Of a stretch of 35,994 nucleotides of DNA, positions 1 through 35,994 are shown piece by piece. The notes under the pieces were generated by a model. It saw nothing but the letters and a program-made list of their open reading frames with translations, was not told the origin of the DNA and searched no databases. The number at the start of each line of letters is the position of its first letter. Position 1 is the first letter of the stretch. The DNA comes from an uncultured Ralstonia sp. (lineage in GTDB: Bacteria; Pseudomonadota; Gammaproteobacteria; Burkholderiales; Burkholderiaceae): contig CAJXMR010000031.1 of the NCBI GenBank assembly GCA_913056305.1, forward strand, positions 1 through 35,994, in the 5' to 3' direction. The translations under genes were made by a program, and so were the position numbers.

Positions 1-348
1 GTGATGCTGGTACTGCTGATCATGCTGATCATCACGATTCCGATGCAGACGCACGCGGTCAAGATGAATCTGCCGGTCGGCAACCCGCCGCCGCCACTGA
101 CGCAGCCCGAAGTCGTGCAGGTCGATATCGGCTCCGACGGCACGGTCTCGTGGAACGGCGCGGTCGTGAACCCGGCCGCGCTCGACGTGAAACTCTCCCA
201 GGTGGCGGCGCAGCCGGTGCAGGCGGAGATTCACCTGCTGCCGAACAAGCTCGCACCGTACCGGAGCGTCGCCGCGGTGCTCGCCTCCGCGCAGCGCATG
301 GGCGCCACGAAGATCGGCCTGATCGGCAACGAGCGGTACATGCAATAG
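1..348 (+). CDS. exbD: ExbD/TolR-family biopolymer transport protein (5' truncated)
   Basis: The reading frame is already open at the window edge, so the true start probably lies upstream; the visible part is 115 residues. It begins inside a hydrophobic stretch (LVLLIMLIITIP), matching the single N-terminal membrane anchor of ExbD/TolR proteins. The rest looks like the small periplasmic domain: a beta-strand-rich segment around VQVDIGSDGTVSWNG and a C-terminal part ending in a strand near IGLIGNERY. Family members work with ExbB/TolQ as a proton-driven motor that energises TonB- or Tol-dependent processes at the outer membrane. An ExbB gene would be expected just upstream but cannot be seen. 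A hairpin with a T-run about 90 bases downstream probably ends the transcript. ExbD is preferred to TolR because no tol genes follow, but the two are hard to separate on a fragment. Confidence 0.8.
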   Translation: MMLVLLIMLIITIPMQTHAVKMNLPVGNPPPPLTQPEVVQVDIGSDGTVSWNGAVVNPAALDVKLSQVAAQPVQAEIHLLPNKLAPYRSVAAVLASAQRMGATKIGLIGNERYMQ

Positions 349-436
349 GGATGCGGGACTGCTGATCATTCAGCAACGCTTCAGGCTCGCTGTCGAGGAT
401 CGCAAGTCGTGGTGATTCGCGAAATAGCTGAACAGC

Positions 437-463
437 ACCAGCCCTTCGGGGCGGTTTCTTTTT
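437..463 (+). terminator. Rho-independent terminator after exbD-like gene
   Basis: A perfect GCCC / GGGC stem at 441-444 and 449-452 closes a TTCG tetraloop. It extends by ACC/GGT with one bulged A at 440, and is followed by a T-rich run (TTTCTTTTT) to 463. It lies about 90 bases after the exbD-like stop and about 110 bases before the next start codon. Confidence 0.65.
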
Positions 464-574
464 GTGCGCTTAGCGCAAACGCTGGTGCCGGCAATCTGAA
501 GATTCCTTCAACGAAATTTGACGCCGATTGCTGCCTAGAATGCCCGCTCTTTCAACAAGCCACGGAGATAGGCG

Positions 575-2926
575 ATGAAGAAGAGTCGGGATATGAAGGG
601 TCGATGGATTGGTGGTGCGCTGGCAGTCGGAGTGCTGACGTCGGGGCTGCAAGGGTGTGGCGGAGGCGGTGACGACGCATCGGCCGCCAACGCTGCGGTG
701 TCACCCGCCAATGGCACGGGGGGCGGACAGACTGGTACCGCCTTGCCGCTTCAGGTGGCATCGGTCACGCCGCTGACGGGCGTGCCTGGGACCGCCATCA
801 CGGTGCAGGGTGTCGGTCTGACGCGGGCCACGCGGGTGTACTGGGGTGAGACGGAACTGACGGCGTCGTTCCAATCCGCCGATCGGCTGGTGGTCACGCT
901 GCCCAATACGCAAGCGGCGGACGACGCCAGCAACACGCTCACGCTGCGTCGGGAAGACGGTGCCCGCCAGACCTGGACCACGCCGGTCACGGTGGAGGCG
1001 GTGCCGGTGCCGACCAGCATGCAGCCGGGCAATGCACGCGAGGGGCAGCACGTGCGCCTCAGTGGCGCGCGCCTGCAGCGCGTCAAACAGATCAAGCTGG
1101 GCGACATCTCGGCCGCGCCCGTCGGCGTCGCACCTGACGGTAGCTGGCTGGAGTTCGTGGTGCCATCGGGCGCGCCCAGCGGTACCGTGGTGCTGGTCGA
1201 TGCCAAGGGCCGCGGCTTCCCGGCCGGAAACCTGGTGGTTTCGGCCATGGCGGCATCACTGGCGTTCCAGGACGTACAGGTCTATCAAAGCCAGTTGATC
1301 TCGGTCAGCCAGCCCACGCCGAGCAAGTACCTGCGCTTTGCCCCGGGGCGCGACACGATGGTGCGTGTGCGCCTGGTGCCCAACGGTACGTCGGATGTCT
1401 ACACGTCGCAGGTGCGTCTGACGGTCTCCAACACCGCGCTGGGCTCGCAGACCTTCGTCATGCAAGGCCCGGCCACGCTCGGTGCTGCCTCGGTCGCGGA
1501 GAGCGATCTGGCGGGCAGCTATACCTATACGGTGCCGGGTGCTTGGATCGGGCCCGGTTTCCGCCTGGATGTGGCGGCCAACGATCAGAAGTTTCCGCAG
1601 GGTGTCACGCGCTTCACCTACACGCCGTCAGCCGACGTGCTGAAGGGCGCGACCTACATTCGCATGCACGTGGTGCCTATCGCGCCGGATTCGGGCGCCA
1701 AGGTGGATTTGGACCTCAACTGGTTCAAAGCCAGCCTGCGCGGCCTCTACCCGCTGTCGGACGTGGATTTCGTGATGGAGCCGCCGTTGGCCGGGCCGGC
1801 CAAAAACGACAGCAACGCATGGATTGACGCCGTCGACGCACTGCGCAGCGCGAGCAATCCCCAGAACTACGATTTCTATTTCGGCGTCATGCCGTGTGAC
1901 AGCTGTACCGGGCTGGGCCAGGTGCCCGGACGCGCAGCCGTGGCCTCGCACCTGTGGAGTGGCCGCAAGGATGCTGAAATGGTGATCGTGATGATGCATG
2001 AGGTTGGTCACAACTTCGGTCGTCTGCACAGCTGGGACGATGCGGCGTTTCCGTATTCGCGCTCTGCCGGGCAGGTGTTCGAGGGCCCTTGGAACTGGGC
2101 CGGCGGTGCATGGGCCTCGGTGATCGATCCGCTTGGCAATCGTCGGCTGGTGGCACCGACCGAATGGCACGACGTAATGTCTTACAGCACTCCCGGCGCC
2201 GTGTCCGACTACACCTATAGCGGCGCCTACGACTACCTGGAGCAGAACCTGCCCTTGAGCGCCAAGCCCAAGCCCAAGGCAGCATTCCTCCAGCCGCAGG
2301 AGGCGCCTCCGGTCACCAGCGCGGTCGACGTTCTCTACCTCGCCGGCAGGATGGTTCGCGCAACGGGGCAGGTGAAGCTGCAAGCGCCGGTCCGCATGAA
2401 GTCCACGCCAGATACCGTCGCGCTTGCTGCCAGCACGCTGCCTGCCGATGGCGACTACGTGATGGAAGTCACTACGGCTCAGGGCCGCTTGCGCTATCCG
2501 CTGCAGTTGCAGGAGGTGGGTGATGCAGAGCAGGCCAGCGCCAGCTTCAAGTTGACCATTCCCGCGCTGGACGGCATTCAGTCCGTGCGCGTGCTGCGTG
2601 GGCTGGTGGCGTTGCCGACGCAGACGGCTGCGCAAGCGGCCAAGCCGGCCGTGCTGCGCGCCATGTCCGTACCGTCGGACGCGGTGGTCAAGCCGTGGGG
2701 CACCTACCGCCTGGGCGCGGACGCACTCGCGCTCACCTGGAACGCCACGCGCTGGCCGTGGATCAGTGTCTGGCAGAAAACAGACACTGGCTTGGTGCCG
2801 GTGGCAGTGGGTGCAACGGGCGGGGTGGCGAACGTTTCACTGCGAGCGCCGGCGTCCGGAACGCGCGGGCTGGTGATCAGTTTCAGTGATGGCCTGAATA
2901 CCACGCTGGAATCGTTCGACTTCTGA
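575..2926 (+). CDS. Secreted zinc-metalloprotease-like lipoprotein with IPT/TIG domain
   Basis: The protein has 783 residues. The N-terminus is a lipoprotein signal: basic MKKSRDMKGR, a hydrophobic stretch, then the lipobox LQGC followed by a Gly/Asp-rich linker. Residues about 58-135 resemble an IPT/TIG immunoglobulin-like domain (VTPLTGVPGTAITVQG). A metzincin zinc site HEVGHNFGRLH is at residues 475-485 (H475, E476, H479, H485), and a probable Met-turn, WHDVMSYS, lies about 55 residues later; both are hallmarks of metzincins. The C-terminal third is a beta-rich region with no motif I recognise. The overall architecture recalls M66/StcE-like surface proteases, but the family assignment is inferred. 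It is expected to be anchored on the outer membrane or exported and to cleave extracellular proteins. GGAGA at 564-568 is a usable ribosome site for this ATG. The gene stands alone, with terminators on both sides. Confidence 0.75.
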   Translation: MKKSRDMKGRWIGGALAVGVLTSGLQGCGGGGDDASAANAAVSPANGTGGGQTGTALPLQVASVTPLTGVPGTAITVQGVGLTRATRVYWGETELTASFQSADRLVVTLPNTQAADDASNTLTLRREDGARQTWTTPVTVEAVPVPTSMQPGNAREGQHVRLSGARLQRVKQIKLGDISAAPVGVAPDGSWLEFVVPSGAPSGTVVLVDAKGRGFPAGNLVVSAMAASLAFQDVQVYQSQLISVSQPTPSKYLRFAPGRDTMVRVRLVPNGTSDVYTSQVRLTVSNTALGSQTFVMQGPATLGAASVAESDLAGSYTYTVPGAWIGPGFRLDVAANDQKFPQGVTRFTYTPSADVLKGATYIRMHVVPIAPDSGAKVDLDLNWFKASLRGLYPLSDVDFVMEPPLAGPAKNDSNAWIDAVDALRSASNPQNYDFYFGVMPCDSCTGLGQVPGRAAVASHLWSGRKDAEMVIVMMHEVGHNFGRLHSWDDAAFPYSRSAGQVFEGPWNWAGGAWASVIDPLGNRRLVAPTEWHDVMSYSTPGAVSDYTYSGAYDYLEQNLPLSAKPKPKAAFLQPQEAPPVTSAVDVLYLAGRMVRATGQVKLQAPVRMKSTPDTVALAASTLPADGDYVMEVTTAQGRLRYPLQLQEVGDAEQASASFKLTIPALDGIQSVRVLRGLVALPTQTAAQAAKPAVLRAMSVPSDAVVKPWGTYRLGADALALTWNATRWPWISVWQKTDTGLVPVAVGATGGVANVSLRAPASGTRGLVISFSDGLNTTLESFDF

Positions 2927-3031
2927 GTGTGGAGTACGGTGTCATGCCAGGACCCGCCCTTCGAGGCTAACGGCCTTCAGTTAAGGTCTCGCTCGACTTG
3001 CCGGATGGCACAGCGGTGAAGGCGAAATTTG

Positions 3032-3065
3032 ACGACCTGGTCGCATACGCGGCCGGGTCGTTTTT
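3032..3065 (+). terminator. Rho-independent terminator after the metalloprotease gene
   Basis: A nine-pair stem (3032-3040 with 3053-3061, one G-T pair) encloses a 12-base loop and runs directly into TTTTT at 3061-3065. It is 106 bases after the stop codon at 2926. The remainder of the 2927-3204 gap shows no other recognisable feature. Confidence 0.7.
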
Positions 3066-3204
3066 CCTTGGGTGGAGCGTTTGCGATTTGCGCAGGCGCT
3101 TGAGGCGGGTACGCAGCTTCGCATTTCCGCCGCATTCGTTCACGCCCAAGCGGATGCCTCGCTCTCCCGGGTTGAGCTGGCACGCTCTGCATCGCGCTCG
3201 AGGG

Positions 3205-5961
3205 TCATTTCTGTTGCTCGGGCTTGCCTGCACCAAGCGCCTCCAGCAGCGGCCGCAACGCATCCAGTTCCGCCCCGAAGCCGCTCCAATCCCCCGCCTT
3301 CAAGCGCTCGATGGCGCGGTTGTAGTGGGCGAGTGCGTCACGGGCGCGCGCGTCCGATGCGCCTCCGGGCGCTGATGCCGCTGGGGCTGTCTCCTTGAAG
3401 AGCGCGGCCAACGCCTCGCCCAGGGTCGCCTCCATCACCACGCGGTCGCCATAGGCGGCGATCACCCGCTTCAGCTCGGGCAACTGCCCGGACGCCGCGC
3501 GCAAGTACAGCGGGGAGATATACAGGATCGAATTGTCGATGGGCACCACCAGCAGATGGCCGCGGATCACGCGCGAGCCCATCTGGTTCCACAGCGAGAT
3601 CTGCTGCGAGATCTCGGTGTTCTGCTGGATGCGCGCCTCGATCTGGAACGGCCCGTAGACCAGCTTGTCCTTGGGGAAGGCGTAGAGGATGAGCTTGCCG
3701 TAGTCGGGCGGGTCGCAACGCGCGGCCAGCCAGGCGATCATGTTCTCCCGCTGGCTGGGCACCATCGGCAGCAGGAGGACGAACTCGGCGCGGGGCTCGC
3801 CTGGCAGCCGCATGATCATGTAGTACGGCGTCATCATGGTCGTGGGAGCGCTGCCCCCGCCGTCGATGCCGGCCAGCCCGCGCGGGAACTGCCAGAGATC
3901 CTCACGGTTGTAGAAGACTTCCGGTGCTTCCATGTGATATGCGCGGTAGCGTTGCGCCTGGATCAGGAACAGGTCTTCCGGGTAGCGGATGTGCTGCTGC
4001 AGGTCTTGCGGCATCGCCGCCAACGGCTTGAACAGGCTCGGAAAGATGCGCTGATACGTCTGCAGGATCGGATCGGCCGGGTCGCTCACATAGAAGTCGA
4101 CCGTGCCGTTGTACGCGTCGATCACCACCTTGACGGCGTTGCGGATGTAATTGGTGCCGCCGCTGCTCGGCTGGGCGTAGGGGAACCAGCGGCTGGTGGT
4201 GTAGGTGTCCTGCATCCAGAACAGGCGCCCGCCGCTCGCGACAAGATACGGGTCATGGTCGAGGGTCAGGAACGGGGCGATCGTGCTCACGCGGTCCTGG
4301 ATGTTGCGGTGGAGCAGGACGCGGCTCTCATCGGTGATGTAGCCGGTGAGCAGGATGTTGATATCGGCAAGCTGCCACGCGAACAGGCTGCGCCGCGCCA
4401 GTCCGCCGATGGCGACACCGTCGTGCCCGCTGTATGCCAGGTAGACGTTGTCCTTGCCCTTGGGGTAATCGAACTCGGGCACGCTGCCCTTCACGATCAC
4501 GTAGTCCTGATTGCCCTGGCCGAAATAGAGGCGCGGTTCGCGAATGGCCGGGCCGCCGCTGGCAACGGGCGGAATGTCCTGCAGAAAGAAGGAGGGCAGG
4601 CCCTCGGTGGATTTCTCCGTGACCGGCGACATCACGAGGCCGTTGCCGTGCGTGAACAGCACATGCAGGTTCACCCAGGTTTGGGCGTTGGGCGGCAGCA
4701 TCGCCGTCTCCAGCTCGCGCGCCGACAGCATGACCTGCCGGTAGCCGGCATCGAGCCGGTAGCGGTCGATGTCCACGGAGAGGAATTTGTAGTAGGTCCG
4801 GATCTCCTGCAGCTGCGCGTAGGTGTCCATCAGCGGCTGCACATCCCACAGGCGGACGTTGTCGATGGTCGCCCGGTTGGCCTGGAGTGCGGTGAGATTG
4901 AGCCCCTGCTCGGCCGGAAACGGCCGGACCGTGATGCGCTCCAGGGCGTAGGCCCTGCGCGTGAGCGCGATATTGCGCGCGATGTAGGGCGCCTCCAGCT
5001 GCAGCTCGTTGGGCTTGACATAGAAGCGCTGGAACAGCGCTGGGTAGATCACGGCGAGCAACGCCGAGCTGCCGAACACCAGCAGCACCGAGGCGGCAGT
5101 CATCTGATCGCTGCGCCGGCGAAGATTGGCCCACGAGGCAACGGCCGCGGCGGCGGCAAGGCCGACCAGCAACCACAGCACCGGTAGTACGACGTGGACG
5201 TCGGTATAGCTGGCGCCCACCACGACGTCGTTGTCGCCATACAGCAGCAGGAAGCGGTCGAGCCAGTAGGACCAGGCTTTCACCGCAAAGAACAGGCCGA
5301 GCAGCGCCGAGCCATGCGTGACCACGGCGGGCGAAAGCACGCGGCGCGAGCGCTCGAGCGCGATGTCGCCGCGCGCCCCATACACTGCGCCGGCGATCCC
5401 CGCGCTGCAGAAGAGCAGCAGAAGCAGCCAGTTCTTGAGCGCGATGTAGGCGGGCAGCGAGAACAGGTAGAAGCCGATGTCCTTGTCGAAGACCGGATCG
5501 CGCTCGCCAAACGGGACCTGGCGCAGGAAGCGCAGCGCTGTGTCCCAGTTCGAGAGTTCGCCAGCGGCGATCAGCAGCCCCAAGACAACCGCACCGGCCG
5601 CGATGCTGGCGCGCCAGGGAATGCGCGGGGTGACCTGCTCGACCAGTTCGCTGATGACCTCCGTCCGGCCCGATGCGGTGGTGGTGCCCCGTCTCAGGAG
5701 GTGGAAGCGCCGGGCATAACGATGCGCCAGGAACCCTGAAGTACCGATCGCGCCTGCAGAGACGACAAACACGGCAACGAACAGCAGCGTCCGGGCGGCA
5801 AGGACCGTCCAGAAGACGTCGGTATAGCCGATCGAAGCAAACCACAGCCAGTCGACCACGACGCCGCTCAAGCGCCCGATCAGGATCAGGCTGACGACGA
5901 CGGCCGCAACCGTGATGGCATTGCGTCTCAGGCGCCCGCTGGAATTCACTCGCGACCGCAT
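3205..5961 (-). CDS. UPF0182 family large membrane protein
   Basis: The protein has 918 residues, a normal length for UPF0182 (COG1615). The N-terminal third carries about seven hydrophobic helices (roughly residues 14-40, 50-75, 118-138, 165-195, 212-235, 255-280 and 288-312). A long soluble part with family-typical stretches follows, such as NELQLEAPYIARNIALTRRA, TYTTSRWFPYAQP and MRLPGEPRAEFVLLLPMVP. The C-terminus is Ala-rich with a short helical tail (ALAHYNRAIERLKAGDW), the usual ending in this family. The molecular function is unknown; the topology predicts a large domain exposed on one face of the inner membrane. The ATG at 5961 is chosen because the first membrane helix follows directly. 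It is transcribed alone, and the gap to the GST gene is 174 bases. Confidence 0.88.
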   Translation of the reverse strand: MRSRVNSSGRLRRNAITVAAVVVSLILIGRLSGVVVDWLWFASIGYTDVFWTVLAARTLLFVAVFVVSAGAIGTSGFLAHRYARRFHLLRRGTTTASGRTEVISELVEQVTPRIPWRASIAAGAVVLGLLIAAGELSNWDTALRFLRQVPFGERDPVFDKDIGFYLFSLPAYIALKNWLLLLLFCSAGIAGAVYGARGDIALERSRRVLSPAVVTHGSALLGLFFAVKAWSYWLDRFLLLYGDNDVVVGASYTDVHVVLPVLWLLVGLAAAAAVASWANLRRRSDQMTAASVLLVFGSSALLAVIYPALFQRFYVKPNELQLEAPYIARNIALTRRAYALERITVRPFPAEQGLNLTALQANRATIDNVRLWDVQPLMDTYAQLQEIRTYYKFLSVDIDRYRLDAGYRQVMLSARELETAMLPPNAQTWVNLHVLFTHGNGLVMSPVTEKSTEGLPSFFLQDIPPVASGGPAIREPRLYFGQGNQDYVIVKGSVPEFDYPKGKDNVYLAYSGHDGVAIGGLARRSLFAWQLADINILLTGYITDESRVLLHRNIQDRVSTIAPFLTLDHDPYLVASGGRLFWMQDTYTTSRWFPYAQPSSGGTNYIRNAVKVVIDAYNGTVDFYVSDPADPILQTYQRIFPSLFKPLAAMPQDLQQHIRYPEDLFLIQAQRYRAYHMEAPEVFYNREDLWQFPRGLAGIDGGGSAPTTMMTPYYMIMRLPGEPRAEFVLLLPMVPSQRENMIAWLAARCDPPDYGKLILYAFPKDKLVYGPFQIEARIQQNTEISQQISLWNQMGSRVIRGHLLVVPIDNSILYISPLYLRAASGQLPELKRVIAAYGDRVVMEATLGEALAALFKETAPAASAPGGASDARARDALAHYNRAIERLKAGDWSGFGAELDALRPLLEALGAGKPEQQK

Positions 5962-6135
5962 CGACCCTGCTCCTTTGCCGGCCCGTCACCCACGGCCGGC
6001 AGAGACCGCGCGCGAGTGCACCGCCAAACGATGACCCGCGCCAAGTCACGCCAGATGATTCATTCTAGTCTCGTGAATCCGGCGGCGTTTGCCGTGCGCC
6101 CGCCGCAGCCGGCCCATGGGATGCTGCGCAGGCAG

Positions 6136-6816
6136 TCAGCGCACGCAGGTGGCCTGGTCTGGTTCCTGCAAGGCGGGAAACGCCGAAACGGCTTGGCTTG
6201 GCAGCTTCGTCATGCAGACCTCGAACAGGCGGCTGGCCAGCCATGCCGCCAGCCAACCCTGCAGTGCGGGCAAGGCCTGCTCGGCAAACCAACCCGGTTC
6301 CACCGCTGCAAATTGGCGCACAAAGGGAAAAATCGCCAGATCGGTCGCGCACGGGGTCGCGCCGCCCAGATAGCGCTCGCGTTGCAGCCTGGCCTCCAGC
6401 AGCGCCGGCAATGCCGCCACGGCTTGTGAGCGCACGGCTTCGCAGGACGCCGCCTCTGCGGGATAACGCTCCGGATACTTGTAGCGATCGAGATCGCGTT
6501 TGAAGTCGCCGTCGTTGCGCTGGAGCAGGTCCAGGTTGTCCTCGGATTGCGCGCGGCTCCACCAGCCGTCGTCTGCGGGCTCGAGCGCCCATCGCATGAT
6601 GTCCCAGCTTTCTTCGAGGACGCCGCCATCTGGCAATTGCAGCACCGGCACCGTGCCTTTGGGCGAGAGCGCCAGAAGCGCCGACGGCTTGTCGCGCAGC
6701 ACGACTTCGAACGCCTCGAAGCGCCGGTTGGCCTGCAGCATGGCCATGCGGGCGCGCATCGCATAGGGGCAGCGGCGGTAGCTGTAGAGCAGGGGGAGGG
6801 CGTGGTGGGTGGGCAT
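6136..6816 (-). CDS. Glutathione S-transferase-like protein
   Basis: The protein has 226 residues. The N-terminus has the thioredoxin-like GST fold, starting with a beta strand (LPLLYSYRRCPYAMRAR) that contains CPYA with Cys16 at the position of a GST or glutaredoxin-type catalytic cysteine. The cis-proline segment KGTVPVLQL and the glutathione-contacting VLEESWDIMRW follow. The C-terminal half is the all-helical GST domain; the segment ATPCATDLAIFPFVRQFA fits the conserved helix-6 N-capping region. A catalytic Cys instead of Ser or Tyr points to omega/beta-like or glutaredoxin-like GSTs that perform thiol transfer. The substrate is not predictable. It is divergent from the cytochrome c gene across a 241-base region that contains an inverted repeat. 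Confidence 0.85.
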   Translation of the reverse strand: MPTHHALPLLYSYRRCPYAMRARMAMLQANRRFEAFEVVLRDKPSALLALSPKGTVPVLQLPDGGVLEESWDIMRWALEPADDGWWSRAQSEDNLDLLQRNDGDFKRDLDRYKYPERYPAEAASCEAVRSQAVAALPALLEARLQRERYLGGATPCATDLAIFPFVRQFAAVEPGWFAEQALPALQGWLAAWLASRLFEVCMTKLPSQAVSAFPALQEPDQATCVR

Positions 6817-6904
6817 GGGTGTCGGATTCCGGCGGCACTGGCTTTGCGTGCGTCCAATACGGCTCTAGGCTACCTGATCTGCCAGCCTGACTACGGTGTT
6901 CTGT

Positions 6905-6921
6905 CATGCCCGGGTGGCATG
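6905..6921. repeat. Inverted repeat in the GST / cytochrome c divergent region
   Basis: CATGCC (6905-6910) and GGCATG (6916-6921) form a perfect 6-bp inverted repeat around a five-base spacer. It lies between the divergent starts at 6816 and 7058. It is a possible operator; no regulator gene adjoins it. Confidence 0.35.
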
Positions 6922-7057
6922 GTCGGCTTCCAATTTCCGTTTGCTTGAATACACTCTCACCCGAACACGAACCGACCGCCGGCGGCGTTTGCTCGTAGAC
7001 AGACGCGGTGCCGCCGGGTTGGACGACTCGCAACGCTCAGCCGATTTGGGGGAATGC

Positions 7058-7921
7058 ATGAAGAAGACCTGGCTCGTAACGATGGCAGGATGGCTCGTCT
7101 GCGCTTGCGCGGCGCTTGGGGGCACGGCGCACGCCGCGGATGCCACGACGCTGACCCTTGTCGTCGGCGCGCAGCAACAGTCGTGGGCGCGTGACACGTT
7201 GCTGCATGACCCACGCCTGACCGATGTCACCGTCGAAGACGAGAACCTGAAGCGCCGCCTGACCTTCAAGGCGATCGCCGTGACCGAGCTCTTGCGCGGC
7301 CTGCCGACCAGCCCGGAGGCGAGCGCCACCACCTCGGCCAGTGACGGCTATGTGTCGCACTTGCCGATGCGCCTGCTGCTGGCCGACCGCGCTGACGGGC
7401 CGCGCGCCTGGCTCGCCGTGGAAGACCCGGCCGCGCCGTGGCCCACGCTCAAGGGACAGGACATCGGGCCGTTTCGCCTGATCTGGACGTCGCCGCCGGC
7501 CAAGGCAGCGGAGGTCAATGAGAGCCTGTGGACCTACAGCATTGTGCGCATCGACGTGGCCGCGCTGCCGGGCGAACGCTTTGCGGCCATCCGGCCCGCG
7601 TCCGGGCTGCCGGCAGACGGGCCGGTCATGCGCGGCTTCGCCACGTTCCAGCGCGTCTGCTTTTCCTGCCATACGCTCAACCGCGCGGGCGACGCCAACC
7701 TCGGGCCTGACCTGAACGTGCCCTACAGCCCGGTCGAGTATCTGGGGGACGACAAGCTGCGCCACCTCATCCGCGATCCGCAGTCGCTGCGCTGGTGGCC
7801 GAACGCCCGCATGTCGGCCATCGATGAGAAGACGCTGTCCGAAGCCCAGTTGAGCGATCTGCTGGCGTACTTGCACCATATGGCGCGCCGCAAGCCTGCT
7901 GCCCCCGCGCACGGGTCCTGA
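7058..7921 (+). CDS. Secreted c-type cytochrome with N-terminal molybdopterin-oxidoreductase-like domain
   Basis: The protein has 287 residues. A Sec signal peptide (MKKTWLVTMAGWLVCACAALG, cleavage near AHA-AD) sends it to the periplasm. A mono-heme cytochrome c domain follows, with CFSCH at residues 201-205 (covalent haem and His ligand) and a likely axial Met at residue 252 in NARMSAI. Residues about 25-175 contain LRFT-like strands, DGYVSHLPM and SLWTYSIVRIDV; this pattern resembles the fold of sulfite-oxidase-type molybdopterin-binding domains, but I see no clear cofactor cysteine, so the resemblance is an inference. It is likely a periplasmic electron carrier. The start at 7058 is chosen for the GGGGGA ribosome site at 7048-7053 and for the signal peptide; the open frame extends further upstream without either. 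Confidence 0.8.
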   Translation: MKKTWLVTMAGWLVCACAALGGTAHAADATTLTLVVGAQQQSWARDTLLHDPRLTDVTVEDENLKRRLTFKAIAVTELLRGLPTSPEASATTSASDGYVSHLPMRLLLADRADGPRAWLAVEDPAAPWPTLKGQDIGPFRLIWTSPPAKAAEVNESLWTYSIVRIDVAALPGERFAAIRPASGLPADGPVMRGFATFQRVCFSCHTLNRAGDANLGPDLNVPYSPVEYLGDDKLRHLIRDPQSLRWWPNARMSAIDEKTLSEAQLSDLLAYLHHMARRKPAAPAHGS

Positions 7922-7996
7922 TTGAGCGCAGCGTTTTGCTTCTGCCAATCTGGTCGCCTTGAATCCGGGCTTTCCTGGAGGCAGGTGCAAATTTCC

Positions 7997-8036
7997 ATTC
8001 AGTGATATATTCAAATATCTATTCATTAATCCATTC
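7997..8036. repeat. Four direct repeats, 12-bp period, before the HipA-like gene
   Basis: ATTCA occurs at 7997, 8009 and 8021, and ATTC at 8033, so the spacing is exactly 12 bases each time. The array is much more AT-rich than its surroundings and ends five bases before the start codon at 8042. Copies two and three overlap an interrupted palindrome (GATAT at 8004-8008, ATATC at 8015-8019). The position suits an operator or promoter element for the downstream gene. Confidence 0.5.
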
Positions 8037-8041
8037 TTCGG

Positions 8042-9391
8042 ATGGCCTCCCACGCTGATCAGATCCGCCTGCGCCTCGCCGAAGGGCCCGCTGGGGCTCG
8101 GCAACTCCTTGAAAATATTGGGATTAGCCAGCCAACGCTGTCGCGCGCCATGACTACCATGGGTAGCGAGGTGGTGCGGCTTGGGGCGGCTCGATCCATT
8201 CAATATGCGTTGCGAGACGCCGGGCGAGGGCTCGACGACATTGCCATCTACCGCGTGGGTGCGGACGGCACGATCCGGCATCTGGGGATGCTGATACCGG
8301 TCCGGCCGCACGGGTTTGTCATGCAGCAGGCCGATGGGGTGACGCTGCACAGTGACAGCCTCCCATGGTGGCTGATGGACATGCGGCCGCAGGGCTTCCT
8401 CGGCCGCGCGTATGCGTCGAGGTTTGCCGACGTGCTCGGCCTGCCGGCCAAGGTGGCTGAGTGGAACGATGCCCAGGTGCTGCGCGCCCTGACCGCGCAC
8501 GGCCAGGATGCGGTGGGCAATCTGCTGCTGGGGGACCGGGCGCGTGAGCGGTTTCTCGACGCCCCGTTGCCGGCGCCCATCCTGGAGGGTGCCAGGGGTG
8601 ACGCCTATGTCCGCCTGGGCAAAGAAGCCGCCAGTGGCCACCTGCCCAACTCGTCCGCAGGCGGTGAACAGCCGAAGTTCACGGCCTTTGTCGAGACCCC
8701 GAACGGCCCGCGCCACGTGCTGGTCAAGTTCACGCTGCACGACGACCAGCCTAACCCCGTGATCGAACGTTGGCGTGATCTGCTGCTGGCGGAACACCAC
8801 GCGCTCGAGACGCTGGCTGCGTCGGGTGTGCCCGCAGCACGGTCGCGCATCATCGACTGTGCCGGGCAGCGCTTCCTGGAAGTCGAGCGCTTCGACCGGA
8901 AGGGGGTGATGGGCCGGTGCGGCCTGTTTTCACTCGCCTCGCTCGATGCCGAGTTTGCCGGAGACGCCCGCGCCCCATGGCCGGTCATCACGGCGCAGTT
9001 GGCAAACAACGGCGTGATCACGCCCGAATCGGCCAGTGGCGCCGCGCTGCTCTATGCGTTCGGCACGTTGATCGGCAACACCGATATGCACAACGGCAAC
9101 CTGTCGTTCACCAGCGAGCACGGCCGCCCCTATACGCTGGCGCCGGCCTACGACATGCTGCCAATGGGGTTCGCGCCGACGTCAGGCGGTGGGCTGCCGG
9201 ATCGCCTGCCACCTGCCAACCTGCACGCCAGCGTCGCGAATGCGGTGTGGGCGCAGGCACTCGCCATGGCCATTGCCTACCTGGCCCGGGTGCGCGCGGA
9301 TGTGCGCTTCTCTGAGGGGTTCCGCACCTGCGTCGATCACCTGGCTGAGCACCTCGGCGACGCGAGTGAGAAGGTGTCCCGTCTCGGGTGA
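8042..9391 (+). CDS. yjjJ: HipA-family kinase with fused N-terminal HTH (YjjJ/HipH type)
   Basis: The protein has 449 residues. Residues 1-57 form a winged-helix or HTH region (ARQLLENIGISQPTLSRAM, then a wing-like YALRD end), as in Escherichia coli YjjJ. The rest is a HipA-type kinase: Gly-rich ATP loop SAGGEQPKF near residue 205, a lysine strand HVLVKFTL, the catalytic-loop segment GNTDMHNGNLSF (Asp and Asn positions kept) and the metal-binding APAYDMLPM in place of DFG. HipA-family kinases phosphorylate translation-related proteins such as tRNA synthetases and can cause growth arrest. No separate HipB-like antitoxin gene adjoins; the fused HTH may supply autoregulation. The start is poorly supported by a Shine-Dalgarno sequence but fits the HTH boundary. 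The AT-rich repeat array directly upstream is probably its control region. Confidence 0.85.
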   Translation: MASHADQIRLRLAEGPAGARQLLENIGISQPTLSRAMTTMGSEVVRLGAARSIQYALRDAGRGLDDIAIYRVGADGTIRHLGMLIPVRPHGFVMQQADGVTLHSDSLPWWLMDMRPQGFLGRAYASRFADVLGLPAKVAEWNDAQVLRALTAHGQDAVGNLLLGDRARERFLDAPLPAPILEGARGDAYVRLGKEAASGHLPNSSAGGEQPKFTAFVETPNGPRHVLVKFTLHDDQPNPVIERWRDLLLAEHHALETLAASGVPAARSRIIDCAGQRFLEVERFDRKGVMGRCGLFSLASLDAEFAGDARAPWPVITAQLANNGVITPESASGAALLYAFGTLIGNTDMHNGNLSFTSEHGRPYTLAPAYDMLPMGFAPTSGGGLPDRLPPANLHASVANAVWAQALAMAIAYLARVRADVRFSEGFRTCVDHLAEHLGDASEKVSRLG

Positions 9392-9595
9392 AACCGTGCC
9401 GTGGGCGACACGCGCGTCGATGCTGCGGTGCATCGAACGCGGGTTGGAATGGGATGCCACGCGATCCGCGATCACAAGTCGTGCCTGCCAATCTGTATGA
9501 TTCCGAAGACATCTACGCAATCAAATTCCACGCTCGCTGGCGCAGAATGCTTGCTTTCTGGGCGTGTGGCCAACCTCGCAAACCTTGGAGACGGT

Positions 9596-10696
9596 ATGAA
9601 CAACGTTGTCGAATCGACGCTTTCGATCGAAAAGAGCCCGCACCCCGTGGCGGCGGCCGAGCGGGAACGCCTGCTCCAGAACCCGGCATTCGGTCGCGTG
9701 TTCACCGATCACATGGCCACCATCCGCTACACCGAGGGACGGGGCTGGCATGACGCGAAAGTCGGCGCGCACGGCCCGATCCAGTGCGATCCGTCCACGC
9801 TGGTGTTGCACTACGCGCAGGAGATTTTCGAAGGCATGAAGGCGTATTGGCTGCCGGACGGCGGCGGCGCGCTGTTCCGCCCCGATGCCAATGCGCGCCG
9901 CTTCCAGAACTCTGCCAAGCGCCTGGCCATGCCGGCGTTGCCGGAAGAGCTGTTCCTGCAAGCCGTGCGCGAGCTGGTGAAGCTGGACCGCGAGTGGATT
10001 CCGTCGACGCAAGGCAGCTCGCTGTACCTGCGCCCGTTCATGATTGCCACCGAGGTGGTGCTGGGTGTGAAGCCGTCGGCCGAGTACCTGTTCTGCGTGA
10101 TCGCTTGCCCGGTGGGCGCGTACTTCAAGGGCGGCGCATCGGCGGCGGTCACGATCTGGGTGTCCGACAGCTACACGCGCGCCGCACCCGGCGGCACCGG
10201 CGAGGCCAAGTGCGGCGGCAACTATGCGGCCAGCCTGGTCGCCCAGGCCGAGGCCACGCGCGAAGGCTGCGACCAGGTGGTCTTCCTCGACGCGGTGGAG
10301 CGCCGCTGGATTGAAGAGCTCGGCGGCATGAACGTGTTCTTCGTCTTCGACGATGGCTCGCTGCAGACGCCGCCGCTCACCGGCACGATCCTGCCCGGCA
10401 TCACGCGCGATTCGCTGATCACCCTGGCGCGCGACATGGGTCTGACCGTGCGCGAAGAGCCGTACTCGATCGACCAGTGGCAGGCCGACGCCCAAAGCGG
10501 CCGCCTGCGCGAAGCCTTCGCCTGCGGCACCGCCGCCGTGGTCACGCCCATCGGCACGGTCAAGGGTCGCAAGCACAACTTCACCATCGGTGATGGCGGG
10601 GCCGGCAGCGTGACGACCCGCCTGAAGACTGCGCTGGTGGACCTTCAGCAAGGCCGCGCGCCGGACCCGCACGGCTGGCTCGATCGCCTGTTCTGA
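9596..10696 (+). CDS. ilvE: Branched-chain amino acid aminotransferase
   Basis: The protein has 366 residues, the length of the eukaryote-like (BCAT) subgroup of class IV PLP aminotransferases rather than the ~310-residue E. coli form. It catalyses the last step of leucine, isoleucine and valine synthesis (and the first of their breakdown), moving an amino group between glutamate and branched 2-oxo acids in the cytoplasm. Visible motifs: HYAQEIFEGMKAY, LYLRPFMIA, GEAKCGGNYAAS with the PLP lysine at K205, VERRWIEELGGMNVFFV, and the phosphate-binding FACGTAAVVTPIG. The ATG at 9596 is preferred over in-frame upstream codons because TTGGAG at 9585-9590 precedes it and the protein then starts as family members do. 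The next gene begins one base after its stop, suggesting translational coupling. Confidence 0.95.
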   Translation: MNNVVESTLSIEKSPHPVAAAERERLLQNPAFGRVFTDHMATIRYTEGRGWHDAKVGAHGPIQCDPSTLVLHYAQEIFEGMKAYWLPDGGGALFRPDANARRFQNSAKRLAMPALPEELFLQAVRELVKLDREWIPSTQGSSLYLRPFMIATEVVLGVKPSAEYLFCVIACPVGAYFKGGASAAVTIWVSDSYTRAAPGGTGEAKCGGNYAASLVAQAEATREGCDQVVFLDAVERRWIEELGGMNVFFVFDDGSLQTPPLTGTILPGITRDSLITLARDMGLTVREEPYSIDQWQADAQSGRLREAFACGTAAVVTPIGTVKGRKHNFTIGDGGAGSVTTRLKTALVDLQQGRAPDPHGWLDRLF

Positions 10697-10697
10697 A

Positions 10698-11498
10698 ATG
10701 ACGGGTTCGCCTGGCCTCGACGTTGCCCAGACGTGGCTCGCCACCTGCAACGGCCGTCTCTATGTCAAGCAGTGGGGGGAACTGGCGGATGCCGCGCCGC
10801 CGCCGATCGTGCTGCTGCATGACTCGCTCGGCTGCGTCGATCTGTGGCGCGACTTTCCGCAGCGGCTCGCGCGCGCCACCGGCCGCGCCGTCATTGCCTA
10901 CGACCGGCTCGGCTTCGGCCGGTCCGACGCGCACCCAGGCCACCTGGGGCCGGACTTCATCCGGCAGGAGGCGCAGGGCGGCTTTGCCATGCTCGTCGAG
11001 CAGCTTGGGGTGGAGCGCTTCATCGTCTTCGGCCACAGCGTTGGGGGCGGCATGGCGGTGTCGATTGCGGCGGCGTATCCGGATCGCTGCGTCGGGCTGA
11101 TCACCGAATCGGCACAGGCGTTTGTGGAGGAGCGCACCCGCGAGGGCATCCGCATCGCCCAGGCGCAATTCGCCGCGCCGGACCAGATGGCGCGGCTCGA
11201 GAAGTACCACGGCGACAACGCTCAGTGGGTGCTCGACGCATGGGTCGACACGTGGCTGTCACCGGCCTTCGCGCACTGGAGCCTCGATGGCGAGCTGCCC
11301 CGCGTCCGCTGCCCGGTCCTGGCCATCCATGGCACGGAAGACGAGTACGGATCGACCGCACAGCCGGAACGCATCGTCGCGCTGGCCGGCGCGTCCGCCA
11401 AGCTGGCGTTGCTGCCGCGTTGCGGGCACGTGCCGCATCGGGAGCAGGAGGCGGCGGTGCTCGAGGCAGCGCAAGGGTTCATCGCCACGCTGGCCTGA
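10698..11498 (+). CDS. Alpha/beta-fold hydrolase
   Basis: The protein has 266 residues, usual for single-domain alpha/beta hydrolases. Catalytic triad: nucleophile Ser114 in GHSVGGG, Asp215 in GTEDEYG, and His244 in CGHVPHRE. The oxyanion region is HDSLGCVDLW, and YDRLGFGRSDA is the typical strand-4 to helix segment. There is no signal peptide, so it is cytoplasmic. It presumably hydrolyses an ester or C-C bond; the substrate cannot be told from sequence. It starts one base after the ilvE stop with only a weak ribosome site, so it is likely translated by reinitiation from ilvE. A functional link with branched-chain amino acid metabolism is possible but unproven. Confidence 0.88.
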   Translation: MTGSPGLDVAQTWLATCNGRLYVKQWGELADAAPPPIVLLHDSLGCVDLWRDFPQRLARATGRAVIAYDRLGFGRSDAHPGHLGPDFIRQEAQGGFAMLVEQLGVERFIVFGHSVGGGMAVSIAAAYPDRCVGLITESAQAFVEERTREGIRIAQAQFAAPDQMARLEKYHGDNAQWVLDAWVDTWLSPAFAHWSLDGELPRVRCPVLAIHGTEDEYGSTAQPERIVALAGASAKLALLPRCGHVPHREQEAAVLEAAQGFIATLA

Positions 11499-11535
11499 TC
11501 GCCCATGACCATCCTCACGCGCGACAAGCAGACAA

Positions 11536-12093
11536 CTAATTTCGGTAGTCCTTGATGAAGGGCTCGCATTTGTCGACCGGCTTCAGCCTTGCGGCCCATC
11601 GATATAACTGGTCGGCGAGATTGCGATCGGCATGAAACAGATGATTGCCGGCGCGGCCTCGTAGAAAGGTTTGGGTTCCGTATGGCCCTTCGAACAGCAA
11701 GCCCAGTTGGCTGCCGTCGCTTAAGCGCAGATAGATCGCTTCGCGTGGCTCGAACTCCGGCAAAGAAAACGATGTGGTCTGCAGATGGGCGCCATCGATG
11801 GCGCTGAGCAGATCGGCAATCAGGGCAGGATCTTCCGTCTGGTATTCGCACCCCCCACGGCGTAGACCCGTTTCGTCCAACTGCACCACGTACCACACGT
11901 GTGGCGAGACAATGTACAGATCGACTGCCTTGGCCGTATGGGCGCGCACACGCAGGTTCTCCATTTGCCAGTACGCCTGAATGTCCTGGCGGGTTGCCTC
12001 GGTGTTGAGCGGACCGCTTGAAAGTTGAGCAAACGCTGCAGGGCTCGCGCTGCAGATGGACGCGACGAGAAAAGCCAGCCACCGTGTTTTCAA
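11536..12093 (-). CDS. Small exported protein of unknown function
   Basis: I do not recognise the family. From the chosen start the protein has 185 residues, with a clear Sec signal peptide (KTRWLAFLVASICSASPAAFA, cleavage before QLSSG), so it should be periplasmic. The mature part contains two widely spaced cysteines (in GGCEYQ and DKCEPF) that could form a disulfide, and it ends in a hydrophilic tail, FIKDYRN. The TTG start at 12093 is chosen because GGGGGA lies at proper spacing upstream; an ATG at 12120 adds nine residues (MHQYPRGIH) but lacks a ribosome site. It is convergent with the hydrolase gene and divergent from the AraC-type regulator, so it is a single-gene unit. Confidence 0.65.
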   Translation of the reverse strand: MKTRWLAFLVASICSASPAAFAQLSSGPLNTEATRQDIQAYWQMENLRVRAHTAKAVDLYIVSPHVWYVVQLDETGLRRGGCEYQTEDPALIADLLSAIDGAHLQTTSFSLPEFEPREAIYLRLSDGSQLGLLFEGPYGTQTFLRGRAGNHLFHADRNLADQLYRWAARLKPVDKCEPFIKDYRN

Positions 12094-12215
12094 ATGAATC
12101 CCCCGTGGATATTGGTGCATGCAAGGCGCGCATAGGCTAACCGATTCTCGGCGCATCACGGCGCGCGGCAAACTGGCAGAATGTCCAGACACAACGCGCA
12201 CCCCCAGGTCACGCC

Positions 12216-13115
12216 ATGCCTACCGCCACGCCGCTGCCCGATCCCGTTCCGATCAGCCTGCGTTCGAGCGCCGACCTCGGCTGGCAGGGGTTTGGCGCCA
12301 CGTTGCTAGGCATCCGCCCAGGGACCTACCGGGTGCCGGCGATGGCGCACCATCGCATCAACGTGCATTTCGGGGCGCCCGTGAAGGCGAACTGCCTGTG
12401 TGACGGCCGCCGCTATTCGCGCATCCAGGCGCATGGCGACGCCGACGTGATTCCCGCAGGGCTGGCGGGCGAGTGGACGGACGATGCCGACTGCACCATC
12501 CTGCGCATCGCCATCAGTGATACGTTGGTCCGGTCGATCGGCGAACAGCTCGGCGCGCGCGCAGTGCGCAGGCAAGTCGAACCGCGCTTGCAGTGGCGCG
12601 ATCCGCGTTTGCATCATCTCGCTTCTGCATTGGGCGCTGAACTCGAAGCGGATGCGCCCTCCGATCCGCTCTATGCGGAAAGCCTGTGCACGGCCCTCGT
12701 GGTCCAGCTCCTGACCGGCGACCACGCTCTTGTCACTGACAGCCGCACACTGGCCCCCAGGGTCGCGGCGCGCGTGGTGGACTACATCGAAAGCCATCTG
12801 CACCAGCGCCTGACGCTGGCCGACCTGGCTGCGGAGGCTGGCTTGAGCGTGCCGTATTTCAAGGCGCTGTTTCGCGCAACGCTGGGCGTGCCGGTGCATC
12901 GGTATGTCGTGCAGCGCCGGGTGGAGCGGGCCCGGGCGATGTTGCTCGAAGGGCGCTTGACCGCCACGCAGATCGCGCTGGAGGCAGGCTTTGCGCACCA
13001 GAGCCACATGACCCAGTGGATGAGCCGGCTGCTCGGCCAGACGCCACGGGACATCGCGAACGCCGGCAAGTCCGCGAGGCGAGCGGCGAGCACGCCAGTG
13101 GCATTGCGCAGGTGA
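12216..13115 (+). CDS. AraC-family transcriptional regulator
   Basis: The protein has 299 residues. The N-terminal ~170 residues are a variable, beta-rich sensing domain with no motif identifying a ligand. The C-terminal ~100 residues are a clear AraC/XylS double helix-turn-helix: first HTH around LTLADLAAEAGLSVPYFKAL, linker helix with FRATLGVPVHRYVVQRRVER, second HTH around TATQIALEAGFAHQSHMTQW, and the family ending GQTPRDI. It should bind direct repeats near promoters and usually activates. The closest likely target is the NmrA-like gene that follows 157 bases downstream on the same strand; AraC proteins of this kind often control an adjacent reductase or oxidoreductase. No ribosome site stands out for the chosen ATG. 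Confidence 0.9.
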   Translation: MPTATPLPDPVPISLRSSADLGWQGFGATLLGIRPGTYRVPAMAHHRINVHFGAPVKANCLCDGRRYSRIQAHGDADVIPAGLAGEWTDDADCTILRIAISDTLVRSIGEQLGARAVRRQVEPRLQWRDPRLHHLASALGAELEADAPSDPLYAESLCTALVVQLLTGDHALVTDSRTLAPRVAARVVDYIESHLHQRLTLADLAAEAGLSVPYFKALFRATLGVPVHRYVVQRRVERARAMLLEGRLTATQIALEAGFAHQSHMTQWMSRLLGQTPRDIANAGKSARRAASTPVALRR

Positions 13116-13272
13116 CGGGCATGCGCCGGGTTCCGTCGCTGGCCCGCCGCGCAATCATCCGTCGCTGCAAGAATCCTCCTTTCCTGCAAGTCTCCCGAGG
13201 CGCTGCGCTTTAGGCTCCCGTCTCATCGGTCCTGCGCGTGTGCCGGACCTTAAGACTCAAGGGAGGTCGAGC

Positions 13273-14163
13273 ATGTTCGTCATTTTCGGAGCGTCGGGCC
13301 ACGTCGGGCGCGCGACCATCGCTGCCTTGCGCCGCGCCGGCAAGCCCGTGCGGGCGGTGGTGCGTGATGCGCGGCACGCTGATGCGTTTGCCAAGCTGGG
13401 ATGCGAGGTCGCGCGGGCTGATCTGGGCGACGCGGCGTCGGTCGCCGAGGCCATTGCGGGGGCCTCGGCGGTGCAGATCCTGTGTCCGGTGCCGGTGCGC
13501 GATCCGCACCCCGAATCGACGATGCGCCGCATGATCGACGTGGCCGCCGAGGTCTTGCGCGCCAATCCACCGCCGGCGGTGCTCGCGTTGTCGGACTACG
13601 GCGCGGAACTGGACCGGGGCACCGGCCTCACGCTCCTGTTCCACGAACAGGAGACGCGCCTGAGGCCGCTGGCGACACGCCTGACGTTGCTGCGCTCTGC
13701 GGAACACGCGCAGAACTGGACCGCCATGCTGCCGGTGATGCTCGCCACGGGCGCGCTGCCGAGCCTGCACCACCCGCTGTCCCGGCCTTTTCCCGCCATC
13801 GCGGCCCAGGATGTCGGCACCCTCGCGGCCGAGCTGCTGCAGGACGACGGGCCCTGGAGCACGCCGCGCATCGTCAGCGTCGAGGGCCCGCGGCGGGTGA
13901 GCGTGCTCGACATCGCCCGTGCGTTCAGCGAGGTGAGCGGGCGGGAGATCGTTGCCGGCGAGTTGCCGCGCAGTGCGTGGTCAGCCTCGTTGCAACGCGC
14001 GGGGCTCAGCGAGAACCATGTGCAGCTGCTCACCGACCTATACGACCAGCACAACGCCGGCCACATCGATGTCGAGAAAGGTGCGGGCGAGCAGCGTTTT
14101 GGCAAGACCGAGTTGGCGGAGGTCTTTGGCGCGATGCTGACGGAGCATGTGAAGGTGAGATAG
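13273..14163 (+). CDS. NmrA-like NAD(P)-binding protein (atypical SDR)
   Basis: The protein has 296 residues. The Rossmann dinucleotide motif is at the extreme N-terminus: GASGHVGRATIAAL, residues 6-19. It follows the NmrA/HSCARG pattern with a strand-2 basic region (VRAVVRDARHADAF) that favours NADP(H), and an active-site region without the classical YxxxK. It also has the conserved LRSAEHAQNW and an NmrA-type C-terminal helical part. Members are redox sensors, quinone oxidoreductases (QorB/YtfG) or isoflavone-reductase-like enzymes. The ATG at 13273 is chosen because GGGAGG at 13261-13266 is an excellent ribosome site and the Rossmann fold starts there. It may be regulated by the AraC-type protein upstream. 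Confidence 0.85.
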   Translation: MFVIFGASGHVGRATIAALRRAGKPVRAVVRDARHADAFAKLGCEVARADLGDAASVAEAIAGASAVQILCPVPVRDPHPESTMRRMIDVAAEVLRANPPPAVLALSDYGAELDRGTGLTLLFHEQETRLRPLATRLTLLRSAEHAQNWTAMLPVMLATGALPSLHHPLSRPFPAIAAQDVGTLAAELLQDDGPWSTPRIVSVEGPRRVSVLDIARAFSEVSGREIVAGELPRSAWSASLQRAGLSENHVQLLTDLYDQHNAGHIDVEKGAGEQRFGKTELAEVFGAMLTEHVKVR

Positions 14164-14217
14164 CAGGGCGCGGGCGGAGACTTCTGCGCCGTTGCCGAGG
14201 CCATTCACCTCAGCACG

Positions 14218-14580
14218 TCAGGCAAACCACCCCAGCCCCAACGCCACCAGCGCCGGCACCGTCTGCACAAACACGATCCGCTTGCTGACGGTGATCCCGC
14301 CCCAGATGCCGGCAATCGCCACGCAGATCAGCCCATACAGCGCGAACGATGCCGACACGGTGGCATCCGGTGCCACCAGCCCCAGCGCCAGCGCAATCAC
14401 CAGGAAGCCGTTGTACAGCCCCTGGTTCGAAGCCATGGCCGCGGTTTCAGCGGCCTTCTCGGGCGTGATGCGGAACACCTTCGGCCCGCGCGTTTTCCAC
14501 AGCACCATCTCGAGCAGCACGATGTACATGTGGATCAGCATCACCAGCAGGTAAACGGCGAGGGCGAGGGTTCGGATCAT
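14218..14580 (-). CDS. DUF1304 small membrane protein
   Basis: The protein has 120 residues and four predicted membrane helices (about residues 3-22, 54-70, 75-97 and 102-118). The segment HMYIVLLEMVLWKTRGPKVF after helix one and NQGLYNGFLVIALALGL are characteristic of DUF1304 (COG3759). The function is unknown; it is an integral inner-membrane protein. The ATG at 14580 lies at the start of the first helix; upstream in-frame codons would add a hydrophilic leader untypical of the family. It is divergent from the dienelactone hydrolase gene with 128 bases between the starts, and convergent with the NmrA-like gene. Confidence 0.85.
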   Translation of the reverse strand: MIRTLALAVYLLVMLIHMYIVLLEMVLWKTRGPKVFRITPEKAAETAAMASNQGLYNGFLVIALALGLVAPDATVSASFALYGLICVAIAGIWGGITVSKRIVFVQTVPALVALGLGWFA

Positions 14581-14708
14581 GGCAATTTTTTGTAATGATG
14601 GTCCGGCAATGATAGAGGGTTTGATTCGGAAGCCTGCACCGTCGGACCTGAAAAATTCATCGCCAGGGGCTATGCTGTGCGCTCTTGTTCTACCAGAGGA
14701 GCCACCGC

Positions 14709-15425
14709 ATGAAAGCAACGCAAGGATCCATGATCACGTATCAGCGCCCGGACGGTCAGCAGGTCCAGGGCTATCTGGCCAAGCCGGCCAAGCAAGCGGG
14801 CGCGCCGGGCATCGTCGTCATCCAGGAGTGGTGGGGCCTGAACGACCAGATCCGTGGCGTGGCCGACCGCCTGGCGCGTGCCGGCTATGTGGCGCTGGTG
14901 CCCGACCTGTACCGCGGCAGCCAGACCGTGGAAGAGGAAGAAGCCCACCACCTGATGACCAACCTGAACTTTGGCGACGCGGCCACGCAAGACATTCGCG
15001 GCGCCGTGCAATACCTCAAGCAGCACTGCGAGCGCGTGGGCGTGACCGGCTACTGCATGGGTGGTGCGCTGACGCTGCTGGCGCTGTGCAATACGCCGGA
15101 GGCAGATGCCGGCGTGGTGTGGTACGGCCTGCCGCCGCTGGAATACATCGATGCGTCGAAGATCAAGGTGCCGGTGCAAGGCCACTGGGCCACGCAAGAT
15201 CAGTTCTTCAAGATCGAGTCGGCCGACGCGCTCGAGCAGAAGCTGCGCGAGGCCGGTGTCGATGTCGAGTTCCACCGCTATCTCGCGCACCACGCCTTCG
15301 CCAATGAAACGGCCGTGGGCTCGGGCCGCATCGCCGCCACGCAGTACGACCCGGTTTGGGCGCAACAGGCGTGGGATCGTGCCCTGACGTTCCTCGGCCG
15401 CACGCTCTGGCCGCGCCAGGGGTAA
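14709..15425 (+). CDS. Dienelactone hydrolase family protein
   Basis: The protein has 238 residues, the standard length. The catalytic triad is Cys116 in GYCMGG, Asp164 in ATQDQFF and His195 in HHAFAN, the Cys-Asp-His set that separates dienelactone hydrolases from serine hydrolases. The N-terminal VIQEWWGLNDQIRGVADRLA is the family-typical EWWGL segment near the active site. The classic reaction opens dienelactone to maleylacetate in chloroaromatic breakdown, but no other catabolic gene is nearby, so a general housekeeping lactone or ester hydrolase is more likely. The ATG at 14709 follows AGAGGA with good spacing. It is cytoplasmic and monocistronic. Confidence 0.9.
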   Translation: MKATQGSMITYQRPDGQQVQGYLAKPAKQAGAPGIVVIQEWWGLNDQIRGVADRLARAGYVALVPDLYRGSQTVEEEEAHHLMTNLNFGDAATQDIRGAVQYLKQHCERVGVTGYCMGGALTLLALCNTPEADAGVVWYGLPPLEYIDASKIKVPVQGHWATQDQFFKIESADALEQKLREAGVDVEFHRYLAHHAFANETAVGSGRIAATQYDPVWAQQAWDRALTFLGRTLWPRQG

Positions 15426-15555
15426 GGCTCGGCGCGTTCACCGCAATCCGCAAGCGTTGTTGGGCGATCCCGACTGAGTCCCGTGTTCAGGCGCCAGCCC
15501 CTAGCCGTCCGACACCCCAGGGGGCCCCGTCACGGGACAGAGGCCCGCACGGTAT

Positions 15556-15572
15556 CCCCCCCGGGAGGGGGG
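15556..15572. repeat. C-run / G-run inverted repeat upstream of promoter
   Basis: Seven C, three G, one A and six G in a row can form a six-pair G/C stem with a five-base loop. It sits about 28 bases upstream of the predicted -35 element at 15600. It has no T-run, so it is not a typical terminator. Confidence 0.4.
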
Positions 15573-15599
15573 CGTGCGCCATATCGCCGCCCGCGCGGC

Positions 15600-15627
15600 T
15601 TGTCGGACGATTGCGCGTGTCTATACT
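15600..15627 (+). promoter_or_regulatory. Candidate sigma-70 promoter of the signalling operon
   Basis: TTGTCG at 15600-15605 and TATACT at 15622-15627 are separated by 16 bases; the -10 element matches consensus at five of six positions. The predicted transcript starts near 15634, giving a leader of about 215 bases. Confidence 0.5.
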
Positions 15628-15850
15628 GCATCCGGTGAAGCCGGACCTGGCCCTTGCTGAGGACGTACGCGAACCGCTTGGGCGCATAACGCGTATTGGT
15701 TAGACCCGCAGCCTCGGCCCGCCCCGGCAACGGGGGAATTCTCGTCGTCGGAAACCAATTCTTGCAGCGAACATTGCCGGGAAGGAGCGGTTGGTCTTCG
15801 CCTCGCGGCAAGAGCGTGCGTACAGCCTTGACGCAGAGGGGGGCCTCGCG

Positions 15851-16897
15851 ATGAGAATCAAGCTTGATTCCCAAGCCGGCGGAAGGCGCTTGATTTACGC
15901 CGTCGTCAGCCTCGTTGTGCTGGCGGCTCTGGCGGGGGGCGCAGCTTACGCTTGGATCGGCCGCCACGTCCCGATTCAGGACGATGCCGCGCCTGAACGC
16001 GTGGTCATTGCGACCATTGTCTACGCGGGTTCGTGCCCGGTGATCGCCGCACAAGCGAAAGGGTATTTTACGAGCGAGGGCATACAGGCCGCCATCCCGG
16101 CTTACACCAGCGGGAAAGCGTCGCTGGACGCGGTATTGGCCGGGCAGGCGGACCTCGGCTTGGTCGCCGACCTCCCTGTCATGTTCGCCGTGATGGATCA
16201 TCGGCCTCTGTCTGTGGTCGCGACGGTCGCCAAGACTGAGAACGACCACGGCATCGTCGGCCGTAAAGACCGTGGGGTCACCTCGCCGGCGAATCTGCAA
16301 GGAAAGAGAATCGGCGTCGCAGTTGGAACCAGCGCGCACTTCGTTCTCGACGTTTTGCTGACCCGGTACCAACTGTCCGCCCGCGATGTCATCGTGCGCG
16401 ATCTCAAGCCCGAGGCACTTTCGCGTGCCCTGGCGATGGATGAAATCGATGTCGCCTCGACCTGGGAGCCGAATCTGGGCAAGCTTCAATCCCAGCTCGG
16501 CGGCAATGGGACGACCTTCGTGATTGGGGACATCTACAAGATGTCGACGAACCTCGTCGGCACGCAGGCCTATGTCGCGAGTCATGAAAAGACCCTCGAG
16601 AAAGTGCTTCGCGCCATGATGCATGGGGCGCGCTTCTGCGAGGAAAGTCCCAATGAAGCGCGCGAGCTCGTTGCCGCATCCGTCAAAGTCGACGCGGCGG
16701 ATTTGAAGGCTTCGTGGTCCGACAATCGATTCCACGTGACGCTCGACCAGAGTCTGCTGCTGGAGCTTGAAGACGAGACCCGCTGGGCGGTCAAGAACAG
16801 GCTGACGGGGCGCGCCGACATGCCCAACTACCTGGGCCATCTCCATCTGGACACCCTGCAGGCCGTTGCGCCGGCTGCGGTGACGGTGATTCACTAA
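15851..16897 (+). CDS. Membrane-anchored NMT1/SsuA-type substrate-binding protein
   Basis: The protein has 348 residues. A hydrophobic helix at about residues 14-38 (LIYAVVSLVVLAALAGG) lacks a clear signal-peptidase site and lipobox, so it probably stays as a membrane anchor with the rest in the periplasm. The remainder is a type II periplasmic binding protein of the nitrate/sulfonate/taurine (NMT1, SsuA/TauA) class: AAQAKGYFTSEGIQ near the start, AVLAGQADLGLVADLP, NLQGKRIGVAVGTSAHF and VASTWEPNLGKL. In transport systems such proteins feed permeases, but there is no ABC permease or ATPase here; the next gene, 10 bases on, is a membrane histidine kinase. I infer that it senses a small anionic ligand for that kinase. 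The ATG at 15851 follows a GAGGGG ribosome site. Confidence 0.8.
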   Translation: MRIKLDSQAGGRRLIYAVVSLVVLAALAGGAAYAWIGRHVPIQDDAAPERVVIATIVYAGSCPVIAAQAKGYFTSEGIQAAIPAYTSGKASLDAVLAGQADLGLVADLPVMFAVMDHRPLSVVATVAKTENDHGIVGRKDRGVTSPANLQGKRIGVAVGTSAHFVLDVLLTRYQLSARDVIVRDLKPEALSRALAMDEIDVASTWEPNLGKLQSQLGGNGTTFVIGDIYKMSTNLVGTQAYVASHEKTLEKVLRAMMHGARFCEESPNEARELVAASVKVDAADLKASWSDNRFHVTLDQSLLLELEDETRWAVKNRLTGRADMPNYLGHLHLDTLQAVAPAAVTVIH

Positions 16898-16907
16898 AGG
16901 CGCGCCA

Positions 16908-19172
16908 ATGAAGATCTCGACGCGACTCGCGTTGACCGGATCGCTCGCGGCAGGCGCCGCGGTGGTCATCACTGCCGTGCTGCTGTTTGCCAACCAGCAA
17001 ATGAGGGCAGACCTCACCAACAACGAGACCGCTGGCGATGTTCTCAATGCAGCCACCGCGCTCCGCTATCTCACGCTTGAGTACGTGGCCGGACATGAGG
17101 CCCGGCCGCGAGCGCAATGGCAGTTGCGCGATGCCTCGCTTTCGAAGCTGCTCTCGAGTACCGCGGAGTTTGGCAGCAGGAGCGACCAGGCGACACTGGA
17201 TGGGCTCCGTCACACACATCAAAACATCGAGCGCCTGTTTGCCGAACTCGTTTCGAACCGCCAAGAGGGGCAAGCCCATGACGACAGGGATCCCATCTCT
17301 CAGGAGAAGGAGGCCCGCTTGACCGGCCAGATCATGAGCCGGGCGCAAGACATGATTTCGGATGCCCTGGCCCTGTCCGAAAGCAGCCGGCGCAGCATGC
17401 TGAATGCACAGCAACGCGTGAATATCGCGCTCGCCGTGTTCGGCGCCGTGGTCTTGCTGGTGCTCGCCGCTACCTGGATCCTGTTGCTGCGAACCGTGAT
17501 CCGGCCACTGGAGCGGTTGCGCGCGGGGACGGTGGCGGTGGGCGCCGGCAACCTGAATCACCGGCTCGCCATCACTTCGCACGACGAGATCGGGGACCTC
17601 TCACGGGCGTTCGACGCGATGGTGGAAGCGCTTAGGGACAGCACTGTCTCGCGCGAGGAATTGGGGAAGGCAAACGAAGTTTTGCAGGGGGAAATCGACG
17701 AGCGAAAACGGGCCGAAGCGCGCTTCCGTCTGGTCGTCGAGGCTGCGCCCAATGCGATGATCATGGTCAACCGCGAGGGCCGGATCGTACTGGTCAATTC
17801 GCAGACCGAAAAGGTGTTCGGCTACGCGCGCAACGAACTGATCGGGCGGAGCGTTGACGCGCTCGTGCCGCAGCGCTTCCGGCGCGGCCATCCCGACTAC
17901 CGTGCGGCGTTCTATGGGGCCCCCGGAAGCCGCCCGATGGGCGCGGGCCGCCACCTCTATGGCCTGCGTCGGGACGGCACCGAACTGCCGGTGGAAATTG
18001 GCCTGAATCCGATCGAGACCCCCGAGGGCATGTTCGTCCTCGCGGCCATCGTGGATATCACCGAGCGCCGGAGGCAAGAGGAGCGTTTCCGTGCGACGGT
18101 CGAGTCCGCGCCGACCGCGATGGTGATGATGGACAGCACCGGCGTGATCACGCTGGTCAACGCGTTGACGGAGTCCGTCTTTGGCTACAGCCGGGACGAA
18201 CTGCTTGGCCAGCCGGTCGAAATCCTGCTGCCGGACCGCTATCGCATCGGGCACCCGCGATTGCGCGAAGGGTTCTTGCGTGGTCCGAGCGCCCGCCGGA
18301 TGGGCGAGGGGCGTGACCTGTTCGGCCAACGCAAGGACGGCTCGGAATTCCCGGTGGAGATCGGGCTCAACCCGATCGAGACCCCGGACGGCACATCCGT
18401 GCTCGCGGCGATCGCGGACATCACGGAACGCAAGCGTGCAGAGGAGGTGCTGCGCCAGCTAACCGAGGAACTGGGCCGCTCGAACCAGGATCTGGAGCAG
18501 TTTGCTTACGTCGCTTCTCATGACCTGCAGGAGCCGTTGCGGGCGATTGCTGGGCCATTGCAGTTGTTGCAACGGCGCTACCAGGGACAGTTGGACGCGC
18601 GCGCCGACGAGTTTATCGGGCACGCAGTCGATGGCGCCGGCAGAATGCAGGCGCTGATTGACGATCTGCTGATGTTTTCACGTGTGGGGCGGTCCGAAGA
18701 GCCCCACCAACTGACGGAGTCCGCACAGGCGCTGGATAACGCGCTCAGAAATCTGAGTGCCGCGATCCGGGAAAGCGGGGCGCAGATCACCACTGACAAG
18801 CTACCCATGGTCAGCGCGATATCAGGCCAGATCTCGCTGTTGTTCCAGAACCTCGTGGGAAACGCGATCAAGTTCCGCAATAAGGATTGCCAGGCGCAGA
18901 TTCACGTAGGAGCCGAAAGCCGGGACGATGCGTGCGTGTTTCACATCAAGGACAACGGGATCGGGATCGACTCTCAGTATTTCGAGCGAATTTTCCTCAT
19001 TTTCCAGCGTCTGCATACCCGTCGCGACTATCCCGGCACTGGCATCGGACTCGCGCTGTGCAAACGCATCGTGGAACACCACGGCGGCCGCATCTGGGTC
19101 GAGTCCGAACCCGGCGCGGGCACCACGTTTTCATTCACCCTGCCCACGCAGGTCAGGCACGGAACGCGATAA
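16908..19172 (+). CDS. Membrane sensor histidine kinase (HAMP-PAS-PAS-HisKA-HATPase)
   Basis: The protein has 754 residues. Order: membrane helix about 7-27; periplasmic helical region about 28-170, with charged amphipathic stretches; second membrane helix about 175-200 ([17 protein letters not shown]); HAMP ([20 protein letters not shown]); coiled coil to about 270; PAS1 about 272-392; PAS2 about 393-513; dimerisation domain with the phosphorylatable His in [14 protein letters not shown], the HisKA variety of cyanobacterial-phytochrome-like kinases; and an ATPase domain with [13 protein letters not shown] (N box), KDNGIGID (G1) and [13 protein letters not shown] (G2). The two PAS domains are near copies offset by exactly 363 bases. 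Its partner is the receiver that follows. The binding protein upstream is its likely ligand input. Confidence 0.92.
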
Positions 19173-19197
19173 CGATGCAACCCAAGTGAGGCAGTCC

Positions 19198-19650
19198 ATG
19201 AATGTCGATGCAACGGACGCTCTGGTCGAGATCCTGCTGGTGGAGGACAGCCCGACCGACGCGATGATGACCCGGGAGGCTCTGGAGTATTACAAGGTCC
19301 TCAACCCGCTAAAGATCGTGGAGGACGGGGTGGCGGCTATGGAATATCTGAGGTGTCAGGGGCCCTATGCGTCTGCGCGGCGGCCTGGCCTCATCATTCT
19401 CGATCTCAACCTGCCGAGGATGAGCGGCCGGGAAGTACTCAAGGAACTCAAAAGCGATGTGACGCTCCGTACGATTCCGGTCGTGATTCTGACCACGTCC
19501 AAATCCGAAGAAGACGTGGTGAGGTCGTACGGCCTTCATGCCAACTGCTATGTCACCAAGCCTGTGGATTTCGCAAAGTTCACCGAAGTCGTGCGCAGCA
19601 TCAACGAATTCTGGCTAGGTGTGGTGACCCTTCCTCCGGTGAAGCCATGA
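19198..19650 (+). CDS. Single-domain response regulator (Rcp1-like)
   Basis: The protein has 150 residues and consists of a receiver domain only. The acidic pair E16/D17 is in [10 protein letters not shown], the phosphoacceptor is Asp69 in [13 protein letters not shown], the switch Thr lies in [10 protein letters not shown], and the conserved Lys is in CYVTKPVDF. The long segment between helix 2 and strand 3, the [11 protein letters not shown] run and the Asn-Pro after the first helix match the Rcp1 group, which pairs with phytochrome-type kinases carrying the same HDLQEPL motif as the gene before it. With no output domain it must act by protein contact or pass phosphate onward. GTGAGG at 19186-19191 is the ribosome site. 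Its stop overlaps the next start (ATGA), so the two are coupled. Confidence 0.92.
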
Positions 19651-21116
19651 ACCTCCCGCAACGCAAGGTCGAGATCCTGCTGGTGGAGGACAGCCTATCC
19701 GATGTATTGCTGGTCGAGGAAGCGCTCTCCGATGTGGCGGACTTCGAGCCCCGGCTGACACATGCCGAACTGTTATCGGCGGCGCTCGCTGAGCTGCAGA
19801 CAAGGCCATGCGATGTGGTGCTGCTCGACCTGGGATTGCCCGACTCGCGAGGGCTGAACACATTCCGGGCATTCCGTCGGCAGGCCCCCGATGTGCCGGT
19901 GCTTGTGTTGACGGGCCTGGACGATCTGTCTGTCGGTCTGAGGGCGATACGCGAGGGTGCGCAGGACTACCTGCTCAAAAAGGAGATCGGGACGTCGCTG
20001 CTCACGCGTGCGATCCGCTATGCGATGGAGCGGCACCGCGTTGCCGCTGCGCTCTCGGCCAGCGAGGAGCGGTTTCAGCTTGCCGTGAGCGGCGCGACCG
20101 CCGGGCTGTGGGATTGGAATCTGCAAACGGGGGCGGTCTATTTCTCGGCCCATTTCAAGAGAATCATGGGCTATGAAGACCACGAACTATCCAACGATGC
20201 GCAGGCGCATCAGGACGCGATTCATCCGGACGACTCCGAGCGGGCCATGAATGCCCTCAAAGCGCATCTGGAGCACGGGAGCGCATACGACGTCGAATAT
20301 CGCGTGCGCACCCGATCCGGCGGCTTCCGATGGATCCAGTCCCGCGGGCAGGCGCTCTGGAGCAGCTCCGGCGAGCCGTACCGCATGGTGGGCTGGATCA
20401 TGGACATCACGGACCGCAAGCGCGACGAGGACGCCTTGCGAATATCGCGCGAGGAGCTGCGACGCCTGTCTACGCACATCCAGCATATCCGAGAGGAGGA
20501 AAAGGCGCGCATCGCACGTGAATTGCACGACGACCTGGGCCAGCAGGTGACGGAGCTGAAGATGGCGGTGATGTTGGTCGAAGAGAAACTGAATGGTGCT
20601 GCGCCACCATCGGCGGCACGCTACTTGCCTGGCGTGTATGCATCGATCGACCAGTTAGTGGATTCGGTGCGACGGATCTCGGCGGACCTGTGTCCTGTCT
20701 TGCTCGATGATCTCGGCCTGATTCCAGCGATTGAGTGGCTGACCAGCGAGTTTTCGGCGCGTTATGGCGTGCGGGTGATCAGCGAGATCGATGCAGATGA
20801 AGTCGCCTTCAATCGGGACAGCCGAATCGATGTGTTTCGCATGATCCAAGAGGCGCTGGCGAATGTTGCACGTCATTCTGGCGCAAGCGAAGTCAAGCTG
20901 AGTATCGTTCGCGATGAGCCGAATTGCATCGTGCGGATCGCTGACAACGGTCGCGGTGCCGTGCTTGACGCACGCCCAGGCCGCAATTCGCTCGGCCTGC
21001 TCGGGCTGCGCGAGCGCGCCGCACGGTTGGCGGGGAACGTGCAGATCAGCACGGCACCCGGTTCGGGCTTCACGTTAGCCGTCACGTTGCCGCTTGCCGC
21101 CGTCGAGGCAACATAG
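19647..21116 (+). CDS. Receiver-PAS-HPK7 hybrid histidine kinase
   Basis: The protein has 489 residues, soluble, with no membrane helix. It has an N-terminal receiver about 7-125, with the acidic pair E14/D15, phosphoacceptor Asp61 in [13 protein letters not shown] and the lysine region YLLKKEI. A PAS fold with a PAC segment follows at about 140-262 ([33 protein letters not shown]). A HisKA_3 dimerisation domain carries its His in [12 protein letters not shown], the HPK7 motif of NarX/DesK/UhpB. The ATPase domain has [15 protein letters not shown] and ADNGRG; the usual G2 box is seen as [14 protein letters not shown]7 kinases normally phosphorylate LuxR/NarL-type regulators; none is encoded in the window, so the final output lies elsewhere. 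It overlaps the previous gene by four bases. Confidence 0.92.
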
Positions 21117-21169
21117 CAAGACAGATGCGCTTTCTTGACCTTGCCGCCGCCATCGCGGCGCAGCAAAGA

Positions 21170-22792
21170 TCAGCCCGCCGCGATACGCCGTGCGGCCTGG
21201 TCACCCCACCACGCGGCCTCCTCGAAGACGGAATAGCCGGACAGGTCCGCATGCGCGTAGTGGATCGGTCCTGCGCTCTCGCGCAGGCGCGCAATCGTGG
21301 GGCGTGAGAGAAAGCCCGGCACCGGAATCGCCATGGCGTGTCCACGCAGGGTCAGGTCTGCACGGCGGATCTGCGCGCGCAGGCGGATGCCGTACACGGT
21401 GTCCAGGTCGGCCAGCGCGCGGTCCAGCAGCGCTTGCGGCGGCGCCTTCAGCAGCCATTCGCGTGCGGCCTTCGGGGTCATGTCCGACAGCGCTACGTAG
21501 GCTGTGAACACGCTCTGCGCCGGCGGCCCGACGCGGATGTCCTGGTGATTGGCCACCACGTAACCGAGGCCGGTGCCGCGATAGACCACGTTGTCCCACG
21601 CCAGCGGCGTGTCGTCGTGCTCGGGCGGGAAGCCGTCGATCAGCAGGTTGGCCAGCAGCCACGGTGCGGCCTCGGGCAGTTCGGCGGCGGGCACGTCGAA
21701 GCCTTCGACCACGTGCTTGGCCACGTGCAGCGGCATGGCGCTCACCACATGGTCGGCCAGCAGGCGCACGACGCGGCCATCCGCTTGCAGCACGTCGGCG
21801 AAGACGCGTGCGCCGCCTTCATTGGTGTTGCCGATGCGCGCGGCGCTGCCCGCAAGCAGTCGGCCGGCGTCCTTCAGCCCGGCCGCCTCGAACAGGCGCT
21901 CGGCCATCCAGTCCAGCCCTTCCGGCCATGTCAGCACGGTGCCTTGCTCCGCATTGGCCGCCAGTCCACCACGGCTGGCGAAGTAGGCGAGCCCGGCCCA
22001 GGCGGAGACGTGGTCGGCGGTCGCGCCATAGTCGTCGCGGCAGCAGTAGTCGGCATACCAGTGCAGCGTGGCGGCTTGATAGCCCTCGCGGTGCAGCCAG
22101 TCGCGAAAGGTGAGCGCATCGAGCGCGCGCCAGCTTGGGTCGGCGGAGGCCAGGGCCGTCGGGACGGTGAAGATGCGGCGGCCGTCGGCGCCCGTGGTCT
22201 GGCGCAGGCGGTCGATGTGGGCGAAGAAGCGGACGTGTTCGGCGCGTTCGGCATCGGTGATGCCCTCGTGCGGCACGAAGCCGTCCTGCCAACGGTTGCC
22301 GAGCCACAGGCGTTCGTCGGGGGCGTGGACGAGCACGCGTTCGTCATAGGTCGGGCGCAGGCCAAACGGGTTGCGCTCGATCACGCCGAAGTCGGCCAGC
22401 ATCTCGCGCACGTGGGTCGATTCCATCGACGGCAGCGGCAGGTAGTGCGCGCCGGTCGGGAAACGTTGGGTGCCGAACGCACCGCCTGCGGCGTTGCCGT
22501 AGCGCTCGGGGCCTTCCACCACCACCGCGTCGCGCCGACCGCTCTTGGCGAGTCGCCAGGCGCAGCTCAATCCGCCGATGCCGCTGCCGCAAATGGCGAC
22601 ACCCACGCGCCGCGTCTCCGACGGTGCGGGTAGCGCCTTCAGGTCGCGCAACTGATGGCCCGCTGCCTGCCCAGGTAGGCGCACGTTGGGCGTGATCTCG
22701 GTCAGCGCGCGAAAGCCGGCCCATGATGCGGCGCCGGCTGCCGCCACGCCCGCTGCGGCGGCGCCGATCAGGAAGCTGCGTCGCGTGGTCAT
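21170..22792 (-). CDS. Tat-exported FAD-dependent amine-oxidase-like protein
   Basis: The protein has 540 residues. The N-terminus is a twin-arginine signal (TTRRSFLIGAAAAG), so the folded flavoprotein should be exported or membrane-tethered. The FAD-binding Rossmann motif CGSGIGGLSCAWRLAKSG is at residues 68-85, followed by an Arg/Gly-rich stretch (ERYGNAAGGAF) like the GG doublet motif of amine oxidases and phytoene-desaturase-like enzymes. The C-terminal IHYAHADLSGYSVFEEAAWWG is the second FAD contact region. The substrate is unknown; its place 12 bases after a spermidine-synthase-like gene points to a polyamine. The ATG at 22792 has GAGGTGAG just upstream, overlapping the neighbour's stop. 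The gene is last in a minus-strand run and convergent with the kinase operon. Confidence 0.82.
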   Translation of the reverse strand: MTTRRSFLIGAAAAGVAAAGAASWAGFRALTEITPNVRLPGQAAGHQLRDLKALPAPSETRRVGVAICGSGIGGLSCAWRLAKSGRRDAVVVEGPERYGNAAGGAFGTQRFPTGAHYLPLPSMESTHVREMLADFGVIERNPFGLRPTYDERVLVHAPDERLWLGNRWQDGFVPHEGITDAERAEHVRFFAHIDRLRQTTGADGRRIFTVPTALASADPSWRALDALTFRDWLHREGYQAATLHWYADYCCRDDYGATADHVSAWAGLAYFASRGGLAANAEQGTVLTWPEGLDWMAERLFEAAGLKDAGRLLAGSAARIGNTNEGGARVFADVLQADGRVVRLLADHVVSAMPLHVAKHVVEGFDVPAAELPEAAPWLLANLLIDGFPPEHDDTPLAWDNVVYRGTGLGYVVANHQDIRVGPPAQSVFTAYVALSDMTPKAAREWLLKAPPQALLDRALADLDTVYGIRLRAQIRRADLTLRGHAMAIPVPGFLSRPTIARLRESAGPIHYAHADLSGYSVFEEAAWWGDQAARRIAAG

Positions 22793-22804
22793 GACGTGCT
22801 CACC

Positions 22805-24382
22805 TCAACGCAGCACGCCGTGCCAGTCTTCTTCGAAATACCGCACCAGCGACTGGTTGTTCAGCCGGTTGGGCTCCACCTGCGGACGCGGCATGTCGGG
22901 CGCGAAGCTGAACATCTGGTGCGTGGTGTCGGCATCCAGGAAGCGCGTCGGCACACGGTACGCGGTGGGCGGCTGGAAATCCGCCCGGCCCGGCGCGGCC
23001 AGGATGAAGCCCCATTCGCCAAACGACGGCACCAGCGCGTGATACGGCCACGTGCGGTAGCCGGCCTCCTTCAAGGTCGCATCCACGCACCAGTACGAGC
23101 GTGGCGCGAAGTAGGGCGAGGTGGCCTGGATGACGACGAGACCCGTGTCCGCCACGTGGCGCGACAGCAGCCGATAGAACGGTACCGAATACAGCTTGCC
23201 GATGCTGAAGTTGGACGGGTCCGGAAAATCGACGATGGCCACGTCGAACATGTCCGTGGCGGTCTGCAGCCATTGCCCGGCATCCGCATTGACGATCGTC
23301 ACGCGCGGGTCGCTAAAGGAATGCTGATTGAGCGCAACCAGCGCCTCCGCGTGCGAGAACAGGTTGGTCATGCGCGGGTCCAGGTCGACCAGCGTGACGT
23401 GCTCGATCTGCGGATACTTCAGGATCTGGCGCAGCGCCAGCCCATCGCCGCCGCCCAGCACCAGCACGCGCCGCGCGCCGCGCACGGATTCCAGCGCGGG
23501 CAGCACCAGCGCTTCGTGGTAGCGGTACTCGTCGCGCGAGGAGAACTGCAGGTTGCCGTTGATGTACAGGCGCAGGTCGTCCTTCCAGCGCGTCACCACC
23601 AGCCGCTGGTAGGGCGAGGAGATCGCGTGGATGATCTCGTCGCCAAACAGCGCGCGCTCCGACCAATGCGTAAGCCGGTCCGACGCGCCAAAGCCCGCCA
23701 GCAGCGCCGCCGCCACCGCGCCCGCGCGCCAGGCCATGGCCGTGCGCATGCGCGCCGACAGCGCCAGCTCGGCACGGAAGTGCCACAGCGTCCAGACCGC
23801 AATCGCGGTGTTGAGCAGGCCGAACAGGAAGCCGGTGCGCACCAGCCCCAGGCGCGGCGCCAGCACCAGCGGAAACAGCAGCGAGACGGCCAGCGCGCCC
23901 AGGTAGTCGAACGTCAGCACGCGGCTGACCAGGTCGGAAAACTTGGCCTGCCGGCGATGCAGCATGCGCATGACCAACGGAATCTCCATGCCGACCAGCA
24001 CGCCGATCACCGTCACCAGCGCATACAGCACCAGCCGGAACGGCGCCGATTCCAGCGCAAACAGCACAAATAGCCCTGCGGCCGACACGCCGCCAAACAG
24101 CCCCACCAGCAGCTCCAGATCGACAAAGCGCGCCAGCAGCGCTTCGTCCGCCACGTAGCGCGACAGCCACGAGCCGATGCCCATGGCAAACAGATAGGCG
24201 CCGATGATGGAGGAGAACTGCAGGATCGAATCGCCCAGCAGGTAGGAGGCCAATGCCCCGGCAATCAGCTCATAGGCCAGCCCGCACGAGGCGACCACGA
24301 ACACGGCCAGGACCAGCAGGGCATTGCCACGACCTTGTGGCGAGGAGGAATCGAGAACGGCGTCGGGCTGCGGCGTCGACAT
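22805..24382 (-). CDS. Membrane-bound spermidine-synthase-like aminopropyltransferase
   Basis: The protein has 525 residues. The N-terminal ~210 residues form about six or seven membrane helices (first at VLAVFVVASCGLAYELIAGA). The C-terminal ~290 residues are a spermine/spermidine synthase domain: strand with FSSRDEYRYHEALVLP, nucleotide-binding VLVLGGGDGLALRQIL near residue 308, acidic VDLDPRMTNLF, DAGQWLQ, and catalytic-region IVDFPDPSNFSIGKLYS. Spermidine synthase (SpeE) moves an aminopropyl group from decarboxylated AdoMet to putrescine. Fusion to a membrane domain is typical of long SpeE-like proteins found beside DUF350/SpeD clusters, where the acceptor is unknown. A SpeD-type enzyme that makes the donor is encoded at 32606. 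It forms an operon with the flavoprotein and lies 111 bases after livF on the same strand. Confidence 0.88.
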   Translation of the reverse strand: MSTPQPDAVLDSSSPQGRGNALLVLAVFVVASCGLAYELIAGALASYLLGDSILQFSSIIGAYLFAMGIGSWLSRYVADEALLARFVDLELLVGLFGGVSAAGLFVLFALESAPFRLVLYALVTVIGVLVGMEIPLVMRMLHRRQAKFSDLVSRVLTFDYLGALAVSLLFPLVLAPRLGLVRTGFLFGLLNTAIAVWTLWHFRAELALSARMRTAMAWRAGAVAAALLAGFGASDRLTHWSERALFGDEIIHAISSPYQRLVVTRWKDDLRLYINGNLQFSSRDEYRYHEALVLPALESVRGARRVLVLGGGDGLALRQILKYPQIEHVTLVDLDPRMTNLFSHAEALVALNQHSFSDPRVTIVNADAGQWLQTATDMFDVAIVDFPDPSNFSIGKLYSVPFYRLLSRHVADTGLVVIQATSPYFAPRSYWCVDATLKEAGYRTWPYHALVPSFGEWGFILAAPGRADFQPPTAYRVPTRFLDADTTHQMFSFAPDMPRPQVEPNRLNNQSLVRYFEEDWHGVLR

Positions 24383-24493
24383 GCGAAGGGCGGGAGTCTG
24401 GACGAAGGATGATCGGGCGTTAATACATGCGCCGATGCGGCGAGCGCGATTGTGCCGATTTTTTGCCGAACCGGCGAGCCCAACCGTCCGTGC

Positions 24494-25216
24494 TTATGCC
24501 GCCGCACTCGCCCCCGTCAGCGCAAGCACTCGTCCCTCGTCCGCCGCCAGCTCCCGCGCACTGCCGGAATAAACAATGCCGCCGTCGTCCAGCACATAGG
24601 CGTGGTCGGCAATCTCCAGGCTCATGCGCGCGTTCTGCTCGACCAGCAGGACGGTGATGCCCGCATCGCGCATCTGGGCGACCACGCGAAACACCTCGCG
24701 CACCACCAGCGGTGCCAGCCCTTGCGACGGCTCATCGAGAATCAGCAGGCGCGGGTTGAGCAGCAGCGCGCGGCCCAGTGACAGCATCTCCTGCTCGCCG
24801 CCCGAGAGCGAGCGGCCGCGGCTGAGCTTGCGCTCGGCCAGGCGCGGGAACAGCGCGTAGATGCGGGGGATCGTCCAAGGCCCACTGCGCTCGACCGGCA
24901 CCTTCAGGTTCTCTTCGACCGTCAGATTGGCGAAGATGCGGCGGCCCTCCGGCACGTAGCCGACGCCACTGGCGGCGATGCGGTAAGTCGGCCAGCGCGT
25001 GGTGTCGGCGCCGAACAGAGTCACGCGCCCCTGCCGCGCAGGCGTCAGGCCCATCAGCGTGCGCAGCGTGGTGGTCTTGCCGGCGCCGTTGCGGCCGAGC
25101 AGGACCGTGATGCGGCCCTCGGCGGCCTCCAGGCTCACGCCATGCAGGATGTGGCTCTTGCCGTAGTAGGTGTGCAGCCCCTCGGCGGTCAAGGCGAATT
25201 GCGGCGCCGCGCTCAT
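24494..25216 (-). CDS. livF: Branched-chain-amino-acid-type ABC transporter ATPase, LivF
   Basis: The protein has 240 residues, standard for LivF. Walker A is GRNGAGKTT, Q-loop region VGYVPEGRRIFANLTVEENL (the EGRRIF wording is typical of LivF), signature LSGGEQEML, Walker B LLILDEPSQGLAP, and an H-loop region with LLVEQNA. It hydrolyses ATP on the cytoplasmic face, paired with LivG, to drive uptake of a hydrophobic amino acid or an amide-like compound. Its ATG overlaps the livG stop by four bases (ATGA), so translation is coupled. It is the last gene of the transporter set; the next gene on the strand encodes the spermidine-synthase-like protein, and no terminator is evident between them. 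Confidence 0.95.
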   Translation of the reverse strand: MSAAPQFALTAEGLHTYYGKSHILHGVSLEAAEGRITVLLGRNGAGKTTTLRTLMGLTPARQGRVTLFGADTTRWPTYRIAASGVGYVPEGRRIFANLTVEENLKVPVERSGPWTIPRIYALFPRLAERKLSRGRSLSGGEQEMLSLGRALLLNPRLLILDEPSQGLAPLVVREVFRVVAQMRDAGITVLLVEQNARMSLEIADHAYVLDDGGIVYSGSARELAADEGRVLALTGASAAA

Positions 25217-25962
25217 GACGCACTCCCCAGGTAGGCGGCCTGCACGGCCTCGTTGGCGGCGATCTGCGCCGGCGTGCCCTCGGCCAGCAGCCGCCCCTGG
25301 TCGAGCACGGTGATGCGATCGGCCAGGTCGAACACCACGCGCATGTCGTGCTCGATCAGCACGATGGTGAAGTTGTTCTCCCGGTGCAGGCGGTGGATCA
25401 GCTGCATGGTCTCGTCGGTCTCCTGGTCGCCCATGCCGGCGGTGGGCTCATCGAGCAGCAGCAGACGCGGCCGCAAGGCCAGGGCGATGGCGATCTCGGT
25501 GGCGCGCTGGTCGCCGTGGGCCAGTTCACCGGCCAGGCGGTTGGCCTTGCCGCGCAGGCCGGTGAGGTCGAGCGTCTGCTCCACGTGCTCGTGCACGCGC
25601 GCCTGGTCCGCCGCGCTGATCCACGGCCGCAGGCGAAAGCCTGCTGTTGCTTCCGCGCTGATGCGCACGTTCTCGAACACCGTCAGCTCCGGAAAGATCT
25701 CCGTGATCTGGAAGGTGCGCGCAATGCCCGCCGTTACACGCCGGTGCGCGGCCAGGCCGGTGATGTCGCGGCCTTCAAAGGCGATGGTGCCCGCTGTCGG
25801 CCGGAAGAAGCCGCTGATGAGGTTGAAGAACGTCGTCTTGCCCGCGCCATTCGGGCCGATGACGGCGCGCAGCTCGCCGGGCTCCACCGTCAGGGACACA
25901 TCGTGCACCGCGACCAGGCTGCCGAAGTGCTTGCTGACGTGTTCGACGGTGAGCACGCTCAC
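25213..25962 (-). CDS. livG: Branched-chain-amino-acid-type ABC transporter ATPase, LivG
   Basis: The protein has 249 residues. Walker A is GPNGAGKTT, with FFNLISGFFRPTAG following; Q-loop region GIARTFQITEIFPELTVFEN; Walker B LLLLDEPTAGMG; H-loop LIEHDMRVVFDLAD. The signature is LAHGDQRATEIA, a departure from the usual LSxGxQ with Ala-His where Ser and a small residue are common; LivG proteins do vary here. The GTG at 25962 is chosen because it overlaps the livM stop as GTGA and the protein then starts exactly as LivG does (SVLTVEHVSKHFG); the open frame runs further upstream over livM without a suitable start. Confidence 0.93.
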   Translation of the reverse strand: MSVLTVEHVSKHFGSLVAVHDVSLTVEPGELRAVIGPNGAGKTTFFNLISGFFRPTAGTIAFEGRDITGLAAHRRVTAGIARTFQITEIFPELTVFENVRISAEATAGFRLRPWISAADQARVHEHVEQTLDLTGLRGKANRLAGELAHGDQRATEIAIALALRPRLLLLDEPTAGMGDQETDETMQLIHRLHRENNFTIVLIEHDMRVVFDLADRITVLDQGRLLAEGTPAQIAANEAVQAAYLGSAS

Positions 25963-26918
25963 GATTCGCCCCTGCGCCGAATCACCCCTAGCAAGCCACG
26001 CGGGAAGAACAGCACGATCGCCACGAACAGCATGCCGACGAACGACATCCAGTTGATGGTGATGCTCGACAGGTAGTCCTGCAGCACCACAAACACCACC
26101 GCGCCCAGCAGCGGCCCCCAGAAGCTGCGCATGCCACCCATCACGGCCATCATCACGAAATCGCCCGACTGGCTGTAGTGCAGGCCGCGGGGGTCGGCGA
26201 AGTTGTTCAGCAGCGCGTACAGCGCGCCGGCAAAACCCATGAAGAAGCACGACAGCGTGAAGGCGATCCAGATGTGCCGGTTGACGGGGATGCCGAGAAA
26301 GCGCGCGCGCCGCTCGTTCTCGCGGATGGCGATCATGGTGCGGCCGAACGGAGAGCGCAGGACGAAGGCCATCAACCCGGTCGCCAGCGCCAGGCAGGCC
26401 AGCACGAAGTAATAGAACGCGTTGGCGTTGGAGAGGATGTCGATGGTGGTGAAGCCGAGGTTGAGCGGCGCCCGCGCGAAGCCGCGCAACCCGTCATCAC
26501 CACCGGTGAGCGAACTCCACTGGAACGCGATGTAGTAGAACACCTGCCCGAAGGCGATCGTGACCATGGCGAAGTAGACGCCACGGCGCCGCACGCTCAA
26601 CGCGCCCAGCATCGCCCCGGCGATGCCGCCGAGCAGCGTGCCGCATACCAGCGCCAGCGGCGTACTGGGCGCCAGGAACTTCAGCGCGAAGCCCGCACCG
26701 TAGGCGCCCAGCCCGAAGTACGCCGCATGGCCGAACGACAGCACGCCGGTGAAGCCCAGCAGGAAGTTGACCGACATCGCCGCCAGTCCGAGCACCAGCA
26801 CGCGCGTGCCCAGCGCCGTGTAGCCGCCCAGCGCCGGCATCCAATAGGGCGCGAGCAGCAGCGCCGCCCAGATCGCCAGCGGCCCCAGCAGACGGCGGAG
26901 CGATGCAGGTGCGCTCAT
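25959..26918 (-). CDS. livM: Branched-chain-amino-acid-type ABC transporter permease, LivM
   Basis: The protein has 319 residues with about eight to nine membrane helices. Family-typical stretches: VLSFGHAAYFGLGAYGAGF (the GHAAYFGLGAY segment near the channel), RRRGVYFAMVTIAFGQVFYY, and the coupling-helix region IRENERRARFLGI, which contacts the ATPases. YSQSGDFVMMAVMGGMRSF near the C-terminus is also characteristic. It forms the membrane channel with LivH. The ATG at 26918 overlaps the livH stop by four bases, and its own stop overlaps livG by four, so H-M-G-F are tightly coupled. Confidence 0.95.
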   Translation of the reverse strand: MSAPASLRRLLGPLAIWAALLLAPYWMPALGGYTALGTRVLVLGLAAMSVNFLLGFTGVLSFGHAAYFGLGAYGAGFALKFLAPSTPLALVCGTLLGGIAGAMLGALSVRRRGVYFAMVTIAFGQVFYYIAFQWSSLTGGDDGLRGFARAPLNLGFTTIDILSNANAFYYFVLACLALATGLMAFVLRSPFGRTMIAIRENERRARFLGIPVNRHIWIAFTLSCFFMGFAGALYALLNNFADPRGLHYSQSGDFVMMAVMGGMRSFWGPLLGAVVFVVLQDYLSSITINWMSFVGMLFVAIVLFFPRGLLGVIRRRGES

Positions 26919-27784
26919 GTCAGCATGCCTTCTTCACCCAGCAGCCCGCGCGGGCGCAGCAGCAGCACCAGGGCCATCATCACGTAGATGACCGCCTCGC
27001 TGGCGGCCGGCAGGAACACCGCCGTGATGCCCGACGCCACCCCAATGAGCAGCCCGCCCAGCAGCGTGCCCGTCAGGCTGCCCACCCCGCCGACGATGAT
27101 GGCGATGAAGCTCGGCATCAGCAGCCCGGTGCCCATGGTCGGCTCCAGCCCGAGCTGCCCGGCCGCCAGCACGCCGGAGAGGCCCGCCAGGAAGATGCCA
27201 ACCGCAAAGTTGAGTGAGCGCAACCGCCCCACGTTGATGCCGAGCGCTGCCACGGTCTCCAGGTCCAGTGTGCCGGCGCGGATGCGGATGCCCATGCGCG
27301 TGTAGCGCAGCAGCAGGAAGAGCGCCGCCACCGTCACCGCCACCGTGCCGACCATGAACAGCCGGTAGCCGGTGATGAAGAAGAACTCGCTGGAGAGCGG
27401 TTGCGCCAGCGCCTCGGGAATCGTCACCGGCTTGCCCTGTGCGCCCCAGATGAAGCGCGTGCCGTCTTCAAACACGAACGCCAGGCCGAAGGTCAGCAGC
27501 AGGCTGTAGAGCGGGTCACGCCCGTACACGCGGCGGATCAGCAAGCGCTCCAGCACCAGCCCGAGCAGCGCGGCAATCGGCGGCGCGATCAGCAGCGCGC
27601 CCCAGAAGCCGACGTACGGTGTAATCGTGTACGCGATATAGCCGCCGATCACGAGAAACCCGCCGTGCGCGAAGTTGATGACGTTGCTCAGGTTGAGGAT
27701 GAGCGACAGCCCGAGCGCCATCAGCACGTAGAACGCGCCGATGATCAGCCCGTTGGTGATGTTGAAGAGCAGCAGTTGCGTCAT
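26915..27784 (-). CDS. livH: Branched-chain-amino-acid-type ABC transporter permease, LivH
   Basis: The protein has 289 residues with about eight membrane helices. Signature stretches: NGLIIGAFYVLMALGLSLIL, NVINFAHGGFLVIGGYI (the NFAHG segment), the coupling region RYTRMGIRIRAGTLDLETVAALGINVG, and GGVGSLTGTLLGGLLIGV near the end. It is the permease partner of LivM in the inner membrane. The gene follows the binding-protein gene after 50 bases. The ATG at 27784 starts directly at the amphipathic leader and first helix, as in homologues. Confidence 0.95.
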   Translation of the reverse strand: MTQLLLFNITNGLIIGAFYVLMALGLSLILNLSNVINFAHGGFLVIGGYIAYTITPYVGFWGALLIAPPIAALLGLVLERLLIRRVYGRDPLYSLLLTFGLAFVFEDGTRFIWGAQGKPVTIPEALAQPLSSEFFFITGYRLFMVGTVAVTVAALFLLLRYTRMGIRIRAGTLDLETVAALGINVGRLRSLNFAVGIFLAGLSGVLAAGQLGLEPTMGTGLLMPSFIAIIVGGVGSLTGTLLGGLLIGVASGITAVFLPAASEAVIYVMMALVLLLRPRGLLGEEGMLT

Positions 27785-27834
27785 GGCCCCCGACGCGTCC
27801 TGGTGCGCGCTATGTGCGGTGGTTGGCGGCTACG

Positions 27835-29094
27835 TCAGGCCGGCCACTTGATGCTGCAGCCGGTCGCACTCTCGGGCGGCGCGGTCTTGTCGCCGGGCAC
27901 GATGTTGTCGACGCGGAACAGGTCTTCCGGGTCGCCCGCCGGCTTGCTCAGCGCCTCGCCCACGAAGGCTGACGTCATCAGCTGATGGTCGCCCTTGCGG
28001 TAGTAGCACTTGTTGGGCTGCAGCTTCACGTCGTCGGGCAGCTCGAAGCCGCCGAGCGCCTCGGCGAGCTTTCTCGAATCGAGCGTCTTCTCTCGGTTGG
28101 CGATCCCGGCCAGCGTGTGCACCGAGGTGTAGCCGAACCAGTGGCGCGCGGTCGGCACCTTGCCGTTGTTGACCTTGCGGATGTCGGCGACGAACTTCTC
28201 CACGTGCGGCACACCCGGCTGCTTCCAGTACCACTCGAACATCCACACGCCGACGCGCGCCTCGGGCGGCATCGCCTCCAGCGATTCCAGCTCCTGCTGC
28301 AGCCCGGCGATGTGGATCTGCTTGCCGATGCCAAACTGCGCGATCTGCTTGAGGCAGTTGACCATGTCCGAGCCCTGCGGCAGCACCAGCAGTACGTCGG
28401 GGTTGGCCGCGCGCGCCTTGATCAGGAAGGACGAGAAGTCGGTGGTGCCCAGCGGTGTCAGCTCATTGCCGGTGATGGTGCCGCCCAGCTTCTGCAGGTC
28501 GGCCGCCGCCGCCTTCTGCAGCGTGTGGCCGAAGGCGTAGTCCGGCGTGATGAAGTGCCACTTCTTGCCGTACTTGGTGAACAGCAGGTTGGCCACGGCG
28601 TTGGCCTCCATGCTGGTGGTGTTGCACACGCGGTAGACGTTCCACTTGCAGTCGCTGCCGGTGATGGTGTCGGTGTGTCCGCCCGACACGATGTGCAGCA
28701 CGCGCTTCTCGTTGCTGACCTGGGAGATGGCCTGCGCGATGCCGGAGTTCACGTCGCCGATCAGGAAGTTCACCTGGTCGCGCTCGATCAGCTTGCGCGC
28801 CTTCTGCACGCCGGTGCCGACGTCGTTGGCGGAGTCCTCCACCAGCAGTTCGATCGGCCGGCCGAGGATGCCCCCGCGGGCGTTGATCTGTGCCACGGCA
28901 AGCTTGGCGCCCGTGACCTCGTTCTGGGCCACGGCAGCGTAGACGCCCGTCAGCGGGTCGACCATGCCGATGCGGATGGGGGTGTCGCCGCGCGCCTTGA
29001 GGATGAAGGGCGGTGCCAGCTGCACCGCCGCCGCCGCAACGGCGGTTTTCAGGATGGTGCGACGATCAACGTGGATGCAATTCGGTGTCGTCAT
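27835..29094 (-). CDS. ABC transporter substrate-binding protein (LivK/AmiC type)
   Basis: The protein has 419 residues, longer than LivK (~370). The N-terminus (DRRTILKTAVAAAAVQLAPP) has twin arginines and an Ala-rich core, so export may be by Tat. The mature part is a type I periplasmic binding protein: IRIGMVDPLTGVYAAVAQNE, AQINARGGILGRPIELLVED, the hinge region VNFLIGDVNSG, and DFSSFLIKARAANPDVLLVL. The sequence is closer in style to the amide/urea-type subgroup than to classical LivK, so the ligand need not be a branched-chain amino acid. Given its place between polyamine-related genes, an amine- or amide-containing ligand is worth considering; this is inference. It is the first gene of the transporter operon. 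Confidence 0.88.
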   Translation of the reverse strand: MTTPNCIHVDRRTILKTAVAAAAVQLAPPFILKARGDTPIRIGMVDPLTGVYAAVAQNEVTGAKLAVAQINARGGILGRPIELLVEDSANDVGTGVQKARKLIERDQVNFLIGDVNSGIAQAISQVSNEKRVLHIVSGGHTDTITGSDCKWNVYRVCNTTSMEANAVANLLFTKYGKKWHFITPDYAFGHTLQKAAAADLQKLGGTITGNELTPLGTTDFSSFLIKARAANPDVLLVLPQGSDMVNCLKQIAQFGIGKQIHIAGLQQELESLEAMPPEARVGVWMFEWYWKQPGVPHVEKFVADIRKVNNGKVPTARHWFGYTSVHTLAGIANREKTLDSRKLAEALGGFELPDDVKLQPNKCYYRKGDHQLMTSAFVGEALSKPAGDPEDLFRVDNIVPGDKTAPPESATGCSIKWPA

Positions 29095-29137
29095 GGCTGC
29101 CCCCTGACTGTCGTGTCGAATCGGCCAATCGCCTGAG

Positions 29138-29157
29138 CCTCGCGCGCATGCGCGAGG
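29138..29157 (-). promoter_or_regulatory. Leader hairpin upstream of the binding-protein gene
   Basis: CCTCGCGC (29138-29145) pairs perfectly with GCGCGAGG (29150-29157) around the loop GCAT. It lies about 43-63 bases upstream of the ATG at 29094, inside the predicted leader. It has no T-run, so it may influence mRNA stability or translation rather than terminate. Confidence 0.4.
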
Positions 29158-29173
29158 GGTCTCCTATCAATCA

Positions 29174-29202
29174 ACTTTAGGTGTGCGGACTGAGTTGCAC
29201 AA
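29174..29202 (-). promoter_or_regulatory. Weak candidate promoter of the transporter operon
   Basis: On the minus strand TTGTGC (29202-29197) and TAAAGT (29179-29174) are 17 bases apart. Three of six and four of six positions match the sigma-70 consensus, so support is modest. The position, about 80 bases before the start, is suitable. Confidence 0.3.
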
Positions 29203-29380
29203 GGAGGGGCAACCGGCGAGAACGGTTGATGGGCAAGGGTTTCTACGGGGTGTGGGTGGCGTGGCGAAGGCGGGTACGCCGCCGTCATGTACCGGCAACG
29301 GCACGCGGCTTGATTAAGGGGTGATAACAAACGCCAGGCAGGGCAGCCGGCGGGGGGTACGCAAGCGTCACGCGGCCCGC

Positions 29381-29395
29381 TATAGTGGCGCCACT
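29381..29395 (+). promoter_or_regulatory. -10-like hexamer overlapped by a perfect palindrome before DUF350
   Basis: TATAGT at 29381-29386 resembles a sigma-70 -10 element. AGTGGCGCCACT at 29384-29395 is a perfect 12-base palindrome that overlaps it and would cover the transcript start. No good -35 hexamer is visible, which fits an activated promoter. The DUF350 start codon is 35 bases further on. Confidence 0.4.
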
Positions 29396-29430
29396 TGCGG
29401 CCAGATGCCGCCTCCGGAGCCCTCAGCCTC

Positions 29431-29820
29431 ATGATCGCCCCCATCATTGCCTATGCAACGCACCTGCTGGCCGGCGCCATCGTTTTCGCCGGCTTTTTCT
29501 TCGTGTACCTCAAGCTGACGCCGTACGATGAGTTCAAGCTGATCCGCGAGGGCAACGTGTCCGCGGCGCTGTCGCTGGCGGGAGCACTGCTGGGCTTCGT
29601 GTTCACCATCGCATCCAGCATCCAGCACAGCGATGGCCTGATGCCGTTCCTGTTCTGGGCGGTGATGGCCTCGGTGGTGCAGCTGATTGTGTTCCTGGTG
29701 CTCACGCGCCTGATGCCGGATTACCGGCTGCAGATCGAGCACAACAACACGGCAGCCGGTGGCCTGTTTGGCGTGAGTGCACTGGCGGTCGGCATCATCA
29801 ACGCCGCCTGCCTGTCCTAA
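29431..29820 (+). CDS. DUF350 membrane protein (YjfL-like)
   Basis: The protein has 129 residues and four predicted membrane helices (about 5-24, 44-66, 73-93 and 107-127). The motif FFVYLKLTPYDEFKLIREGN and the following SAALSLAGALLGFVFTIASSI match DUF350, where an Asn/Glu-bearing loop lies between helices one and two. It is an integral inner-membrane protein without known activity, found in E. coli as YjfL beside a PspA paralogue and a glutathionylspermidine-synthase-like protein. Here it opens a five-gene operon with an SPFH protein, DUF4178, a tiny Gly-rich peptide and SpeD. The ATG at 29431 is preferred to an upstream ATG at 29404 because GGAG at 29415-29418 serves it and homologues begin at the helix. 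Confidence 0.85.
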   Translation: MIAPIIAYATHLLAGAIVFAGFFFVYLKLTPYDEFKLIREGNVSAALSLAGALLGFVFTIASSIQHSDGLMPFLFWAVMASVVQLIVFLVLTRLMPDYRLQIEHNNTAAGGLFGVSALAVGIINAACLS

Positions 29821-29861
29821 TTTTTGTCCTGCCTCGCATAACCATCACGAAGGAGTTTCCC

Positions 29862-30899
29862 GTGAGCCTGTCCGATTTCATCAGAAAGCAGTTTCTCGAC
29901 ATCCTGCAGTGGACCGAGGGTGAGGACGGCGTCTTGGCCTGGCGCTACCCGATGCAGGACATGGAAATCCGCTACGGCAGCAGCCTGACCGTGCGCGACT
30001 CGCAGATGGCGATGTTCGTCAACGAGGGCCAGATCGCCGACGTGTTCCGCGCCGGCATGTACAAGCTGACCACGCAGACGCTGCCGGTGCTGACCTACCT
30101 GAAGAACTGGGACAAGCTGTTCGAGTCCCCCTTCAAGTCCGACGTCTACTTCTTCAGCACGCGCCAGCAGCTCGGCCGCCGCTGGGGCACGCCGCAGCCG
30201 GTGACGGTGCGCGACAAGGATTTCGGCATGGTCCGCCTGCGCGCCTTTGGCGTGTATGCCTACCACGTGGCCGATCCGAAGCAGTTCTACCAGCAGGTGA
30301 GCGGCACGCGCGATGCCTATACCGCTGAAGAAGTCGAGCAGCAGCTCGGCCCCGTCATCATGGGCGCGATGGCCACGGCGTTTGGCGAATCCGGCGTGCC
30401 GTTCCTGGACCTGGCCGCTAACCAGACGCTGATCTCGACCAAGGTGCGCGAGGTGCTGGCACCGCAGTTCACGCAGTACGGCCTGGCGCTCGATAGCTTC
30501 CAGGTATCGAGCATCACGCTGCCCGACGAGCTGCAGGCTGCAATGGACCGCCGCATCAGCATGGACATGACCGGCGACATGGGGCGCTTCACGCAATACC
30601 AGACCGCCGAATCGCTGCCGCTGGCGGCGCAGAACCCGGGCGGTATCGCCGGCACGGGTGCGGGGCTGGCAGCAGGCTTGGCGATGGGGCAGGTGATGGC
30701 CGAGAGCATGCGCACGGCGGTGCAGGGCGGCGGCGCTGCTGCACAGCCGGCTGCGCAAGCCCCGGCAGCCCCGGCTGCCGACGACCCGACCGCGCGTCTG
30801 GCCAAGCTCAAGGAGCTGCTCGACAAGGGTCTGATCACCCAGGCCGATTTCGATGCCGGCAAGGCCGCCGTGCTCAAGGCGCTGACCGGCGGCGTTTGA
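29862..30899 (+). CDS. SPFH-domain protein with C-terminal SHOCT motif (YdjI-like)
   Basis: The protein has 345 residues. The main part is an SPFH/band-7-like domain of the 'virion core protein' or YdjI type: KQFLDILQWTEGEDGVLAWR near the start, VRDSQMAMFVNEGQIADVF, DVYFFSTRQQLGRRWGTPQP and LDSFQVSSITLPDEL. An Ala/Pro/Gln-rich linker follows (about 270-305). A SHOCT-like helical hairpin ends the protein (ARLAKLKELLDKGLITQADFD, about 307-343), a short module that promotes oligomer formation. SPFH proteins organise membrane patches or scaffolds. There is no N-terminal membrane helix, so it is cytoplasmic and probably membrane-associated through partners such as DUF350. The GTG at 29862 is supported by AAGGAG at 29850-29855. 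Confidence 0.85.
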   Translation: MSLSDFIRKQFLDILQWTEGEDGVLAWRYPMQDMEIRYGSSLTVRDSQMAMFVNEGQIADVFRAGMYKLTTQTLPVLTYLKNWDKLFESPFKSDVYFFSTRQQLGRRWGTPQPVTVRDKDFGMVRLRAFGVYAYHVADPKQFYQQVSGTRDAYTAEEVEQQLGPVIMGAMATAFGESGVPFLDLAANQTLISTKVREVLAPQFTQYGLALDSFQVSSITLPDELQAAMDRRISMDMTGDMGRFTQYQTAESLPLAAQNPGGIAGTGAGLAAGLAMGQVMAESMRTAVQGGGAAAQPAAQAPAAPAADDPTARLAKLKELLDKGLITQADFDAGKAAVLKALTGGV

Positions 30900-30975
30900 G
30901 CGCAGCCCATCGCATCGTCCTGCGGGGCAGCCTGGATGGCTGCCCTGCCTTTCTGCGTCATCCAACACCCTGACC

Positions 30976-32427
30976 ATGTTTCATGCCAACTGCCCGGCGT
31001 GCGGCGCGCCGGTGGAACTGAAGTCTGCCGCCGCCGTGATGGCGGTGTGCAGCTTCTGCAAGAGCACGCTGCTACGCGACGGCGAGACGCTGCAGGACAT
31101 CGGCAAGATGTCCGCCGTGCTCGAAGACTACGCACGCGTGCAGATCGGCACGACTGGGCGCTACAAGGGCCGCGGCTTTACCGTGGTCGGCCGCATCCAG
31201 TTGCGCTACGACGCCGGTTTCTGGAACGAGTGGTACGTGCTGTTCGACGACGCCACCGACGGCTGGCTGGCCGAGGCCTCCGGCCAGGTCACGATGACCT
31301 TCGCGCGTGGCACGCCGGCCGATGCCGTTGCCTTTGAATCGCTGCGGCCCGGCCAGTCCTACAACGCCGATGGCAAGGTCTTCGTGCTCTCCGACGTGCG
31401 CGAGGCCGATTGCACCGGCGGCCAGGGCGAGCTGCCGTTCCGCGTAGGCGAGGGCTGGCATGCGCGCGTGGCCGACGGCCGCAGCAAGGACGCCTTCCTC
31501 ACGCTCGACTATTCCGACGGCACTGCGCCCACGCTGTACCTGGGCGAAGCGACCACGCTCAAATCGCTCAATTGCCAGTTGCTGCGCTCGGATCAGGAGA
31601 TCCAGGACAGCGCCGGCACCTTGCCGGGCAAACTGGTCAACCTGGACTGCCCGTCGTGTGGCGCTGGCATCCCGTTCGGGCCGGGCGCCACCGCGCACCT
31701 GCTGTGCCCATCGTGTGGCACCACCATCGATGCGTCGACGCCGCGCGCGGAGATCGTCGAGCGCGCGCGTTCGGTGCCGCAGGTCGAGACCACGCTGGAG
31801 CTGGGCGCCAAGGCGCTGATCGATGGCGTGCAGTGGCAGATCATCGGCGTGATGCGCCGTACCGTGGTCAACGACGCGGGCGAGTGGTTCGAATACCTGC
31901 TGTATAGCCCTAAGCGCGGCTTCCTCTGGCTGGTCGAGACCGATGAGGGCTGGTCACGCGCCAGCGTGCTCGACCGCTGGCCGGAGACGGTCGACGCGGG
32001 TGGCGCCGTGCTCGAAGGCAAGCGCTACAACCGCAGCGACGACTACAGCGCGCGGGTGACCTACGCCGCCGGCGCCTTCAACTGGCGCGTCAAGAGCGGC
32101 GACGTGACCCGCGTGATCGAATATGGCGCCAGCGTCAACGGCCTGGCCGCGGAGAGCGACGCGCACGAGCTGAACTGGTCCAGGAGTTCGCCGGTCTCCA
32201 CCGCGCAGATGAAGGCGTGGTTCGGCAAAGTGGTGGAGGAACCCGCGCGCAAGCCGGAAGCCAGCGGCTACATGTCGGTGGCGATCGTCGCCTGCGTGCT
32301 GCTGGGCCTGTTCGGACTGGTACCGTTCTTCATGGCGCCGGGCTCGGTGTTCGGCATCTCCTTCATCGCCGCGCTGCTGTTGCTGCTGCCGGCCTGGTTG
32401 ATGGGGCTGGTGGGAGGCGCGGAATGA
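30976..32427 (+). CDS. DUF4178 protein with two zinc ribbons and C-terminal membrane helices
   Basis: The protein has 483 residues. The N-terminal zinc ribbon has C6/C9 and C25/C28. A first beta-rich DUF4178 domain follows (about 50-215; YKGRGFTVVGRIQLRYDAGF, WNEWYVLFDD). A second zinc ribbon has C225/C228 and C244/C247, and a second DUF4178 copy runs about 270-415 (DGVQWQIIGVMRRTV, WFEYLLYSPKRGFLWLVE). Two membrane helices lie at about 433-478, so the soluble part hangs from the membrane. The protein is thus an internal duplication of a ribbon-plus-DUF4178 unit. The function is unknown; DUF4178 genes recur beside spermidine-synthase-like, SpeD-like and DUF350 genes. The stop overlaps the next start by four bases (ATGA). 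Confidence 0.85.
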   Translation: MFHANCPACGAPVELKSAAAVMAVCSFCKSTLLRDGETLQDIGKMSAVLEDYARVQIGTTGRYKGRGFTVVGRIQLRYDAGFWNEWYVLFDDATDGWLAEASGQVTMTFARGTPADAVAFESLRPGQSYNADGKVFVLSDVREADCTGGQGELPFRVGEGWHARVADGRSKDAFLTLDYSDGTAPTLYLGEATTLKSLNCQLLRSDQEIQDSAGTLPGKLVNLDCPSCGAGIPFGPGATAHLLCPSCGTTIDASTPRAEIVERARSVPQVETTLELGAKALIDGVQWQIIGVMRRTVVNDAGEWFEYLLYSPKRGFLWLVETDEGWSRASVLDRWPETVDAGGAVLEGKRYNRSDDYSARVTYAAGAFNWRVKSGDVTRVIEYGASVNGLAAESDAHELNWSRSSPVSTAQMKAWFGKVVEEPARKPEASGYMSVAIVACVLLGLFGLVPFFMAPGSVFGISFIAALLLLLPAWLMGLVGGAE

Positions 32428-32609
32428 AGCGTTTTTTCGTGATGTATGCCGTGGGTGTCGTCATCGGCGCCACGTACATGAACTGGAAGGCCGGTTTTGC
32501 CGCACCGCGCACGCCGTCATATGGCAGCAGCACGGGTGGGTCGTCGTACTGGGGCGGCTCGTCGGGCGGCAGCGGTTACGGCGGTGGCTTCAGCGGGGGC
32601 CATAAGTGA
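32424..32609 (+). CDS. Tiny Gly/Ser/Tyr-rich membrane-anchored peptide
   Basis: The protein has 61 residues. An N-terminal hydrophobic helix (RFFVMYAVGVVIGATYM, about 3-20) is followed by a low-complexity tail of Gly, Ser and Tyr (SSYWGGSSGGSGYGGGFSGG) ending in HK. I do not recognise a family. Its reality is supported by position: its start overlaps the DUF4178 stop (ATGA) and its stop overlaps the SpeD start (GTGA), so it is locked in a translationally coupled chain. It probably sits in the inner membrane with a flexible tail; orientation is uncertain. It may be a scaffold or contact peptide for the SPFH/DUF4178 assembly, which is inference only. Confidence 0.75.
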   Translation: MKRFFVMYAVGVVIGATYMNWKAGFAAPRTPSYGSSTGGSSYWGGSSGGSGYGGGFSGGHK

Positions 32610-33037
32610 CGCGTGTGGACGTTGCGCCCACTACGGCCGACACTGGCGGGCCTGCGGTGGGTGAACACCTGCTGCTGGACCTCTACGGCGTGGCCCCTGC
32701 GCTCCTGCGCGATGCGCGCTTGCTGGAAGCCGCCTTGCGCGAGGCGGCCGACGCCCTGGGCGCCACCATCCTCCACTGCCATCTGCATCGCTTCGGCACA
32801 TTGCACACTGGCGACCCATCTGGCGACCCGTCGGACACCGGCGGCGTGACCGGCGTGCTGCTGCTGGCCGAATCGCACCTGTCCATCCACACCTGGCCCG
32901 AGCACAGGTTTGCCGCCATCGATGCCTTCATGTGCGGCACCGGCACGACACACGCCGCGCGTGCCGTGTTCGAACGGGCCCTGGCGCCCGCACGCGTCGA
33001 CGTGCGCATCGCACAGCGCGGCGGCACAGCGGGTTAG
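32606..33037 (+). CDS. speD: S-adenosylmethionine decarboxylase, SpeD/SpeH type
   Basis: The protein has 143 residues, near the usual size of class 1B AdoMet decarboxylases. It makes decarboxylated AdoMet, the aminopropyl donor for polyamine synthesis. The self-cleavage and active site is intact: ESHLSIHTWPE with E89|S90 (Ser90 becomes the pyruvoyl group), His95, and Cys110 in FMCGTG. The spacing of these three residues equals that of the Thermotoga enzyme (S63, H68, C83). The N-terminal GEHLLLDLYG is also conserved. A Gly/Asp/Thr-rich insertion lies ahead of the active-site strand (TGDPSGDPSDTGG). The GTG start overlaps the previous stop. Its natural partner would be the membrane SpeE-like protein encoded 8 kb away at 22805-24382. 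Confidence 0.92.
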   Translation: MTRVDVAPTTADTGGPAVGEHLLLDLYGVAPALLRDARLLEAALREAADALGATILHCHLHRFGTLHTGDPSGDPSDTGGVTGVLLLAESHLSIHTWPEHRFAAIDAFMCGTGTTHAARAVFERALAPARVDVRIAQRGGTAG

Positions 33038-33265
33038 CGATTTCGATTTAAGCCGAACGGGGCGGGTTTCACCGGTCGCCCGCCATTCCGCGCGCGGCAA
33101 GCGTGTCCCGCGTCCGCGCGCTGCCATTCCCCAACTGACACCGCGTCATTGACAAGACTCGTATGCACCGACGTGCCATGATGGCGCATCGGATTGCATC
33201 TAGGTGGCTGATGCAAGGCCACCGGCGTTTGGTTTCTCCATCACCAACCCAACGACGAGGCCTCC

Positions 33266-34555
33266 ATGACCACGCTGCCCACGCACGTCCCGCCTTCCGT
33301 ACTCCCCACGCCTTCCATCGCTACGCCAGCCTTGCCGGACTGGATTCTCGCCCGCATGCGGGGCCATTTCGACGAGCGCATGGCCAAGCTCTGGGGCGGC
33401 GATCATCTGCTGCACGGCCGCTCACCCGGCCCCGGCGCCTTGTTCCTGAACAGCAACGACTATCTGTGCCTGCTCGGCGAGCGCGCGCTGGTGCGTGCGC
33501 AGGCGCGCGCGCTGCTGGGGCATGAGCACGAGCTGCTCATGTCGGCGGTGTTCCAGCATGGCGATACGGCGCAGAGCCGGGTCGAGGCCCGTCTGGCGAA
33601 GTTGATGCGGGCCGAGGCCGGCTTGATCGCGCAGTCCGGCTGGGCAGCCAATGTGGGGTTGATCCAGTGCATTGCCGGGCCGGGCGTGCCGGTCTATATC
33701 GACATGAGCGCGCATGCCTCGCTGTGGGAGGGCATCACCGCGGCCGGCGCGCAGGCGGTGCCGTTCCGGCACAACGACGTCGACCACCTGTGCCGGCAGC
33801 TGGAGCGCACGGGGCCGGGGATCATCGTGGTGGATTCGGTCTACAGCACGACCGGCAGTGTGGCGCCCTTGCCGGCGCTGGTGGTGGCCGCAGAATCGAA
33901 CGGGTCGGGCATCGTCGTGGACGAATCCCACTCGCTGGGCACGCATGGGCCCGGCGGGGCCGGACTGGTGGTGCAGCTGGGCCTGGAGCGGCGGGTGCAT
34001 TTCCGCACCGCGTCGCTGGCCAAGACATTTGCCGGCCGCGCGGGGGTTGTCGCCTGCAGCGGTCAGTTCAAGGATTTCTTTGCCGTGGAGGCGCGCCCGG
34101 CCATTTTCAGCTCGGGGCTGTTGCAGCATGAACTGGCCTGGTTCGCGGCCGCAGCCGATTTCATTGCCGCCGCCGACGACCGCCGCGAGCGCCTGCACGC
34201 GACCACCCGTGCAGTGCGCGCAGGCATTGCCGCGCTGGGCTACAACATCGGCGACGGCACGGAGCAGATCATTGGGCTGGAAGCCGGCTCGGAGCCCCAG
34301 GTCAAGGTGTTGCGCGACGCATTGCAGGCCCGTGGCGTGTTTGGCGCGGTATTCTGTGCGCCGGCCACGCCCAGGAATCGGGCGTTGATGCGCCTGACGC
34401 TGCATGCCAAACTCTCCGCCGCAGATATCGAGCGTTTGCTTGGCACGTTGGCCGATATCCGTGACCAGGTGGGGCTGGATGACTGGCCGTCCACGCGCAG
34501 GATGCGGCGCGCCGCAGCAGCTGTTCAACTCAATGCATGTTTGGCGAATTCATGA
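33266..34555 (+). CDS. cqsA: Alpha-hydroxyketone autoinducer synthase (CqsA/LqsA/JqsA family)
   Basis: The protein has 429 residues and is a PLP-dependent acyl-transferase of the alpha-oxoamine-synthase fold. Many stretches match Vibrio cholerae CqsA as I know it: NSNDYLCL, QSGWAANVGL, YIDMSAHASLWEG, GPGIIVVDSVYSTTG, VDESHSLGTHGPGGAGL, TASLAKTFAGRAG with the PLP lysine K253, PAIFSSGLL, QIIGLEAG and GVFGAVFCAPAT. These go beyond generic 8-amino-7-oxononanoate synthases (BioF). Family enzymes condense an acyl-CoA with an amino-acid-derived or AdoMet-derived donor to give CAI-1/LAI-1-like signals. The N-terminus is longer than CqsA by a Pro-rich segment. GACGAGG at 33254-33260 serves the ATG. 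It is co-translated with the sensor kinase that follows. The symbol could equally be lqsA or jqsA. Confidence 0.9.
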   Translation: MTTLPTHVPPSVLPTPSIATPALPDWILARMRGHFDERMAKLWGGDHLLHGRSPGPGALFLNSNDYLCLLGERALVRAQARALLGHEHELLMSAVFQHGDTAQSRVEARLAKLMRAEAGLIAQSGWAANVGLIQCIAGPGVPVYIDMSAHASLWEGITAAGAQAVPFRHNDVDHLCRQLERTGPGIIVVDSVYSTTGSVAPLPALVVAAESNGSGIVVDESHSLGTHGPGGAGLVVQLGLERRVHFRTASLAKTFAGRAGVVACSGQFKDFFAVEARPAIFSSGLLQHELAWFAAAADFIAAADDRRERLHATTRAVRAGIAALGYNIGDGTEQIIGLEAGSEPQVKVLRDALQARGVFGAVFCAPATPRNRALMRLTLHAKLSAADIERLLGTLADIRDQVGLDDWPSTRRMRRAAAAVQLNACLANS

Positions 34556-35850
34556 CCAACAAAGAGGGTGGGGTCTCAAGAGCGCGTTCGGGGCGCTGGC
34601 CGGCCCGTGCATGGCAGCACCTCGTGACCTCCTTGACGAGCGCGGCGCTGCTCGATGATGAAAGCGCGGCGCGCCTGCGGCGCGTCCGCTTCGTCGGTGC
34701 GCTGGGCGTGATCGGGCACCCCTTGTATTTCGTGATCTGGTCGCAGGTTTTTCCGCAGCCTTATGAAAACGTTTGGTTGCGGGTGATCTGCACGCTGCTG
34801 TTCATCCCGCTGCTGTTTGCCAACCGGCTGTCGCAGTACCGATGGCTGCCGGCCTACGCGCTGTTTGCCATCACGGTTGGGCTGCCGTTCGCCTTCATTT
34901 TCCTGTATCTGGAGAATGCCGGGACGATGGTGTGGGCGGAGTCCGTGGTGATCGCGGTCGTGATCCTGTTCCACTTCAGCACGGCGTTTGCCCTGATCTC
35001 CCTCGTCAGCGGCGCCGTGGCCGCGACGACGCTGTTCCTGCTGGCGGGCAACGCGGTGGCGGCATTCCCGTGGCATGCGCTGTTCGAGCAGGTGCCGGTG
35101 GTGGCGTTTGTGATGGCCGTGCTGGTCGTCATCAAGCTGGATCGGCAGATCCTGGCCGAACAGAAACAGCGGGGCGTGGCGCTGGCGCTGGGCACGGTTG
35201 CCCATGAACTGCGCACGCCGCTGGCCAGCCTGGCACTGACCGCGCAGGGCATCCAGAGCCGCCTGCCGAACCTGGTGCCCGCCGAGCATCCCGACCTGCC
35301 GACAGTGCAGCATGCGGTCGAGCGCATGCGCACCGATGTCGTACGCGCCACCAACAGCATCGAACTGCTGGTGGCCAACTCGAAAGACCCGCAGACCATC
35401 ATCACCACGTGGTTCGATCCGCATGACGCCATCTGCTCGGCCATTGCGGCCTTCCCGTTCGAGCCCGGCACGCGCGCGCTCGTGCAGATCGCACCGAGCG
35501 CGGGCGTGCGCGTCATGGGTAACGCCAAGCTGTTCGAGCACATCATCACCAACCTGACCAAGAACGCGCTGGAGGCCATCCAGCGCGTCGGCAAGGGCGA
35601 CATCTGCATCGGCTATGCACTGGCGCCACGTATCGTGGAGGTGGTCGTGCGCGACACCGGGGCTGGCGTGTCACCAACCGTGCTCAAGCGGATGTTCCAG
35701 CCGTTCTTCTCCTACCCGGCCCATCGGGGCACGGGCATCGGCCTGATGTTCTGCCGCAAGGTCTTGCGCGGCTGGGGCGCCAGCATCTCGTGCAGCTCGG
35801 TCGAGCACGAGTACACCGAATTCCGCATCCGATTTCCCCAGCCGCGTTGA
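34552..35850 (+). CDS. Membrane histidine kinase, CqsS/LqsS/JqsK-like
   Basis: The protein has 432 residues. A short cytoplasmic N-terminus is followed by six predicted membrane helices (about 50-200, from VGALGVIGHPLYFVIW to VVAFVMAVLVVIKL) with almost no periplasmic loops, the layout of CqsS-type receptors that bind hydrophobic ligands within the membrane. HisKA: VAHELRTPLASLALTA with His218. ATPase: ITNLTKNALEAIQ (N box), VRDTGAGVSP (G1), FFSYPAHRGTGIGLMFCRKV (F and G2). It ends after the ATPase domain, so unlike Vibrio CqsS it has no attached receiver and needs a separate regulator. The ATG at 34552 is chosen because it overlaps the synthase stop as ATGA; an ATG at 34537 is also in frame. 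The pairing with the synthase makes it the likely receptor. Confidence 0.88.
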   Translation: MTNKEGGVSRARSGRWPARAWQHLVTSLTSAALLDDESAARLRRVRFVGALGVIGHPLYFVIWSQVFPQPYENVWLRVICTLLFIPLLFANRLSQYRWLPAYALFAITVGLPFAFIFLYLENAGTMVWAESVVIAVVILFHFSTAFALISLVSGAVAATTLFLLAGNAVAAFPWHALFEQVPVVAFVMAVLVVIKLDRQILAEQKQRGVALALGTVAHELRTPLASLALTAQGIQSRLPNLVPAEHPDLPTVQHAVERMRTDVVRATNSIELLVANSKDPQTIITTWFDPHDAICSAIAAFPFEPGTRALVQIAPSAGVRVMGNAKLFEHIITNLTKNALEAIQRVGKGDICIGYALAPRIVEVVVRDTGAGVSPTVLKRMFQPFFSYPAHRGTGIGLMFCRKVLRGWGASISCSSVEHEYTEFRIRFPQPR

Positions 35851-35875
35851 GGGCAGAGGGCAGGCAGGTCTCTGC

Positions 35876-35994
35876 TCACCGGCCGACCATATTCTCCGGC
35901 CGCACCCACGCGTCGAACTGCTCGCCCGTGACGTAGCCGAGCGCCAGCGCGGCCTCGCGCAGGCTGGTGCCTTCCTTGTGCGCCTTCTTGGCGA
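35876..35994 (-). CDS. fumC: Class II fumarate hydratase, C-terminal end (truncated by window)
   Basis: Only the last 39 complete codons are in the window. The end reads [20 protein letters not shown] then RPENMVGR and stop; the EQFDxWVRPExMVG ending is diagnostic of FumC, the heat-stable, iron-free fumarase that hydrates fumarate to malate in the TCA cycle. The rest of the gene lies to the right of the window. It is convergent with the sensor kinase gene, with 25 bases between stops and no clear terminator visible. Confidence 0.88.

What the first reader, a model, noticed from the sequence alone, without database searches (positions are those of the whole stretch)
21170..33037. Polyamine/SPFH/DUF350/DUF4178 membrane system split around a Liv-type ABC transporter
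Seen: plus strand DUF350, SPFH-SHOCT, DUF4178, Gly-rich peptide, SpeD (with complete active site); minus strand membrane SpeE-like and Tat-exported FAD amine-oxidase-like genes, with a five-gene ABC transporter between the halves. Known: DUF350, DUF4178, SpeD- and SpeE-like genes recur together and near PspA-type membrane-stress genes in other bacteria. Inference: decarboxylated AdoMet made by SpeD feeds the membrane SpeE-like enzyme, which puts an aminopropyl group on an envelope or substrate molecule; the flavoenzyme oxidises it outside, and SPFH/DUF350/DUF4178 form the membrane platform. The transporter may bring in the acceptor, or may have been inserted into an older contiguous cluster.
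Basis: partly seen in the sequence, partly recalled or inferred. Interest (0 to 1): 0.75.

Follow-up and report, generated by a model that had tools for sequence, protein, structure and literature searches.

The report
Membrane peptide lysine-tail aminopropylation system
Beside a membrane-bound relative of spermidine synthase, these bacteria carry a tiny membrane peptide that ends in lysine, usually histidine-lysine, in nearly every relative examined, and that last lysine is likely the so far unknown target of the enzyme, which would be a new kind of protein modification at the cell envelope.

Summary
The genes are as described. The two halves are one unit: in 12 of 14 genus loci speE and DUF350 lie back to back, and the liv transporter (about 24481-29350) is an insertion shared with one relative. 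Across 250 genomes of the order, the SpeE fusion and DUF4178 occur in the identical 42; the FAD gene in 42, 41 shared. SpeE keeps the catalytic and dcAdoMet residues.

The unexpected result is the "Gly-rich peptide": a one-helix small protein under purifying selection whose tail drifts except for its last two residues, His-Lys in 115 of 116 DUF4178 loci (107 separate genes, 7 fused to DUF4178, 1 displaced). FAD-less variants, including PspA/CesT operons, keep a terminal Lys (13 of 15 loci). Background C-terminal Lys is 4.3%.

Proposal (inferred): this lysine, a putrescine mimic, is the missing acceptor of the fusion aminopropyltransferase, giving a spermidine-like side chain that the Tat-signal flavoenzyme oxidises. 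Charge bias of seven hydrophobic segments predicts the transferase domain outside, as are tail and flavoenzyme; how dcAdoMet would get there is unexplained. No biochemistry and no structure model was available.

The parts
21170..22792 (-). FAD amine-oxidase-like protein with Tat-type signal (core member)
   Evidence: Pfam Amino_oxidase, NAD_binding_8; twin Arg in 34 of 34 aligned (34 of 49 collected) and in 124 of 124 loci where an anchor motif was found, 5 skipped (pattern only); 42 of 250 genomes, 41 shared with SpeE
22805..24382 (-). membrane aminopropyltransferase: 7 hydrophobic segments + spermidine-synthase domain
   Evidence: Pfam/NCBIfam; invariant Y288 H289 D313 D385 D388 T421 F454 in 36 aligned of 55 collected; positive-inside bias
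24383..24480 (.). speE-side part of the ancestral divergent intergenic region (edge approximate)
   Evidence: aligns to the intergenic region of 12 liv-free genus loci, ending at 24464-24480
24481..29350 (.). inserted liv-type ABC transporter block (livF,G,M,H,K on minus strand; edges approximate); not part of the unit
   Evidence: present only in window and L083 of 14 genus loci
29351..29430 (.). DUF350-side part of the ancestral divergent intergenic region, with a TATAGT block in the four sequences printed
   Evidence: aligns to 12 liv-free genus loci, starting at 29338-29351
29431..29820 (+). DUF350 membrane protein (ORF opens at 29395; ATG at 29431 preferred)
   Evidence: Pfam DUF350 117 bits; start by comparison with relatives
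29862..30899 (+). SPFH/Band_7_1 protein with SHOCT tail
   Evidence: Pfam Band_7_1 252.6 bits, SHOCT 29.9 bits
30976..32427 (+). DUF4178 protein, two Cys4 ribbons, two DUF4178 stretches, C-terminal hydrophobic region
   Evidence: Pfam; invariant Cys in 35 aligned
32424..32609 (+). 61-aa one-helix Gly/Ser-rich peptide ending Gly-His-Lys; proposed aminopropyl acceptor
   Evidence: HK end in 115 of 116 DUF4178 loci incl. 7 fused and 1 displaced; synonymous exceed nonsynonymous changes in 12 of 12 genus copies found
32601..32606 (+). codons of the C-terminal His-Lys (CAT AAG)
   Evidence: 97 distinct HK-ending peptides: -3 is Gly in only 52%; codons vary CAC/CAT, AAA/AAG
32606..33037 (+). SpeD, class 1b AdoMet decarboxylase; the only one found in this assembly
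   Evidence: NCBIfam TIGR03330 107 bits, cut-off 75.7; single PF02675 match in G000

Best explanation
The window encodes a seven-gene unit, split here by a transporter insertion, in which SpeD is predicted to make decarboxylated AdoMet, the membrane SpeE-fusion would transfer its aminopropyl group to the C-terminal lysine of the one-helix Gly/Ser-rich peptide, and the Tat-signal flavoenzyme would likely oxidise the product. Shown by calls: the unit, the insertion, the genome-level coupling, the conserved His-Lys end, and the kept catalytic residues. Inferred: the lysine side chain, -(CH2)4-NH2, mimics putrescine, so transfer gives a spermidine-like side chain; the transferase domain, the peptide tail and the flavoenzyme all lie outside the cytoplasm, so dcAdoMet has to cross the membrane (through the SpeE membrane domain or DUF350), or else the peptide is modified before export; DUF4178 (cytosolic by its Cys ribbons) and SPFH hold the peptide at the membrane; the flavoenzyme cleaves or cross-links the aminopropyl-lysine, resetting or fixing the mark.
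For: (1) Coupling: SpeE-fusion (E <= 1e-60) and DUF4178 in the same 42 of 250 genomes, FAD gene (E <= 1e-40) in 42 with 41 shared; the two mismatches (G159, G195) are fragmented assemblies of one genus. In the genus one SpeD in each of the 14 of 16 genomes that have the fusion, none in the other 2. (2) Peptide: His-Lys end in 115 of 116 DUF4178 loci; position -3 and inward drift; 79 of 97 distinct peptides have no other Lys in the tail, 83 of 97 have K/R in the first six residues. In seven of those loci the tail is fused to DUF4178. (3) Terminal Lys also in 13 of 15 SpeE loci without an FAD gene in the locus: RIK, RVK, GGK, SGK, RGK, one AHK; FAD absence checked genome-wide for 10 of those genomes. 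Background Lys end 62 of 1430 long ORFs. (4) SpeE: GGGDG with Asp, reported to be needed for dcAdoMet binding (PMC10349129, passages), both gatekeeper Asp, Tyr and His kept in 36 of 36, most motifs also in the divergent set (roles from PMC4356361, passages). (5) Even loops carry more K/R than odd loops in all 22 proteins with a membrane part (18 of them new) and on average in 36: N inside, C-terminal domain outside if all seven segments cross. (6) Precedent: a fungal protein, 7TM + SpdS-like domain, methylates the N-terminal His of secreted proteins and sits in the ER.
Against: No enzymatic or mass-spectrometric evidence. SpeD is taken to be cytosolic, so an outside active site needs an unexplained transfer of dcAdoMet; segment 7 is the weakest helix (GES 1.26) and if it does not cross, the domain is cytosolic. 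The second gatekeeper Asp, whose counterpart contacts the distal amine of putrescine in PfSpdS, is kept, so small diamines are not excluded. Six genus genomes (not the window's assembly) have a second Spermine_synth match of 30-39 bits, over Pfam's cut-off, so another dcAdoMet user there is not excluded. His at -2 does not track the flavoenzyme strictly: L196 ends AHK in a genome without FAD, Gemmatirosa has FAD but ends HGK. One DUF4178 locus (L033) has no such peptide nearby, and no Lys-ended tail was found in L203 (partial SpeE) or L205. Three of the 13 FAD-less examples (L190, L195, L202) are large proteins picked by eye after the first filter missed them. The flavoenzyme profile matches many amine oxidases: 161 PDB sequences, best 2b9w at 43 bits; SpdH comes second at 40.6 bits with only its FAD-motif stretch significant.
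Confidence: 0.47

Rival explanations
1. The fusion enzyme aminopropylates a small amine or a membrane lipid head group, and the Lys-ended peptide is only a structural subunit whose charged end contacts lipid or partner proteins.
For: Catalytic pocket largely that of a polyamine aminopropyltransferase; best PDB scores to T. thermophilus enzymes, 7xif and ACL5. Ravi 2024 (passages) proposes monitoring of polyamines or aminopropylation of other substrates and links polyamines to membrane stability.
Against: Does not explain why only the last residue(s) are held, why Lys persists when His and the tail change between variants, or the fusion of the tail to DUF4178. The acidic residue of B. subtilis SpeE QTDNPW aligns with Thr421 (its putrescine role is recalled).
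Confidence: 0.28
2. The His-Lys tail is a metal site or an electron or proton relay for the flavoenzyme, and the aminopropyltransferase acts on something else.
For: His-Lys (not just Lys) in nearly all flavoenzyme-containing clusters examined; Gly-His-Lys is a known copper-binding peptide (recalled).
Against: The residue before His is Gly in only 52% and copper binding by GHK uses a free N-terminus (recalled); flavoenzyme-free clusters keep Lys but mostly not His.
Confidence: 0.1
3. Lys modification by SpeE is ancestral and the flavoenzyme adds a second step: aminopropyl-lysine is oxidised to an aldehyde that cross-links the peptide to an envelope component or to itself, with His as the flavoenzyme's recognition residue.
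For: Flavoenzyme carries a Tat-type signal, often a lipobox-like Cys, and is coupled to SpeE; SpdH-type enzymes turn spermidine into an aminoaldehyde and diaminopropane (PMC7576179, passages).
Against: No cross-link data; likeness to SpdH is weak; L196 and Gemmatirosa break the His/flavoenzyme rule.
Confidence: 0.12
4. The liv transporter imports the acceptor and belongs to the system.
For: It lies between the halves in the window and in L083, same strand as speE.
Against: Absent from the other 12 genus loci, where speE and DUF350 are adjacent, and not seen between the halves in the wider neighbourhoods.
Confidence: 0.02

Closest known systems
AdoMetDC / membrane-SpdSyn fusion / DUF350 clusters (Li et al. 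2019, Biochem J, recalled; not held) and PspA-CesT/Tir operons with 7TM-spermidine-synthase fusion, DUF350, DUF4178 (Ravi et al. 2024, PMC11237479, passages read)
   Same: SpeD and/or 7TM SpdSyn fusion, DUF350 and DUF4178 together; aminopropylation of other substrates was already suggested.
   Different: Here SPFH-SHOCT stands where PspA/CesT stands, a Tat-signal flavoenzyme is a core member, and a peptide with a C-terminal His-Lys is present. In the passages read, a polyamine oxidase and a band-7/SHOCT protein appear in the neighbouring ATP-grasp variant. [quoted passage not shown] whether that is the Lys-ended tail gene was not tested.
Fungal N-terminal histidine methyltransferase NHMT (PMC10349129, passages)
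   Same: Seven-helix membrane domain plus spermidine-synthase-like domain, acting on the terminal residue of exported proteins.
   Different: NHMT has Ile in place of the acidic dcAdoMet residue and is a methyltransferase; the window protein has Asp (GGGDG). NHMT's 7TM domain was reported only in filamentous fungi. Membrane domains were not compared here.
Deoxyhypusine on eIF5A lysine and silaffin lysine polyamines (recalled; abstracts in the listing)
   Same: A lysine side chain in a protein is extended with a polyamine piece.
   Different: Different enzymes and substrates; here a C-terminal lysine and dcAdoMet as donor are proposed.
Pseudomonas aeruginosa spermidine dehydrogenase SpdH (7d9f-j; PMC7576179, passages)
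   Same: Weak profile match to the flavoenzyme family, second after 2b9w.
   Different: Too distant for membership; many other amine oxidases match as well; substrate of the window enzyme unknown.

Membership tests
7TM-SpdSyn fusion / SpeD / DUF350 / DUF4178 system (Li 2019; Ravi 2024) | membrane domain fused to spermidine-synthase domain | tested here: met
7TM-SpdSyn fusion / SpeD / DUF350 / DUF4178 system (Li 2019; Ravi 2024) | SpeD, DUF350 and DUF4178 in the same cluster | tested here: met
7TM-SpdSyn fusion / SpeD / DUF350 / DUF4178 system (Li 2019; Ravi 2024) | PspA-CesT/Tir dyad (Ravi group 2) | tested here: not met
   none among the window proteins scanned; SPFH-SHOCT instead. Met in relative L185
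Soluble spermidine synthase SpeE (TIGR00417) | score over the NCBIfam cut-off 249.55 | tested here: not met
   112.3 bits
Aminopropyltransferase (as chemistry) | Asp in GGG[D/E]G, gatekeeper Asp pair, Tyr-His | tested here: met
   D313, D385, D388, Y288, H289 invariant in 36; wider set
Aminopropyltransferase (as chemistry) | transfer activity on a defined acceptor | not testable with these tools
   no assay
NHMT-type 7TM methyltransferase | non-acidic residue in the GxGxG motif | tested here: not met
   Asp at the position
Class 1b AdoMet decarboxylase | NCBIfam TIGR03330 cut-off and active-site block | tested here: met
   107.3 bits vs 75.65; alignment to 1tlu. A neofunctionalised ODC/ADC-type SpeD (PMC10407285, passages) was not excluded by residue tests
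Spermidine dehydrogenase SpdH | full-length sequence match | tested here: inconclusive
   40.6 bits in three stretches, only the FAD-motif stretch significant; other amine oxidases score alike

The most novel reading that the evidence does not exclude
A ribosomally made, membrane-anchored peptide is modified on the periplasmic side at its very last residue: a seven-helix aminopropyltransferase turns the C-terminal lysine into N-epsilon-(3-aminopropyl)lysine, a spermidine built on a protein, and a Tat-exported flavoenzyme removes or cross-links it. This would answer what the widespread polyamine-independent SpeD/SpdSyn-fusion systems, PspA-linked ones included, aminopropylate.
Probability: 0.38. 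Interest if true: 0.93.

Novelty: new variant of a known kind. Interest (0 to 1): 0.8.

Why it matters
A gene of about 50-60 codons, called hypothetical protein in the two places where a source names it, with a conserved C-terminal Lys, gives a concrete, cheap test by mass spectrometry. If right, it is a new protein modification using decarboxylated AdoMet and a possible membrane-stress output shared with PspA systems.

Tried and rejected
Rejected: liv as a member. Rejected as general: GHK copper peptide (the -3 residue is Gly in 52%). Anti-phage defence: PADLOC gave a match of the transferase domain to mad2 (56.5 bits) and two weak ones, which I read as generic. His strictly tied to the flavoenzyme: contradicted by L196 and Gemmatirosa. 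The autoinducer synthase/kinase pair as part of the unit: seen in 4 of the 14 genus loci (window, L083, L085, L093; L084 is cut by its contig end). No Rfam family reached its threshold in the window. The DUF4178 profile matched only ribbon-type proteins in the PDB; SPFH had no PDB sequence match at E 0.01. The ten paper searches (one search found no paper) showed me listings and abstract starts only; nothing in them, or in the passages read, describes the Lys-ended peptide. Li 2019 itself could not be read, so a mention there is not excluded.

Selection notes: the 76 peptides were chosen by G+S content, and the 112 small ORFs by size, position and a hydrophobic stretch, not by their last residues. 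The 116 loci include near-identical genus copies; two contigs were seen twice (L086/L102, L093/L103). One search dropped nine genus copies, leaving 98 HK peptides, 97 distinct. Long ORFs ending HK (7 of 1430) are largely the DUF4178 fusions (8 DUF4178 ORFs end HK; L097 has one fused and one separate tail). Alignments used 36 of 55 SpeE, 34 of 49 FAD and 35 of 54 DUF4178 sequences collected. For FAD-less loci, L190, L195 and L202 were found only on later, looser looks.
Full report
What is there. Minus strand: a 540-aa FAD oxidoreductase with a twin-arginine start and a 525-aa membrane protein with a C-terminal spermidine-synthase domain (NF002956/PRK03612, 705 bits). Plus strand: DUF350, SPFH-SHOCT, DUF4178, a 61-aa Gly/Ser-rich peptide and SpeD. 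DUF4178, peptide and SpeD overlap by 4 nt each, so are probably translationally coupled. The genus is probably Ralstonia: two genus genomes have contigs of the same length as records titled Ralstonia soli and Burkholderiaceae bacterium 26, and the closest named FAD protein is from Ralstonia mannitolilytica (92%).

The halves are one unit and the transporter is an insertion. In 12 of 14 genus loci (L084-L095) the SpeE gene and DUF350 are divergent neighbours with no liv genes; only the window and L083 carry them. The whole run through SpeD is visible in 11 of these 12; L084 ends within SPFH. Window bases up to about 24480 and from about 29351 align to one continuous intergenic region in the 12 liv-free relatives, leaving about 4.87 kb as insert; window and L083 share it at 86.8% over 5.3 kb. 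Of 41 SpeE neighbourhoods outside the genus, DUF4178 is nearby in 35, DUF350 in 35, FAD in 34, SPFH in 24 and SpeD in 24. Starting instead from the flavoenzyme, 54 of the 80 loci kept have full flanks; of these SpeE is present in 49, DUF4178 in 50, SPFH in 48, DUF350 in 47, SpeD in 46. Some loci (24 of 80) have a livG-like ATPase elsewhere; none lies between the halves.

Genome-level coupling. Among 250 genomes of the order, SpeE-fusion occurs in 42 and DUF4178 in exactly the same 42; the flavoenzyme occurs in 42, of which 41 are shared, and the two mismatches are fragmented assemblies of one genus. The hypergeometric value (log10 about -48) ignores kinship and is only a guide. In the genus, SpeD occurs once in each of the 14 of 16 genomes that have the fusion and in neither of the other two. 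The window's assembly has a single SpeD and a single Spermine_synth protein. Six other genus genomes have a second Spermine_synth match of 30-39 bits, over the curated cut-off, so a further relative exists there. Two Orn/Arg/DAP-decarboxylase-type matches exist in the window's assembly. SpeD therefore appears to serve mainly this fusion enzyme.

The enzyme keeps its chemistry. Across 36 aligned fusion proteins Y288, H289, D313 (GGGDG), D385 and D388 are invariant, and most of these motifs hold in the divergent set (L200 has GAGDG, L195 has YHS, L203 is partial). In P. falciparum spermidine synthase Tyr102, His103, Asp127 and Asp196 contact the attacked amine or the aminopropyl group, and Asp199 the distal amine (PMC4356361, passages; matching them to the window residues is my reading of the motifs). 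An acidic residue in GxG(D/E)G is reported to separate dcAdoMet users from the related 7TM histidine methyltransferase (PMC10349129, passages). Two acceptor-side positions differ from B. subtilis SpeE: the Asp of QTDNPW is Thr421 (Thr, Gly or Ala in the divergent set), and IPTYPSG is VPSF-G. This fits, but does not prove, an altered acceptor.

The peptide. I looked for what lies between DUF4178 and SpeD in the relatives. With candidates picked by Gly+Ser content, 76 of 76 ended in His-Lys. With candidates picked by size, position and a hydrophobic stretch, 116 loci have DUF4178 and at least 350 nt downstream: 107 have a separate small ORF ending in His-Lys, 7 have the tail fused to the C-terminus of DUF4178 itself, L035 has it 1.6 kb away, and L033 has none. 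After dropping nine genus copies, the 97 distinct HK peptides show Gly at -3 in 52% and drift further in. The His and Lys codons and the stop codon vary, and within the genus synonymous changes exceed nonsynonymous in all 12 copies found, so the constraint is on the protein. Long ORFs of the same loci end in Lys in 62 of 1430 and in His-Lys in 7; eight DUF4178 ORFs end HK, so those 7 are largely the fusions. The 61-aa peptide has no NCBIfam match, the ORF holding it no Pfam match, and it drew only 8 database relatives, one with a name, hypothetical protein.

Wider test. In SpeE clusters without the flavoenzyme in the locus the tail still ends in Lys in 13 of 15 loci: L192, L193, L201 (RIK/RVK), L185-L188 and L204 (GGK), L200, L190, L202 (SGK), L195 (RGK), L196 (fused, AHK); L203 (partial) and L205 gave none. 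L185 is the PspA-CesT operon type of Ravi 2024. L195 and L202 carry lipoprotein-like starts. Lys is thus the constant and His mostly a companion of the flavoenzyme, with L196 and Gemmatirosa as exceptions.

Where it happens. The fusion has seven hydrophobic segments. Mean K+R in cytosol-predicted loops (N-terminus, loops 2, 4, 6) is 10.1 against 1.9 in loops 1, 3, 5 over 36 proteins, and loops 2, 4, 6 exceed 1, 3, 5 in all 22 proteins with a membrane part. This predicts N inside and the transferase domain outside, if segment 7, the weakest, crosses. The flavoenzyme has the twin Arg in 34 of 34 aligned (L068 and L071, whose picked starts lay behind the signal, were not in that alignment) and in 124 of 124 loci tested by pattern (5 skipped), with a lipobox-like Cys in 58 of 124; 14 of 97 peptides have a lipobox-like Cys. 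So enzyme domain, tail and flavoenzyme are all predicted outside, from patterns and charge only. The weak point is dcAdoMet, made inside.

Mechanism. I propose that the terminal Lys is the aminopropyl acceptor, because it persists across variants that share the fusion enzyme, is usually the only Lys of the tail, and its side chain is the putrescine half of spermidine. The flavoenzyme family resembles amine oxidases in general (161 PDB sequences, best 2b9w 43 bits), spermidine dehydrogenase among the first (40.6 bits; three stretches, only the FAD motif significant). SpdH cleaves spermidine next to its inner nitrogen (PMC7576179, passages); oxidation of aminopropyl-lysine follows naturally but is unproven. 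Li 2019 (recalled; not held) reported that such fusions do not replace spermidine synthase, and Ravi 2024 (passages) speaks of aminopropylation of other substrates. This gives a testable candidate for the acceptor. No model of the fusion could be made because structure prediction was not accepted.

Noticed in passing
window 33266-35850: An alpha-hydroxyketone-type quorum-sensing autoinducer synthase (NF005526/PRK07179 568.9 bits, cut-off 428) followed by an overlapping membrane histidine kinase lies just downstream of SpeD; the pair is seen in 4 of the 14 genus loci (window, L083, L085, L093; L084 is cut short).
   Followed up: partly
window 24481-29350; L083 about 7.2-12.0 kb: liv-type ABC block inserted in the divergent intergenic region; livKHMGF now reads towards speE and the FAD gene on the same strand, so their transcription may have been rewired.
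   Followed up: partly
L033, L132, L138, L068, L159: DUF4178 proteins ending in acidic Gly-rich tails (..GGGD) instead of or besides the His-Lys peptide.
   Followed up: no
L202 9.6-14.6 kb (Alteromonas plasmid); L190 similar by eye: Fusion-enzyme cluster where a gene annotated as toxic anion resistance protein stands near DUF4178 and DUF350 (L202), with a large protein ending in ..SGK in both loci.
   Followed up: partly
window 16908-21116: Two PAS-containing sensor kinases around a response regulator beside the end of the FAD gene.
   Followed up: no
window 8042-9388 and 3205-5961: HipA_C-domain protein and a UPF0182 protein.
   Followed up: no
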